Shown piece after piece: positions 1 to 64,000 of a stretch of DNA of 64,000 bases; the first letter of the stretch is position 1; every line of letters starts with the position of its first letter. Origin of the DNA: Candidatus Poseidoniaceae archaeon. Lineage in GTDB: Archaea > Thermoplasmatota > Poseidoniia > Poseidoniales > Poseidoniaceae. The notes below the pieces were generated by a model that was given only the letters and a program-made list of their open reading frames with translations, had not been told where the DNA came from and searched no databases. Location of the stretch: contig JAPKCS010000003.1 in the NCBI GenBank assembly GCA_028822845.1, positions 1 through 64,000 of the forward strand, written 5' to 3'. A program made the translations under genes and the position numbers.

Positions 1-623
1 CCGGTGTTGTTGCCGCCGGTGTTGTTCGCACCTTGACCGATCCACCAAGCAGACAAATCGGGTTCATATTCAACATCGAGCAGCAACGTATCGCTGACAG
101 AACCAGCATTTGTGACATCGATGGTGTAATTCTCAGTGGCCCCAGCATCCATCATGGCAAGCGAAGTGCCCATGGTGTCGAATCCAAGGAGGGGTGAATA
201 GGAGGGGGCGACGCTCACATAAACTGTGATCATCGAGGTAATGTTTTGATCTGGCTCGTTGACATGCACATCAAACGTGCCGCTGTCTGCAGGCACTGCA
301 TCAGTGGAAAGCTGGATCACAACTGTGGTGTTTTTGCTCCAAGTAGGGAAGACATTGGAAACGACATCTTCGCTGGCGCTGACGGTCCAAACCGTGGATA
401 AACCACCCGCATCGATGGTGATGTTGTATGATTCAATGGATGTGCCATTGTTTTCAATCGAGAGCGTCACGTTGGTTGAATCTCCTGCTTGGAGGACAAC
501 ATGATGCGTGTCGAGGTCAAGCAAAATAGCGCTGTGTGCTGATGCAGGCATTGCCAATGGGGCAAGGCTTGCCATGAGCAGGATGAAGACAAAGGCCACG
601 GCGCGAGGGGAGCGAGACGACAT
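1..623 (-). CDS. Secreted/surface protein, N-terminal part (signal peptide plus CARDB/Ig-like repeats); runs off the left edge of the window
   Basis: Minus-strand reading from ATG at 623: MSSRSPRAVAFVFILLMASLAPLAMPASAHSAILLDLDTHHVVLQAGDSTNVTLSIENNGTSIESYNITI..., open to base 1. Hydrophobic signal peptide followed by NxT/S-rich beta-sandwich-like sequence. Confidence 0.8.
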   Translation of the reverse strand, partial: MSSRSPRAVAFVFILLMASLAPLAMPASAHSAILLDLDTHHVVLQAGDSTNVTLSIENNGTSIESYNITIDAGGLSTVWTVSASEDVVSNVFPTWSKNTTVVIQLSTDAVPADSGTFDVHVNEPDQNITSMITVYVSVAPSYSPLLGFDTMGTSLAMMDAGATENYTIDVTNAGSVSDTLLLDVEYEPDLSAWWIGQGANNTGGNNT

Positions 624-714
624 AAGACCAAGTCAAGCCACCAATGCATACCACTTGAGTGAATCGGCCCTACGGGCCGTCAAAAATCGCCTTTTGGGGG
701 CTAAAATGGGACCT

Positions 715-1953
715 TCACTTTCGGAGAAGATTCAACCGCTGATCATCGATGATTTCCCAAGGGAATGTTCCGTCAGCGCCCGGTGTGCGGCCGAAGTGGC
801 CACCGGCAGCTGTCACTGAGTAAATGGGACGCAGTAAGTTCAAATCACGAGCAATGGCACCAGGTCTGAAGTCAAAGGTCGACCGCACACGTTGTGTGAT
901 CTCTCGTTCTGGCAATGCTGATGTCCCAAAGGTCTCAACACGAACACTGACAGGTTCAGCAACGCCGATGACGTAAGCCAGTTGAATCTCACATCGTTCA
1001 GCGATCCCTGCTGCAACCACGTGCTTCGCCGCCCAGCGAGCAGCATATGCTGCCGAACGGTCGACTTTCGAGGGATCTTTGCCAGAGAAAGCGCCACCAC
1101 CGTGACGACCCATGCCTCCATAGGTGTCAACAATGATTTTTCTTCCGGTCAAGCCGGCGTCTGCGTATGGACCCCCTGGGTCTGCAAATCGGCCTGTGCC
1201 GTTGACGACAAGCGTGTAGTCCGAATCCAGCAACTCCGAAGGGATGACATGTTCGACCACATGCCGACGAATTTCGCTGCGAACATGGGCCAGTTCTTCC
1301 ACTTCAGAGCCACCATATAGGTCTTTGAGAGCCTTATCGTGTTGAATGGCGATGATCACGGTGTGAACCCTTGACACTGCATTGTTTTCGTCATATTCCA
1401 CCGTGACTTGGGATTTTCCATCCGGTCGAGCCCAGGGCAGAATGCCCTCTTCACGAACAGCGGTCAGACGACGAGTGAGCCGTTGTGAAAGTGCTGCTGC
1501 AAGAGGGAAATAGCGGCCTTTGAGGCTGTCAAATGCCTCGGTTTCCGTGCAGGCGTAGCCGAACATCATGCCTTGATCCCCCGCACCTTGCGAGAGCCCA
1601 TCCTTGTTCACGCCTTGAGCGATGTTGGAGGACTGGGTGGTGATGTGAACCTGAACTTCGGTCCACTTGGAGGAAGCCGCATCCATGCCAATTCCATGTG
1701 AATTATATCCCACTGCGAGGGCCGCTTTGCGGGCGACTGCTTCGAAATCTGGTGCGCTACCATTGAGGGAGACTTCACCTGCAAGTACAATCAATCCCAT
1801 CTCTTCTTTTCCCTTCACGCAGGTTTCAACCGCAACACGAGCGTTGGCATCAACCGCCAAACACGCATCGACAATGGCATCTGATATGGTATCACACAAT
1901 TTGTCAGGATGGCCGCAGGTCACGGATTCCGAAGAGAACAAGTCGCCAGTCAT
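715..1953 (-). CDS. metK: S-adenosylmethionine synthetase, bacterial/eukaryotic type (MetK)
   Basis: ORF 715..2007; start taken at internal Met MTGDLFSSESVTCGHPDKLCDTISDAIVDA. Motifs GHPDKLCD, GAGDQGMMFGYACTET, GGGAFSGKDPSKVDRSAAYAAR. Confidence 0.95.
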   Translation of the reverse strand: MTGDLFSSESVTCGHPDKLCDTISDAIVDACLAVDANARVAVETCVKGKEEMGLIVLAGEVSLNGSAPDFEAVARKAALAVGYNSHGIGMDAASSKWTEVQVHITTQSSNIAQGVNKDGLSQGAGDQGMMFGYACTETEAFDSLKGRYFPLAAALSQRLTRRLTAVREEGILPWARPDGKSQVTVEYDENNAVSRVHTVIIAIQHDKALKDLYGGSEVEELAHVRSEIRRHVVEHVIPSELLDSDYTLVVNGTGRFADPGGPYADAGLTGRKIIVDTYGGMGRHGGGAFSGKDPSKVDRSAAYAARWAAKHVVAAGIAERCEIQLAYVIGVAEPVSVRVETFGTSALPEREITQRVRSTFDFRPGAIARDLNLLRPIYSVTAAGGHFGRTPGADGTFPWEIIDDQRLNLLRK

Positions 1954-1972
1954 GCTTCGCCGCCTCAACCAG

Positions 1973-1985
1973 CGGTATATTAATG
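1973..1985 (-). promoter_or_regulatory. TATA-box-like element upstream of metK
   Basis: Minus-strand ATTAATATACC centred about 26 nt upstream of the ATG at 1953; this spacing fits a leaderless archaeal transcript. Confidence 0.45.
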
Positions 1986-2111
1986 CAACGCCTATTCCAT
2001 ACCCCACTTATTCCTAAAGAGAATAAAAGATGAGTTTATGCCCCATTTGGCGCGAAGTATGCTTGTGGTTCGAACGAATGGTTGATGTCCTATACACGAC
2101 GCCGACGATGC

Positions 2112-3518
2112 ATGACCACTTGGGTTGCCACCGCATATCGAACACACACCTTGGGCCAAATTCAAGAGGAAGGGGCTGATTTAATCGGTCAAGTCGTCAC
2201 CGTCGCAGGATTCATGGAAGCCAACCGTGGCAAGGGCGCCATCTGCTTTGTTGACTTGCGTGACGGAACAGGCACGACTCAGATTTTCCTCAAGGGCGAC
2301 AACGTTGGCGATGAAGCACTTGACTTGGTCCAACGAATGACCCGTGAATCAACGCTCCAATTCACTGGGACAGTTTCACAAAAGCGTCCTCCGAAGGCCA
2401 AGGAAGGCGAACCAACACCCCCACCTGCCTACGAAGTTGTTGCTGCTTCCGTTGTCGTGATTGCTCGAGCTGAAGCCCCTCTTCCACTCGGCGTGACCGA
2501 CACTGTCCACGTGGCCCTCGACACACGACTTGACAATCGATTCCTCGATTTGCGCCGTGCTCATGTGAACGCTATGTTTCGCCTGCGTGGTAAGGTCCTT
2601 CAATACGGCCGTGAAGCTTTGATTTCGGAAGGATTTTTTGAAACCCACACGCCAAAGATCGTCGCTACCGCAACCGAAGGCGGTACAGACTTGTTTCCAA
2701 TGATGTACTTCGAAACTCCAGCGTTCTTGAACCAATCACCTCAGTTGTTCAAGCAACTGTGCATGTCTGGTGGATTGGAACGGGTGTTCGAAGTCGGACC
2801 CGCATTCCGTGCCGAGAAGCACGATACATACCGGCACCTCAACGAATTCATCTCGTTTGATATTGAAACATCATGGGCCAATGACGACGACGTAATGGGC
2901 GTACTTGAGCGAATGATCCACCACATCTGGAAGTCCGTTGCCAGCGATACGGCATGCGTTGCTCACATTGACACCATCAACAAATATCGCGCCAGTCAAG
3001 AAGAGGAGGCAATCGAAGTCATCGTTCCGGAATTGCCCTTCCCTCGACTCTCATACTGCGATGCTATTGCCACAATCAAAGCCAAAGGTGGTTCGATTGA
3101 ATGGGGCGATGACATCGATGCAGAAAATTCAGATTTGCTAGCCGAAGACCTGCCGCAATTCTACTTCCTTCCTCGCTGGCCAATGGAACTTAAGCCGTTT
3201 TACATCCACCATGTTGAAGGTGAAATGGGAAGCACTGGAAAGCAACTCAGCCGAGGATTTGACCTCAACTTTGGTCGCGATGAACTCACCTCTGGTGGGC
3301 AACGTGAACACCGCATCGATGTTCTTATCGAGAACCTTAAGGGCATGGATTTAGATCCAGAAGAATTTGAATTTTATGTGGCAGGTTTCCGCCATGGCGT
3401 CCCACCTCATGCAGGTTGGGGGCTTGGTGTTGAGCGAATCCTCATGAAACTTACAGGTGCCAAGAACGTCCGGGAAACAGTGTTGTTCCCACGTGACCGA
3501 CGCCGAGTGAGCCCCTGA
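2112..3518 (+). CDS. aspS: Aspartyl-tRNA synthetase (archaeal/eukaryotic-type class IIb)
   Basis: ORF 2082..3518, start probably [17 protein letters not shown]-terminal OB fold ([26 protein letters not shown]), [22 protein letters not shown], and C-terminus [34 protein letters not shown] typical of archaeal AspRS. Confidence 0.85.
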
Positions 3519-3563
3519 TTTGAAAAGACGAGCCTTCAAGACCTCCTCCTCGATGGGCGGGAT

Positions 3564-4229
3564 ATGCACGAACTCATCTATTTCGACACACCAGGCTACG
3601 CCGAACCAATTCGCTTTTGCTTGGAAATTTCCCAAGTACCATGGAAGAACACAACCGTCGACTGGACTGGTTATCTTGCTCTCAAGAACAACGACGAATT
3701 ACCTTGGGGCTTCTTGCCGATCTTGAAAACCCCACAAGGTACACTGGCGGAATCAAGCGCTTTAGTGCGCTATGCAGCAGCCGTTGCAGGCCTTGAGCCT
3801 GAGGACCTCTTTGTCCGAGGAAAAGTGGATGAACTCATCGAACTGATGAATGGATGGCGTGCTGATTTCTCCCCGACCTTCTACATCGACGACCTCGATG
3901 AGAAAATCGCTGCCCGCAAAGCTCTGTTTGCTGAAGACGGGAAGGTCCATCTCGGACTTTTGGACCTCGAAAAAATCTACACGGCTTCAGCAACCGGCTG
4001 GCTCGCTGGCACTGAGGACATGACCCTAGCAGATGTCAAAGCCTTCATGGACATCTTTATGATGTTCTCAGGGCAGTTTGACGGCATCGATGCCACGATG
4101 TTACAACCTTACCCTGAGTTGCTCAAGTTCCATGATTTTGTGGCCAACGATGACCGGGTCAAAGCCTACTACGATTACGAAGACGAACTGCGTTGGGTGT
4201 TCAGACCCGGTGCATTCGCTACCAAGTAA
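3564..4229 (+). CDS. Glutathione S-transferase (sigma/mu-like)
   Basis: MHELIYFDTPGYAEPIRFCLEISQVPW...LAESSALVRYAA...: GST N-terminal thioredoxin-fold signature plus helical C-terminal domain. Confidence 0.85.
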   Translation: MHELIYFDTPGYAEPIRFCLEISQVPWKNTTVDWTGYLALKNNDELPWGFLPILKTPQGTLAESSALVRYAAAVAGLEPEDLFVRGKVDELIELMNGWRADFSPTFYIDDLDEKIAARKALFAEDGKVHLGLLDLEKIYTASATGWLAGTEDMTLADVKAFMDIFMMFSGQFDGIDATMLQPYPELLKFHDFVANDDRVKAYYDYEDELRWVFRPGAFATK

Positions 4230-4231
4230 GT

Positions 4232-4687
4232 TCAAACTAAGTCTTCAGGTTCGTCCTGTGAAGTGAAACGGGCAACATTGCCGGCGGCATCGATCACGAA
4301 CTTTGCAAAGTTCCAACGTACATCACCGGTGTAACCACTGGCATCAGACGATGTGGAAAGGCTCTGGAAAAGTGGAGCAGCCTCATCACCTTTGATGTCA
4401 ATTTTTGCCATTAGAGGAAAATTAACATTGAATTCGGATTCAGTGAATGCACAGATCTCTTCATGCGTGCCTGGTTCTTGAGCACCATATTGGTTGCATG
4501 GGAAGCCAACGACGGTCACGCCGTCTTGTGTCGAAAGGGTTTGCAAACCAGCGTACTGGCGAGTGAAACCACAAGCGCTTGCAACGTTTACAACGACCCA
4601 AGAAGAGGTGGTGTCATCACCAAGGTGTCGCAAGGTTGTTGCTTCGCCGTTCATGTTTAGAAATTCGATGTCAAGGGGATTGGTCAT
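4232..4687 (-). CDS. Glutathione peroxidase family protein (Cys type)
   Basis: NVASACGFTRQYAGLQ, GFPCNQYGAQEPGTHEEI and DVRWNFAKFVID are GPx family signatures. Confidence 0.9.
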   Translation of the reverse strand: MTNPLDIEFLNMNGEATTLRHLGDDTTSSWVVVNVASACGFTRQYAGLQTLSTQDGVTVVGFPCNQYGAQEPGTHEEICAFTESEFNVNFPLMAKIDIKGDEAAPLFQSLSTSSDASGYTGDVRWNFAKFVIDAAGNVARFTSQDEPEDLV

Positions 4688-4712
4688 GGTGTAACGCAGA
4701 TGTGCGCCTCAC

Positions 4713-5516
4713 TTGAACTCTTGCCGGTTTGAGGCAAGGGTGATAGGCAGGGGGCGGTCAAAGCCACTCATGGGCGTCGACCGAATGCAATGGGGAGCCG
4801 AGGCTTGGCAATTTGCAGACCTTCACATGCCTGACGATCCATCTCCGTTCAAGAACGCTGTAGGGACACCATGCGTGATGCTCATCCATGGAGGATTCTG
4901 GAAGACAGAGTGGACGAGCGAGTTAATGCGACCCATTGCTGATGATTTAGCCGAAGCTGGAATCGCGGCTTGGAACATCGAGTTCAAACGATGGAGCGAA
5001 GACGATGAAGGGGTATGGATGGACACACTTTCTGATGTGCTTCGCGCATGGGGTCAACTGGCTCTGCTCCCTGGCATCGACGTCAGACGTTCAATGATCA
5101 TGGGCCATTCTGCTGGAGGCCAACTGGCACTGATGTTGGCTGCTAAGGCCGACCGGCGCCCATTGCTAACCATCGCTCAAGCCCCTATCACAGATTTGAT
5201 CGGCGCAGATCGGGCCAACCTTTCTGATGATGGGGATGCAGTACGAAAGTGGATCGGATCGACACCTGAAGAGTCACCTGAATTGTGGCGTCAATTGAAT
5301 CCAGTGGACCACCCCGCTGACGCGGCCATCCTCCTCGTTCATGGTGAACAGGATGTGGATGTGCCAAAGGAACAATCCGAAACCTATGCGCGAGTCATGA
5401 AAGCCAAGGGCGTTGAAGTTCAGAAACTATGGCTTCCCGGCGACCACTATTCCATCATTGATGTGGCCAGCGATGATTGGCTGGTTCAATTGAACGCCAT
5501 TCAGGATTGGCTTTGA
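4713..5516 (+). CDS. Alpha/beta hydrolase, kynurenine-formamidase-like
   Basis: HGGFWK oxyanion motif, GHSAGGQLAL nucleophile elbow, HGEQDVDVP (Asp) and GDHYSIID (His). Start may be internal (MGVDRMQWG, 4770). Confidence 0.7.
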   Translation: MNSCRFEARVIGRGRSKPLMGVDRMQWGAEAWQFADLHMPDDPSPFKNAVGTPCVMLIHGGFWKTEWTSELMRPIADDLAEAGIAAWNIEFKRWSEDDEGVWMDTLSDVLRAWGQLALLPGIDVRRSMIMGHSAGGQLALMLAAKADRRPLLTIAQAPITDLIGADRANLSDDGDAVRKWIGSTPEESPELWRQLNPVDHPADAAILLVHGEQDVDVPKEQSETYARVMKAKGVEVQKLWLPGDHYSIIDVASDDWLVQLNAIQDWL

Positions 5517-5560
5517 ACGGCCATCCCAAGACCTATGACGAAGCACCCACTGCGGTTGGT

Positions 5561-6376
5561 ATGGACCTGCTCGGAGATGACTTCCCCTACGCCGCAACGG
5601 CACTTCAAGGAAAGCACGCATTGGTATGCGGTGCGAGCAAAGGTATTGGTGAAGCAACTGCTAAAATGATGGCAAAGGCCGGAGCAAACGTCACCGTGTG
5701 CGCTCGCAGCACCGAGGCACTGACTGCTTTGTGCGCCGAACTTTCTGAACTTGGCCCGGGTGAGCACACGAGCTTGACCCTTGACCTCGAAGACAGCGAT
5801 GCAATCGTCGCGGCAATTCCAGCCCTCCTCGAACAACGAGGTCCGGTTCATATCTTGATCAACAACGCAGCAGGCCCCCCCGGAGGTCCATTGCTTTCGA
5901 ACACCCTCGATGAATTTGAAGCACCCTTCAAACGCCACCTCTATGCAGCTCACACATTGACTCAACTCCTCGCACCTGGTATGGAAGAAGTGGGCTATGG
6001 ACGCATCATCCAAATCATCTCGACCTCGGTAAAAGAACCAATTCCAAACATTGGCTTGTCAAACACTCTTCGTGGTGCTATGGCTTCATGGGCCAAGACC
6101 CTGTCCCGTGAATTGGCACCGTGCATCACCATCAACAACGTGCTCCCTGGATTCACCAACACGGGCCGGCTCGGTTCGTTAGCGGCATCGATTCAAGAAC
6201 GAACTGGAAAGTCCCTGGATGAGGTCCAATCTGCTTGGTTGAGTCAAGTTCCCATCGAACGCTTGATCGATCCCTTGGAAACAGCATCCGCCATTTCCTT
6301 TTTGGCACTGCCAGCATCAGGTGGCATCCGAGGAGTCAGCCTTGCAGTTGACGGTGGACGGCTCCGAAGCATCTGA
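5561..6376 (+). CDS. Short-chain dehydrogenase/reductase (3-oxoacyl-ACP reductase-like)
   Basis: GKHALVCGASKGIGEATAKMMAKAGANVTVCAR Rossmann motif, INNAAGPPGG, C-terminal AVDGGRLRSI. ORF 5477..6376 has an over-extended N-terminus; start uncertain. Confidence 0.85.
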   Translation: MDLLGDDFPYAATALQGKHALVCGASKGIGEATAKMMAKAGANVTVCARSTEALTALCAELSELGPGEHTSLTLDLEDSDAIVAAIPALLEQRGPVHILINNAAGPPGGPLLSNTLDEFEAPFKRHLYAAHTLTQLLAPGMEEVGYGRIIQIISTSVKEPIPNIGLSNTLRGAMASWAKTLSRELAPCITINNVLPGFTNTGRLGSLAASIQERTGKSLDEVQSAWLSQVPIERLIDPLETASAISFLALPASGGIRGVSLAVDGGRLRSI

Positions 6377-7354
6377 TCATCGGCGTATGTCAAACCACAC
6401 CGGGTAGTGATCCGAAACATTGCTGTCGTTGAACACTTCATCGATGCCCCAAACGCCCGTAAGACGACCGCTAAGATCGCCGTTGGTTAGAATCCGGTCA
6501 TAGGCACATGAACTCTGAGAGACGGTGGTGTCGGCATCGTTGCCGACCAGCCAAGTGTAATTTCCACCGGCTAATGCAGAGTTGGCAAGGTCTTGTTCAG
6601 AAGCATAGGTGCAGTCAGCGTTGAAGTCACCTAGCAAAACCAGATCTTCTTCATCCGGGTGTTCAGCAAGGTAGGTTGTGGCAACCTCATTCATGGCGTT
6701 GATTTCCTCCATTGCCGCTGCAGGCTTGGTGTGAACAGTGATGAGGCTCAAATCGAACGATGTCGGCTGACCAGTGGCGTTCAGCAAAGCGAACCTGGCT
6801 TGGAATGGCTCACGCTGGAAAAGGTCGTTTTCGCTGTCGTTGAACAACGAACCGTTGCCAATTGGTTCAAACACCGTGGTGTTGTAATAGAAAGCGTACT
6901 GCTCTTGTGATGATCGATCGTCTTCTTGCTGACCTGAACGAGGGCTAAGCACCATGGCCCATTCGACTTCACTTTCATTGTTGATGGCGTCGAGGAAATC
7001 ATACGGGACGGTTTGATCGATGTCCTTGATCTCTTGAATGGCAACGAGATCGTAGCGCAAAACAGTGTCGACCAGCACCGAAATGACCTCAGGTTTACCC
7101 ATTTTGGTTTCTCCGAACACCTTGATGTTGAAGGTTGCAATTCGTGCCACTTCGGAACGATTCAACTCAGGAGAGCGGGCATCATCCTCACCCGATGAGG
7201 TGGAATTCATGCTGGTGTTCTCAATTTCGATTGGAACAGCAACATAGACGACTTGAGCATCATCATCGGTGAGCATGATTTGGAGAGCAAGCGGTGCAAG
7301 GATCAAAATCGCTGCAAAACTGAGCCCTTGCAAGTAGCCATCGTACTTACCCAT
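6377..7354 (-). CDS. Membrane-anchored DNase I-like endonuclease (EEP superfamily)
   Basis: ATFNIKVFGETKMG, RYDLVAIQEIKD, TVHTKP, LGDFNADCTY, SSCAYDRIL and SDHYPVWF closely follow the DNase I catalytic and disulfide motifs; N-terminal hydrophobic helix. ORF 6377..7462, start uncertain. Confidence 0.85.
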   Translation of the reverse strand: MGKYDGYLQGLSFAAILILAPLALQIMLTDDDAQVVYVAVPIEIENTSMNSTSSGEDDARSPELNRSEVARIATFNIKVFGETKMGKPEVISVLVDTVLRYDLVAIQEIKDIDQTVPYDFLDAINNESEVEWAMVLSPRSGQQEDDRSSQEQYAFYYNTTVFEPIGNGSLFNDSENDLFQREPFQARFALLNATGQPTSFDLSLITVHTKPAAAMEEINAMNEVATTYLAEHPDEEDLVLLGDFNADCTYASEQDLANSALAGGNYTWLVGNDADTTVSQSSCAYDRILTNGDLSGRLTGVWGIDEVFNDSNVSDHYPVWFDIRR

Positions 7355-7443
7355 AGCAAGGGCTAACGCCCCGTGCGTATGAAGGTTCATCGAAAGGAGA
7401 AGCGGAGAGATATGTTCTTGACGCGGAGGACCCGCCGTCGAAC

Positions 7444-8280
7444 ATGGACGGCGAGGTAACACCTGACCAAGCCCGGCGGATTTTGGACATGCTCACCGCC
7501 GGTGGGGCGATGGAAGACATCAACACGTCGCTCGCCCTTCGACTCATTCCTCTCGCGGTCGAATTGGAAGATCAAACGCTTGCTGACCGCTTGCTCGAGC
7601 ATGCAAAAACCAATGCGACCGACAGCGTCGAGGAAGGTTGGGCTGCGTTTGAACAGCTCAAAATGGAAGATGCGACAATCGATGCATTATCGGAACTCTC
7701 CGCCCAAGCAGAAACGATTGAATCGGGTGAAGCACTGGCCGCTGCAGTTTCCCATCATGTGGCATTGATTCACATGGCGAACGAATCCTTTGAGGAAGCA
7801 CAGATGTTTGCCAACCGTTCGCTGCGTCTGCGAGAAATGGTCAAGGACAACAACGGTCTTGTGTATGGCTTGGCTTTGGTCGAGGCTCTTGCTAAGAAGC
7901 AGCACAATCACGAGACTGCGCTGGTTCACGGATCAAGGCGGATTGAATTGCTGATCGATTTGAAAGACGATGAAGGTCAGATGGAAGCCATGGCGGACAT
8001 GGGCCACAGTCAAGCAACGCTCGGCCAGTTTGATGCCGCCAAAGATTTGTACGGACAATCCCTCGAGTTGGCAGTCGTTCTGGAAGATCTCTCCGGCCAA
8101 CTCGTGGCTCGTTGGGGGCTGGCAGACATAGCAGAAATAGAAGAAGACTATGAAACTGCAATGCTCCAACTTTCAGATTGCCTTCACGCCTTCATCAACG
8201 CTGGTCTACCAACGCCCATCGCCGTGCGTGAACGAATTGAAGCCCTTACGAGTTTCAAGCCCCCGGCCAAGAAAGAGTGA
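7444..8280 (+). CDS. TPR-repeat protein
   Basis: Helical repeats such as ALVHGSRRIELLIDLKDDEGQMEAMADMGHSQATLGQFDAAKDLYGQSLELAVVLEDLSGQLVARWGLADIAEIEEDYETAMLQ. Confidence 0.75.
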   Translation: MDGEVTPDQARRILDMLTAGGAMEDINTSLALRLIPLAVELEDQTLADRLLEHAKTNATDSVEEGWAAFEQLKMEDATIDALSELSAQAETIESGEALAAAVSHHVALIHMANESFEEAQMFANRSLRLREMVKDNNGLVYGLALVEALAKKQHNHETALVHGSRRIELLIDLKDDEGQMEAMADMGHSQATLGQFDAAKDLYGQSLELAVVLEDLSGQLVARWGLADIAEIEEDYETAMLQLSDCLHAFINAGLPTPIAVRERIEALTSFKPPAKKE

Positions 8281-8357
8281 AACTTTGACCCCTTGGTTCA
8301 AGCAATTTCGCCACACTCGTTATGATGTGGCTTCGACTGGAAGGACTGGTGCCACCT

Positions 8358-9605
8358 ATGGACCACGACATCTTCTTCTCCATCAGCCAGACCCCGGATG
8401 CCGCGGGTCAGGTGCCTTCAGAGAACGAAATGTTCGCACACTATTTCCAACAACTTGAGTGTGCAGATCGCCTTGGTTTTGGCGTCGGATGGATTGCTCA
8501 AGCCCACCTCTCCACCGAGACACAAAAGAGCAATTCCCGCCCAGTGGTACCTCATTGGCAAGGTGAAGTTGGCCTCTGCACAGATTTCCCACAGCTGGCC
8601 ATGGAGTCGTTTCGAAGAACCAGTTCGATTGAAATCGGCAGCGCTGTTGTGTCCATATTAGCATCTGGTGGACCGATTGCTCAAGCAGAACGGATTGCTA
8701 ACACGCTCCAATTGCACGGCTTGAATCCAGATGAAACTCGGAAACTCCACATTGGGTTTTCCGCTGGGCGTTTCGAATTCATGGCTCGTCCATATGGGAT
8801 TGTGCCAAGGAACGCCATCGAAGAAGCGGCATGGCCGGCTTTACGTGGTCAAATCTTCATGGAAGCAGGTGACATCTTCCTCCGACTTCTGCGCGGCGAT
8901 GTCATCAATTCTGAACAGACATACGAGACCGTCCTCACCCGAAGCAACTTCCGATCCGATGAGGATTGGGTCAATGTCCAAAATGCTGCCATCGAATTCG
9001 AAGGGCTCGATTCCGCCCCTGAGCGAATTCTTATCCCGAAGCGTTACGTCTTTGAAGACCTCAAAATCATCCCGAAAAACTTCCGCAGGGAACTCTTGGA
9101 ATTGGTAGCAGGAACGCATGACCCAACGGCTCAAACCTTCCTGAACACCGTGTTGCCAGTGAAGGTATTCAACCTCTCAATCACCAAACCAGAAGTCATT
9201 GAAGCCACCCACCAGCGAATGTCCGAAGTGTTCCATCCATCCGGAGGCGCATGGCAACGCCGAGACATGCCACGGACTTCTTTTGTCTTCTTGAACGCCG
9301 AAGCGGCGTTGTCCTCAGAGGAACAAAGTGCAGCCGCACATGCCGAAGCAGATGCAGCACTTGGAGCGTATTGGAACGCACTCGAAGGGACCATCGATCC
9401 GAGCAAAGTCAGCAATGCAGCGAACAATGCTCTCATTGGCAACGCTGAAGAAGTTGCACAACAAATCATCGAACGGTTCCATCCTGAAGACAGGATCATG
9501 GCTTGGTTTGACTTTTTCAATCATGATTCGGACCGTGTGTGCCGAAACATGACCGCTTACATGGAGCAAGTTGTCCCGCTTGTCGAGTCAATGCTGAACA
9601 ATTGA
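8358..9605 (+). CDS. Luciferase-like monooxygenase (LLM class flavin-dependent oxidoreductase)
   Basis: ORF 8322..9605; MDHDIFFSISQTPDAAG...ECADRLGFGVGWIAQAHLSTE...QAERIANTLQLHGLNP...RKLHIGFSAGRFEFMARPYGI resembles the bacterial luciferase-like fold. Confidence 0.75.
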   Translation: MDHDIFFSISQTPDAAGQVPSENEMFAHYFQQLECADRLGFGVGWIAQAHLSTETQKSNSRPVVPHWQGEVGLCTDFPQLAMESFRRTSSIEIGSAVVSILASGGPIAQAERIANTLQLHGLNPDETRKLHIGFSAGRFEFMARPYGIVPRNAIEEAAWPALRGQIFMEAGDIFLRLLRGDVINSEQTYETVLTRSNFRSDEDWVNVQNAAIEFEGLDSAPERILIPKRYVFEDLKIIPKNFRRELLELVAGTHDPTAQTFLNTVLPVKVFNLSITKPEVIEATHQRMSEVFHPSGGAWQRRDMPRTSFVFLNAEAALSSEEQSAAAHAEADAALGAYWNALEGTIDPSKVSNAANNALIGNAEEVAQQIIERFHPEDRIMAWFDFFNHDSDRVCRNMTAYMEQVVPLVESMLNN

Positions 9606-9614
9606 GGTGATGCA

Positions 9615-10730
9615 ATGGCAATCGAACACGACACACCATCCGCTGTTGAACCAGGGCGACCTGGCAGTGCGATGTACCCCGATAGCCCTCTTGGAGAGAA
9701 GGTCGAAGGAATTCCGACCGGGCGTGAAGTGGCTTGGGAACCCCTCGTCGATTACCGACGAAACGGTGTGTCAGAAACCACGATTCATGGCGCAGTGGCT
9801 TGGGCACACGGCGATGAGGTGATCCACTCTTTTGGAGGCAATGTTCTGTGTTATGGCCGGTCGATGATGAAGCCGTTCATGCTCAAGGCTTTCACCGAAG
9901 AATTAGCTGATGCCTCATGGGAACAAAAAGCAATTTCCGTGGCCTCACACAACGGCGACACCGAACACGTCGCTGCAGCTCAATCCCTGCTCGTCGAGGA
10001 AGAATGGCCCCTGATGCTCACGCCCCTCGATGTCCCTCTGATTCAATTTGGCCGTCAAGTACGTCGTCCACGCCGATGGTTCCACACCTGCTCTGGTGAG
10101 CATGCTGCGATCCTTCATGGCTGCCGCAAGAAAGGGTGGAATCGAGCGGGCTACACGCTGCCAACCCACGAAGTCTTCCATGCCTACATGGCGGAAATAC
10201 GCACCTACCTCGGCAAAGATTGGAAACCCCTGCGCATTGCCAAAGATGGCTGTGGGCTGCCGACTGTTTCCAACACCGTTTCTGAACTGGCGCAAATTTA
10301 TGCAGGCCTGGTTCGCGACAAGGACAAGGATTGGATTTGGGAAGCCATGGTTCGCCATCCAGATCTCGTCGGTGGATTCAATCGACTTGATTCCACTGTC
10401 CTCAAAGCAGGTGAAGGCAAGGTCATCGCCAAGGAAGGCGCTGATGGTTTGCTCGGTTTAGCAATCGAGCATCCAGATTACCCAAAGGGGCTCGGGATTG
10501 TCGTCAAAATCGCTCACGGTTGGAACTCACAAGCAACATGGTATGTCGCACGGGCGTTGCTTGGAGTGTTAGGAATTAACCTCCGAAACCCCTACCCACT
10601 TCACAGGCAGAAAGCCTTCATTGTTCCTGGTATTGTACCCGAACGCTACCTCGAGCGCCTTGAAACCCTCCCCACATGGGATGAATGGGACCCTGACCAA
10701 GACCGATGGTTGTACGATGTGGAGGTTTGA
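9615..10730 (+). CDS. Asparaginase II family protein (Rhizobium AnsA-like)
   Basis: VAWAHGDEVIHSFGG, GRSMMKPFMLKAF, SVASHNGDTEHVAAAQSLL, HTCSGEHAAILHGC and KDGCGLPTVSNTVSELAQIYA match the asparaginase II family. Confidence 0.8.
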   Translation: MAIEHDTPSAVEPGRPGSAMYPDSPLGEKVEGIPTGREVAWEPLVDYRRNGVSETTIHGAVAWAHGDEVIHSFGGNVLCYGRSMMKPFMLKAFTEELADASWEQKAISVASHNGDTEHVAAAQSLLVEEEWPLMLTPLDVPLIQFGRQVRRPRRWFHTCSGEHAAILHGCRKKGWNRAGYTLPTHEVFHAYMAEIRTYLGKDWKPLRIAKDGCGLPTVSNTVSELAQIYAGLVRDKDKDWIWEAMVRHPDLVGGFNRLDSTVLKAGEGKVIAKEGADGLLGLAIEHPDYPKGLGIVVKIAHGWNSQATWYVARALLGVLGINLRNPYPLHRQKAFIVPGIVPERYLERLETLPTWDEWDPDQDRWLYDVEV

Positions 10731-10732
10731 AC

Positions 10733-12184
10733 ATGCAAGAGGTGTTCAACTACATCGATGGTCAATTTTCTCCGTCTGCAGATGGTGGGCACCTCGAAAA
10801 CCTCAACCCTGCAACGGGTGAAGTCATTTCGACCATCCCCCGTTCGCTCCAAGCCGATGTTGAAAACGCAGCGAGTGCAGCCAACAGGGCCCAACCAGCA
10901 TGGAACGCACTGAGCCTTGAACAACGGGCAGTGTGGCTTGATCGCATCGCTGATGCCCTCGAGAAAAAGCATGAGCACATCGCCCAATCTGAATCATTGG
11001 ACACAGGAAAACCAATCGCGCTCGCTCGACGCGTTGATGCATCCCGTTCGGTTGATAATTTCCGGTTCTTCGCTGAATTTGCAAGGGAGCAAACGGAAAT
11101 GACCTTCAAAATGGACGATGCCATGAACTATGTTCATCGAAATGGACTCGGTGTGGTTGGATTGATCACGCCGTGGAACCTTCCGCTCTATCTGCTCTCA
11201 TGGAAGGTCGCCCCCGCCTTGTTGATGGGCAACACCATTGTTGCCAAGCCAAGCGAACTGACGCCGCTCACCGCCAATATTTTGGCAGAAACTCTGCATG
11301 AACTCAACCTCCCAAAGGGTGTGTTCAATCTGGTCCATGGACTTGGACCTGAAGTTGGTCAAGCCATCCTCGAGCACCCTGAAATCAAGGGTATTTCCTT
11401 CACCGGCGGCACCGCAACAGGGCGAATTGTTGCTGCCACAGCCGCACCCATGTTCAAGAAACTCTCATTGGAACTCGGTGGGAAGAATGCCACCATTATC
11501 TTGGACGATGCTGATCTGGCCATTGCCGTCAAAGGCGCGGTCCGTGCGGCGTTTACCAACTCCGGGCAAGTGTGTTTATGCGGCTCACGTTTGCTTGTTC
11601 AATCGTCCATTGCCGATGCATTCCTCCCCGCCTTCATCGCAGAAGTCGAAGCCATGAAGATCGGGGCGCCAAGCGATGAGACGTCTCAAATCAGCTCGAT
11701 TATTTCGATGGAACACCTCCACAAAGTCGAGTCATACATTGAACTCGCACTCCACGAAGGTGGCGACATCTTCACCGGAGGAACACGAACAATGACTGGT
11801 CCAGTTGGCCCCGATGCTCACGGTGCGTACTTGGCCCCCACCGTCATCGGTGGACTGAGCCATCTGTCCCGGTGTGCGACCGAGGAAATCTTTGGTCCAG
11901 TGGTCACCGTTCATATCTTTGACACACTTGAACAAGCCACAGAAATGGCGAACGCTACAGAATATGGTTTGGCGGGTTCAATATGGACAAGGGACACCGC
12001 ACAAGGGCGAGCCCTTGCTCAAACCATCGACACCGGCATCGTATGGATCAACACATGGCTGCATCGAGACTTACGCACACCCTTTGGTGGAGTGAAGAAC
12101 TCTGGTGTGGGTCGCGAAGGCGGGCAGTGGTCTCTTGGATTCTTTTCTGAGACCACAAACGTCTGCGTTCTTGACCCTAAATGA
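10733..12184 (+). CDS. Aldehyde dehydrogenase, ALDH8 / 2-aminomuconate-6-semialdehyde dehydrogenase-like
   Basis: RSVDNFRFFAEFAREQTEMT, VGLITPWNLPLYLLSWKVAPALLMGNTIVAKPSELT, LSLELGGKN, NSGQVCLCGSRLLVQSSI, TPFGGVKNSGVGREGG; these resemble the ALDH8A1/AmnC group. Confidence 0.85.
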   Translation: MQEVFNYIDGQFSPSADGGHLENLNPATGEVISTIPRSLQADVENAASAANRAQPAWNALSLEQRAVWLDRIADALEKKHEHIAQSESLDTGKPIALARRVDASRSVDNFRFFAEFAREQTEMTFKMDDAMNYVHRNGLGVVGLITPWNLPLYLLSWKVAPALLMGNTIVAKPSELTPLTANILAETLHELNLPKGVFNLVHGLGPEVGQAILEHPEIKGISFTGGTATGRIVAATAAPMFKKLSLELGGKNATIILDDADLAIAVKGAVRAAFTNSGQVCLCGSRLLVQSSIADAFLPAFIAEVEAMKIGAPSDETSQISSIISMEHLHKVESYIELALHEGGDIFTGGTRTMTGPVGPDAHGAYLAPTVIGGLSHLSRCATEEIFGPVVTVHIFDTLEQATEMANATEYGLAGSIWTRDTAQGRALAQTIDTGIVWINTWLHRDLRTPFGGVKNSGVGREGGQWSLGFFSETTNVCVLDPK

Positions 12185-12234
12185 TTCGACGCCGATGAAC
12201 ACATCTTCAAAAGCAGAGAGCCAGTAAAATATAC

Positions 12235-12966
12235 ATGAGCAATCAAGCCACCCTCCCATTGTTTGTCTTGCCCATGGTGTTGATGCCAGGGGAAGTACAG
12301 GAACTCAGGGTGTTTGAACCACGTTACCGACAAATGCTCGACGATTGTGTCCTCGACAACAAAAACTTCGGCTTGGTCATGAACGATCCATTTGAACCAG
12401 CGAACCACTGGGATGGACCAAGAAGCCACGGCTGCGAAGCAGAAATCTTGGAACATGACACCAAAGGGAGCAATCATTTCCTCTCCATTATTGGTCGGCG
12501 TCGCTTTATCGTTGAGGAAGTCATCGCACCCGCTCTGCCACCTTTTGAACACCCATCGATGGAAGCGCTGAATGAAGATGACGGGTTGTACCCTGATCTC
12601 CAAACATTGCTCAGCCACGTGCCGGAATCATCAACCCATGAGAAATTGTACATCGCAGCAAATGTGCGCTACTATGAGGATGAGGCACCAACCAGTGACG
12701 AACATCAAACAATGTTGCGTGAAATTTTAGATGGCGTCTTGAAGCGAATCGGAGCCATCCTCCGGATCGATGACACCACCCTCGATTCCTGGGTTGCAGA
12801 GCGCGTGGACCATGTGATTGATGAAAAGCCAACCTCAGTGTTCACGGTCGCTGCTCTTGTTCTCAACGGTCTCGAAGCAAAGCAGCAAGTCCTCGCAAGT
12901 GCTGATGCAGAGGAAGCATTGGCTGAATTAAATCACCAATTGTCTTCATTCTATGAGGAAGAATAA
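12235..12966 (+). CDS. LON substrate-binding (N-terminal) domain protein
   Basis: [43 protein letters not shown] and [11 protein letters not shown] match the Lon N-terminal domain; no AAA or protease domain follows. Confidence 0.8.
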
Positions 12967-13018
12967 GCCTACAAGTTGCTGGCGAGGGTTTCAAAACACC
13001 CCCAACCGTGGGAGAACC

Positions 13019-13840
13019 ATGTCCGTACATCGCAATGCGCGCAAAGTAACGACACACACACTTCTGGAAATGAAGCGTGCTGAGGAAAAAATCACCATGC
13101 TCACCGCATACGATTATTCCCTAGCGAAGTTGGTTGACCAAGCAGGCGTCGATGTCATCCTCGTTGGAGACTCCGCCTCCAACGTCATGGCTGGACAAGT
13201 CACAACTGTACCAATGACCTTGGATCACATGATCTATCATGCACAATGTGTCCAACGGGCCGTTGACCGGGCATTAATTGTCGTCGATATGCCATTTGGA
13301 ACCTACCAAGGAAACTCAGCCATCGCCCTTGAATCGGCCATCCGCATTATGAAAGAAGCCGAGGGCCACGCTGTGAAACTTGAAGGCGGATCTGAAATCA
13401 TTCAATCCGTCGAGCGTATTTTGACCGCTGGAATCCCAGTGATGGGCCACCTTGGTCTCACCCCGCAATCCATCTACAAATTCGGCACCTACACCGTTCG
13501 TGCCAAAGAGGAAGAAGAAGCTGAAAAATTGATTTCCGATGCGAAGTTGCTTGAAGCGACAGGTTGCTTTGCCATTGTCCTTGAGAAAATCCCTCGAGAA
13601 TTGGCGAAGCGTGTTCAAGAATCAATCTCCATTCCTACCATCGGTATTGGAGCAGGTCCAGACTGCGATGGACAAGTGTTGGTGCTCCATGACTTGCTTG
13701 GTATCACCATGGATTTCTCACCCCGGTTCCTGCGTCGTTACCTCAACCTTGCAGAAGACATCAACTCAGCCATCACCAACTATTGCGAAGATGTACGGGC
13801 CGGAAGCTTCCCGAATGATTCGGAAAGTTACACCTCGTGA
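13019..13840 (+). CDS. panB: 3-methyl-2-oxobutanoate (ketopantoate) hydroxymethyltransferase
   Basis: [88 protein letters not shown]. Confidence 0.95.
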
Positions 13841-14323
13841 TCAGAGGATGTTGAACAGCACAACAGCGCCTGCGAAGGCACCCAAATCAATCCCCATGGC
13901 ATGCCATATGCCGTACGTAAATGGAGGCAACTGACGCCGTGCCCACATCATGGAAACGGAAACCCAAGCCAAGAAGATGGCGTACATGCCACAAAATAAA
14001 GCGCCCCAGCCCGACAACCAAACCACGCATAATGGGAGAGCGAGCGCGGCGAATCCTAAACTGTATTCAAAACAGCGTTTGAACGAAGTGTGAACCAAAA
14101 TTCGGTACATCAAGGGTGAAATCAACAAGGCCAAGAGCAACCCAAATTGCACCGGATTGGGCAGGTAGATTGATTCAAGATCGGATGAGTAGTTTTGCCA
14201 AGCACTTCCAAGCAACGAACCAATCAAGGCTGGGGCAAGAATATGCTTCAAACCGGTCTTAAGGTCGTCTTTGATGGTCAGCATTTCGACCTCATCCACG
14301 ATGATGCTCACCCCGTCCTCCAT
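13841..14323 (-). CDS. Uncharacterised multi-spanning membrane protein
   Basis: ORF 13841..14425, start uncertain; several hydrophobic segments (FGLLLALLISPLMYRILV, FAALALPLCVVWLSGWGALFCGMYAIFLAWVSV). Confidence 0.65.
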   Translation of the reverse strand: MEDGVSIIVDEVEMLTIKDDLKTGLKHILAPALIGSLLGSAWQNYSSDLESIYLPNPVQFGLLLALLISPLMYRILVHTSFKRCFEYSLGFAALALPLCVVWLSGWGALFCGMYAIFLAWVSVSMMWARRQLPPFTYGIWHAMGIDLGAFAGAVVLFNIL

Positions 14324-14423
14324 GACCCTTCGAAATCGCCGCCTTGTTTGAGCCTTGGGTCCATCATGTTTGCAGGGGTGAAACGCCGATGTCGATATAT
14401 CCCCCGAGCGCGTGGCTCTGTCC

Positions 14424-15326
14424 ATGACGCAAGGTGAAATCGTAGCGGGTTGTTTGGCACCCCATCCACCTCATTTGGTCTACGCCGAGAACCCACCTCA
14501 AAACGAACCCGTTGCAGAAGGCGGCTGGGAACAACTTCGATGGGGCTATGAACGCTTGAGAGATTCCCTCAAAGATGTGGAATACGATGCGATTGTTTTG
14601 CTATCACCCCATTGGCAAACCTATGTTGGAACCCATTTCCTCGGTCTTCCAAATTTCAAGAGCCTCTCCGTCGACCCTGTGTTTCCAAACCTGTTCCGCT
14701 ACCATTACGACCTCAACATCGATGTGGACCTGACTTCAAAGATCCATGACAAGGCCGCAAAAGCAGGCTTGACTGTCAAAATGATGGAGAATCCAGACTT
14801 CCGCGTGGATTATGGCACCATCACCACCGGCCACATGTTCAATCCAGCATGGGACAAGCCACTCGTGGTCATCTCGAGCAACCGTTCAAGAGATTACTAT
14901 TCGGTGGAAGTCATGCAAGAAATGATGATTGAACTCGGTAAAGTCACCCGGGAAGCTATTTTGGAAAGTGGCAAGAAGGTGGTCGTGATTGCGAGCAACT
15001 CCCTTTCACACCGCCATTTCACCACCGAGTCGGCCATTCCAGAAGACATGAGCAAGGAGCACATCACGAGCCATGCCATGCACCTGTGGGACATGCGCAT
15101 GATCAACTACTTCCGCACAGGCCAAGCGCAACGAATCCTCGATGAAATGCCTGAGTTCACTGAGCAAGCGATTGCGGAAAGCGATGGTGGAGGCTTGTCC
15201 TGGCTCCTTTCAACGCTTGACACTCCAAGCTACCCTGCGACACTGCACGGGTATGGAACGATCATCGGGACTGGAAACGCCATTGTCGAATGGCCAGAAC
15301 GAGACCACAAGGAGGCGAAACAATGA
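14424..15326 (+). CDS. LigB-family extradiol dioxygenase, beta-like (catalytic) subunit; 2-aminophenol 1,6-dioxygenase-like
   Basis: MTQGEIVAGCLAPHPPHLVYAENPPQNEP...YDAIVLLSPHWQTYVGTHFLG...VDYGTITTGHMFNPAWDKPLVVISSN...: class III extradiol dioxygenase motifs. ATGA overlap with the downstream gene. Confidence 0.8.
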   Translation: MTQGEIVAGCLAPHPPHLVYAENPPQNEPVAEGGWEQLRWGYERLRDSLKDVEYDAIVLLSPHWQTYVGTHFLGLPNFKSLSVDPVFPNLFRYHYDLNIDVDLTSKIHDKAAKAGLTVKMMENPDFRVDYGTITTGHMFNPAWDKPLVVISSNRSRDYYSVEVMQEMMIELGKVTREAILESGKKVVVIASNSLSHRHFTTESAIPEDMSKEHITSHAMHLWDMRMINYFRTGQAQRILDEMPEFTEQAIAESDGGGLSWLLSTLDTPSYPATLHGYGTIIGTGNAIVEWPERDHKEAKQ

Positions 15327-16738
15327 CTGAAGGTTCAATCGTTGGTTCATTCATTGTCCCAGTCCACCCTCACACCGTCTTAGCCCCTGAACAAAATGAG
15401 GGTTGGCAACGCTTGCGCGATGCGTTTGATGAAGCTGCTCAACGAATCAAGGACGCTGATGCTGATTTGTTGATCATCTATTCGACGACATGGCCGAGCA
15501 TCATCGGCCATCAAATTCAAGCCGATCCAAACCCGGAATGGGTGATGGTTGACAATGACTTCCACGACCTTGGCTCGATTCCATATTCATTCAACATCGA
15601 TGCTGATTTCGCCCATGCATGGAACGTAGCAAATGAGAAGCGGGGTTTGAAATCTCGAACAGTGAACTACACGGGTTTCCCCATTGATGTGGGTTCCGTC
15701 GTGGCCCTCAAATTACTGAATCCTGACAATGCCATCCCTGCTGTGATTGTTTCATCCAACGTCTATGCGAACCGGTCCGAAACCACAGTTCTGGCCAAAT
15801 CGTGCCTTGATGTGATCAAGGCCACCGGACGGAAAGCGGTTGCGATCACTGCAATGTCGCTATCGAACAGGATGTTCACCGCTCCAATCGATCCGAAAGA
15901 TGATCGGATTCATTCCCTGAAAGACGACGAATGGAATCGGAAGATCCTCGAATTCCTCGGCGAGGGCCGTTTGGAAGATGTTGGTCAACTCTCAAGGACC
16001 ATCCACCAGCAGATTCGAGTTCAGAAAGTCGTTGCGTTCAAGCCGATGTGGTGGCTTTCAGGCATGAACGATAACCGCAACAACCTCAGCGGCGAAGTCC
16101 TCGCTTACGAAGCAATTCACGGTGCTGGCGGGGCTGTTGTTCATCTTGATCCGACACCATCGGGTGCAGGTGACAAAGAATACGATGAAGATGATGTCGA
16201 ATTTTTCAGTGGCGAGCGAAACGTGCTCGATGCTGAAGAAGAGCATGAACTCATCGAGGATTCCGTAGCACCGACCTCAAGCGGTCCTGAACTTTGGGAA
16301 CCGACAACGGGTGAGCACTCAGTTAACAGTGAAGCCGCACCAAAACCAGTGGGTATGTACCCGCACGCTAGGAAGGTCGGAGATCTGCTGTACCTTTCGG
16401 GAGTCGGACCACGGCAACCGGGAACAAATGCCATCCCAGGTGGACCAATCTGTGATGAGAACGGCCAAGCGCTCGACTACGACATCAAAGCACAAACCAA
16501 AGCAGTCGTCGACAACATCACTCGTATCTTAGAAGAAGCCGGAGGATCGATCGAAGATGTTCTCGATGTGACTTCGTTCCTCGTCGACATGGATCGAGAT
16601 TTCAGTGGTTACAACGAAGTCTGGGCCGAGACACTTGGAAAGGTCGGTCCCACAAGGACCACGCTCGCTATTCGTGCCCTTCCAACACCAATTGCTGTTG
16701 AGATGAAAGTCATCGCTCGGGCACCGACGACTGAATGA
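15323..16738 (+). CDS. Fusion protein: LigB-like (aminophenol dioxygenase alpha-like) domain, acidic linker, RidA/YjgF-family (2-aminomuconate deaminase-like) domain
   Basis: N-terminal half MTEGSIVGSFIVPVHPHTVLAPEQNEGW...LLIIYSTTWPSIIGHQIQ...; linker about 16150-16310; C-terminal GMYPHARKVGDLLYLSGVGPRQPGTNAIPGG...DYDIKAQTKAVVDNITRILEEAGGSIEDVLDVTSFLVDM...GPTRTTLAIRALPTPIAVEMKVIA. SD-like AAGGAGG precedes the ATG. Confidence 0.85.
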   Translation: MTEGSIVGSFIVPVHPHTVLAPEQNEGWQRLRDAFDEAAQRIKDADADLLIIYSTTWPSIIGHQIQADPNPEWVMVDNDFHDLGSIPYSFNIDADFAHAWNVANEKRGLKSRTVNYTGFPIDVGSVVALKLLNPDNAIPAVIVSSNVYANRSETTVLAKSCLDVIKATGRKAVAITAMSLSNRMFTAPIDPKDDRIHSLKDDEWNRKILEFLGEGRLEDVGQLSRTIHQQIRVQKVVAFKPMWWLSGMNDNRNNLSGEVLAYEAIHGAGGAVVHLDPTPSGAGDKEYDEDDVEFFSGERNVLDAEEEHELIEDSVAPTSSGPELWEPTTGEHSVNSEAAPKPVGMYPHARKVGDLLYLSGVGPRQPGTNAIPGGPICDENGQALDYDIKAQTKAVVDNITRILEEAGGSIEDVLDVTSFLVDMDRDFSGYNEVWAETLGKVGPTRTTLAIRALPTPIAVEMKVIARAPTTE

Positions 16739-16847
16739 ATTTCCGTTTTTCGGGGGGTTGCATTCCTAAGTCTTCCACAAGCCTATATGATTTGGAGGTT
16801 TACCAAAGATTGTTGGAACTATACCATCACTTTTCCGGGGCAGCAGT

Positions 16848-18503
16848 ATGGACTTGAAAGGAACCGCAGAAAAACTCATTCACGGCGATGTCAAAGGCGC
16901 TATGCAGGATGTGGGGAAGGGTATTGAACGGACCCTCGGATTATCCGGCGTGATCATCATTTCCCTATCAGCAATGCTTGGATCTGGCCTCTTTGTGTTG
17001 CCATCTATGGCTGCTGACTTGATGGGAGATGGCATGTGGCTGGCATACGTTCTTGCAGCGACAGTCGTTCTTCCTGGAGCGATCTCCAAATCAGAAATGG
17101 CATCCGCACTGCCGGTCTCTGGTGGAACGTATGTCTATGTTGAACGGACCTATGGACCGCTGATTGGAACGATCACTGGATTGGGCCTGTGGGCATCATT
17201 CCTCCTCAAAGCTGCATTTGCCCTGATTGGTCTCTCTGCGTACATGTATGCTTTTACCTCATTTTTTGATGTTGAATTCAATACAATCAATGTTTCGCTC
17301 TCGGTTTTGGTCCTGGTTGTTGTGATCAATATTCTTGGTGTGAAAAAGATAAAATCAATACAAGCGCCAATCGTTGGTTCTGCCGTTGCGTTCCTCATTC
17401 TCCTTTCCATTGCGGCTCTGTTCATGGATTCGACAGACTTGGCCAGGCCAGGTAAGGCAGCCTTCGATACAGACACATTGCTCTTAGCAGAAACTGCAGC
17501 CCTGGTGTTTGTGGCCTATGCTGGAGTGACGAAGGTGGCTGCAATTGCGGGGGAAATCAAAAACCCCGGAAAGAACCTTCCGAATGGAATGTATTTGTCC
17601 CTGCTCTTTGCAACATTGCTCTACGCTGGAGTTGCCTATGTGTTGATGGCGGCACTGCCAGACCAATGGTGGATTCAAGACGGCCATACAGCCCAAGACC
17701 CGATCTTCATCTTCGCAACCCATGTCGGCGGTGAGACCGTTGGGCTCTTCGCTGCCGTGCTTGCCATATTCACAATGGCATCAATGGCTCTAGCAGGAAT
17801 TTTAGCCTCTTCACGCTACCTTTTCGCAATGTCACGCGATAGTCTTCTTCCTCAACTTTTTGAAGACTTGAACCCAAAATGGGAAACACCTCACTGGGCG
17901 ATCATATTCACTGGAGGCATGATGGCCTTTGCGATCGTATTCTTACCGGTCTACGACGTCGCTAAACTTGCTTCAGGATTCCAAATCATGGTGTTCATCG
18001 TCATCAATTCATGCGTCATCGTTCTCCGCCAACTCAAACGCAATCTAGAGTGGTATCAACCAACCTACAAAGGTCCGTTCTATCCAGTCATCCAACTGTG
18101 GGGAATCGTTGCTGGAGCCGCCCTCATATGGATGATGGGCGAGAAGGCATTCATCGGAGCAGGTGCAGCGGTCCTCATCGGCCTCATCACCTATTACGGA
18201 TACGGAAAGAAGCATTCGCACCCTCGAGAAACACCATTTGAATCATTCCGAAAACAGTTTACCAACCCAACGAAATCTGAACATGACCGCCGTATTTCGG
18301 TGTTCCATGCTGCGGACCTCGGTGGGAAAAACCACTTGACACTAAGTGAATTCCAACATGCCTTGGAATCACTGGATTTCGAATTCAAGTCCGATGAATC
18401 AAGGTTGATTTTCCATAAGTCTGATCTCAATGGGGACGGTTTTGTGGACATTGATGAGTTCATCACCACCTTCGAAAATGAGATCATCGAAGAAGAAGGC
18501 TGA
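16848..18503 (+). CDS. APC-superfamily amino-acid permease with C-terminal EF-hand pair
   Basis: LSGVIIISLSAMLGSGLFVLPSMAA...SGGTYVYVERTYGPLIGTITGLGLW (APC signatures, multiple TM), then C-terminal HAADLGGKNHLTLSEFQHALE (degenerate) and HKSDLNGDGFVDIDEFITTFE (canonical EF loop). Confidence 0.9.
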   Translation: MDLKGTAEKLIHGDVKGAMQDVGKGIERTLGLSGVIIISLSAMLGSGLFVLPSMAADLMGDGMWLAYVLAATVVLPGAISKSEMASALPVSGGTYVYVERTYGPLIGTITGLGLWASFLLKAAFALIGLSAYMYAFTSFFDVEFNTINVSLSVLVLVVVINILGVKKIKSIQAPIVGSAVAFLILLSIAALFMDSTDLARPGKAAFDTDTLLLAETAALVFVAYAGVTKVAAIAGEIKNPGKNLPNGMYLSLLFATLLYAGVAYVLMAALPDQWWIQDGHTAQDPIFIFATHVGGETVGLFAAVLAIFTMASMALAGILASSRYLFAMSRDSLLPQLFEDLNPKWETPHWAIIFTGGMMAFAIVFLPVYDVAKLASGFQIMVFIVINSCVIVLRQLKRNLEWYQPTYKGPFYPVIQLWGIVAGAALIWMMGEKAFIGAGAAVLIGLITYYGYGKKHSHPRETPFESFRKQFTNPTKSEHDRRISVFHAADLGGKNHLTLSEFQHALESLDFEFKSDESRLIFHKSDLNGDGFVDIDEFITTFENEIIEEEG

Positions 18504-18677
18504 CCTCTGAGAAGAACTGCTTTCAGAGAATGAGAGAACCAAACTGTGACCATTGAAAGAGTGGACTCACAACGGCAGAGTAAAACAGGTCGAACCACAA
18601 CTGGCTTGACCAACAAACGCCTGCAGCAATCAGGTACATCATGCCCGAATCCTCTTCGGAAGGCACCCAGTGTGTCA

Positions 18678-21272
18678 TCAGTTCACCCGGGTCCACGAAC
18701 CGTCTTCACCGACGTTCCAGTATTGGACTTCGCTGCTTACATCGACGTACCAACCAGATTGTCCTTGCTCGGTTCCTGGAGCGGCTTGCATGACACCGAC
18801 TTCGCTTGCTTTTGCAGCAAGCGACTGTTTGAGTTCTTCAGTGAGGTCAATGCTGGAAGGCGCGCCATCGTCGGATGCCTCATCAGCTTCGTCAGAATCC
18901 AAATCGTCCTCATATTCATCTTCTGACCATTCATCTTCCTCAGTGTTGTTGACCTTTCGAACAAGCACCACCAGCGTGATCAAAATCAGACCAAGGAGGA
19001 AAGATCCCAGCGTCATTGCAGTGTTCGTTGAGCCTACAGCACCTCCGAACAAAACCGATTCGACGTCAAAGAAGCGCTGAGTGATCAGTCCATCCCAATT
19101 GACGGTGCAGGATCGATCGTTGCCTGCAGAATTAATGTTTAATTCCCATGTATCGCCGGTAACATACCTCGCTTTTCCTGCAGAGCAGGACACGGTTGTG
19201 TTTTCAGGTTCAACGATGACAAGGTTATCGTATTCATCGATGCCCTGAAGTTGAAGCAACACCGTGTCGCCTTGCGCGATGTCAAAGCCGTCAAGCTCTG
19301 CGAGAATCCGAACGGCCTGACCTGGCTGGATGGCCAAATCAATGCTGTGAGTCGCTCCGTCTTGAACAAACGTCAACGTGTAGAGTCCAGCGACCCGCCC
19401 GGTGAAGTCCCAGTAGCCGTTGCCTGAAGGTGAGCCTTCAAGCACGCCAAAGGTTTCATCCAAAAGAACGGTTACATTCGTTGCTGGCGCCATGTTGCCA
19501 TGAGCGTCAACCACTTGGATGAACACTTCCGAGGGGACACCTGCGTCGACCGTAAGTCCACTTTCGTAATCGGTCACCAAGTTTCGAGCCTCGCCAGCGA
19601 TGACGGTCAGCCGAATCGTGGCAAAGATACCATCAGCGTTGGCACGGATTTCATGGCCACCGACCTCGGTCGGCATCCAGTGCATGTTTGCAAGCATGAG
19701 TTCAACCGTTGCGTCTTCTCCATCCACCGTCCAATTAAGGCCAATTTGCGCAAGTTGATTGCCAAATCCATCAAAGAATGTAGGATTGAGGTCAAGCGGT
19801 GCATCAGAGGCAATGATGGCGTTGGCACCGTTCATTTCGATGAAAGCCAAACTGCCACTTTGTGTGGTGGCCTGAAACAGACTGTCGAACCGGAGGTCCG
19901 AACTTGCGTCGTACCACGAGGCTTCCACACGCCATACCGTGAGCGAGCGGGGTGCGAGCGTTGCGTACCCTTCATAGGTGGTGAAATACGAAGCATTGCC
20001 GGAAATCAATGACATTGTTCCATTGACCAGCCATTGGTTTCCAACGGCATCAACGGCCCAAAACGAGAGAACATTCTGCTGACCTGCTCTGAGCACCGAC
20101 GGCTCAAGCGTCAGCGATGTCTCAATCGCGCTCCCATGGACAATGTTGACTTCAACAGAAGAAGCAACACCTTCATCGATGACGTTGAGATGATGAACAC
20201 CCATGGCTCCCGGTGTCCAATGAATTCGACCATCGACGTTGGCAAGTCCACCGCTTGTTGTTGTGAAATTAGCGAGCGGGGGGGTGAACGAACCGGTGTA
20301 TCCATTGACGTCAGTTCGCATGGTGACAAGTTCGTATGCTTGCCCTGCAATGTATGTTTCACCATCGGAGAGCACGGTGATCTGTGACAGGGATGCGTCA
20401 GCTGGTACGACTCGAATGGTCGCAGCACCAGTGATGTTGCCTGCAGCAACTGTGAGGTTCCAAACGCCGGGATACGTCGCTGAAAAGCGACCAACAGGAC
20501 TCATGGTTCCGTTCTCGGCCGTCCAGGTTTTGTAACCAGCCTCTGTGTGATTCATCTCGAAGCCGTTCTGGTCGAGCAAACGTACTTGGAGGTAGATTGA
20601 TTCACCGCTTCGAATTTGAAGATCGTCTTCGAAAAGGAACTCATGAGGTCCATCTGCAATGACTTCGACCATTCGGTTGTCTTCCATTTGGTTCAAGCGG
20701 GCTCGGACATGAACATCGCCCAATTCGGTTGGTATCCATTGAGGCGTACCGATTCCAGCATAGGTTCCATCGAGGGTCCAAACGACATCAGTGGCGGGCT
20801 TAGCATTCCCTCGAGCGTCCAAAAGATTCGCTTGTAGGGAGGTGCTGGTGAGTGCATGCGCACTGGAGGTGGTAATCTTCAACGATTGACCAACACCCGC
20901 ACTTACGGTGATGTTGAACACATCTGTTAGACCTGCGTGACTCGCTTCGATGCTGATCAGGCCTGCCTGCCAAGGATAGAACACACCCTCGCTGCTGATC
21001 GTACCATTGGAACTTGACCAATTGATCTGACCTGAAGCGATGTTGTTGACCGCATCGTACAACGCGGCTTCGAACGTGGCCACCTCATCGGCGGTCATTG
21101 AGTACACAGGTGAAGCGATTGCAATGCGAGTCGCTGGACCTGCTCGATGTACCTCAATGTCATCTTCGAGAACAGATGTCGCTGCCAGTGGCTGCCAAGC
21201 TTGGGTGCAAAAAAGCGTGACCAGCAGCAGGCAAAGCATTGTTTTTACCGATTGAGACCGTAAAATTCGCAT
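18678..21272 (-). CDS. Secreted Ig-like/invasin-like repeat surface protein with C-terminal TM helix and acidic Trp-containing tail
   Basis: Start MRILRSQSVKTMLCLLLVTLFC preceded by a perfect SD; Ig-like repeats (FEAALYDAVNNIASGQINWSSSNGTISSEGVFYPWQAGLISIEAS); TM LGSFLLGLILITLVVLV; tail WSEDEYEDDLDSDEADEASDDG...GWYVDVSSEVQYWNVGEDGSWTRVN. Confidence 0.85.
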   Translation of the reverse strand: MRILRSQSVKTMLCLLLVTLFCTQAWQPLAATSVLEDDIEVHRAGPATRIAIASPVYSMTADEVATFEAALYDAVNNIASGQINWSSSNGTISSEGVFYPWQAGLISIEASHAGLTDVFNITVSAGVGQSLKITTSSAHALTSTSLQANLLDARGNAKPATDVVWTLDGTYAGIGTPQWIPTELGDVHVRARLNQMEDNRMVEVIADGPHEFLFEDDLQIRSGESIYLQVRLLDQNGFEMNHTEAGYKTWTAENGTMSPVGRFSATYPGVWNLTVAAGNITGAATIRVVPADASLSQITVLSDGETYIAGQAYELVTMRTDVNGYTGSFTPPLANFTTTSGGLANVDGRIHWTPGAMGVHHLNVIDEGVASSVEVNIVHGSAIETSLTLEPSVLRAGQQNVLSFWAVDAVGNQWLVNGTMSLISGNASYFTTYEGYATLAPRSLTVWRVEASWYDASSDLRFDSLFQATTQSGSLAFIEMNGANAIIASDAPLDLNPTFFDGFGNQLAQIGLNWTVDGEDATVELMLANMHWMPTEVGGHEIRANADGIFATIRLTVIAGEARNLVTDYESGLTVDAGVPSEVFIQVVDAHGNMAPATNVTVLLDETFGVLEGSPSGNGYWDFTGRVAGLYTLTFVQDGATHSIDLAIQPGQAVRILAELDGFDIAQGDTVLLQLQGIDEYDNLVIVEPENTTVSCSAGKARYVTGDTWELNINSAGNDRSCTVNWDGLITQRFFDVESVLFGGAVGSTNTAMTLGSFLLGLILITLVVLVRKVNNTEEDEWSEDEYEDDLDSDEADEASDDGAPSSIDLTEELKQSLAAKASEVGVMQAAPGTEQGQSGWYVDVSSEVQYWNVGEDGSWTRVN

Positions 21273-21276
21273 ATCT

Positions 21277-21285
21277 TCACCTCCT
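21277..21285 (-). promoter_or_regulatory. Shine-Dalgarno sequence for the 18678..21272 gene
   Basis: Minus-strand AGGAGGTGA, 4 nt upstream of the ATG at 21272. Confidence 0.8.
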
Positions 21286-21311
21286 GCTTCAACCTGTATC
21301 AAAGACGCTGT

Positions 21312-24300
21312 TCACTCAGTCCATTCAGCCCATTCGGATTCATCGCCCTGGCGGTACCACCAGGCTCCGTTTTCATCCTCTGCCCATTCGGTTCCGTCGT
21401 CATCAACGCGATGATCGGTCATCCAAGAAGAGTCAATTTCTGGGACGTCTTTCGCCTCCGGCGCTGGACCTGACGGACCGGGCGCAGGACCTGATGGGCC
21501 TGGCGCTGGACCCGCTGGACCAGGTGCTGGACCAGAAGGTCCTGCTGCAGATGAGGAAGACGATTCATCTTCGTATTCATCGTCGTAGTCTTCGTAATCA
21601 GTGTCGCCACCTCGGAAGGTGATGAACAACAAGACAAGCACCACACAGGCGATGATTGCTAACAATACGGCGCCGACGTAATACAGTGGGCCTCCGGACT
21701 TGAAGAAGCCACCAACGTTGCCAAGAACTTCATATTCCAAGGATTCAGAGACCTTGCCGGAAGTGATGGTTACGGTTTGTGGGCCGCTGTCAAGGGTGAC
21801 CACCTTCCAAACACCTTGGCCTTGAGCCAAGACTTCTGCTCGCCCAGTTGAGTCGACATTTGTGCTTGCTGGAACCTCAATTGGATTCTCGTAAGCGTCG
21901 AAGGCTAAGACGGTCACAGTGAACGAACCAAGTTGATCGGTCGTGGAAGTCGACAATTCTACGAGGATCGAACTGACCGTTCGTTGAGCTGCCACTGAGA
22001 GATCAAGACTTCCTGATGCCTGTCCTGCATCGAACATGAGCATGTGAGTTCCTGCAGTTCGTGCGAAGTAACTGTACTGGCCTTCAGAGGTTCCAGGAGT
22101 GATATCGCTCACTGCGCTGTTGTTCTCGGTCCATTCAACCGTTTGTGGGAAGGTGTTTCCATCCGTGTCAGTACCGGTGATTTGAATTGAGATTTCCTTT
22201 CCTGCATCTTGGGCGAAGGTGTCGACCGATGAAACAATGCTGACAGCGACGCCATGAAGAACAGTGACTGAAACTGAGTCACTGATGTTATACCCAGCGT
22301 TGCTGATTGCGAACCCTGCAACTGTGAAATTACCAACACCCGTGGCTTGCCAACGCATGTTGTCAACGAGGAGTTGTGAAGTGATGTCCACAGTCGTACC
22401 TGCGTCTTCATCGATCAGAACCCAAGTCAATGCACTTGCATCAATCGGGTTGGTATCTTGATCTTCGAGGCTCGAAGAGAAATCGATGTATTCATCGGAC
22501 GTGATATCAAATGTGTCACCGTTGGTTCCATCCGAACCAAGAGCCGTAATGGTTGCTGAGATGAGATCGCCTTGAGTCACCTCAACGAACAAACTCACTT
22601 CGTGAATCACTGAGCCATCATCGTAAACAGCGAAGATTGTGTAGGCCGTGAGCGAGGACATGTAGGGTTGGAACGTCACTTCATCGTTCGCCAAATCAGC
22701 GCCTTCAAGGATTGCTTGGTCCGTCCACACTGCGTGTGAAAGCGTCCAATTGGCATTGATCGACCATCGGTTGCCCTTTTGATCGGTTGCCTTGACCTTG
22801 ACATCAATTGAATCATCAGCGGTTAGCTGGAAGGTGTTACCAACTGAATCGACGTTTTGCACCACAAGAACAAGCGTTACAATTGCGCCTTGTTCGACAG
22901 TGACCGAAACTTCAGTGAGTTTATCTTCATACTTGGCTTCAAGGATCTTTTGTCCACGGGAAATTGGATCCCAAATGGCAGGTCCTCCTGCCGTGAGGAT
23001 ACCGTCGGAAGTCTTGGTCCAATTCTGGCTTGGCAAGTAAACTGGCAAACGGTTACCACGGACATCTATACGAGTTGTGTTGATGTAAATTCGATCGTCA
23101 GCCGTGATGGCTGTTGCTGAGAGGTCGAGTTCCAATCGATCCATTTCACCGTGACCGACGCTAATGGCAAGTTGGCCTTCTGCTCCACTGGTGGAAGTGA
23201 GATTAAGCATCCACATACCAACATGGTCGGGGAAGTACTCCGAATTCTCAGTGCTGTAGTTCCCATCAGCCACTGTCCATGTGAGTGAGCCTGCTTGGCT
23301 CACATCTGTGATTTCGTTGTTGAATTGGTCATACAATGTGTGAGTGATGGAACACCAAACTCCTGCTGGGATTGTGCCCGAGCAACCTTCCAAAGTGAAG
23401 GATGTAGCAACACCTGTGGTCACGGTCACGAGCACGGTCACACTTTGACCGTTCCAATCAACAGTGATGCCTTGGGGACCCACTGCATATGGCAAGAATA
23501 CGTTTTGTTGAGTTGAATCCATGCTTCCGTTGCTTGGAGTGTATGAAATCGCTTGCCCAGGCACAATGTTACCGAACTGGTCCACCACGTATGCGGTGAC
23601 GACCATTGGGTCATCTGCGGTGATCACAGCGGCAGCGCCAGTGGCCACAAGGGTGGTTGGGGCACCTGGCGAAACGGCAACAATTTCAGTTGCACAAATC
23701 AGGCCAAAGCAGGCGGAAACGCTGTGTTGTCCAGTGGCATAAGGCGTGAAAACGCCGGTCGAGGAAATGCTGCCATTTGTCGCAGACCAAACAATTGGTG
23801 CACTCACAGGCATCGAGAGATGGTTGTAAGCAGCGTAACTGAAAGTAACCGGGGTGTCAGCGTTTGTTGACGGTGCGGTTGGGGTCAAGTCAACGGTTGT
23901 CACGTCGGTGTGGTTCAACAAAATGATTGGTCGCAATGAGGCAAAGGTTTCAACCGATTCACTGGCGATGAAATTGCCCATCATATCGCCTCGGTTTGGC
24001 GTACCAATAATTACCCAAGCGTTATCGTTATCGATCAGCATGCCTTGTGCTCCAATGTCAAACCAAATCCAGCGGTTGTCACTCAAGTCGGTTTCAACAA
24101 AGGTAGAGACTGGCGTGGCATCATAGTCGACACCAGATTGCATACCTGCCGTCCCCCAAGCGTTGCCTGAGGAAGCGTTGTTCCATGAGGAAGCAGATTG
24201 ACTCCATTGAGTGTTCGTAATTCGATGGACGCTAAAGGTCATGGCGTTCGCGCCTCCAACGGCGACCCATGAATCAAGGTACAAACCTAGACTTGCAGAA

Positions 24301-27300
24301 TGGATGCTTGCGTGGGCTGGAAGTGGAACTTGACTGTTGTCCAAAGCGAAGGTCATGTAGGCCTTCTGGCCACTGTTCTGTCCGAAGTAGGTTCCAACTT
24401 CGATGAGTTCTGAGTCACCAAAGTTGGTGTCGGAATCAGCTTCGCTAAGGTGCGTTTCACGGATGTTTGTGTGCCCGAACTGAGTGACTTCGTTGCCGGT
24501 TTGGAACGTGTAGGTGTACGTCAAGTCGTTGTTGTCGGCGTGAGTCGGGTTACCGATGGCAAACGACCAGCGGGGTGAAGACGGTCCTGGAATCGATTGG
24601 TTGACACCTTGGACCCACCATTGGAAAACTTCCCCAGTATCAAGACTGGTTGGGAATCGGAAGCTGGTGTTTGTAATGGCATTGCCTTCCCAAGACCGGA
24701 ACTTGTACACGCCGGACTGGTTTGCGATGGTGACCACATAGCCTGTAGCACCTGTTGATGGAGCCCAAGAAAGGACAGGTGATGCATCTGGCTGAAGCAA
24801 GGCCCCGCTGGTGTTGTACAGCACCTCACCGTCGCTGGGGTAGGTGAGGGACGGTTGACTTGGGGGTTGAACACCATCGACGTTATCGATGTATTCGAGC
24901 AAAATGTAGGGTCGAAGGTCCTCAGTGCTGTACTCGGAAGAGTAGAACTGATGGTTCGTGTAAGGCGTTCCAACCACTTCCAGCATTACCGTCATGGTCA
25001 TGTTCCCATTCGCTACATTCGATTGAGCAAGACTGGTGAGGTCCCATTCCACCCAGCCACTTGCTGGGTTCAAGGTAAGCGTTGAACGGGTGATCTCGGT
25101 TGAAGAGCAAGGCACACTGTTGTTCCATGTGACGCTGTTTTCCGCAAAGGAAGAACAGGCGTGAGCGGAAACGGTTGTGGCAGAGGTCCCGACCACATTG
25201 TATCGATACAATTTGAGCAACATCGAGGTAGGGGTCATGGCAGTCGGCCATGGCATGGCGCTCAAATCAAACTCAAACAGAATGCTGCTTTGACCAGAAC
25301 CTGAACTCGAAGTGCCCAAATTAAGGGTTTGGGATGAGCCCATGTTGGATGTGACTGAAGAGGAGATCTCAGCATCGGACACTTCTGGAAGAGAACCAGT
25401 TTCACTGAAAATTGATCCGCGGTAGAGCGCCAGCGATTGATTACCGTTACCATCATCATAGCCTTGGTCGACAGGAATTCGGTATTTGTTGACGGGTGAC
25501 CAAGAGCCGATTCGGTGATCTTGATCGCCGCGGATTCGCCAGTATTTCCAGTCATCACCCTTCTCAACATCGGTTCCGGTTAACGAAAGGTTCTGAGCAT
25601 CCCAAGTTACGTTGAATTCATCTTGAGAAACGACGGTGGTTGAATCAAAGCAAAGAGCATCGATCATCCGTGAGTTTGATGCGCCACAGAGGACCCATTG
25701 TGTATGATTGGAATCGGTTGAGGACCAATTTACATTCACTTCATCCGACCCGCTTGGGCGCGGTGCAGAGAGGTTCCACAATGTTGCGCCGTCTGCCGGT
25801 ACTCGGCCTGTTGGCATCGCTGGGCCCCATGGATTGGTGGTCTCGTAAGTGAACGTGAGTGTTGGGCGATCTGCTTGACCGGTGTTTTCGCTGCTTGGAA
25901 TGTAATACACACCATCGACGGTCCCATCGACTTCCTCTGCTTGAATGAGGACATTCAAGCTGGAGTCTCCGCGAAGAATAGCATGCTGAAGCAAAGAAGT
26001 GACGTTGATGGAATATTCACTCGAACTGTTCATCCAGAAACCATCAGTCTCTGGGCGTTCGGAATCATCTGAATGGTAGGCTCCCACGCCTTGCCATGAA
26101 GTGGTGTTGTTCCCAGGATGAGCCCATGTGGAGGCTTCATCCCATGAGGTTAACATTCTTGAGACGGTTACAAACACTTCACCGTTTCCTGAAACAGCGG
26201 TCAAATTGAGGGTCGCATTGTGGATCTCATAAGTGGAAGGCATTGGAAGGGTGCTGAAGTCAATGGAAATGAGTGTGGAGGTACGCAATGTGCTGCTCGA
26301 AGGGCTCTGGCCAACTGAAAGATAGGCTGAAGCGCCGTTGTTCGATTGTGTGTTGCCGCTATCAAGTCGGGTGTCCGCTGTGAACGATGGATAATTCAAT
26401 TCTTCAACGATGCTGCCGTCTTGAAGGGCAATCCATGCGTGTGTTGAATCCACTTCGCCTGAAATCACGCTTGGGATGTAGAACACAGTCGATGCACTTT
26501 GTGGACCAATCATGCCCGAATCAATCGGTTGAACGGTCCAACGGACAGTTTGGATGTCCTCGATATCTGTTGGAGGGGTGAAGGTCAAGTTGGTCAAATC
26601 AAAGGCGGCTGGCGTGTCTCTTGAATCGTAAACCATTCGTCCTGCCATGTCGTCGTTGGCATCTTCGAAGATGATGACTCGCCACGCTGACGGGGTGTTG
26701 ACGGTGGCTGGGATGGTCCACGAGAGAACCGGTGCATAATCTGGAAGAACAGCGTGGGATGTTGCATCCCATTGAATGGTTCCGTTTGACGGACCTGCGT
26801 TGTTCCCTGCAGTGCTTGGAACGGCTGCTGTCCCGTTGGTCCAGGTGAGGTTCAGCCATGGACGGTTCGAGGAAGTGCCTTCTGAAGTTGTGAACGTGAT
26901 CAGGTTGGCGCCACCTGACCAAGCTGTAATTTCATTTGATGCATACACCATCAATGAAAGGGAAGAAGCACCGGAATCGAGGGCGGCTTGCACCGCTTCG
27001 GTCACGTCCCATGTCATCCAGTCACCGCTCACAGAGGACTGAAGGTCGACGTATTCCCCAGCGTCAACACCGATGTCGCGCCCGCCGACAGCGGACCAGT
27101 TGTTGGTTCCGTCATAGGTGGTGTCATTGGCATCACCAGACCAGCTTTGGAGCACAGGGCGTATAGCAAGAGGTTCGCCAGTTGAGGAACCAAATTCAGA
27201 ATAGAGGTTCAAACCTGCATCAGTCACACGAGCGTTTCCAGGTTGTGGCACGGCATTGAGTGGGATTCGAATGAGGGAAACAGCCTGACGGTCGTAACCA

Positions 27301-30300
27301 ATGGCTCCAACCTTCATTTGATTGGAATCGTCATGAGAATCGCTCGAACCTGAACCGGCTTCGTAGACATAGGTGTCCTCGAAATTGGGGAGGTTCAGCG
27401 ACGGCATGGCTTCACGGTGGTGAAGTTCAACCGAGGCACATGAGCCATCAGAGCAGGTTTCCCATGTGGTGAGATCCGGCAACAAGAAGTGGTAACTGTT
27501 CGACCAGTTTCCAATTTGGTTGGTGGCTGAGATTGCTCGCACACGCCAGTGCCAGGTCTTGCCTTCGTCCAGTCCGACAGGGGGGGTGTAGGTGTTGTTG
27601 GTCAAATCAAATCCTGCATCGTTCCACGAAGTGGATATCTGAAGGTTCGATGAATCGAAGGTGGGGGTTGTGTCAAGTTGCACAGCCCAACCGCCTACGC
27701 TCAGGCTGCTGTTGAAGTTCCAAACAAGCGTTGGTTGATTAAGCGGTGTCAGATCAACGCCTGAACCAATGGACCAAGATCCGTTGATGGGACTGGATGG
27801 GGAAGGTTCGCTTGGCACTGAATTGGAACCGGGGACGTAAACGAAAGTGAGTTCGGGCCGGGTTGCAACTGCACCGCTTCCGGGGAACAATTGAACTTCA
27901 CGGGTTTGGCCCGTTCCAACGCCGAGCACACCGAGCATAAAATTCACGCTTCGGTTTTCACGCATGGCGTTTTGAACGCCTAAGGTCACGTTCCATTCGA
28001 CCGTGTCGCCTAAAGCAGAACTCGTGGTGAGTCCGACAGAATCGAGCAACGAACCACGTTCGCTGCCTTTTGCTCCAGCCATACCCCAGTTGTTCACGCC
28101 ATCATAAGTTGCCCATGTGGCGCCTTGTGCAGTCCAGTTTTCTTGGGTGTTCTCCCAAACAGCGAGTGTTGGTGCGTTGAATGCGTTGCTCCCAAGTGTG
28201 AATTCTAGATTTGCAGACTCGACAGCGTATCCCGCTGGCAGAAGGTTGGATTTAAGATCGCAACTCATCAGTGCAATCGCTTCGCTCGGGTAGGTGTTGT
28301 AGGAGACGATAAGTTTTGACTCAGCATCGTAATTTTGGGCAGGAGTCCCACTGTCGATGAAGGTGTCCATGCATGCTGGGTAAAGCCCGTCATTGGTTCC
28401 ATTTCCATGGGTCATTCGGAACTCGTATCGGTTGCCACCAAGCCAAGTTGATTCTGACGAACTGACCAGGAAGTTCGATGTTGACCATGCACCAACGGTG
28501 CCATAACTATCGGTGTGAGCCATGCGCCAGAAGTACATGTTTCCGGCTGCAAGGGCGTTGTTCCCAGTCATGTTGAATTCACCGGAACTTGCCGGCACGG
28601 AAGTTGAGTCTTCCATATTTTCAACATCCCAAACTCGGTCGCGGAATTGTTCATCGGTTGCCATTTGGAACACGATATCGTAGGAAGAGGAGGCGACGCT
28701 GCCATCCCAGCCGAGGGAAGGCGTGGTGTTCGCAGAGAAGTTATGCCCGGTTTGGTTCCAAACTGCCTCTCCCTGAGCAGGAGCGGTTTGCGTGACAGAT
28801 GGGATTGGCGTTCCTGAGCCCCATGCATAGATGATCTCCACCGAGGGTTGGAGGGTTGCTGTGGATGCTTCGGAGGTGTGGAAGGTTGTCGAAACCGTTC
28901 CGCCGGTTGCATAAGGATCATGTTGACCTCGAGCCACAATGGTGTAATCAGCGGCGTCGTTGGTTGGAGACTGCAGCCAAGATTGCAAACTGTTGGAGAA
29001 TCCAAATTCGAATCGTGAAGCTGTTTGGTCACCATAAATTCCAGTTGCGGTTGCGGTGGAACTGAATTCCCGACCGCCGTCATCCCAGTTGTTTCCGTTC
29101 GATGCACGGTTCCATGTCAGTTCATCTTCGACCCAAACGTTGGGGTCCATGCCGTGCATGGAGAGCATGGCGGACCCGGAAGAGCTTTGCCGTTGAAGAA
29201 CGACATTTGCATCTTTGATGGTCGCATTCGCATGCAAGCCCAGCAAGCCCAAATCCATACGGAAGTGAACCAAGGATTCTTTGTTCGAAGTCAACGTCGC
29301 TGTCATCGTGCTCAATTCGCCATATTTGGTGTTCCGGCTGAGTTGATTCGCGTAGGCGTCTTCGATGAAATCGTAAGGGAGGCCAAGGGCATCCACATCG
29401 ATGTTGATGGTTGCGGTGCCGTCACCATTGTCAGTTACATCGTGGGCGGGGAGAAGGAATGTTTCATTGGCCCAAGCACCGAGCATCCCGGAGGAGTCCA
29501 TCGATCGGTAACGGTAATGGACTTCAGAACCGTTGTCGAATTGTTCACTTGTTGGTACTTGGTAGGAGCCTGTGGTCGCTGTTGTGGTGAAGGCGTCCCA
29601 GAGTGGAGAGTAATGCCACTCAAGGTCGAGCTGAGATTTGAAGTTCGGGTCCAACGAAAATTGGTATTCAACCGTTTGGCCGCTCAGTGAATCATAGCTG
29701 ATCGTTGGAGTCCTGTCTGCAGTGAGAAGGAAATCTCCAGTCATCAATGGCTCACCATTTTCAGCAAACGTCGAGGTCATGGCACCACCGTTTCCGGCTG
29801 GCGTGTTGGTGGAAACCACGGTCAGGTCTGGCCTGTTGTTCAGGGATTGACTTTCAGATAAATCACACGCATAAAGCGCCCCGTTTCCGGCGACAACAAG
29901 GTTGAGTTCGCTGTCGTTGTTTGCAGCTGCTTGTTGAGCGTGAGCAGTGACGTTGAGGCTGAAAGTACCGTTACCTGATGCCCGGAGTGGAGGTTCCCAA
30001 GCGCCGCGGTCGCTGACCCCATCAGCACCTTGTTGGGCCCAAGGTGAATTGAGGTCACTTTCCATCCACGTGGCTGCGGAATCATTCCATGCAATAATGA
30101 AAGCGGTGTAGAATTTAATTTCCGCCGTGGACAGCGAATCTGTGGTGCATTCCAGATCAAGGGTTGCCGATTGAATCGAACTGGAAGAGGTGAGGTTCAT
30201 TGGGAAGGTGAAAAGGAGTCGACTTTCCTCTCCCATATCAGAAATTCCGATGTCACCTGATTCAGTTTGATTACCGATGTCGTCTGGCGCAGAATCGGAA

Positions 30301-30524
30301 ATGACAGTATCATACATCGGCGCATCGGATGTGGTCACGCTGAAAACGTTGGACTGCTCTTCAAGTTCGCTCCATGCAGGGACGGCTTGAGGGACAAGCA
30401 AATCAGCGAGAAGGAACATCATCACAAGGACGATGACCGTAGGGGTTCGACGGGGTTCGGACACGCGTGGCATGGGACTCAACCCTCTCACCCCCAGCGA
30501 CATATACTGTCTTTTCGCTTCCAT
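21312..30524 (-). CDS. Giant (about 3070 aa) surface protein with multiple DNRLRE-like modules and Ig-like repeats, C-terminal TM, acidic tail and Trp-rich motif
   Basis: Signal-anchor RRTPTVIVLVMMFLLADLLVPQAVPAW; repeated beta modules with WxE..TW / TYDGTNNW patterns; TM YYVGAVLLAIIACVVLVLLFITF; tail DTDYEDYDDEYEDESSSS...GPAPGPSGPAPG...WMTDHRVDDDGTEWAEDENGAWWYRQGDESEWAEWTE. Start may be 30503. Confidence 0.9.
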   Translation of the reverse strand: MEAKRQYMSLGVRGLSPMPRVSEPRRTPTVIVLVMMFLLADLLVPQAVPAWSELEEQSNVFSVTTSDAPMYDTVISDSAPDDIGNQTESGDIGISDMGEESRLLFTFPMNLTSSSSIQSATLDLECTTDSLSTAEIKFYTAFIIAWNDSAATWMESDLNSPWAQQGADGVSDRGAWEPPLRASGNGTFSLNVTAHAQQAAANNDSELNLVVAGNGALYACDLSESQSLNNRPDLTVVSTNTPAGNGGAMTSTFAENGEPLMTGDFLLTADRTPTISYDSLSGQTVEYQFSLDPNFKSQLDLEWHYSPLWDAFTTTATTGSYQVPTSEQFDNGSEVHYRYRSMDSSGMLGAWANETFLLPAHDVTDNGDGTATINIDVDALGLPYDFIEDAYANQLSRNTKYGELSTMTATLTSNKESLVHFRMDLGLLGLHANATIKDANVVLQRQSSSGSAMLSMHGMDPNVWVEDELTWNRASNGNNWDDGGREFSSTATATGIYGDQTASRFEFGFSNSLQSWLQSPTNDAADYTIVARGQHDPYATGGTVSTTFHTSEASTATLQPSVEIIYAWGSGTPIPSVTQTAPAQGEAVWNQTGHNFSANTTPSLGWDGSVASSSYDIVFQMATDEQFRDRVWDVENMEDSTSVPASSGEFNMTGNNALAAGNMYFWRMAHTDSYGTVGAWSTSNFLVSSSESTWLGGNRYEFRMTHGNGTNDGLYPACMDTFIDSGTPAQNYDAESKLIVSYNTYPSEAIALMSCDLKSNLLPAGYAVESANLEFTLGSNAFNAPTLAVWENTQENWTAQGATWATYDGVNNWGMAGAKGSERGSLLDSVGLTTSSALGDTVEWNVTLGVQNAMRENRSVNFMLGVLGVGTGQTREVQLFPGSGAVATRPELTFVYVPGSNSVPSEPSPSSPINGSWSIGSGVDLTPLNQPTLVWNFNSSLSVGGWAVQLDTTPTFDSSNLQISTSWNDAGFDLTNNTYTPPVGLDEGKTWHWRVRAISATNQIGNWSNSYHFLLPDLTTWETCSDGSCASVELHHREAMPSLNLPNFEDTYVYEAGSGSSDSHDDSNQMKVGAIGYDRQAVSLIRIPLNAVPQPGNARVTDAGLNLYSEFGSSTGEPLAIRPVLQSWSGDANDTTYDGTNNWSAVGGRDIGVDAGEYVDLQSSVSGDWMTWDVTEAVQAALDSGASSLSLMVYASNEITAWSGGANLITFTTSEGTSSNRPWLNLTWTNGTAAVPSTAGNNAGPSNGTIQWDATSHAVLPDYAPVLSWTIPATVNTPSAWRVIIFEDANDDMAGRMVYDSRDTPAAFDLTNLTFTPPTDIEDIQTVRWTVQPIDSGMIGPQSASTVFYIPSVISGEVDSTHAWIALQDGSIVEELNYPSFTADTRLDSGNTQSNNGASAYLSVGQSPSSSTLRTSTLISIDFSTLPMPSTYEIHNATLNLTAVSGNGEVFVTVSRMLTSWDEASTWAHPGNNTTSWQGVGAYHSDDSERPETDGFWMNSSSEYSINVTSLLQHAILRGDSSLNVLIQAEEVDGTVDGVYYIPSSENTGQADRPTLTFTYETTNPWGPAMPTGRVPADGATLWNLSAPRPSGSDEVNVNWSSTDSNHTQWVLCGASNSRMIDALCFDSTTVVSQDEFNVTWDAQNLSLTGTDVEKGDDWKYWRIRGDQDHRIGSWSPVNKYRIPVDQGYDDGNGNQSLALYRGSIFSETGSLPEVSDAEISSSVTSNMGSSQTLNLGTSSSGSGQSSILFEFDLSAMPWPTAMTPTSMLLKLYRYNVVGTSATTVSAHACSSFAENSVTWNNSVPCSSTEITRSTLTLNPASGWVEWDLTSLAQSNVANGNMTMTVMLEVVGTPYTNHQFYSSEYSTEDLRPYILLEYIDNVDGVQPPSQPSLTYPSDGEVLYNTSGALLQPDASPVLSWAPSTGATGYVVTIANQSGVYKFRSWEGNAITNTSFRFPTSLDTGEVFQWWVQGVNQSIPGPSSPRWSFAIGNPTHADNNDLTYTYTFQTGNEVTQFGHTNIRETHLSEADSDTNFGDSELIEVGTYFGQNSGQKAYMTFALDNSQVPLPAHASIHSASLGLYLDSWVAVGGANAMTFSVHRITNTQWSQSASSWNNASSGNAWGTAGMQSGVDYDATPVSTFVETDLSDNRWIWFDIGAQGMLIDNDNAWVIIGTPNRGDMMGNFIASESVETFASLRPIILLNHTDVTTVDLTPTAPSTNADTPVTFSYAAYNHLSMPVSAPIVWSATNGSISSTGVFTPYATGQHSVSACFGLICATEIVAVSPGAPTTLVATGAAAVITADDPMVVTAYVVDQFGNIVPGQAISYTPSNGSMDSTQQNVFLPYAVGPQGITVDWNGQSVTVLVTVTTGVATSFTLEGCSGTIPAGVWCSITHTLYDQFNNEITDVSQAGSLTWTVADGNYSTENSEYFPDHVGMWMLNLTSTSGAEGQLAISVGHGEMDRLELDLSATAITADDRIYINTTRIDVRGNRLPVYLPSQNWTKTSDGILTAGGPAIWDPISRGQKILEAKYEDKLTEVSVTVEQGAIVTLVLVVQNVDSVGNTFQLTADDSIDVKVKATDQKGNRWSINANWTLSHAVWTDQAILEGADLANDEVTFQPYMSSLTAYTIFAVYDDGSVIHEVSLFVEVTQGDLISATITALGSDGTNGDTFDITSDEYIDFSSSLEDQDTNPIDASALTWVLIDEDAGTTVDITSQLLVDNMRWQATGVGNFTVAGFAISNAGYNISDSVSVTVLHGVAVSIVSSVDTFAQDAGKEISIQITGTDTDGNTFPQTVEWTENNSAVSDITPGTSEGQYSYFARTAGTHMLMFDAGQASGSLDLSVAAQRTVSSILVELSTSTTDQLGSFTVTVLAFDAYENPIEVPASTNVDSTGRAEVLAQGQGVWKVVTLDSGPQTVTITSGKVSESLEYEVLGNVGGFFKSGGPLYYVGAVLLAIIACVVLVLLFITFRGGDTDYEDYDDEYEDESSSSSAAGPSGPAPGPAGPAPGPSGPAPGPSGPAPEAKDVPEIDSSWMTDHRVDDDGTEWAEDENGAWWYRQGDESEWAEWTE
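21458..21546 (-). repeat. Gly-Pro-Ala/Ser collagen-like coding repeat
   Basis: Encodes GPSGPAPGPAGPAPGPSGPAPGPSGPAPE, a short tandem nucleotide repeat inside the C-terminal tail. Confidence 0.8.
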
Positions 30525-30631
30525 GCCCCTTAAACCGAATACAAAGGGATGTGATTTTGAACCATTTTGGACGATTCACTTCGTTGGATGAAAGGCGAAT
30601 GTTGAAGGGCGCTCGCCAATAAGAGCAAAGC

Positions 30632-31585
30632 ATGAGCGAACTCTGGGTTGAGCGTCACCGCCCGCAGGCAGTGAGTGAAATCCGTGGGCAACATGCCGTC
30701 GTCCAGAGGCTTGCCATCTACTCCGAAAAGAAGGAATTCCCTCATCTGTTGTTCGCAGGACCACCAGGCACAGGCAAAACCACCGCTGCAATGGCATTGA
30801 CGAAGGATGTGTTCGGTGCAGAATACCGTCGAAACCTCTTGGAAATGAATGCCTCGGATGAACGAAAATTAGAGAGCATCCGAACAAAAGTCAAGCAATT
30901 TGCACGCACCGCTCCGTTCGGAGGTGCAGAATTCAAAATCATCTTCCTCGATGAAGCGGACGCTCTGACCAATGATGCGCAAGGCGCGCTTCGCAGGATC
31001 ATGGAACAGTATGCTGAAACGTGCCGTTTTATTCTTTCATGCAACTATTCTTCGAAAATCATCGAACCGATTCAGTCAAGGTGTGCTGTGTTTCGTTTCC
31101 GCCCCCTCTCAGATGTGGACGTGAACGCTCAAGTCCACCATGTTGCCAAACTTGAAAATGTGACGTTGGAAGAAGACGCAGGCGATGCACTGACGCGTAT
31201 TTCTCAAGGCGATTTGAGGAAGGCGTTGACTGGTCTTCAAGTCGCAGCCGCCATCAACATGAACATCACGAGGGATCTGATTTACGAAACGTCAGCAACC
31301 GCTCCTCCTGAGGCATTGCACCAGTACTTGATGGCTTGCCGAGACGATGGATTCCACGCAGCACGACGCAGACTCCGTGAGTTGCTGGACCGTTATGGAC
31401 TCGCAGGTACGGACTTCGTCAACCAACTCCATCGTGAATTGTACACTGCCGATTTCCTCAGTGAAGATGCCAAACTCGACATCACTGAGTGGATGGCTGA
31501 AGTCGAATACAGATTGGTCGAAGGTGGCGGGGAACAAATCCAGCTCGATGCCTTGACCGCACGGCTTGTAACTCACCTGCGTTGA
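30632..31585 (+). CDS. rfcS: Replication factor C small subunit (clamp loader)
   Basis: LWVERHRPQAVSEIRGQHAVVQRL, FAGPPGTGKTTAAMALTKDVFG, ELNASDER-type motif (EMNASDERKLESIRTKVKQFARTAPFGG), IIFLDEADALTNDAQGALRRIMEQY. Confidence 0.95.
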   Translation: MSELWVERHRPQAVSEIRGQHAVVQRLAIYSEKKEFPHLLFAGPPGTGKTTAAMALTKDVFGAEYRRNLLEMNASDERKLESIRTKVKQFARTAPFGGAEFKIIFLDEADALTNDAQGALRRIMEQYAETCRFILSCNYSSKIIEPIQSRCAVFRFRPLSDVDVNAQVHHVAKLENVTLEEDAGDALTRISQGDLRKALTGLQVAAAINMNITRDLIYETSATAPPEALHQYLMACRDDGFHAARRRLRELLDRYGLAGTDFVNQLHRELYTADFLSEDAKLDITEWMAEVEYRLVEGGGEQIQLDALTARLVTHLR

Positions 31586-31822
31586 GTTCAGTTTCACTTT
31601 CACCGTAAGGGTGGACGGAAACAACAGGGTCCATGCACCACACGACGGAGCATGACCACAACCGGAACCCACATTCTCGATGCGCTTTGTTGGACGCCTG
31701 CTGCTCCATTGATTCGCGCCGCTCGACGCCATCGCATTGGATACAGAACCCGTGAACAAACGGATGTGCACAGGATTTCTTCATTGCTCAGTACGATCAT
31801 GCTCGCCCACGGCGATATGCTC

Positions 31823-32749
31823 TCATGAAGCGTCTGCTTCAGGCAATTCTTCGACCACACGCAGTGTCCAATTGTAGGTACGGGTGTTCTCCCAAGGATC
31901 ACCATCTTCGGTGATGGTCACTGTGATTTGATGTTCGCCAACGTTCAATCCCATTGCTGACAATTGAATCGCAAACGGTTGGTCGGTGTCCTCTTCATGA
32001 GGTAAGAGGTTCGGAGCAGAGCGGTTGTCAAGGGTTCGAGCCTCTGCAATACGTTCTTGGTTATCTGTCCAAAAAGTCTCATTCGATTGCAACTCAGCAT
32101 TGCTTATGTCGTTGTTTTCCAAAACCACAGTCACGCTGGCCCCGTTGGAGTTGACGTTGTCTGCAAGTCCAAACAGCAACCAAACTTCACCGGTCAAGGA
32201 AGCACCCTGATCGACGGTCCATGTGATTTCGCCGTCTTTGCCGTTATCGTTTGAATACACAAGATCGGTTCCATCATCGGTGACGATGGCCCATTGGCTG
32301 GACAGTTGAGGAGCAACGATGTCACCCAAGGGTGGGTTCACCAATAAGAAGGACAATGCCAAGAATGCAAACAGGTGCAAGAAACCCGATTTGAACCATG
32401 TACCCTTGGTGTAATGCTCCATGAAACGTTCAGGCATCACCATTCGATGCACCTGGGGGATCAGCACAATAGCGGCGATGGGGAGCAAATAGAGGATGTC
32501 GGACTTTTCTTGGCTGGTGTTCGGCATCAGCACATAGCGCATCAGGAGGGATACGACAGCGGTGAAGGTCAAAACGAGCCACATCGAGGCAGTATCGGCC
32601 TTCTCTTTCGCCACATAGATCACGGGGTCAAAAGGTTCGATGCCCATGTCCTTGCCAGTGCGGCGCTTTTTCCGGTCTTGTGAACCGTCAGAGGACCTGC
32701 GCTTCTGTTCTGCGCTAGCAGCAGCCATCGCTGTGTTGAGGTCCACCAT
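31823..32749 (-). CDS. Uncharacterised membrane protein with extracellular beta domain
   Basis: ORF 31823..32884; start at MVDLNTAMAAASAEQKRRSSDGSQDRKKRRTG avoids overlap with the tRNA. TM segments (ASMWLVLTFTAVVSLLMRYVLM, GFLHLFAFLALSFLLV). Confidence 0.7.
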   Translation of the reverse strand: MVDLNTAMAAASAEQKRRSSDGSQDRKKRRTGKDMGIEPFDPVIYVAKEKADTASMWLVLTFTAVVSLLMRYVLMPNTSQEKSDILYLLPIAAIVLIPQVHRMVMPERFMEHYTKGTWFKSGFLHLFAFLALSFLLVNPPLGDIVAPQLSSQWAIVTDDGTDLVYSNDNGKDGEITWTVDQGASLTGEVWLLFGLADNVNSNGASVTVVLENNDISNAELQSNETFWTDNQERIAEARTLDNRSAPNLLPHEEDTDQPFAIQLSAMGLNVGEHQITVTITEDGDPWENTRTYNWTLRVVEELPEADAS

Positions 32750-32848
32750 GGTCCGTGCTGTGGCGTGAAGTGAATGAAGGCTACGGTTGAAGCACCATCT
32801 CAAATCGGCCGTATCCTTCAAAGGGGAAAGGCGGCACGGAGGATTCAA

Positions 32849-32978
32849 GCCGGGGTGGCGCAGTTGGTAGCGCGTCGGACTCATAGGGCAGCCTCAGGGC
32901 ATTCGTATGACGTGCAAACCCCCTTGTGGTGTCTGAGACATCCGAAGGTCGCGGGTTCAAGCCCCGCTCCCGGCACCA
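32849..32978 (+). tRNA. tRNA-Met(CAT), elongator-like, with a 54-nt intron (32886..32939) at canonical position 37/38; CCA encoded
   Basis: Acceptor GCCGGGG/TCCCGGC, D-arm GCGCAGTTGGTAGCGC, anticodon stem TCGGA/TCCGA with loop CTCATA|intron|A, T-arm GCGGG TTCAAGC CCCGC, 3' ACCA. Intron boundary shows CTCA/TGAG 4-bp helix between two 3-nt bulges. Confidence 0.93.
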
Positions 32979-32994
32979 TTGATTCACACGAGCG

Positions 32995-34428
32995 GTGAGC
33001 ATCGCTCTTCAACGGCAACAACCGTCGATGGATTGGCGAACCCTTGATGTGCCCTCGGCCATTGGAAGAATCATGGTTGATGCTCCACACCCAGGCCAAC
33101 GTGTGAAGATTGAGGTGGAAAGCCATAATGGGATGACGATTCTTGAGGGGATTGTCCTTCATCCAGCAGCGAAACATCACGTGACATTGAAACTCGTCAA
33201 TGGATACAATGCAAGCCACCCTCTTGATTCGATTCAATCGATTGATGTCCTTGGCGAACATCAACAAAGCATCCCGACCCCTGCTGAGCCGATCAAGGCA
33301 TCAACCTCGCTCCCACTCGTGAGAATCTTGCACACTGGAGGCACAATTGCATCCAAAGTCGATTATGCAACGGGTGCCGTTATTGCTCGCTTTGAGCCTG
33401 AAGAGTTGCTTGCAAGCCTCCCCGAATTGACCACCATCGCCCAAATCGAAGCTGTCAAACTCGGCAACATGTTCAGCGATGACATCCGCCCACAGCACTG
33501 GAACGCTATTGCTCTCGCCTCGAAAAAGGCCTTTGATGATGGATGCCACGGCGTCGTTGTAACGCACGGCACCGACACACTCCACATCACCTCAGCTGCT
33601 GTTGCCATGGCGTGGGCGGGACGAGGCGGAACACCGCCCGGACCAATCGCTTTTGTCGGATCTCAACGATCTTCTGACCGTGGTTCATCAGACGCGGCAG
33701 AAAACCTCCTTTGCGCTGTCCATTGGGCAGCGAATGGACCAAAACCAACCGGGCGCATGGGCGATGCTTCTGTTGTCATCATGCACGCTGGCCCGGATGA
33801 TGGCGTTTGCTCAGTCCTCCCGGGAACAGGAGCGAGGAAGATGCACTCTTCGAGGCGCGACGCCTTCCAACCCGTCAACTGTGAGGAACTCGGTCAAGTT
33901 CACATCGACAACGGCGCCATGTCTCACACCCTCAATCCAAGGTACAGCGAAGCACTGACTGCAGAACCTCAACGAGCCGTCGCTGAACGGCCCGACATCT
34001 ATGAGACCGGTGTACGAATTGCTCAATTCACAGCCGGCCCATGGTTGCATTCAGAGCACATCGAAGCCGTGGTACAAACCGGAGTTCAAGCCATTGTCAT
34101 CCATGGCACTGGTCTGGGCCATCTACCGATTGAAGATCCTGGAAAGGACGCACCAGAGAACACGAAGGTTTGGCGCGCACTCACCCGGTGTGTCAACCGT
34201 GAAATTCCGATCGTGGTCACCACACAATGCATCAACGGCCCCGTGGACATGAATGTGTACTCCAAAGGGCGCAAACAAATGGAGATGGGACTCATCGGCC
34301 ACGGGAGCGTCGCCACCCCTGAAACAATGATTGTCAAAGTGCATTGGGCCCTCTCGAATTCAAAAGCAGTCGCTGAAGTAATCGCTTCAGATTTATGTGG
34401 TGAAGGGCAAAACGCCCTCAGGACCTGA
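32995..34428 (+). CDS. gatD: Glutamyl-tRNA(Gln) amidotransferase subunit D
   Basis: VRILHTGGTIASKVDYATGAVIARFEPEELLASLPEL, VVTHGTDTLHITSAAVAM, VVTTQCINGPVDMNVYSKGR, with N-terminal GatD-specific domain. GTG start at 32995 presumed. Confidence 0.92.
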   Translation: MSIALQRQQPSMDWRTLDVPSAIGRIMVDAPHPGQRVKIEVESHNGMTILEGIVLHPAAKHHVTLKLVNGYNASHPLDSIQSIDVLGEHQQSIPTPAEPIKASTSLPLVRILHTGGTIASKVDYATGAVIARFEPEELLASLPELTTIAQIEAVKLGNMFSDDIRPQHWNAIALASKKAFDDGCHGVVVTHGTDTLHITSAAVAMAWAGRGGTPPGPIAFVGSQRSSDRGSSDAAENLLCAVHWAANGPKPTGRMGDASVVIMHAGPDDGVCSVLPGTGARKMHSSRRDAFQPVNCEELGQVHIDNGAMSHTLNPRYSEALTAEPQRAVAERPDIYETGVRIAQFTAGPWLHSEHIEAVVQTGVQAIVIHGTGLGHLPIEDPGKDAPENTKVWRALTRCVNREIPIVVTTQCINGPVDMNVYSKGRKQMEMGLIGHGSVATPETMIVKVHWALSNSKAVAEVIASDLCGEGQNALRT

Positions 34429-34459
34429 GCGTTTTAATCAAAAACCGGCACGGAGTGGA

Positions 34460-36028
34460 ATGGATATGGCAGGCAACTCGAGTGACCGTCTCGAAGACCT
34501 CCAATTCAAGCGGGAGCAAGCCCGACTCGGAGGGGGTTTGAAACGTCAAGAAGCCATTCGGTCAAGCGGTCGCGGCACCGCACGAGACAGAATCAACATG
34601 CTCATCGATGAAGGTTCGTTCATCGAACTCGATTCATTCGTCACCCACAGAACCACCGACAATGGGATGTTCCTCCATCACACGATTGGCGACGGCGTTG
34701 TTGCTGGTCACGGAACCATCAATGGTCGCCGCATCTATTGCTTTGCACAAGACTTCAGCGTCCATGGTGGGAGCATGGGCGAGATGCATGCGAAGAAGAT
34801 CGCTAAACTCGTCGACATGGCCCAACGGGTCAAAGCCCCGATCATCGGACTTTGGGACGGCGGTGGACAACGAGCTCATGATGGCATTGCCGCCCTCGCT
34901 GGCACGGGTGAGTTGCTGGACCAATTGGTCCAATGCAGTGGAAGAGTTCCGATGATCTCCCTTGTGCTTGGCCCAGTTGTTGGCGTTTCAGCCCTCGCAG
35001 CAAGCCTCGCTGATTTCACAATTCTTGGAGAAGAACATGGACAGCTCTTCCTTTCCTCTCCGCTGGAAACCCCAGAAGTCATTGAAGGCGAAGTCGATGC
35101 AGCTGGACTCGGTGGTGCGAACCTCCACGCCTCCCGTTCAGGAATTGCTTGCATGATTGCGGCAGATGAAGAAGACGCTTGCACCCTCGCAGCAGAAATC
35201 TTGTCCTACCTCCCTGACCATAACATGGCAGATCCACCCGTTGAAGAAACAGCAGATCCAAAAGAACGGAAGAATACGATTCTTGAAACCTTGGTCCCAG
35301 ACAATCCTAACAAACCTTACGACATGGTGAAGGTGGTTGAGGAAATCGTTGATGATGGCATTTTTGTCGAACTCTTCGAGGCCTATGCAGACAACATCAT
35401 CATCGGATTCGCAAGGTTAGAAGGACGCACGATTGGTGTTGTTGGCAATCAACCAAAGGTGCTCGCTGGGTGTTTGGACATCGATGCGTCGATCAAAGCC
35501 GCCCGTTTTATTCGAACCTGTGATTCATTCAACATTCCCCTTGTGACCTTCGAAGACGTTCCTGGTTTCCTCCCTGGCGTGGTTCAAGAATGGGGTGGCA
35601 TCATTCGCCATGGAGCAAAACTCTTGTTCGCCTATGCCGAAGCCACTGTGCCAAAATTGACGCTCGTGACCAGAAAGGCCTACGGTGGCGCATACCTGGC
35701 CATGTCATGCAAGCACCTTCAGAGCGATTACAACGTCGCATGGCCGACTGCAGAACTTGCAGTCATGGGTGCTGATGGCGCAGTCAGCATTATCCACCGA
35801 CGTGAAATCAACGCAGTCCCTGATGAAGAAAAAGAAGGGGTTCGCCAACAACTTGTGGCTGAGTACAAAGCCAAATTCGGAGATCCATATGTTGCTGCTC
35901 GAAATGGCTGGCTTGATGATGTCATCGAACCTGATGAAAGCAGAATTCGTTTGTGTCGAGCGCTCAACATCTTGCGCTCAAAGCGCGAATGGAGCCCTCC
36001 TAAGAAGCACGGAAACATTCCATTGTGA
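34460..36028 (+). CDS. Acyl-CoA carboxylase carboxyltransferase (beta) subunit, propionyl/methylmalonyl-CoA type
   Basis: RDRINMLIDEGSFIELDSFVTHR, AQDFSVHGGSMGEMHAKKI, GLWDGGGQRAHDGIAALAG, VTRKAYGGAYLAMSCKHL, WPTAELAVMGADGAVSIIHRREI. Confidence 0.93.
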   Translation: MDMAGNSSDRLEDLQFKREQARLGGGLKRQEAIRSSGRGTARDRINMLIDEGSFIELDSFVTHRTTDNGMFLHHTIGDGVVAGHGTINGRRIYCFAQDFSVHGGSMGEMHAKKIAKLVDMAQRVKAPIIGLWDGGGQRAHDGIAALAGTGELLDQLVQCSGRVPMISLVLGPVVGVSALAASLADFTILGEEHGQLFLSSPLETPEVIEGEVDAAGLGGANLHASRSGIACMIAADEEDACTLAAEILSYLPDHNMADPPVEETADPKERKNTILETLVPDNPNKPYDMVKVVEEIVDDGIFVELFEAYADNIIIGFARLEGRTIGVVGNQPKVLAGCLDIDASIKAARFIRTCDSFNIPLVTFEDVPGFLPGVVQEWGGIIRHGAKLLFAYAEATVPKLTLVTRKAYGGAYLAMSCKHLQSDYNVAWPTAELAVMGADGAVSIIHRREINAVPDEEKEGVRQQLVAEYKAKFGDPYVAARNGWLDDVIEPDESRIRLCRALNILRSKREWSPPKKHGNIPL

Positions 36029-36030
36029 GT

Positions 36031-38823
36031 TCATCGCTTGGAATTTGCCCGGGCGAGCAAGCCACCAGAACTCGATTCCATTGTTTGTTCAGCAGGTTCC
36101 TCGTCGGTCAATTGAGCCATCGGGGTCGAATCTTGGCGTCGTATGACGAAAACAGCGAGCAAGATGAGGACTACAACAACCCCACCAATCAGACCGACCG
36201 TCGTCAAAGGAAGCGCTCCGTCTGCCAAATCGATGTTGGTTTGGGGTGGAAGATCCGTTACAGCGTTTGATAAATTGACAGTCAAGTATGATGCTGACTC
36301 GGTGCCTAAATCCCCGTCCATAACAGCAACACGAATCTGGACGGTCCCATTCGCTTCCGCAGGGTACTCCAAGAAGGTCAAGCATCGGTTGGTCGAGGTC
36401 AAACCATCAAAACTGCATGAGTGACTTAGGTTGGGGAGCATGGATCCATTCACGGAAATGTTTGCTTCGGAAGGCACTGAACCATCTGGATCATACACCC
36501 ACCACATCAGTCCACCAGAGCGATCATCAACAGGCGTCAGTTCCTTGATGGTCACCACAGGAGCATCGGGTTGATTGACCACGGTGATGTTCATGATGGC
36601 GCTGTGGGTGTTTTGGCCATCAGAAACATTGAGGTAGACATTGGTGTCAAAACCTGCATAATCCACTTCCCCGCTGACAATGATTTGCGACGCTGCTCGA
36701 ACCACATTGACGTTTATTGATCCGTCATCGATGGTCCAAAACAAAACGTCTCCATCAAGGTCCCAGGCCATATCTGAAAGATTCAGTGCAACCGAGGCGT
36801 CTTCATCAAGTTCAACATTCCAAAAAGAAGTGTTGACAATCAGTGGGTCGTTGATGGGCTCAATGTACAGCGGAACATCAAGTTCAACTGCGGGATTCAC
36901 ACCATCCCCGACCAGCAAATGGAGAATCGAAGCCCCGTTCATGTTAGCCAAGGGCGTGATTGTAAGGACGCCTTCGGTAATGGTAAACGCCACTGGCCCG
37001 GAGGTCCCTTGAGTTTCACCCAACACGGTGGCTATGAGGACCTCTCCCTCTGGATCGTCCACATAATTCCCTAAGACAATGGTCTTGGAATCACCATCTT
37101 CAACGAGGGTTTGACTCGGGACAGTACCGGTCACAACGACTGGGTCATCGACTGGTACAACTCGAATCATGGCTTCAACTTCGCCTTCATCTGTAACGCC
37201 ATCACCTGTTGCTCTAATTTTCAAGCGGACATCTGCACCATCGACATATTCGCCTGGAGCGGTGTGATAAACGGTGAGTGTCGCCCCTGTAGAGCTGATT
37301 GAAGTGCTAAAGTTCCCGATCGCCCCTCCGTTGAGTTCCGCCTCAATGAAGATGACATCTTGACCGTCGGGGTCGGAAGCAAACACTGCTGCTTCGACTT
37401 CGACGCTGCTTCGTTGTTCAACATCGATGAATGGAACCGGGGAGGTGAACACGAGCGGTGCATCGGTGCGCGTGAAGGCTTGCTGGAGGGTCATCGGGGC
37501 TCCTTCAACCCGGATCTGCATTTGCATCACATGTGGACCAGGTGCGACATCGGCCATTGGATAGAGGCATTCAGCTTCTGATGTTACAGTCAGAGAACCA
37601 ACGGATGAAGGCATACCAATGATGTTGCATTCTATTTCGGTGGTCCACGATGAAGAGATGTTTGCAGGTGGTGTTCCATCACGAAGGGTCCAATTGACCC
37701 TCCAATTGACCGTTTCTTGGGTGCTGAACACGGTGGTGTTTGTTGGGGCAAACGTTTGCGACACTTCGGTTAACAATTGACTCCCAGCCAAGTTTTCGTC
37801 AATGTAGGCGTTTGGATCGCTCGGTGTGTTGACGCTATCTGGACGGTTGAAAGCGGTCCGGAACGAATCGTGATCGCCGCGCACCGTCACATCAAGGTAG
37901 GGTACGATATGATCGAGTGAAAATTGGATTTGCTCGGCTTGCGAGATGCTTGCATCTTGATCCCTAAAACCCTCAGTGAACGAGGTGCTGTCTTGGTATT
38001 GGTAATGATTAGCCCCTAAGAGTTGCATTGACTGCCAGCCAAGTTGATCGCTCGCGTTGAGGTAGGGTATCGCATCTGTGATCGGTGCAATATCATCCAA
38101 AGTGCCCGTGATAAAGAAGGCGGTTGACGGTTTAGCGACATCAGCAGACCAGCCTGGCGGTACAAAGTCGGACCCAGTTTGATCCCCACTCCAAGAGGAG
38201 AAGTCAACCCCTAGACCAAACAATGCTCTCGGTGGATGTGCTCCTTCAAGCTGGCTTCGCTCACCCCAATAAGGAAGGACTCCGAAAGCCGCAGCGGCAC
38301 CATGACCGTGACCTCCAAGGCCCCAGTGCTCGAGATCAATTTGACCAAATGAACCCGTGACTTGATCATTGGACCCGTTCATTTCAAGCATCAAAGCGTA
38401 ACCAATTTCGAGATTGGTCAACATTTGATCAGCATCGGTTGCAGTGTCGACTCCAACATGCATCACGACGATGTAGCCTCGTTCTGAAAGCCCTGAATCG
38501 AAGTTCATGTAGTCGGTTTCCTCCTCGCCATCGTCGCCAAACATTTGAACGAACGTGAACGGCCCATTCCCAGCCATGTTTGCGCCCTCGCCATCTTCCA
38601 TTGCAGGGTAGATCACACGAAGGGCGATGCAATCCTGACCGTCGTCTTGGACTGTCCCCTCAAGGCATTGAACCGTATCGAGCCAACCAACTGGGAAGTC
38701 CACACCGGTGTGAGGCTCTGTGAAGGAAATATCCTCGTCTGGATGTTCTGCCAAGACGGGTTGGAACGGAATCAACAGAAGGAGGAATGCAATCAAAAGC
38801 GTTGTTGAAATTTCACGCTTCAT
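36031..38823 (-). CDS. Surface protein with N-terminal alpha/beta-hydrolase-like domain, cadherin-like repeats and C-terminal TM
   Basis: Signal peptide MKREISTTLLIAFLLLLIPFQPVLA; hydrolase-like region with VIYPAMEDGEG, GHGHGAAAAFG, ITGTLDDIAPITDA, GANHYQY; repeats VEDGDSKTIVLGNYVDDPEGE and LDEDASVALNLSDMAWDLDGD; TM VGLIGGVVVVLILLAVFVIRR. Confidence 0.8.
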   Translation of the reverse strand: MKREISTTLLIAFLLLLIPFQPVLAEHPDEDISFTEPHTGVDFPVGWLDTVQCLEGTVQDDGQDCIALRVIYPAMEDGEGANMAGNGPFTFVQMFGDDGEEETDYMNFDSGLSERGYIVVMHVGVDTATDADQMLTNLEIGYALMLEMNGSNDQVTGSFGQIDLEHWGLGGHGHGAAAAFGVLPYWGERSQLEGAHPPRALFGLGVDFSSWSGDQTGSDFVPPGWSADVAKPSTAFFITGTLDDIAPITDAIPYLNASDQLGWQSMQLLGANHYQYQDSTSFTEGFRDQDASISQAEQIQFSLDHIVPYLDVTVRGDHDSFRTAFNRPDSVNTPSDPNAYIDENLAGSQLLTEVSQTFAPTNTTVFSTQETVNWRVNWTLRDGTPPANISSSWTTEIECNIIGMPSSVGSLTVTSEAECLYPMADVAPGPHVMQMQIRVEGAPMTLQQAFTRTDAPLVFTSPVPFIDVEQRSSVEVEAAVFASDPDGQDVIFIEAELNGGAIGNFSTSISSTGATLTVYHTAPGEYVDGADVRLKIRATGDGVTDEGEVEAMIRVVPVDDPVVVTGTVPSQTLVEDGDSKTIVLGNYVDDPEGEVLIATVLGETQGTSGPVAFTITEGVLTITPLANMNGASILHLLVGDGVNPAVELDVPLYIEPINDPLIVNTSFWNVELDEDASVALNLSDMAWDLDGDVLFWTIDDGSINVNVVRAASQIIVSGEVDYAGFDTNVYLNVSDGQNTHSAIMNITVVNQPDAPVVTIKELTPVDDRSGGLMWWVYDPDGSVPSEANISVNGSMLPNLSHSCSFDGLTSTNRCLTFLEYPAEANGTVQIRVAVMDGDLGTESASYLTVNLSNAVTDLPPQTNIDLADGALPLTTVGLIGGVVVVLILLAVFVIRRQDSTPMAQLTDEEPAEQTMESSSGGLLARANSKR

Positions 38824-38873
38824 ACACTCGCCTCCCCCATGCCTCTGTTCGCGATGATATCAGTTTTTTTCCC

Positions 38874-39890
38874 TCATGCGTACTGACGAAGGTGCGCTTC
38901 AGCGTGAATTAACCGGGTGAGTAAGAGATCGATTGACGGGAGGAAATCTTCCAGATGAGGTGCCCAAAGCGTCACCCAGCAAGCAAGATGCTGAGCTACA
39001 AGCAACCAGCGCCCGTCGAGTTCAGTTCCAATCATCGCTGCCAGGATTGAATCAAGATCGCCTTCTGAGGGATGGTAAACGGCGTTCACGACGATGGGTG
39101 CCTCGGCAGCGTTCAGTTCGGAATCAAAATTCACACCAAAGACTGCCTCGTTGGCCGGGGCTGTGCAACGCAACAGCAAATCTTCGGGGAGTGTTCGGCG
39201 GGATTTCGCAGCATAAACAGCACCGCCTGCATCCAACCATGAGGCGGCAACAGACCGTGCAGCACCTCCACCGCCACAAAGAGATAGAACGGGTGCTTCA
39301 TCGAAATGAATACCGAAATGCCGGGCCAATGCCACCACGCCAGCCCCATCAAGACCAGCGCACCACCAGCCTTGGCCGTCCCAGCGAAGGGCGTTGACAC
39401 ATTGATTCTCCATCGATGCATCGATGGCCGAAACTGCATTGCTCGAGAGTTGGTGCTTCAGAGGCGAGGTGAGGTTGACCCATATCTCAGTCCCCAAGAA
39501 TCCAGTTGGGAGGAAGGGTTGAGGCTGTGCATCGGCATCGTTCGCTTCAAAGGTAAAATCTTCATCTTCCACTGGCTCAAAGCGTTCTTCTGCATCCTCA
39601 ACAGCCATGCCTGCATCAATTGCTTTTTGCATCAAAGTCGTGGTTCGGAATCTCCCAAAAGGTGCTTGAGTATAATCCCAATCTGGTGCCGATGGGACTG
39701 CCCCTGCGTAACCCCAAGCCAGTGCACCCTCAATGGTGGTGCTTGGCACTAAATCCAGAGATTTGATGTTGAGGTTCAACTCTTTCTTTCCCAGCAAACT
39801 GAGGAGGTGGGCGTGGACCAAACCAAGAAGCAGAGGTGAAAGCGAATGGGACACTGGGTCGCCTGCGATTGCAAACCTCACCTCACCCAT
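38874..39890 (-). CDS. aroE: Shikimate dehydrogenase (divergent)
   Basis: MGEVRFAIAGDPVSHSLSPLLLGLVHAHL; NLTSPLKHQL; LSLCGGGGAARSVAASWLDAGGAVYAAKSR. Confidence 0.85.
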   Translation of the reverse strand: MGEVRFAIAGDPVSHSLSPLLLGLVHAHLLSLLGKKELNLNIKSLDLVPSTTIEGALAWGYAGAVPSAPDWDYTQAPFGRFRTTTLMQKAIDAGMAVEDAEERFEPVEDEDFTFEANDADAQPQPFLPTGFLGTEIWVNLTSPLKHQLSSNAVSAIDASMENQCVNALRWDGQGWWCAGLDGAGVVALARHFGIHFDEAPVLSLCGGGGAARSVAASWLDAGGAVYAAKSRRTLPEDLLLRCTAPANEAVFGVNFDSELNAAEAPIVVNAVYHPSEGDLDSILAAMIGTELDGRWLLVAQHLACWVTLWAPHLEDFLPSIDLLLTRLIHAEAHLRQYA

Positions 39891-39984
39891 GGGCTAAACA
39901 GGTGCGGATAGGATTTCAACCCCTCGCTCAAAGGCATAGCAAGACGGGATAGATTTCAAAAGGGAGGAGGGCATAACACAAATC

Positions 39985-40338
39985 ATGGAAGCCCCGACGA
40001 AGGACGCCCAAGCAGGTCTCATTTCAGGTTTAACAGGTGTTTTTGGATTGTACCTCACCGCCTCGATGTGGTTTGAATTCCAAGCAGCCTTGACCAACAT
40101 GGTTGGAGCAAGCATGGCCATTATCATCTCTACGAGCGTATTTTTGATTTACCAATCAAGAAAAAATGTCAAAGAAACGGCCCTGAATGGGTCCTATGAA
40201 CTTCATGAATCCTTCAATCGCGAAGGTGTGGACCCACTTGCAGCCCAACGTGGCCGACATCCAGTGGTTTTCATGGCCATCATCTACCTCTTTATCGTGG
40301 TGCTGAGTGAAATGACGTGGTCCGATCTCCTTTCCTGA
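39985..40338 (+). CDS. Small membrane protein in putative NfeD/flotillin operon
   Basis: Hydrophobic segments LISGLTGVFGLYLTASMWFEF, MAIIISTSVFLIY, VFMAIIYLFIVVLSEM; closely spaced with the following genes. Confidence 0.65.
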   Translation: MEAPTKDAQAGLISGLTGVFGLYLTASMWFEFQAALTNMVGASMAIIISTSVFLIYQSRKNVKETALNGSYELHESFNREGVDPLAAQRGRHPVVFMAIIYLFIVVLSEMTWSDLLS

Positions 40339-40356
40339 ACATAAGGAGGCACGGAC

Positions 40357-40608
40357 ATGGCAGGATTGATGGACCTTTTCGTCATGAAAGAGCGAGTCAA
40401 TGAAGGAACCAACCCGATTTTTATTATCCTTGAAAAGGCATCAATGCTCCTTGCCTTGTTGATCGTTTTTGCTTTAGCCATCTCCATGAATTTGCCAGAC
40501 TGGGGCGTCGGCGTGATGGTCGGATTCTCATTGGGTCCAATCGTCTATGGGCACTATTATTTTCTCTATATCCGCCCACTTCAGACTAAGAATGCGGGCG
40601 AAGATTGA
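40357..40608 (+). CDS. Small two-TM membrane protein in putative NfeD/flotillin operon
   Basis: MAGLMDLFVMKERVNEG...ASMLLALLIVFALAISM...VGVMVGFSLGPIVYGHYYF; AAGGAGG SD upstream. Confidence 0.65.
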   Translation: MAGLMDLFVMKERVNEGTNPIFIILEKASMLLALLIVFALAISMNLPDWGVGVMVGFSLGPIVYGHYYFLYIRPLQTKNAGED

Positions 40609-40642
40609 AGATGCCCCCCTCGTGTAGGCTATCAGTGATAAG

Positions 40643-41263
40643 ATGGCATTGATAGGCGACACCCTCGATTTTCTTGGTTTAGGCGAAATTTCTGGTGTCG
40701 ATTACCTCTTCGCTGCAATGGCGATCGTCGGAACCTTCCTGTTCATGATTTACTTCTTACTTATCTTGCTTGGAGGGGCTGCCGACGGTGCTATGGAGAT
40801 CGCCGGATTTGATGCTGACTTCGACCTAGGTGCTGAGGGTATTTTCCACATGTTGACCCTTCAGGGCATCCTGAGTTTCATCATGATGTTTGGCATATTT
40901 GGCCTCGCAGTCTCCCAAGGCGGCGGCCTTCCAGTCGTCGCAATCCTTGCCGGAACTGCCGCAGGTGTTTCTTCGATGTGGCTAATTGGCAAGGTGTTTC
41001 AGATGATGAAAAGCCTCGAAGTGGACGCAACCGTTCAACATTCGCAGGCAATCGGCGCCCAGGGTCAGGTCTACATGACCATCCTGCCAGGCGACACAGG
41101 ACAAGTCCAAGTCGAGTTTCAAGGCGCATTGCGTACCTGCGCAGCTGTTCTTGAAAACGTGAACGAAACCCTCAAGACTGGGAAATTCGTTGAAGTCACC
41201 CGCACCATTGGCGAAACCCTCATCGTACGGGAATTGAGCCTCAAGGAAGGTTCAACCGAGTAG
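40643..41263 (+). CDS. NfeD/YuaF-like membrane protein with C-terminal OB-fold-like domain
   Basis: TM-rich N-terminus then AIGAQGQVYMTILPGDTGQVQVEFQGALRTCAAVLENVNETLKTGKFVEVTRTIGETLIVREL; adjacent to flotillin. Confidence 0.75.
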   Translation: MALIGDTLDFLGLGEISGVDYLFAAMAIVGTFLFMIYFLLILLGGAADGAMEIAGFDADFDLGAEGIFHMLTLQGILSFIMMFGIFGLAVSQGGGLPVVAILAGTAAGVSSMWLIGKVFQMMKSLEVDATVQHSQAIGAQGQVYMTILPGDTGQVQVEFQGALRTCAAVLENVNETLKTGKFVEVTRTIGETLIVRELSLKEGSTE

Positions 41264-41356
41264 AAGTCACCTGACGCACTCACAAGCGAAAAGTGGGTCA
41301 TTGGGGTGAAATCTCAACGGGTCAACCCTCATAAGGGGAGCCGTTAGTCAACGAAC

Positions 41357-42748
41357 ATGGCAGGCGAACTTTTACTCATCGGACTCTTTCTTTTCGTATT
41401 TGCACTCGTAGTAACGTTGTATGTAGCAACAAGCCGCTACAAGTTAGCACCATCCGACCAAATCTTGGTTGTCTATGGTAACGTGAAGAACAAACAATCA
41501 GCAGAATGTATCCACGGTGGTGGAAAGATTGTGTGGCCTTTGATTCAACATTACGCCTACCTCTCACTCCGCCCAATGACCATCAGCATCTCCCTGAAGC
41601 ATGCATTGTCAAAGCAAAACATCCGCATCAACGTTCCTTCTTCGTTCACCATCGGTATCTCAACAGAACCATCGATCATGAACAACGCAGCAACTCGTTT
41701 GCTCGGATTGCCACCAACTGACATCGAAAAGCTTGCAGAAGACATCATCTTTGGTCAACTTCGTTTGACCGTTGCTTCGCTCACCATCGAGCAGATCAAC
41801 CAAGACCGTGATTCCTTCCTTCGCATCGTGTTCACCAACGTCGACACTGAACTGCACAAGGTCGGATTGTACCTGATTAACGTCAACGTTGTTGACATCA
41901 CAGACGAGCGTGAATACATCGAGTCGATCGGTACCAAAGCTGCCGAAACCGCAGTCAACGAAGCAATGGTCGAGACCGCACGTGCCCGTTCCACTGGTGA
42001 ATTGGGTCGTGCAGAAGCAGACCGCCAACGTGAAGTCGGTGTGGCTCAAAACGCTGCTGAATCTGAGAAAGGTCAGAAAGAAGCAGAAGTCAACCGTCGT
42101 ATTTTCGTGATGCAACAAGAAGCAATGGGTAAGCAGGGTGAGAACGTTGCTGCTGCTGAAATCGCTGACTTTGAAGCAGACTTGTTAGTCAAGCAGGCTG
42201 ACGCTCGTAAGCGGGCCGAAGTCGCTCAACGTGTTGCACAAAAGGAAATTGAAAGCGCTCAATACGAACTTGAAGGCGAGCGATTGCGTGCTCTCGAAGT
42301 CGTACGTGAAGAAGTCTCAAAGAAAACCGTCGAGATTGCTGCAGAAGCCGAAGCAGAACGCCAACGCCGTATTGCTCGAGGACAAGCAGATGCTACCCTT
42401 GCTCGCTACAAAGCAGAAGCAGAAGGTACACAGGCAGTTCTCGAAGCAAAAGCAACTGGATACGCTCAATTGGTCAAAAGCGCAGGTGGCGATGCAAAAG
42501 CCGCTGCTACACTCCTCATGGTCGAGAAGATCGAAGAATTGGTTGCTCGACAGACTGAAGCAATTTCCAACCTCAAGATCGACAAGATCACCGTCTGGGA
42601 TTCCGGCAACGGTGGCAACAATGGAGAAGGTGGATCAACCTCCAACTTCATCTCATCACTGATGCAAAGCCTACCGCCCGTCCATGATGTGGCAAAGATG
42701 GCAGGAATCGAGTTGCCAGCGTACCTTGGCGAACTCAAAGAAGATTGA
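41357..42748 (+). CDS. Flotillin / SPFH (band 7) family protein
   Basis: YKLAPSDQILVVYGNV...CIHGGGKIVWPLIQHYAYLSLRPMTISISLKHALSKQNIRINVPSSFTIGI; long Ala/Glu coiled coil with EAEAERQRRIARGQADATLARYKAEAEGTQAVLEAKATGYAQLVKSAGGDAKAAATLLMVEKIEEL. Confidence 0.93.
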   Translation: MAGELLLIGLFLFVFALVVTLYVATSRYKLAPSDQILVVYGNVKNKQSAECIHGGGKIVWPLIQHYAYLSLRPMTISISLKHALSKQNIRINVPSSFTIGISTEPSIMNNAATRLLGLPPTDIEKLAEDIIFGQLRLTVASLTIEQINQDRDSFLRIVFTNVDTELHKVGLYLINVNVVDITDEREYIESIGTKAAETAVNEAMVETARARSTGELGRAEADRQREVGVAQNAAESEKGQKEAEVNRRIFVMQQEAMGKQGENVAAAEIADFEADLLVKQADARKRAEVAQRVAQKEIESAQYELEGERLRALEVVREEVSKKTVEIAAEAEAERQRRIARGQADATLARYKAEAEGTQAVLEAKATGYAQLVKSAGGDAKAAATLLMVEKIEELVARQTEAISNLKIDKITVWDSGNGGNNGEGGSTSNFISSLMQSLPPVHDVAKMAGIELPAYLGELKED

Positions 42749-42844
42749 GTTGACTCCGGCAGACCTGAATGGGTCATTAAACCGCAGTCACTGAGTTCTT
42801 TAGAGCCGAGGGATTGAAAGCCAAAACGACACGGACCAAGGTCC

Positions 42845-44560
42845 ATGGCAAGTGATTTAGAAATTGCACGAGCGGCAACCCTGGAGCCAATTGAAACCAT
42901 TGCGTGGAAATTAGGCATCTCCAGCCATGAGTTGTTACCAATGGGTCGAGGCATGGCCAAAATCACATGGGAAGCCCTCAGTGAGCGCTTTGCACGTCCG
43001 CAAGGAAGCCTCGTATTGGTGACATCTGTCAACCCCACGCCGTTTGGTGAAGGGAAAACCGTGACCACAATTGGATTGACTCAAGCCTTGTGTGCCATCG
43101 GCCAATCAGCAACCTGTGTCATTCGGGAACCATCGATGGGACCTGTGTTCGGAATCAAGGGAGGAGCAGCTGGCGGTGGCCAGTCGCAAGTGCTCCCGAT
43201 GGAAGACATCAACCTGCACTTCACCGGTGATTTGCATGCTGTGACGTCTGCACATAACCTTCTCTCTGCCCTTGTCGATAACCACATAAAGCACGGAAAT
43301 GCCACAAAACTAGATCCAACCAGAATCTTCTGGCCCCGAGTCATCGACATGAATGATCGAGCCTTGAGAAACATCACTGTCGGCCTCGGAGGACCCGCGA
43401 ATGGCAACCCACGCCAAGACCGCTTCGACATTACCGCAGCCAGCGAAGTGATGGCCATCCTCGTTTTGGCGAAAGATTACGCCGATTTACGAACTCGACT
43501 CGGTGAAATTGTCGTTGGTCAATCAATGGAAGGTCGCCCGGTCAAGGCCGACGAAATCGAAGCTGCTGGTGCAATGGCTCTGCTGCTCAGGAATGCCTTC
43601 TTACCGAACTTGGTGCAAACTCTTGAAGGCAATCCTGCCTTCATTCACGGGGGTCCATTTGCCAATATTGCTCATGGAAACTCAAGCATCATCGCCGACC
43701 GCTTAGCCCTTGGTGCCGCAGATATTGTGGTGACAGAAGCTGGCTTCGGATCTGACATGGGCGCTGAGAAGTTCATGCACATCAAAGCGGCAACATCAGG
43801 AAAAGCCCCCGATTGCGTCGTTATGAACGTCACAGTTCGTTCAATGAAACTTCATGGTGGAGCGTTTGGAAGCCGAGGTGGCTATCGACCATCCCGCGAA
43901 GAGTTGGACTCAGAAAACATCGAAGCAGTCACCCACGGAGCACAAGGAAACTTGGACCGACACATTCGCAACATGGCAGGCTTCGGCATGCCTGTGATCG
44001 TATCCATCAACAGATTTACTGCAGACACTGATGGTGAACTGGAAGCACTTACCGCTGCAGCACGGGCAAGTGGTGCACATGCTGTGACCATGACAGAAGT
44101 CCATGCGAAAGGAGGGGCTGGAGGCGAACCATTGGCTCGGGCGGTTGTTTCGGCAATTCAAGAACACGTTGCAGCAGGACGGCCTTTCACACCACTCTTT
44201 ACCACCGATGCACCGGTGATGGAGAAAGTGAACGGTATTGCCAAGCGAATATACAAAGCTGATGAAGTCATTGTCGATCTGAAAGCTCAGAAGCAACTGG
44301 CAGCCATTGAATCATGGGGCTACGGCCACCTTCCTGTGTGCATGGCAAAGACGCAGTACTCCTTTTCCCACGATGCTGGACTTTTGGGTGCACCTGTCGG
44401 TTTCACCATTCCTGTCCGAGAATTTAGACTCAATGCTGGCGCAGGTTTCATCGTTGCAATTCTTGGAAACATGATGACCATGCCTGGTCTACCAAAGCGA
44501 CCTGCTGCGGCTGACATGGACATGGATGAAAATGGACAACTCACTGGCGTATTTGGGTGA
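42845..44560 (+). CDS. fhs: Formate--tetrahydrofolate ligase
   Basis: VTSVNPTPFGEGKTVTTIGLTQAL, REPSMGPVFGIKGGAAGGGQSQVLPMEDINLHFTGDLHAVTSAHNLLSALVDNH. Confidence 0.97.
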   Translation: MASDLEIARAATLEPIETIAWKLGISSHELLPMGRGMAKITWEALSERFARPQGSLVLVTSVNPTPFGEGKTVTTIGLTQALCAIGQSATCVIREPSMGPVFGIKGGAAGGGQSQVLPMEDINLHFTGDLHAVTSAHNLLSALVDNHIKHGNATKLDPTRIFWPRVIDMNDRALRNITVGLGGPANGNPRQDRFDITAASEVMAILVLAKDYADLRTRLGEIVVGQSMEGRPVKADEIEAAGAMALLLRNAFLPNLVQTLEGNPAFIHGGPFANIAHGNSSIIADRLALGAADIVVTEAGFGSDMGAEKFMHIKAATSGKAPDCVVMNVTVRSMKLHGGAFGSRGGYRPSREELDSENIEAVTHGAQGNLDRHIRNMAGFGMPVIVSINRFTADTDGELEALTAAARASGAHAVTMTEVHAKGGAGGEPLARAVVSAIQEHVAAGRPFTPLFTTDAPVMEKVNGIAKRIYKADEVIVDLKAQKQLAAIESWGYGHLPVCMAKTQYSFSHDAGLLGAPVGFTIPVREFRLNAGAGFIVAILGNMMTMPGLPKRPAAADMDMDENGQLTGVFG

Positions 44561-44566
44561 ACCTGA

Positions 44567-45631
44567 ATGAAAATCGTCAAGCGGGAACCCATGTTGTGGC
44601 GTTTACGCATTGAATCTGAAGATGATTTGTGGACACTGTCCCACCTTGCACGATCTGGCCTCCTGGTTGGCATGCTCGGTGAACGGCGCGATCAAACAAC
44701 CACTGGTGAGGAAGGTGGGCGAGCGAAAGCTGCTGAACGAAAGAAAATGTGGATCCGTTTGAAAATCAGTTCAACTGAATATCAACCCTTTAGCGAGAAC
44801 CTCCGAATCCATGGTGTCATTGAAGAGGCTCAGTTCGATGTTGGTTTGCACCACACGCATGTGGTCGAAGTAAGGGACGAGGTTGAACTCTCGGCCCCTC
44901 ATCCCTTTTCCGAGAGCGATTGGGATCTCCTGCGGCAAGCAGAAAAAGCCGCTCAACAAATCAACATCGCATTGGCGATGGTGGAAATGGACGAGATTGT
45001 TTTGTTTTACATCACTCCACGGGGACTGCGAGAAGGTGCAACGTGGACAATGCGTGGCGGTGGGAAGCGTGGCGACCTCAAACAAGCGTCAGGCATTGGG
45101 GCAGCGTTCCGTTCCAATGTGATCAAAGCAGTCAGAGCCACACTCGATGAAAGCACACCATTGCTCTTGTGTGGTCCAGGCCATGCCCGGGAAGTCCTTC
45201 TCGATGACATGAGGGCTGCAGGCGATTCTCGTTTCATGAAATCAATTGCAACCTCCATGGCTGGGCGAGCTGGTGCAAACGAGTTGCTACGCGATGGCCT
45301 TGCTGGTGATTTGTTGAGCGAATACGCGATCACAAAAGAAACGGCGCTCATCGAAGAGGCTTGGACCCGGTTGCCGACCAATGGGGCTGTTGCTTATGGT
45401 CACCATGCATTGGATTTAGCAATGAAGGAAGGCGCCATAGAGACACTGTTGATCACTGCTGACTTACTTCGCGACGAAACTCAAACCATCAACGGCCGAC
45501 CATGGGCCTTGTGGGCTGAAGGGCTGGCTGGAATTGGAGCGGTGATGGTTCAGTGTTCAGTGGATCATGATGCAGGTCAACAACTGGTTGGCATCGGTGG
45601 AGCAGTGGCTCTGCTCAGGTATACGATGTGA
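44567..45631 (+). CDS. pelA: Pelota (mRNA surveillance / Dom34)
   Basis: ESEDDLWTLSHLARSGLLVGMLGERR...KISSTEYQPFSENLRIHGVIEEAQFDVGLHHTHVVE; eRF1-like middle and C-terminal domains. Confidence 0.93.
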   Translation: MKIVKREPMLWRLRIESEDDLWTLSHLARSGLLVGMLGERRDQTTTGEEGGRAKAAERKKMWIRLKISSTEYQPFSENLRIHGVIEEAQFDVGLHHTHVVEVRDEVELSAPHPFSESDWDLLRQAEKAAQQINIALAMVEMDEIVLFYITPRGLREGATWTMRGGGKRGDLKQASGIGAAFRSNVIKAVRATLDESTPLLLCGPGHAREVLLDDMRAAGDSRFMKSIATSMAGRAGANELLRDGLAGDLLSEYAITKETALIEEAWTRLPTNGAVAYGHHALDLAMKEGAIETLLITADLLRDETQTINGRPWALWAEGLAGIGAVMVQCSVDHDAGQQLVGIGGAVALLRYTM

Positions 45632-45640
45632 GGATTCCAG

Positions 45641-45949
45641 ATGCGCGTGATCAATGTGAACGACCTGGGCGAACATCCACGCCAAGACATGGCTGGTGCA
45701 CGTTGGCTGGTGATGAAAGCCGAGGATATCCAGTCTTCAACATCGTTGCTGATGTTCACAGAGTTGGATGACATCCACGTGGCAGTTGACCACAGAGGTT
45801 CATGGCCAACTCCTGGTTTGTGGCAGCGTGCTGTGCATTGCATCCTCATTGATGGAACCGATGAAGATGCTGAGAAATTCCGACGATCTTCCGGCATTAC
45901 TCGAGTCATTGCCGGTGCTGAGGATGAAATCTTGAGTCACCTTTGGTAG
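45641..45949 (+). CDS. Hypothetical protein downstream of pelA
   Basis: 102-aa ORF in collinear position, 9 bp after pelA; no recognised domain. Confidence 0.55.
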   Translation: MRVINVNDLGEHPRQDMAGARWLVMKAEDIQSSTSLLMFTELDDIHVAVDHRGSWPTPGLWQRAVHCILIDGTDEDAEKFRRSSGITRVIAGAEDEILSHLW

Positions 45950-45950
45950 A

Positions 45951-46023
45951 TGGGTCTGGAGGGATTTGAACCCTCGATCAACGCCGTGTAAGGGCGGTGT
46001 CATAACCACTAGACCACAGACCC
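45951..46023 (-). tRNA. tRNA-Val(TAC)
   Basis: Minus strand GGGTCTGTGGTCTAGTGGTTATGACACCGCCCTTACACGGCGTTGATCGAGGGTTCAAATCCCTCCAGACCCA; complete cloverleaf, anticodon TAC, no encoded CCA. Confidence 0.95.
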
Positions 46024-46090
46024 ATTTAGCCCTGCAAGCCTCAGTTCTTGAAGCCATTGTTCGAGGGGGTAACCTCAAAAACGAGAAGGC

Positions 46091-46792
46091 GTGCCCTCAA
46101 AGTGCATGGATGAAGATGTCCAAGCGGCCGCAGCCCGCCTTGTTCGCCGTATCAAGGAAGGTGGCCACACCATCACCGTTGCAGAATCATGCACCGGTGG
46201 TTTGCTTGCGAGTTCATTCACCGACATCGCTGGAGCATCGCAGTGGTTCAACCAATCATGGGTCACATATTCCAATAAAGCCAAGATCACAGAACTCGGC
46301 GTCAGCCCAGAACTCTTGGAAAAGAAGGGAGCGGTTTCAGCCGGTGTCGCCATAGCAATGGCTCAAGGTGCTCGTGAAAGAGCCGATGCAAGCATCGCAA
46401 TTTCCATCACAGGAATAGCAGGACCAGCCAATGACGGGACCAATAAGAAGGTCGGAATGGTCTATGTCGGCATTGCATCCTCTCATTGGGCCAACGCCTT
46501 ATCCACCCAAATTGGAGGGAACAGGGCTGAGAATAAAATCGGTTTCGTTCATTTCGCTTTGCTCTCCGCCATCAAATGCTGGGACGATGCTATGGCCTTA
46601 GCTGTGAAAAATAAGCAAGCTGAGGATGAAGCATTAGTGGCCCAAGCCCTTGCTCAAGCCCAGTTTGAAATTGATCGAGCCAAACGCGACGCTGCAACAC
46701 GAGAGGCAGCACCGTGGAAGGACGATGAATGGGACGGTGAAGGGAAGCCCCCGACCGACCGAGACGACATCGAAAGCGACATAGAATGGTGA
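46091..46792 (+). CDS. CinA C-terminal domain / nicotinamide-nucleotide amidase-like protein
   Basis: HTITVAESCTGGLLASSFTDIAGASQWFNQSWVTYSNKAKITELGV...ISITGIAGPANDGTNKKVGMVYVGIAS. Confidence 0.9.
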   Translation: MPSKCMDEDVQAAAARLVRRIKEGGHTITVAESCTGGLLASSFTDIAGASQWFNQSWVTYSNKAKITELGVSPELLEKKGAVSAGVAIAMAQGARERADASIAISITGIAGPANDGTNKKVGMVYVGIASSHWANALSTQIGGNRAENKIGFVHFALLSAIKCWDDAMALAVKNKQAEDEALVAQALAQAQFEIDRAKRDAATREAAPWKDDEWDGEGKPPTDRDDIESDIEW

Positions 46793-46859
46793 ACTCTGTT
46801 CCCATTCCATAGCGTCTCCCACCGGTGTGCTTTTGGAGGGGCCACGCTACCTTTGAGCC

Positions 46860-48506
46860 ATGGGTGCGACATGGGAAGAGGTTCTCCCTATTCTTCGTCA
46901 AAGGGGCATTGTGCCCACGGCATCCGTACGGCAACAATTGATCGACTTGGAAGATCTTCAGGGCGTTCTTGATTGTGCCGAGGCTGTTCACTTTGAGCGG
47001 GGTTTTCTTACATCCGAAATTCTCGAAGACATGACCGCAGTGTGGCGTGGCAAACAGCGTGCAATGGGTGCAGCAACACCGGCGCCTGTGGCGGCACTCA
47101 GCGGGACAGTGACGCCCAGCAACACCACCAGCAACACCGTCAGCGCTCCTGACATCGGACGGACAATCGCCCCTATTCACGAACCTGAGCCACTCGATGT
47201 GAGGTTCCGAAACAACCTCCCAGATTGGAAAGAAAGTGATTTCAGTGAACATGCAAATGATGCTTCCAGTGATATTTTGGTGCATTATGATATTACTGGG
47301 AACAGCACAACTGAAGGAAAGATGTCCGATATCACATCGTGTTTCAGTGACCGACTCAGCAGCATTCGAAAAATGATCATTCAGAATTCACGCCTGCCTC
47401 GCACGCCTACCGAAATTGTCAGACTTCATGCTGAAAGCAGTCGATACCAGGGGTACGAAAACAAAGCCGTCGCAATCGGGTTGGTCAATGAACCAAGGTA
47501 CACCAAAAACGGTCACCTTATCTGGAATCTGGAAGATGAAACTGGCGAATTGACATGCCTCCTCACCAAGAGGAAAGGTGTCGACAGAGATCGGGCCCAT
47601 GAACAAATCCTCGAAGCAGGACTAATGCCCGATGACGTGCTTGGAGTATCGGGTACATTCAGCCAAACAGGAGACATGTTTTACGTCGACGACTTGCACT
47701 TTCCAATGAAGGAGCGCCATGTTAAAGCAAGTTCAGAACATGGGGTCAGCGTCGCTTTCATTTCAGATATCCACGTTGGTTCCAAGACCTTCCTAGAAGC
47801 GCAATGGCACAAAATGGTACGATGGTTTCACACCGACCCACTGGCGAAGACGATCAAATACCTCATCCTCTCAGGGGATTGTGTTGATGGGGTCGGTATT
47901 TATCCAGGCCAAGACAGTGAACTATCGATTCCAGATCTGTTTGGACAGTACCAAGAATTTGCTCGCCTGTTAGAACTCCTCCCCGATTGGGTCGAATGTG
48001 TCATGCTCCCAGGAAATCACGACGCAGTTCGCCCAGCCGAACCACAGCCTACTTTTGAAAAGGACATTCAACAAGATTACAACGCTACGACCTTCGTTGG
48101 AAATCCATGTGACTTTTCCCTCCACGGAGTGCGTTTACTGTCCTACCATGGTAAATCAATTGACGACTTCGTAGCTGGATTGCGAACAGTGACCTATGCC
48201 GACCCTGTTGAAGCGATGAGACAGATGCTCCGTCGGCGGCATTTAGCCCCCCAATGGGGTGGAAAAACCCCATTGTCTCCAGAACCGGAAGATGGCTTGG
48301 TTATTCGTGAGGTCCCTGATATTTTTGTCACAGGCCACGTTCATGGCCATGCATGCGTTGATTTCAAGGGTACAACACTGATTTGTTCAAGCACTTGGCA
48401 AGATCAGACTTCTTACCAACGAATGCTCGGTTTCCAACCGAAACCATGTATGCTCACAATTGTCAACCTCAAAAGTCACGCAACGACAGCAATACCCTTT
48501 GCGTGA
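46860..48506 (+). CDS. DNA polymerase D small subunit (DP1, calcineurin-like phosphoesterase)
   Basis: OB region plus VAFISDIHVGSKTFLEAQWHKMVRWFH, LILSGDCVDGVGIYPGQDSEL, VMLPGNHDAVRPAEPQP, LLSYHGKSIDDF, VTGHVHGHACVDFKGTTLICSSTWQDQTSYQRMLG. Confidence 0.93.
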   Translation: MGATWEEVLPILRQRGIVPTASVRQQLIDLEDLQGVLDCAEAVHFERGFLTSEILEDMTAVWRGKQRAMGAATPAPVAALSGTVTPSNTTSNTVSAPDIGRTIAPIHEPEPLDVRFRNNLPDWKESDFSEHANDASSDILVHYDITGNSTTEGKMSDITSCFSDRLSSIRKMIIQNSRLPRTPTEIVRLHAESSRYQGYENKAVAIGLVNEPRYTKNGHLIWNLEDETGELTCLLTKRKGVDRDRAHEQILEAGLMPDDVLGVSGTFSQTGDMFYVDDLHFPMKERHVKASSEHGVSVAFISDIHVGSKTFLEAQWHKMVRWFHTDPLAKTIKYLILSGDCVDGVGIYPGQDSELSIPDLFGQYQEFARLLELLPDWVECVMLPGNHDAVRPAEPQPTFEKDIQQDYNATTFVGNPCDFSLHGVRLLSYHGKSIDDFVAGLRTVTYADPVEAMRQMLRRRHLAPQWGGKTPLSPEPEDGLVIREVPDIFVTGHVHGHACVDFKGTTLICSSTWQDQTSYQRMLGFQPKPCMLTIVNLKSHATTAIPFA

Positions 48507-48511
48507 TTTTT

Positions 48512-49198
48512 TCAAAGGCCCAAATAGGGTGCGATGGCGGAAAGATTCTTGCCCATAACGATTGGAACCTTAGCATCTTCAAACGCACCGATGGATGACT
48601 CCCGTGTTGGATTAAAACCAATGAAATGACTGCCTTCAATGTGCATTGAAAGGTCCATTTCAGAATCACCAACGCTGATGCATCCTTGTGGTTCAAGACC
48701 GTTCATCGACAAGAGACGTTCGATAACCTCACCTTTCCCAGTGGCATGGAGTCGGCATACGCCTTCATCCCCCAGGGTATCATCTGCATTGAATTCAAAT
48801 CCATTTGCAATCCAGTCATCAACCTTGAGCATGGCAGCAATGGAGGCGACGAAGAGGTCGACACCAGCACTTACGATAGCGACAAAAATACCTTTTTCTT
48901 GGAGTTTAAGGACAAGATCTCGTGCCCCATCCATCAATTGCACACCAGCGTATGCACGGAAGAGATCATCTCTGTGTATTGGATCTTCAATCGATTTCCA
49001 TTTGATGATGTCCAATCGCATGAATTCAACATCTGAAATCTCACCACGGATGAACCGTTGAAGATTCTCCGAGTTATCAGTCCCGAAGTGATCGTGAAGG
49101 GTCCGCCAAGAGCTGACAGCGTCGACCAACACTCCATCGCAGTCAAAGACAACACAGGTGACATCGGTGAGCGGTTTCACAACATCACTGGTCGCCAT
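48512..49198 (-). CDS. HAD-family phosphatase, phosphoserine-phosphatase-like
   Basis: VVFDCDGVLVDAVSSW, VAIVSAGVDLFV, CISVGDSEMDLSM. Confidence 0.85.
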   Translation of the reverse strand: MATSDVVKPLTDVTCVVFDCDGVLVDAVSSWRTLHDHFGTDNSENLQRFIRGEISDVEFMRLDIIKWKSIEDPIHRDDLFRAYAGVQLMDGARDLVLKLQEKGIFVAIVSAGVDLFVASIAAMLKVDDWIANGFEFNADDTLGDEGVCRLHATGKGEVIERLLSMNGLEPQGCISVGDSEMDLSMHIEGSHFIGFNPTRESSIGAFEDAKVPIVMGKNLSAIAPYLGL

Positions 49199-49291
49199 AC
49201 TCTAGGGAGTGGCAACTGCCTTGAAAGGCTTCGCAAGCAGTTGAAGAGGAGGAAAGGAGCACAAGGCAAAGAAAAGTGGGGGTTCCGAAGA

Positions 49292-49408
49292 CAGAGGGCC
49301 CCTTTCGGAAACCCTCTGCGTTCGGGCAGGTTCTCCACCTTGAGGTGGATCATCCCATCACTGGGATGCTGGGAGACAAGAGGGAAAGGGGTCGAAACCC
49401 CTTTCCCT
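49292..49408. other. Array of four intergenic hairpins downstream of the giant surface-protein gene
   Basis: Inverted repeats: CAGAGGG...CCCTCTG (49292-49318), TCCACCT/AGGTGGA (49334-49349), CATCCCA/TGGGATG (49351-49368), AGGGAAAGGGG tcgaaa CCCCTTTCCCT (49381-49408). Confidence 0.75.
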
Positions 49409-49441
49409 AATGCGTCCGGTTGTCGTTACGTTTGACCTGAA

Positions 49442-52400
49442 TCAAGCCTTTAGATCGTATGACAAGCCACTCCAGGAGCGCAGAAGCGCACCTTGACCGA
49501 CGCTAGGAGCGTAGGATAGAGTGATTGTAACATCTTCTAGAGGTGTTCCATCAGCAGCGTGGGTTCGCACAAAGATTGTGTCTCCGGTGTTGAAGGTAGA
49601 GACTGAGTCGCTTCCTTCCTTGTTCACCTGGTCGACAAAGGTGATGAATTCATCACTGTTGTCGGGGTTGAACCCGTAGACACCATTTGTGTCAGCCATG
49701 TTTGCTTCAACAATTGCTGTGTTACCATCACCATCGGTGTAGATCACACGGAGTACAACTGCTTGTGTAGCCAAGTCGGTTTCAGACGACTGCACTGTAA
49801 TTCTCCAGTGGCCAGTATCAGCATCGAAGCCATCGATGTCCTCGATGTCGAAGGTGACCCGAGGGACACCCTTGACGTCGGTTTCAGCGAGGCTGCTTGC
49901 CCAGACGTAGATAACACCTGAGAGCACCACTGTGATTGCAACCATCAAGATGGTAGCGATCACTGGGCTCACTGCGGCATTGTCGTCAACCATGGTCACG
50001 GCGACTTCGTCTTCATCGTCAGCACGGCGGCTGGAGAAGGCGAGGGCGCTCACAAAGAGACCAGTTAGGCTGACTACAACGATGCTAGGTGCAAACGATG
50101 GGACCGAGCTTGCTCCGATTGTACGGACGACGCTTGGGAGCGATTGTCCAGTAGCCTCGAAGTTGCTTGGTGGCTGGTTGGCATGGTTACAGACCGAACC
50201 GTTCTCAAGGGACGTCATCCGGTTGTTACACCAGTTGCTGTCCTCAAGCAGTGGTCGGCGCTCGGAGGTCTGAGTAGCGTTGCTACCGTACTGTCCAGGC
50301 TTGGACCAGTCAGCGCCCTGGATGCCGTTGTTGTTGGCACGGTGGGATGCTGGGTCGTCAGTCTGGAAGCGATCCGAGGATGCTGCAGTCAAGTCACATG
50401 GGTTGTTCAAGCAAGTCACAACGTCCATTTCAACCCACACATTGGAGGTATCCTTGGTGATGTAAACCAGTTCGTCGAATTCAACGATTGTTCCGTAGGA
50501 TGGAACGGTGTAGAACCGAGTTTGCTCGTCTTCTGTGTGTCCGTCCGAATGGAAGGTCACAGCAAGCATGTGATCGTAGGTGAACGGTCCTTCATCGCCA
50601 CCAGCGCCGACCTTCACAGTGACTGGCACGTAGGTGCCGGTCATGATGTTGGTAACGCCGTTGAAGCTGAATCCAGAGAGGCCGTCGAAGTAGTAGTCGG
50701 CGACTTGCTCACGAACGTTCTCGACACGGACACCGATTTCGATGTCGTCTTGGCCTTGTTGGTAGGCTGCGATTGGCATCAAAGTGGTGTCGTAGTTAGG
50801 CACGTAACTTGGGGCTGTGGCTGTGTCCTCGAGGACCAAACGGATCTTACAGAACTCGGATCCAGATGGACCGATTTGATGGATACCGTTGTCGTTGAGG
50901 TAGTCAATTTCCCAATCCTTAGCGTTGGTCGTTGCATCTGGAATCAGTGTGAACACGAGTTGGTCAACCACGATTGTTGTGGTGAAGTAGTTCGTGTATG
51001 TGCACTGGTCAGTAGGCGCAACAGTCCAAGTGAGGTCAGAGAGGTTGTGGTCAACATCTGTCATCACTGTGCTTAGGTCGTAGGTCAAGTTAGCGGACGA
51101 CAAGTCGTCTTCCATCAAACTGATCTGCCATGGTGCAGCAGGGATGGACCCGTTAGCAGCTTCCATGACCGTACCGTTCTGTCGGTCCCAGGTAGGGATC
51201 ACAGGTGCGTCGTTCACTGGAGCAACTGAGAAGTCAACATCGTAAGGTGTTGCTTCACTGTTTGCAGCAGCATTGTCAGCCAAAGTGAGGGTCACAGTAC
51301 AGGTGCCACCGAGTTCGTTGTTGACGTTCTCTGTGATGACAAGTGTGTTGTTCTCGTTCACTTCGACACCGAATGCAATACAATCGGATGGAACGCTAGC
51401 GTCCCAATCGTAGGCTTGGCGAACGGGCGATTGCTCGTTTGCCATGTCACGGATGTAGGAGGAACTTGCGTTCGAAACGTTACCGAGGTACTTGCTGTGC
51501 ACGCCAAATCCTTCAGCCAAGATGTTGGTGTAGATGTCATCTTGAGAGATGAGAGGCATACAGTCGGAATCGATGACGTTGCAGATCACTGGAGCGTCGT
51601 TGACGTTGGTAACCTCGAACGAGATGTTCTTGGTATCGGTCAATCCATTGCTGTCAGTAACTGTGAACTCGTAGGACATGGTACCGAATTGGTCGTCCAG
51701 AGGAGTGATGGTCACTGAGTGTCCAGTCTGAGCCCAGTCAACAAGAACATCGTCGAAAGCGACGATGTTTCCAGAGGTGGAGACCCATGCAAGTGTCGCT
51801 TCGACGTCTTGCACATCGTCAGCCAAGTCGGTCAGGCTGAAGGTGTAAGCACCAGAGTCTTCGTCCACAACAATGTCTGCTAGCGTTGTTTGAATCACTG
51901 GGCAGGCACGGGCCATGTCCAAGTTCAAGTTCACGTTGGTAGCAAGCGAAACATCCACTTGTGTTGCCCAATCGTAGGCACAGTCTGCTTCAGTCTTGAT
52001 CATCACATCGTAGTTCTTAGCGAGACTTGGTGTGTTGCTGCCCTTGTAGGAGCGGTAAACAAGCACTTCATCTGCGATTGCACCAGTTGAGAGATCATCG
52101 TGCGTTAGCTCGACGGTCATGTATTCGGTGAACGATTGCAATGTGTTGCTGCTGTCGATGGTTTGTGTTGGGTGAACCGTCGATACATCTGCGGTGTTCT
52201 CACCTTGGACGATTGCCACGATGTCGATTTGGTCAGGTGTGCCACCCATTCGTGAGAATGGGATGGAAATCTCGGCTAAGTTGCCAGAGAAGTCAACATC
52301 CACTGCAGCGTTGCTGAGTGAACTTTGGCCCCAACCAAGGAAGCCGTAGCTGTACAAGCCGTAGGAAGACTCACTGTCGGCCCAAAGCACGTAGTTGGCT

Positions 52401-55400
52401 TGGAACGGCAAAGTGTGAGTACCACCGAGGTTGTATCCGGTGCTGCTTCCTGCGCCATCGACGCTGAGATAGATGAGCACGTCACTGGTGGAGAGATCTT
52501 CACCGGTCAAACCGATGTAGAGGTCATCCCCTTCAATGTAGGTCACCATCATGTCGTTGGTACCGTCACCGCTCATTACACCAGGCATAGCGTAGCCAGA
52601 TGGATTGAGGGCGTTACCACCGTTCCAGTCAGCGTCCGATCCGTCAATGTTCATGACTTCAGGTTGGAAGTTCGTGGACACGTAGGATGCACGGGTTCCG
52701 TCAGTCGACTGAATGAGCATGCTCACTTCATTGGAAGGAGCAGTGGTCAAGTGGGTCGAGGTCATCGAGAACAGGTTCGCTTCGTCAATGGTAGCAGACG
52801 AGTCAACAATCAACTTCGAGGCGTCAATCGTGTTACCGATCGATGTCACGTAGGCGTTCGTGCCAGCGTTGATTTGGTTTGTAGCAGCGGACCAGGTCAT
52901 GTTTTCGACAGTTCCTTGCGATTCCACGACTTCAAGAGCAGTGATTGCATCAACCGTACCACCGTCCCAGCGGAACGGAGAGTTTTCGACATACATGCCA
53001 ACAAGTCCAGAGGCGTTCATTGGGTAAACCCACACATCGTCGCTGTCGACGACATACAGACCGGTTCCAGTTGCGCCACCATCCACGTTAGCGGTGATTG
53101 CGCTCACGGTTGCGTCATCCACGTAGACACCGTAGGAATCTCCTGTGATGGAAGCGTCACCAGTGAGGTAGAGAGCACCGCTCGTCTTGGTCACACCAGT
53201 TTCGTATCCTGCCACAGTGGTTCCAGACAGAGTCAAGGAGTCACCATTTGCATCATCAGCGTCGATTCCGTTGGTGAGGGAAGTCCCGTCACCTATGAGG
53301 GAAGATCCAACATCGACAACGTCACAGTTGCTGATCACCATAGCGGCGTCAGACAGAGTCACGATGTTCCGAGCGGAGTTAATTTGAACTCCAGAACAGT
53401 CTTCCATAACGATACCTACAGCGTTTGGTGAAACACGGCCAGCTGACAATTCAATCGAATTGTCTGCAATAACTGGACCAGCGTAGCCACCTGCAGCACC
53501 GCCTTCAACCATGAAGACATCTGTACCACCGTCGCCGTAAGAATCGCTTAGGGCTAGGCTGTATGCTCCAGCAACACTGTAGCTCACCAATGGTGAGTAA
53601 TCTGCGTTGCTGGCGAAATTGTTGTAGCTGTCTGTTGTTCCATCAGGCTTTGTGATAACGATGGATGCTTCGTATCCCCAAGAATCAGTAGCAACATTCA
53701 CTGCCATGACCTTGCCAGTGGCAAGAGTCGCTGTGCAGCTAGCACTTGATCTGTAGGAGTACGAGCGGATCGTACATAGCGAGGTCGTAGGCGCTGGTGG
53801 GTTGGTCAACGAGTCAAGCACGATACCGCCGTCAGCATCGATCAACGTATTGTTGTCGATTTCACCATAACCGCCATTGATATCGATTCCAGCGTGAGCT
53901 GAATCGCCGGCACCGTTGATGTTGTTGCCTGAGACCGTGAAGTCTTCAGCACTCACCAGGTAGATACCGTTGGTCAATGTGTTGATCGTGTTGTCAGAGA
54001 TGACAAGACCATCGTGACCACCAGGGTATGCTGCAATTGCTCCATTGCTGGTGTCACCGGAATTGAAAGTGTTTCCAGTGATCAAAGCATTGTCAGCATC
54101 GCCGCTGCTGTAGAGCCAGACATCTGCAATTTCGCCACCATCGTTGAAGATGTTGTTCGAAATCGTGATGTTGTCTGCTCCAGTTACACCGTTGTGGTAA
54201 CTGTAGTAGGCTGCACGTTCAAGCATGATACCAACACCGCAGTTGTTGAAGGTGTTACCAGAGATGATTCCGCCGTCGCCACCAGATACCTGCATGCAGA
54301 TATCAGTGACTTGGATAGCGTTGTTCAACGAGGTATAACCCTTGTAGTGGGTGATGGTCGAGTTGGTAAGTGCTAGGGTTTCAACTTCCCAATTGTATTG
54401 GTTATTGTAATTGTATCCGTTCGCAATTTCAATCGTAGCGACGTTCGAGAAGATCGAATTGTTCGCAACGAATGTTGAGTACGAGTAGAAGTAATCACCG
54501 AATTGAATACCGTATGCTTCGTTGGTCGATGCATCAACGGCGATGCCATAAATGGCGGCGTCGTTCATGTAGATCTCAGACCCACCAGGGCTCTTGCTGT
54601 ACCAGCGTTGGTTACCGTAGTAATCATAGACACCAGTTCCAAGCAAAGTCGTTCCGTTGAAGTTGTAATCCGTACCACCGTTAAGGTAGATGTAAGGAAC
54701 GTCAACCATGACGACTTCGTTACCGAGGTCTTCCGCAATACCGCCGTAGTAACCGTATTCCTTCACAGTACCACCATCTCCGTCACTGAGCGTTCGGGAA
54801 CCAGAGGTCGAGAACGATCCTTCACAAGGTGCAACAGTCTGATATGCCGTGCTGGCAGAGTACCAGCAGACACGGTGTGCGATCTTGGTTGTCAAAGCAA
54901 CGGCTTCGGTGTTCCCTGCAGCATCGGTCAGCGTAGCGCCAACACTAGCGTATCGGAAATCAGCGACGTTGTTGGTGGCAGAAGTGTATGAATACGCAAC
55001 TTCTGCGACGGTCATCACTTTGTAACCAGCGAGGGATGGAATGTCCTTGCCGTTCGCATCGACGGTCGCTGTCACGAAGGTCAGATCGTTTGCAACTCCG
55101 TTGGCGTCCGTAAGCCCTGCACCTGCTGCGCCGCCATCGGCGTCGAGGAGGGTTACAGTAGCGGCTGCGACAGCTACGCTGTCAGCCGTGAGGCTCACAT
55201 CCAGAGTTCGCATCCGAGTGACAACACCAGATCCAGTAACATCGACGGAGTCGACATCAATGGTTCCTTCGATAAAGTCAACCATGGCACTTCCAGTAAG
55301 AACGATATCCTTTACGTTCCCCATGGTCATGTCAGTTAAAGTAAATTCGCCAGAACCAGCTGATTCGATACCGATCGCGTTGCTTGCGATCGACATGCCA

Positions 55401-58400
55401 GTCATCGTGACTGGATTATCGGTGTTTTGACCGTACTTGAATGCGGCTCCTGCGCTGTTGGTGACATCACCAGTGACATCTCCGTTGATGTCCTTAGTGT
55501 AGTAAACACCAGCAGAGGTTTGGCTGTCCAAATCAAGGTTAGCAAGTTCAACTGTACCGGATGCAGAACTACCGACGAGGACACCGTAGGTGCCGCCATC
55601 AACTTGCAATCCATCAATCGATGCAGCCGCTTGGCCCGTGATTTCGAGACCTGAGTCGACCGGGTTGGTCACTACGATGTTCTCGAGGACACCAGCAGCG
55701 TATCCGCCGCCGATTTCAATTCCGTTGTCCGCTCCAGTGATGGTTCCATCCTTGAAGAGAGGTGTACCTGATTCACGGACGTATTCTCCCAACTCTGCAG
55801 CGTTGTCGCTCGAACGAGCAACGAACTCCAGACGATCTTGGAAGTTGTCAGCACGGTTGTGCAGGACGTCAATGTACAGAGATACCTTGGAAATGTTGGT
55901 AGCCGAGATATCCACAGTAGGCATGGTCAAACGTGCTCCTTGGCCAGGACTCATGTAGTATGAGTAGGCGTAATCAAGGCAAACGTTGTACGAGGATGGG
56001 TATCCGCCACCATAGCCTTCAGGAGGCGTGAATGGTCCATTGGTTCCACCATGGTATGAGGTGTAGTAGTAACCCCAGTAGTGGTACGGGTACGCTGCGT
56101 AGGAACCGGTTGGGCTAACGCCGTCGATTCCTTCCCAGTCAAATCCAAACTCATCTGGTGCATAGTAGTAGCCTGGGTATCCAGGGTTCGACTGTGGGCC
56201 ACCAGGCCAGTAGTTGTGCATGTAGTAGAAGTACCCCTCGAAGTTCGATCCGTATCCTGGACCGTACGAGTAACCATAGTAGTTACACGACCAACTTGGG
56301 ACACCACCGGTTGCACCTGTAGCGTAGGTAGCGGTATCACCGGTACCTGAAGCTGGATCAGCAGCACCGTATGGATAGTAACCGGTATCAGAGGATTGGG
56401 TGATGTTCCAAGCGTTTCCGCTGTCGTCTTCCAATTCAATGTTGTAGCGATCAGTGATCATGTAGTACTTGCTGGTAGCGTAGTTGTATGTTGGGTGAGC
56501 GTTTCCGCCACCGTAGATACTGTTCCAGCCAACTTGCAAGTAGTCATCACCGATGTAGGTCGACAAGTCGATCTTGTAGGTCTTCCATCCAGTGTTTTCA
56601 CCGCTGAGCAAAGTGCTGCGGTAAACAGTAGGAAGAGACATACCGCCGTAGATGTCAACACCAACGGTGTTGTCAGTAGCGGTGAATCCGTCAACTTGTG
56701 GAGCACCGTTGTAGGATTGGATACCCACAGCGGCGTTCTTCACGATTACGTTTTCGATGCTACCACCGGATGCTTCGACCCAAAGAGCCGTTCCAGTTTG
56801 TCCAGTGTTGATGATGCTTGAATCTGCGATGTTCACAGTTCCGCCGTTCACCATGACAGTAGCCATATCAGCGTATGATGCAGTTGCACCAAACACTGTA
56901 CCGCTGTTGCTCATGATGAAAGTAGCACCAGGTCCTACAAAGAGAGCGGCACCAGTCGTGGAGTCTTGAGCGACGTCACGAAGGGTTCCACCATCAAGAT
57001 TGAGAGTTCCATCTTGGATGTCGATGTGGAGTCCATAGGTGCTCGAAATAGCCTTCACTGCGCCAACTTGACCGGTGTCAGGAGACACGGTCACCTTGAG
57101 CGAACCACCGTCACTGATTGTTAGGACAGGAGACGATGTAGCTGTGCTCTTCACCTTTAGAACGGATCCGAGAAGGACGATGTTGCATCCATCAAGCGTC
57201 AGGTCTGCAGCCAAGGTCATTGGCGTGCTGTCGAACACATATGCGTTCAGTGTTGGGTTGTATGTTGTTGCAAGGGTCGTGTTAGCTGCGATCCATGCAC
57301 AGTCCATACCAGCTGCGTCGAATTCCACTGGAGCGGGTTCGAGGAGGAGGTCAATCGTGTCTCCAACGGTGTAGGTACCATCTGTAGGGTACCATGAATC
57401 CGTGTAGAGGGTTTCGTTTTGACCTGCTGCACCGAATGCTCGCAAGTTGTGGTCGTCGTATGCATTACCTGATTCATCAGATGTGATGACCCAGACAGTT
57501 GCTTCACCAGTAGCATCGGTGACGTGGGATCCAACTTCAAAGAGTTCGGAACCCGATCCATCAACGAGAGTAGCGGTGACGTAGTGACCTGATTTATAAA
57601 TCACAGAAGCGACACCGTTGACCAAAGCATTACGGTAGGTGAAAGCGCTCGCAAGACCGCCGTACCAAACTTCCGAAGAGGAAGAGGCCGTAACCTTGCC
57701 ATCAGCACCAGCATAAGGTGAGGTAGCTCCATCCACGAGAACCTGGATGAGGCGAACATCAGAGTTGGTGTCTGCGTAAGCAAAGTCAGCAAGTCCAGTA
57801 CCGGACGTTGTAACATCTGTCACACCGATGGTAACATCAGAGTAGCGTGCGTAAACCATTGGGGTCACGGTATCGCTGTGGCTGAAGTCTCCGTCTTCGA
57901 GTGTAACCGTGTTCGCTGCGATGGAACAGCCGTTGGAGCTGAGCGCATCTGCAGTAACCGACAACATGTGGACATTCCAACCGCAACCGCTCACCGAAAT
58001 GGTGGTGGCAACGAGGTTTTCCATAGAGACGAGCGTTGAAGTGATCGCGTTTCCAGTCATGGAGAAGGTCCCCATGGTCATGCTGTCAAAGGTACCAGGT
58101 TGAACGCGGGTCATGACGGTGTTACCAACGGTAACGTCATCGAAGACTGCGTTGTCAGCGGATGGCCCGTTACCGGTGCTGGATGTGCCACCAGGGGTGA
58201 TCATCATCATAGCGGTTCCGAAGTCCACTGTGTTCATCGAGATAGCGTCCATTGCTTCGATTGAAACCGTAGCATAGTCATCTGCGTCGAAGTTGAACAA
58301 AGTAACTTCACTGCCGCTGCCTGCTGCGGAACTGAATGCAGTTCCAGTAGCGATGGTGCCACCGCCAGGGAGAGAAGCGGTGGTTGTAGCGGTCACGTTG

Positions 58401-61400
58401 CTGACAGTCACGGATGCGAAGTCGACATCGATGAGGTTGACGTATGCGTTTTGCACGGTAGTGTTCTCAAGGAAGAGAGAACCACCAGTCGAACCAGCTA
58501 CGTTGACGATTGCTCCACCTGCGGCTGAGCCGAGTGTGTTACAATCTTTCATGACACCTTCAGTTAGGGTAGCAACTGTGTCTGCTGCAAAGTCGAAACA
58601 CGACGAGGAAGCCCCATCGACGTTGAAGTTGCTCATGGACACAACTGTGCCTAGCCCGCTTCCGTGAGTGAAAGCAGAACCGACATTGGTGAACGTCACA
58701 TGATCCATCGTGAAGTTACCAACGTTCGAGTTGGTGCTCGGCGAGGAACCGTGGCGTGAACCAGCGGCAATTGCAGCGTCTGTTGTGTTCTTGAAGTCAA
58801 CATAGTTGAAGACGTGTCGATCATCGGTGTCAGCGGCGCAAGCACCGGTGAAAGCCATTCCTTTCCATTCAATAGGGTTTAGTGGTGTTCCATCAAGACC
58901 CTCGAAGAGGATGTGGTCGGTGCTGTTACCGTTGAGCGTCATCTTGTCGCATGTTCCGTCAAAGGAGATTCCTTTGCCTTCTGCGACTTGAATAATAACA
59001 CCTGGTTGGATCGTCAAATCAGCCGAAATGGTGAGGTAGTCGCCACTTGGGTTGACTCGAATTGGGCTGTCGGTGATGTCCCAAGTCGTATCTTGAGTGA
59101 TGTCCGAGGTGACGTCCGTACCCTTACCTTCGAAAGGCATGGTTCGGTAGTAAACACCACAATCCATGGAGGAGCTCTGGTAGCAATAGTATGTGCCGTA
59201 GTACGAGTAGTATGGTGCAATCGTACCTGCTCGAGCGAAGGAGCTCGCTGTGGTAGGCAACTGAGGCATGTTTCCATACCACGTGGTCATACTGCGAACC
59301 AATGCCGTGGAACCGGTGCTTACGAAGTGCATGTTTCCATGCCGTCCGAGGTTGATCCGGTCGTTAGCGTCGGTGTAGTTGTAGTCCGTACCAAAGTAGG
59401 TGAAGTTGAATCCTTCTGGCATAGCAATGTTATCAGCACACTTGTTGGCCCATGTGTTCCAGTAGTAGCTGGAGGAACAGTAGTAACCAGATGGGTTTCC
59501 ACCGGATGAACCCATGATGTCAGATGCATCAGCGTTCACTAAGCCAGTGAGTCCACGGTCAAACGTCTCGTAGCCGCTACCGGTCGAACTGGTCGCAATT
59601 CGGTAGTTGGCTGGGTGAGGGTTTGTTCCGGTGATGTATTGCGTACTGGTACGATGTCGGATGGTTTGTCCCATGGTTCGGGTTTGATCCATGAAACCTA
59701 CGGTTGCGGCATCGTACGAGTTGGTACAAGCATCGTCGTACTTGAATTCAATTTCGTTTGTCACGTCATAGAAGACAGCTTGGTAAGTACAGGTGTCCGT
59801 TGTGGAGTAACCCATATCTCGCCATTCGACGATAAACATCTTGTTTGGATCACCAACAGAGAAGGTCTCGGTCGTGGTTGTCTTTGTGTTGACAGCGACT
59901 GTTGAAACGTCTTGTGCCTTGAGGTAGTACTCAACAGAGTCGCCACGTTCAAGATCTTCGACGTTAGCAGACCAGTCACATGATGACAAAACACATTGTG
60001 CACGTGTCGAGCCAGACTCTTGAGTCATGACAACAGCGGTCCAGGAACCAGCGGAGCCGCCATCAGGCGTCACGCGGTAGTAGGCTGTTGGGCCGACACC
60101 AGCAGATGTGCTGACGTTGAGTCCTGCAGGTGGGTCGCCACCGTCAGAGAGGCTCGCTGTGATCGTTCGGTCCTTGCTGTGGGAATCAGCAAGAGCGGAA
60201 TGGGTGAATACAGGTGCGAACGTATCAGGCGTTGGTGCGACGTTACCGATCTTGTAGGTGACATCACCAGTAGAGGCGATGCGGCCGTAATAGCCCATAC
60301 CGAGTGCAAACCCGCTCCACTTGTAAGAGGTGACACCGGAGTATGCACCTGCATAGTAGTAAGCCGGAGAGCAAGCGTCTCGGGAACTGTAAGGGCTGCG
60401 GAAGAAGTGAGTGAAACCATTGCTGGTCACGCACAAACGGTTCGCATTCGTTCCAGCGCCGCCAGTTTCGTTTCCGAAACCAAACTTACCAAACATACCA
60501 CCGTAGTCAGAACCGAGGGTGATTTTGTAGGCGTTGGTGTAACCGTAGCTCGTACTGGAGTCAGCGGAAGTACCGCCAGACACTGCGCTGTCGATGGAGG
60601 TCGAGGAACCGATACCAACCATTGCAAAGGAATCGCTTACACTGTCGTAAAGGAACATTAGGTTCATTCCAGGTCCGTCAGCTGCAGAGATGGTAAGATA
60701 ACCACCATCGTCCTTGTGCAGTAAATCAATGTTCGATCGGGTACCACCGGTACCTTGGGAACCGGAAGATGCAGTGGTCGTGTGCTGCGCAACCCAGTTG
60801 CCGTAGAAGTAGTAGGATGACGAGTAGAAGCAAGAGCTGCTACCTGTTCCACAGGACGAAGTGTCGAATTCGAAGTAGAATTCATCGCTGCCGTCGAAGT
60901 GAGTCATCTGTCGGTCGAAGAATTGGGCTGCACTTGGCGAATAATAGTTCGCTGCGTGGACATCAGTTGTCAACACAGTGAGTTTCTTATCCTCGCCTGC
61001 ATCTGTAACATCCTCTACAGCGAAGTAGTAGGGTGTTGGTGCAGTTTGAGAGCCTGTGAGCACTGGATCGTATCCAACGTTGGCACCGCCAGCGGTGTTG
61101 AGATCCTGGAACTTCCAGTAATACTGGACATAGTCACCTGCTGCGATCGTTCCAGTTGCTGCCTTGAATTGGCATTCAGAGCTGGACGAGGCACATGTAC
61201 CGATGCTTGTAGCAGTCACACTGGTGTAAGTTCCATTGTTGAGTGCATAGTTAAGCGTTGGTGCGTTAGCAGTAGTGGTGTCAATTCCTGACATATCGGT
61301 AATGGTCGTGAAGAAGGTGCGAGCGCCTTCGACGTACGATGTTAGTCCCGAGTAAGGTACGAATCCAGACAATGGAGCGTCTGTGTCCGAGCCGCCAGAA

Positions 61401-62998
61401 TAAACAACCTGAATCCAGGAGTTCGATGAACCACCGGAGTAAGTTCGCTCATAAACGTAGCCCGTAGCGGTCGTACGCTGTCCGATAGCGACTGTGTCTG
61501 AGTTTGTTTGAGCAGCCGTGATGTATCCTGAAGATGTACCTGAAGCACATGTGGCTGCAGTGGTACAGAAGTTGGTTGTGTACATGCCACCGGAGTATGA
61601 TCCGAGGGTGTGAGTACCTGCTGCGGCACTGTTCCAGATGGATCGAATAATTCCACGCCCGTTCGCAGTGTTGTAAGCAGATCCAGTAATGATTTTGCTG
61701 GTCGGCATAGCGCCAGAGCACGTAGCAGTCGGAATGGTATGGGTGTACGAAGACATGGAAGCTGTTCCACAGTCTTCCAGGACCGCCGCAGTGATCACCT
61801 TGCTGTTAGAGCCACTTTTGTAGCTGTAAGTCTGCTTGTGACTGATGGAATCAACCGTTGCGCCAGTTGGAAGTGCATTGGAAGAACTGAATGTATATCG
61901 TTGCCAAGACATGTAACGCATCGATCCGTAATAACTGTAAGTATAACGGTAAGAATTGCTGTAGCAGTTTCGATAGTATCGGTAACAGTATCCACCAGCG
62001 TTGCTGTAGACCTTGATGGTTGGGTCGATAGCAAGCGGGAACACACGGTCATCAGACATCAACCAATCTGCTTCCACTGCGGTCGTGATGACCACTTGTG
62101 GACCGAAGACCTGGATGAAGAATGTGGCCATGTATGGCCCTTCTGAACCCTCTTCAATTACGACAGGAACGGGGATCTCAGCAAGGAGTTCGCCTGTTTC
62201 CATGTGGCGGATTTCAAGGGATTCTTGAGTTTGAGTCATCTCTTCACCGAGCATTGTATCGCCGAGGTAAAGTGCATAGCCTGAAGGAATTTGCATTGTT
62301 TCAGATAGACCGAACCAAGCTGCATTTGGCTCAAGAACAGGTCGCTCGCGGATGACGAGGTTCTGCTTGAGTTGTGTCGACTCGACTGTGTAGTCAAGGT
62401 CGAAACCTTCTGCAATTGGGTACCTTAGGACGTTGCCACCTACGGTCACGCCTTCTTCCGAAGGAGCGACGTGGTACGGCTGTGGCGCAGTGCCAGTTTC
62501 GTCCAAGGTCACGATCATTGGTGCGATTCCAGTGATGATTGGGTCAACAAATTGGTTCGGTTGAACCGCAACACCGTAAGCCATTTCAGGAGCGAAATGG
62601 GTTCCGAAGCTGTTTTCTGTTACTTCCCAACCGTTGGATGTAGCGACGACATTCAAATCAATGTCTTGCCATGCACCACTGTCCGCCATGAAGTGGACTG
62701 GCGTAGCGTGATTTAGCTGCGCAAATTTGCCATCTTCTGTGACGTAGGTCTTGGTCGTTTGGTCTCTCATGCCGATCAGTTCATCGGATGGTTCATATTC
62801 GTAATCAGTCTTAACAGCTTCTGGCAGTGCAAAGAAATCTTTCTCTGCTGTGGTGTTTGAATCAACAAACTCCACGTCACTTGCGTTGTTATCGACGAAC
62901 CCAGCCATAGGCATGAGGGCCATCAAAGCGCACAACAAAAGTGCGATGCCAATGCCGCTGAAGACTGACGTTTTCTTGGTATTCTTATTTCCCAACAT
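49442..62998 (-). CDS. Giant (4518 aa) surface protein: signal peptide, beta-helix (PbH1-like) and Ig/cadherin-like repeats, TM, and C-terminal archaeal type IV pilin-like segment
   Basis: Signal MLGNKNTKKTSVFSGIGIALLLCALMALMPMAG; beta-helix-like GLVISDNTINTLTNGIYLVSAEDFTVSGNNINGAG; DEDSGAYTFSLTDLADDVQD; TM PSIVVVSLTGLFVSALAFSSRR; then NAAVSPVIATILMVAITVVLSGVIYVWASS pilin motif. Confidence 0.92.
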   Translation of the reverse strand: MLGNKNTKKTSVFSGIGIALLLCALMALMPMAGFVDNNASDVEFVDSNTTAEKDFFALPEAVKTDYEYEPSDELIGMRDQTTKTYVTEDGKFAQLNHATPVHFMADSGAWQDIDLNVVATSNGWEVTENSFGTHFAPEMAYGVAVQPNQFVDPIITGIAPMIVTLDETGTAPQPYHVAPSEEGVTVGGNVLRYPIAEGFDLDYTVESTQLKQNLVIRERPVLEPNAAWFGLSETMQIPSGYALYLGDTMLGEEMTQTQESLEIRHMETGELLAEIPVPVVIEEGSEGPYMATFFIQVFGPQVVITTAVEADWLMSDDRVFPLAIDPTIKVYSNAGGYCYRYYRNCYSNSYRYTYSYYGSMRYMSWQRYTFSSSNALPTGATVDSISHKQTYSYKSGSNSKVITAAVLEDCGTASMSSYTHTIPTATCSGAMPTSKIITGSAYNTANGRGIIRSIWNSAAAGTHTLGSYSGGMYTTNFCTTAATCASGTSSGYITAAQTNSDTVAIGQRTTATGYVYERTYSGGSSNSWIQVVYSGGSDTDAPLSGFVPYSGLTSYVEGARTFFTTITDMSGIDTTTANAPTLNYALNNGTYTSVTATSIGTCASSSSECQFKAATGTIAAGDYVQYYWKFQDLNTAGGANVGYDPVLTGSQTAPTPYYFAVEDVTDAGEDKKLTVLTTDVHAANYYSPSAAQFFDRQMTHFDGSDEFYFEFDTSSCGTGSSSCFYSSSYYFYGNWVAQHTTTASSGSQGTGGTRSNIDLLHKDDGGYLTISAADGPGMNLMFLYDSVSDSFAMVGIGSSTSIDSAVSGGTSADSSTSYGYTNAYKITLGSDYGGMFGKFGFGNETGGAGTNANRLCVTSNGFTHFFRSPYSSRDACSPAYYYAGAYSGVTSYKWSGFALGMGYYGRIASTGDVTYKIGNVAPTPDTFAPVFTHSALADSHSKDRTITASLSDGGDPPAGLNVSTSAGVGPTAYYRVTPDGGSAGSWTAVVMTQESGSTRAQCVLSSCDWSANVEDLERGDSVEYYLKAQDVSTVAVNTKTTTTETFSVGDPNKMFIVEWRDMGYSTTDTCTYQAVFYDVTNEIEFKYDDACTNSYDAATVGFMDQTRTMGQTIRHRTSTQYITGTNPHPANYRIATSSTGSGYETFDRGLTGLVNADASDIMGSSGGNPSGYYCSSSYYWNTWANKCADNIAMPEGFNFTYFGTDYNYTDANDRINLGRHGNMHFVSTGSTALVRSMTTWYGNMPQLPTTASSFARAGTIAPYYSYYGTYYCYQSSSMDCGVYYRTMPFEGKGTDVTSDITQDTTWDITDSPIRVNPSGDYLTISADLTIQPGVIIQVAEGKGISFDGTCDKMTLNGNSTDHILFEGLDGTPLNPIEWKGMAFTGACAADTDDRHVFNYVDFKNTTDAAIAAGSRHGSSPSTNSNVGNFTMDHVTFTNVGSAFTHGSGLGTVVSMSNFNVDGASSSCFDFAADTVATLTEGVMKDCNTLGSAAGGAIVNVAGSTGGSLFLENTTVQNAYVNLIDVDFASVTVSNVTATTTASLPGGGTIATGTAFSSAAGSGSEVTLFNFDADDYATVSIEAMDAISMNTVDFGTAMMMITPGGTSSTGNGPSADNAVFDDVTVGNTVMTRVQPGTFDSMTMGTFSMTGNAITSTLVSMENLVATTISVSGCGWNVHMLSVTADALSSNGCSIAANTVTLEDGDFSHSDTVTPMVYARYSDVTIGVTDVTTSGTGLADFAYADTNSDVRLIQVLVDGATSPYAGADGKVTASSSSEVWYGGLASAFTYRNALVNGVASVIYKSGHYVTATLVDGSGSELFEVGSHVTDATGEATVWVITSDESGNAYDDHNLRAFGAAGQNETLYTDSWYPTDGTYTVGDTIDLLLEPAPVEFDAAGMDCAWIAANTTLATTYNPTLNAYVFDSTPMTLAADLTLDGCNIVLLGSVLKVKSTATSSPVLTISDGGSLKVTVSPDTGQVGAVKAISSTYGLHIDIQDGTLNLDGGTLRDVAQDSTTGAALFVGPGATFIMSNSGTVFGATASYADMATVMVNGGTVNIADSSIINTGQTGTALWVEASGGSIENVIVKNAAVGIQSYNGAPQVDGFTATDNTVGVDIYGGMSLPTVYRSTLLSGENTGWKTYKIDLSTYIGDDYLQVGWNSIYGGGNAHPTYNYATSKYYMITDRYNIELEDDSGNAWNITQSSDTGYYPYGAADPASGTGDTATYATGATGGVPSWSCNYYGYSYGPGYGSNFEGYFYYMHNYWPGGPQSNPGYPGYYYAPDEFGFDWEGIDGVSPTGSYAAYPYHYWGYYYTSYHGGTNGPFTPPEGYGGGYPSSYNVCLDYAYSYYMSPGQGARLTMPTVDISATNISKVSLYIDVLHNRADNFQDRLEFVARSSDNAAELGEYVRESGTPLFKDGTITGADNGIEIGGGYAAGVLENIVVTNPVDSGLEITGQAAASIDGLQVDGGTYGVLVGSSASGTVELANLDLDSQTSAGVYYTKDINGDVTGDVTNSAGAAFKYGQNTDNPVTMTGMSIASNAIGIESAGSGEFTLTDMTMGNVKDIVLTGSAMVDFIEGTIDVDSVDVTGSGVVTRMRTLDVSLTADSVAVAAATVTLLDADGGAAGAGLTDANGVANDLTFVTATVDANGKDIPSLAGYKVMTVAEVAYSYTSATNNVADFRYASVGATLTDAAGNTEAVALTTKIAHRVCWYSASTAYQTVAPCEGSFSTSGSRTLSDGDGGTVKEYGYYGGIAEDLGNEVVMVDVPYIYLNGGTDYNFNGTTLLGTGVYDYYGNQRWYSKSPGGSEIYMNDAAIYGIAVDASTNEAYGIQFGDYFYSYSTFVANNSIFSNVATIEIANGYNYNNQYNWEVETLALTNSTITHYKGYTSLNNAIQVTDICMQVSGGDGGIISGNTFNNCGVGIMLERAAYYSYHNGVTGADNITISNNIFNDGGEIADVWLYSSGDADNALITGNTFNSGDTSNGAIAAYPGGHDGLVISDNTINTLTNGIYLVSAEDFTVSGNNINGAGDSAHAGIDINGGYGEIDNNTLIDADGGIVLDSLTNPPAPTTSLCTIRSYSYRSSASCTATLATGKVMAVNVATDSWGYEASIVITKPDGTTDSYNNFASNADYSPLVSYSVAGAYSLALSDSYGDGGTDVFMVEGGAAGGYAGPVIADNSIELSAGRVSPNAVGIVMEDCSGVQINSARNIVTLSDAAMVISNCDVVDVGSSLIGDGTSLTNGIDADDANGDSLTLSGTTVAGYETGVTKTSGALYLTGDASITGDSYGVYVDDATVSAITANVDGGATGTGLYVVDSDDVWVYPMNASGLVGMYVENSPFRWDGGTVDAITALEVVESQGTVENMTWSAATNQINAGTNAYVTSIGNTIDASKLIVDSSATIDEANLFSMTSTHLTTAPSNEVSMLIQSTDGTRASYVSTNFQPEVMNIDGSDADWNGGNALNPSGYAMPGVMSGDGTNDMMVTYIEGDDLYIGLTGEDLSTSDVLIYLSVDGAGSSTGYNLGGTHTLPFQANYVLWADSESSYGLYSYGFLGWGQSSLSNAAVDVDFSGNLAEISIPFSRMGGTPDQIDIVAIVQGENTADVSTVHPTQTIDSSNTLQSFTEYMTVELTHDDLSTGAIADEVLVYRSYKGSNTPSLAKNYDVMIKTEADCAYDWATQVDVSLATNVNLNLDMARACPVIQTTLADIVVDEDSGAYTFSLTDLADDVQDVEATLAWVSTSGNIVAFDDVLVDWAQTGHSVTITPLDDQFGTMSYEFTVTDSNGLTDTKNISFEVTNVNDAPVICNVIDSDCMPLISQDDIYTNILAEGFGVHSKYLGNVSNASSSYIRDMANEQSPVRQAYDWDASVPSDCIAFGVEVNENNTLVITENVNNELGGTCTVTLTLADNAAANSEATPYDVDFSVAPVNDAPVIPTWDRQNGTVMEAANGSIPAAPWQISLMEDDLSSANLTYDLSTVMTDVDHNLSDLTWTVAPTDQCTYTNYFTTTIVVDQLVFTLIPDATTNAKDWEIDYLNDNGIHQIGPSGSEFCKIRLVLEDTATAPSYVPNYDTTLMPIAAYQQGQDDIEIGVRVENVREQVADYYFDGLSGFSFNGVTNIMTGTYVPVTVKVGAGGDEGPFTYDHMLAVTFHSDGHTEDEQTRFYTVPSYGTIVEFDELVYITKDTSNVWVEMDVVTCLNNPCDLTAASSDRFQTDDPASHRANNNGIQGADWSKPGQYGSNATQTSERRPLLEDSNWCNNRMTSLENGSVCNHANQPPSNFEATGQSLPSVVRTIGASSVPSFAPSIVVVSLTGLFVSALAFSSRRADDEDEVAVTMVDDNAAVSPVIATILMVAITVVLSGVIYVWASSLAETDVKGVPRVTFDIEDIDGFDADTGHWRITVQSSETDLATQAVVLRVIYTDGDGNTAIVEANMADTNGVYGFNPDNSDEFITFVDQVNKEGSDSVSTFNTGDTIFVRTHAADGTPLEDVTITLSYAPSVGQGALLRSWSGLSYDLKA

Positions 62999-63047
62999 GT
63001 GTCATTCACCCATACGGATTGTATGCAAAGCATCCCACGCTTTGAAC

Positions 63048-63058
63048 CCTTTATAGGA
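63048..63058 (-). promoter_or_regulatory. TATA-box-like element upstream of the giant gene
   Basis: Minus-strand CTCCTATAAAGG about 55 nt upstream of the ATG at 62998; GGGTGA SD-like sequence lies just before the ATG. Confidence 0.4.
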
Positions 63059-63322
63059 GTTGGGGTGCAAAATCTTTGAATTTCAACATTGAGATACATA
63101 ACCTAACCGGGTTACAGAGGAGCATTTCACCGTGCAAACACCCATTATCCCGGAGGCACGAAATTGTCGCCAAAAAACCATTGATATGTTCGAAGAAGAA
63201 AGGTCACCGACCAACCTGGAGAGCAGGTCATCGATTAGGAGATGGGAAAGGCCGCAGATCGTGTCTGAAAGTACCTTTACAGAAAGTGAAAAATAACTTT
63301 CACTTCTAAAAATAGAAAGAAC

Positions 63323-63369
63323 AAAAAAAAAGGGGGGGCTGAGGAGGCCGTCGAAACGGCCCCCTCAGC
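63323..63369 (-). terminator. Hairpin plus T-tract, intrinsic-terminator-like, downstream of the 63423..>64000 gene
   Basis: Minus strand GCTGAGG(G)GGCCGT-TTCG-ACGGCC(T)CCTCAGC stem-loop (63338-63369), then CCCCCC and TTTTTTTTT. Confidence 0.7.
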
Positions 63370-63422
63370 GGCACTTCCCCTCGTAAGGGGACGGTTAGCT
63401 TAGAGGTAGTCAGAGGCTGTGA

Positions 63423-64000
63423 TCAGTAATCCCAGTTCTCTTTGCCCTCTTCACCCTCGCCACCACGGGAAAGGATGAATGCTCCAGCAATAAAGGCTAC
63501 AAGGACAACGCCACCAATAACGCCCCAGGTCCAAGTAGGGACCTCGGATGCGGTAACATCGCCTGTAACGTTGGTTCCATCATCGATGTTCGATGTGTCT
63601 GCATCACGTTGGTAATCGATGCTGTTGAGGTGACCTGCTGCTGCAGTGTTTCCTAGAGCGTCGACTGGTACCGCTGTGAAGTAGTACGTGTAGGTTCCAG
63701 CAGCGGTTGGCTTGTCGATCTCAACATCTGTTGTGAGGGTTGATGCACATGTGCTTGGCATGTTAGCTGCATTGAATGTACCACGTTGGTAGCACACGTT
63801 CCATGAAGCAACATCCGAAGTTTCGCCTGTTGCTTCCCAGTCAATGACCCACATCTCACCGCTTTCAGACACTGAGAAGTCCATAGCGGAAACACCGCCA
63901 TCAACGGACTTGTCTGCTGTGACATTGGCGACACCCTTTGGGGTGCTGCATCCAACGCTGTTGCAGATTTCAACAACAACGCTGTAGAAAGCGCCGTGTT
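63423..64000 (-). CDS. C-terminal part of a surface protein with fibronectin-III-like domain and TM; runs off the right edge of the window
   Basis: Minus frame open to the window edge (AFYSVVVEICNSVGCSTPKGVANVTADKSVDGGVSAMDFSVSESGEMW...TYTYYFTAVPVDALGN), TM TWGVIGGVVLVAFIAGAFILS, tail RGGEGEEGKENWDY. Confidence 0.8.
   Translation of the reverse strand, partial: HGAFYSVVVEICNSVGCSTPKGVANVTADKSVDGGVSAMDFSVSESGEMWVIDWEATGETSDVASWNVCYQRGTFNAANMPSTCASTLTTDVEIDKPTAAGTYTYYFTAVPVDALGNTAAAGHLNSIDYQRDADTSNIDDGTNVTGDVTASEVPTWTWGVIGGVVLVAFIAGAFILSRGGEGEEGKENWDY

Follow-up and report, generated by a model that had tools for sequence, protein, structure and literature searches.

The window analysed here is a 64,000-nt stretch of DNA from a Candidatus Poseidoniaceae archaeon (GCA_028822845.1, contig JAPKCS010000003.1, positions 1-64,000, forward strand). 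Its + strand carries, in order, an AFMID-like alpha/beta hydrolase of the BD-FAE family (4713..5516), with PF20434/PF00326 matches; an SDR of the PRK08339 type (5477..6376), whose gene overlaps that of the hydrolase; a luciferase-like flavin monooxygenase (LLM; 8322..9605); a hydrolase of the asparaginase II family (ASN; 9615..10730); an AmnC-like 2-aminomuconate 6-semialdehyde dehydrogenase (AMSDH; the gene is called ALDH below; 10706..12184); an AmnB-like catalytic subunit of 2-aminophenol 1,6-dioxygenase (14412..15326); and an AmnA-like alpha subunit fused to a C-terminal AmnD-like RidA domain (15290..16738; RidA at about residues 344-479). All of the genes that a first-pass annotation had named between 4713 and 16738 are indeed present there. 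The start of LLM is probably at about 8358 and that of ALDH at 10733, and the family start of the SDR lies near 5561. Hitchhikers interrupt the set in the window (a nuclease, a TPR protein, a LON-domain protein, PanB and a membrane protein). Downstream is an APC amino-acid permease with a C-terminal EF-hand pair (16848..18503, + strand), which adjoins or lies near AmnA in many MGII loci and is a possible uptake component.

The linkage in relatives on which the first-pass annotation had staked its reading is conserved from Poseidoniia to at least six bacterial phyla, with the order SDR-LLM-ASN-ALDH-AmnB-AmnA retained throughout. These six genes are common to Poseidoniia, Planctomycetota, Myxococcota, Acidobacteriota and other bacteria, and so the set is not specific to archaea. 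In bacteria and MGIII archaea the six genes share one operon with tryptophan 2,3-dioxygenase (TDO) and a formamidase. The bacterial operon is TDO-SDR-LLM-ASN-ALDH-AmnB-AmnA(::RidA)-KynB (KynB and TDO by profiles TIGR03035 and TIGR03036, respectively), and an MGIII archaeon (L053) has TDO-SDR-LLM-ASN-ALDH-hydrolase-AmnB-AmnA-RidA-formyltransferase-like, with most neighbours overlapping start to stop. The set is also found on single-cell contigs (L136, L143). Within the class Poseidoniia, AmnB is present in 106 and LLM in 113 of 119 genomes, which, together with the order kept across phyla, argues that the neighbourhood did not arise by chance. The SDR lies directly upstream of LLM in almost all loci; in the window protein SNxxR replaces the catalytic YxxxK. 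The scheme proposed below assigns the SDR no step; it may reduce a late intermediate or work together with LLM.

The ring-cleavage enzymes have close solved relatives. The best PDB matches of AmnB are 8ihg_A (362 bits), 3vsg_B and 7txy_B (E 1e-91 to 1e-107, approximately 54% identity), and its iron ligands H18, H67 and E256 and catalytic H200 are invariant in an alignment with bacterial (Comamonas/Pseudomonas-type) AmnB. The AmnA half of the fusion best matches 2-aminophenol dioxygenase alpha subunits (3vsg_A, 136 bits), and HpaD-type LigB enzymes match the pair far more weakly. The RidA domain scores 92 bits against the 2-aminomuconate deaminase 6izh_A and at most 73 against every other RidA entry; in bacteria, too, RidA is fused to AmnA or adjoins it. 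Among 159 PDB sequences, the seven best matches of the ALDH are all AMSDH (420-455 bits; including 4u3w, 4i1w, 4npi, 5kj5 and 7bzv). Judged by sequence, the LigB pair is AmnB/AmnA, 2-aminophenol 1,6-dioxygenase, with predicted activity on 2-aminophenol, and the ALDH and RidA domain are AmnC-like and AmnD-like. An archaeal AmnB/AmnA/AmnC/AmnD meta-cleavage set tied to kynurenine chemistry, as first proposed, is thereby borne out at the level of the best solved relatives: the pair keeps its iron ligands and clusters with AmnB/AmnA rather than other LigB enzymes, and the ALDH falls with AmnC. Three plasmid AmnB loci (L074-L076) were set aside as ordinary 2-aminophenol operons lacking LLM and ASN.

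The operon begins with tryptophan. TDO occurs in 111 of 119 Poseidoniia and in 37/37 genomes outside the class that were gathered by LLM search, versus 2/14 controls (Fisher p 6e-10). That of the source genome is on another contig, aligns full length to human TDO (PF03301, 191.5 bits) and keeps the HQxxELWFK and GTGGSSG motifs. Kynureninase is above cut-off in just 1/119 Poseidoniia and 0/26 LLM-bearing genomes outside the class, and 3-hydroxyanthranilate dioxygenase (3-HAO) gives one strong match in 60 genomes, beside two marginal cupin matches (25-26 bits). The strong match is in G034, the exception genome that also carries kynureninase; contamination was considered for the latter, but composition and neighbours speak against it and it was kept as a true exception. 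The 3-hydroxyanthranilate branch, one of the options in the first-pass annotation, was therefore rejected, kynureninase and 3-HAO being essentially absent. The kynurenine-type neighbourhood proposed there survives as a tryptophan operon to which TDO and a formamidase belong, and of the genes it had proposed to look for in the rest of the genome, TDO was found and kynureninase is nearly absent from the class. With TDO present and kynureninase missing, another activity has to remove the side chain of kynurenine. None of the conserved operon genes was recognisable as an ACMSD-type decarboxylase, in keeping with ring cleavage of a compound that lacks a carboxyl group, namely 2-aminophenol.

One operon slot is filled by three unrelated candidate deformylases: KynB in bacteria, the AFMID-like hydrolase in this MGIIa lineage, and a PF00551 formyltransferase-like protein in MGIIb/MGIII. 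No locus examined has two of the three. The window hydrolase is of BD-FAE/S9 type, with no solved AFMID among its matches; its operon position leads us to propose it as the N-formylkynurenine formamidase of the MGIIa lineage.

LLM and ASN are most likely the kynurenine-cleaving steps, and they form the most conserved, translationally coupled core of the operon rather than accessory steps, one of the two options first suggested. The window LLM protein gave no Pfam match at 0.01, and its bacterial homologues exceed the PF00296 cut-off. Its AF2 model (pLDDT 92.6) has a luciferase-superfamily fold, nearest to the bacterial luciferase superfamily (E 1e-14), and the type II Baeyer-Villiger monooxygenase (BVMO) 4uwm is among the fold neighbours without being the nearest. 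Identity to solved enzymes is approximately 15%, so that a different substrate and even F420 in place of FMN as cofactor are conceivable. The luciferase fold contains type II BVMOs, which supports the role that chemical reasoning leads us to propose for LLM, that of a type II Baeyer-Villiger oxygenase of kynurenine. RutA is another fold neighbour, and the enzyme classes at the locus (flavin monooxygenase, amidohydrolase, RidA, alpha/beta hydrolase, SDR) resemble those of the Rut pathway. One might therefore suppose that AmnBACD degrade 2-aminophenol from another source while LLM and ASN form a separate Rut-like route of ring opening and amide hydrolysis, clustered with them incidentally. This seems highly improbable: RutA ranks far below the luciferase relatives, ASN belongs to PF06089 and not to the isochorismatase-type hydrolases, TDO and KynB share the operon, and order and coupling are kept over many phyla. 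A Rut-like pyrimidine route proper was ruled out by TDO and AmnAB in the operon and by the differing families. In Actinobacteria, homologues of LLM occur close to TDO with no true orthologue of ASN, so that LLM may serve other purposes in that group; ASN is also missing from another four MAGs with LLM, possibly because these are incomplete. The LLM of an S. clavuligerus megaplasmid (L073) has no pathway genes alongside and is uninformative, and no relative was found on the viral contigs searched.

ASN (PF06089, class 3, 161.8 bits) matched only ReAV/ReAIV in a fold search with its model; these are the class 3 L-asparaginases of Rhizobium etli (PMC8602277, PMC12292245). In an alignment of 32 sequences, R82, S83, K86, S111, D211 and K273 are invariant, corresponding to R47, S48, K51, S80, D187 and K263 of ReAV. 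ASN thus keeps all of the ReAV residues that make and hold a beta-aspartyl group, among them the Arg that binds the alpha-carboxylate and both Ser-Lys tandems (S83-K86 and S111-K273). The ReAV zinc site (Cys135/Lys138/Cys189) is not kept: the ASN family has Glu (or Gln) at the position of Lys138, and both Cys are replaced in three loci (L053, L054, L114). Given this altered site, ASN is filed by sequence as a PF06089 relative and not as an L-asparaginase. A beta-aspartyl group is precisely the acyl half that kynurenine would yield on Baeyer-Villiger oxidation, and so ASN would fit the following step; we propose that it hydrolyses beta-aspartyl 2-aminophenyl ester or N4-(2-hydroxyphenyl)asparagine to aspartate and 2-aminophenol.

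The cluster is quite probably the archaeal version of a tryptophan-catabolic operon that is widespread and dispenses with kynureninase, kynurenine being cleaved by LLM and ASN. TDO would convert tryptophan to N-formylkynurenine, and the formamidase (here putatively the AFMID-like hydrolase) would release kynurenine. LLM, with FMN, would place an oxygen atom between the ketone and the aminophenyl ring. The product would be the 2-aminophenyl beta-ester of L-aspartate, from which N4-(2-hydroxyphenyl)-L-asparagine may form by rearrangement. The Ser-Lys machinery of ASN would then attack the beta-aspartyl carbonyl, yielding L-aspartate and 2-aminophenol. AmnBA would open 2-aminophenol to 2-aminomuconate semialdehyde, the AmnC-like ALDH would oxidise this to 2-aminomuconate, and the AmnD-like RidA domain would deaminate the latter to 4-oxalocrotonate. 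Presence of TDO in the absence of kynureninase would also be explained if LLM were a ring hydroxylase (a KMO analogue) making 3-hydroxykynurenine, with AmnBA cleaving the ring directly or after ASN had acted as a C-C hydrolase in place of kynureninase. Some LLMs do hydroxylate, and 3-hydroxykynurenine is itself an o-aminophenol. We consider this unlikely, because the Ser nucleophile of class 3 asparaginases attacks beta-aspartyl acyl groups and not C-C bonds, AmnB is so similar to 2-aminophenol enzymes and the ALDH to AMSDH, and release of 3-hydroxyanthranilate needs a decarboxylase, none being recognised in the operon.

Beyond 4-oxalocrotonate, the lower pathway does not appear to be the classical one, since the HOA aldolase (TIGR03217), a downstream enzyme that the first-pass annotation had expected outside the window, is above cut-off in 0/60 Poseidoniia genomes. 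The sole FAA hydrolase of the source genome adjoins a branched-chain-aminotransferase-like gene and looks like a generic acylpyruvase; the classical lower pathway was rejected on both counts. The missing lower pathway and the streamlined genomes might suggest an operon that serves mainly in biosynthesis or detoxification, with 2-aminomuconate semialdehyde cyclising to picolinate or some other product, and the actinobacterial relatives may sit in natural-product loci. Such a role is very unlikely: AmnC and AmnD, in nearly all full operons, would drain the semialdehyde, and an amino-acid permease adjoins AmnA.

Poseidoniia (Marine Group II/III) rank with the most abundant uncultured marine archaea and have streamlined genomes; a gene set that nearly all of them retain is central to how they live. 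A literature search found no paper naming this Poseidoniia gene set. A wider reading, which we favour only modestly, is that pelagic archaea and many uncultured bacteria share a third aerobic tryptophan route, in which a flavin-dependent Baeyer-Villiger oxygenase and a repurposed asparaginase convert kynurenine to L-aspartate and 2-aminophenol, and in which the formyltransferase-family enzyme of MGIIb/MGIII takes the formyl group off N-formylkynurenine and possibly conserves it as formyl-tetrahydrofolate. If the mechanism is true, it defines a kynureninase-free tryptophan pathway and two new enzyme functions, a kynurenine Baeyer-Villiger oxygenase and a beta-aspartyl aryl ester/anilide hydrolase, and perhaps also a third, an N-formylkynurenine deformylase with a formyltransferase fold. 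Tryptophan would then be a testable growth substrate toward culturing MGII.

Several known systems resemble the cluster in part. The 2-aminophenol meta-cleavage pathway (amnBACFEDHG of Pseudomonas sp. AP-3 and the cnb genes of Comamonas CNB-1) shares AmnB/AmnA/AmnC/AmnD in sequence, including the iron ligands, but the cluster has no adjoining AmnE/F/G/H and its AmnA is fused to AmnD; 2-aminophenol comes from nitrobenzene or aniline compounds there and, by prediction, from tryptophan here. The anthranilate and 3-hydroxyanthranilate branches of the bacterial kynurenine pathways begin likewise with TDO and formamidase, and the latter has AmnC- and AmnD-type late steps; the cluster differs in lacking kynureninase and 3-HAO, and the side chain would leave as aspartate rather than alanine. 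The Rut pyrimidine pathway has a comparable make-up of flavin monooxygenase, amidohydrolase, RidA and alpha/beta hydrolase, but most parts of the cluster come from other families, RutB/RutF are absent, and the set is joined to TDO and AmnAB. In 4-hydroxyacetophenone degradation, HAPMO carries out Baeyer-Villiger oxidation of an aryl ketone and an arylesterase then cleaves the aryl ester. The oxidise-then-hydrolyse logic is the one proposed here, except that the oxygenase is of luciferase type where HAPMO is a type I FAD BVMO, and the hydrolase belongs to the asparaginase family where the other is a generic esterase. Finally, ReAV/ReAIV share with ASN the fold, both Ser-Lys tandems and the alpha-carboxylate Arg, whereas identity is approximately 23%, the zinc-site Lys is Glu in most ASN proteins and some have neither Cys. 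The ASN subfamily is itself very strongly conserved (approximately 70-78% across domains), which suggests a substrate other than that of ReAV/ReAIV.

The gene cluster very probably encodes a route from tryptophan to 2-aminophenol. Its seven genes span 12 kb of the window, all on the plus strand, and every component listed in the first-pass annotation could be located: an alpha/beta hydrolase resembling kynurenine formamidase (AFMID-like, 4713-5516), an SDR with an NAD(P) motif (5477-6376), a luciferase-like protein (LLM, 8322-9605), a PF06089 protein of the asparaginase II family (ASN, 9615-10730), an ALDH (10706-12184) and two LigB proteins, the second fused to a RidA domain. The first LigB protein (14412-15326) is AmnB; it matches 2-aminophenol 1,6-dioxygenase beta (8ihg) with 362 bits and ~54% identity, and its iron ligands (H18, H67, E256) and catalytic histidine (H200) are invariant. 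The fusion (15290-16738) combines AmnA with an AmnD-like deaminase. The nearest solved relatives of the ALDH are all 2-aminomuconate semialdehyde dehydrogenases. The sequence comparisons support the proposed AmnAB and AmnC identities. The interspersed genes (nuclease, TPR, LON domain, PanB, membrane protein) are missing in most relatives' clusters and are hitchhikers.

Other features of the window deserve mention. An APC amino-acid permease with a C-terminal EF-hand pair (16848-18503), an unusual fusion and a possible tryptophan importer, adjoins or lies near AmnA in many MGII genomes. A very large putative surface protein (21312-30524, minus strand; 3070 aa) has repeated domains, a C-terminal membrane anchor and a W-rich tail, and a neighbouring 874-aa protein (18678-21302) has a similar tail. 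An Rfam tRNA match spanning 127 bases (32849-32975, plus strand), missed by ARAGORN, is probably an archaeal tRNA gene with an intron.

The source genome is a 1.92-Mb Poseidoniia MAG. Among 119 sampled Poseidoniia genomes from three families, AmnB occurs in 106 and LLM in 113. The proposed linkage is conserved, since the order SDR-LLM-ASN-ALDH-AmnB-AmnA recurs in archaea and bacteria. Marine Group III, the third of the families, keeps it, as do parts of the other two; many MGIIb genomes carry AmnBA apart from the SDR-LLM-ASN-ALDH block. An LLM profile search of GTDB genomes gave 400 confirmed relatives; among the best 80 of these, the six-gene order is found in Acidobacteriota, Planctomycetota, Myxococcota/Deltaproteobacteria, Krumholzibacteriota, Latescibacterota, proteobacterial MAGs and a groundwater Thermoplasmata archaeon. 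In the LLM tree, Poseidoniia form a single clade (support 100/99) among bacterial lineages. Actinobacterial LLM homologues (L077, L078, L119, L073:15001-16245; ~45-48% identity), some near TDO, are without an ASN orthologue and are possibly kynurenine-modifying enzymes of natural-product pathways. The SDR subfamily has SNxxR in place of the catalytic YxxxK (23/23 sequences, alignment A5). This replacement is constant across archaea, Planctomycetota and Myxococcota, and the subfamily is always linked to the tryptophan/2-aminophenol operon.

Bacterial clusters contain two further recurrent genes, tryptophan 2,3-dioxygenase (TDO) and KynB arylformamidase, in the order TDO-SDR-LLM-ASN-ALDH-AmnB-AmnA(::RidA)-KynB; the stop codon of one gene often overlaps the start of the next. 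TDO is likewise the first gene of a closely packed operon in an MGIII locus (L053); because single-cell genomes (L136, L143) show the same arrangement, it is not a binning artefact. The window genome has a canonical TDO on a different contig, as a search of the rest of the genome revealed. TDO is present in 111/119 Poseidoniia, and in 37/37 non-Poseidoniia LLM genomes versus 2/14 control genomes (Fisher p 6e-10). Joint loss of LLM and TDO exceeds expectation (p 2e-6), with incomplete linked contigs contributing; one 97% complete genome (G001) is without AmnB, LLM and TDO together.

What occupies the formamidase position depends on the lineage. Bacteria have KynB there, and the window, like three further MGIIa loci, has the AFMID-like hydrolase. 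In 39 MGIIb/MGIII loci (L053:7345-8061, minus strand; L136:8466-9170, plus strand; ~37 more) the place is taken by a formyltransferase-like PF00551 protein carrying an Asn-x-His and Asp motif, and its gene adjoins that of the SDR (MGIIb) or RidA (MGIII). No locus has two of the three. Such non-homologous replacement is the expectation for N-formylkynurenine deformylation and supports the pathway independently; the PF00551 protein is a candidate N-formylkynurenine deformylase or transformylase.

The first-pass annotation had also allowed a 3-hydroxyanthranilate pathway, which is not borne out. Kynureninase, which normally removes the kynurenine side chain, exceeds its curated cut-off in 1/119 Poseidoniia and 0/26 operon-bearing genomes outside them, and 3-hydroxyanthranilate dioxygenase (3-HAO) gives a strong match in 1/60 genomes only. 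Both come from one MGII genome (G034; L207:6088-7329, L208), look genuine on a contig with no evident contamination, and occur besides the operon, maybe as a separate NAD de novo route. Because kynureninase is nearly absent, organisms that make kynurenine and carry the 2-aminophenol ring-cleavage set lack the usual side-chain enzyme. Of the operon's three unassigned enzymes (LLM, ASN and SDR), we propose that LLM and ASN fill this gap. As to the lower pathway, no classical 4-hydroxy-2-oxovalerate aldolase exceeds the cut-off in 60 genomes, and the source genome has one FAA hydrolase; one possibility is reduction of 4-oxalocrotonate to 2-oxoadipate. A search of the open-access literature turned up no account of the route.

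The exact LLM/ASN chemistry is likely to be as follows. The predicted LLM structure (pLDDT 92.6) has the bacterial-luciferase fold, with luciferases, alkanesulfonate monooxygenases and the type II Baeyer-Villiger enzyme 4uwm among its neighbours. Kynurenine is an o-aminophenyl ketone, and LLM would carry out its Baeyer-Villiger oxidation; because the electron-rich aryl group migrates in such reactions, the product would be a 2-aminophenyl ester. Its acyl part would be the beta-carboxyl of L-aspartate, an acyl group also handled by asparaginases, and ASN would cleave the ester to L-aspartate and 2-aminophenol. The only fold matches of the ASN model with significant E-values are the class 3 asparaginases ReAV and ReAIV. 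ReAV requires Ser48, Lys51, Ser80 and Lys263, and its Arg47 grips the substrate alpha-carboxylate (PMC8602277, PMC12292245). ASN residues R82, S83, K86, S111, K273 and D211, invariant in 32 archaeal and bacterial sequences, correspond to ReAV Arg47, Ser48, Lys51, Ser80, Lys263 and Asp187, whereas the zinc ligands of ReAV are not invariant in these sequences. This pattern fits an enzyme that would still use an L-aspartyl beta-acyl substrate, with a different leaving group.
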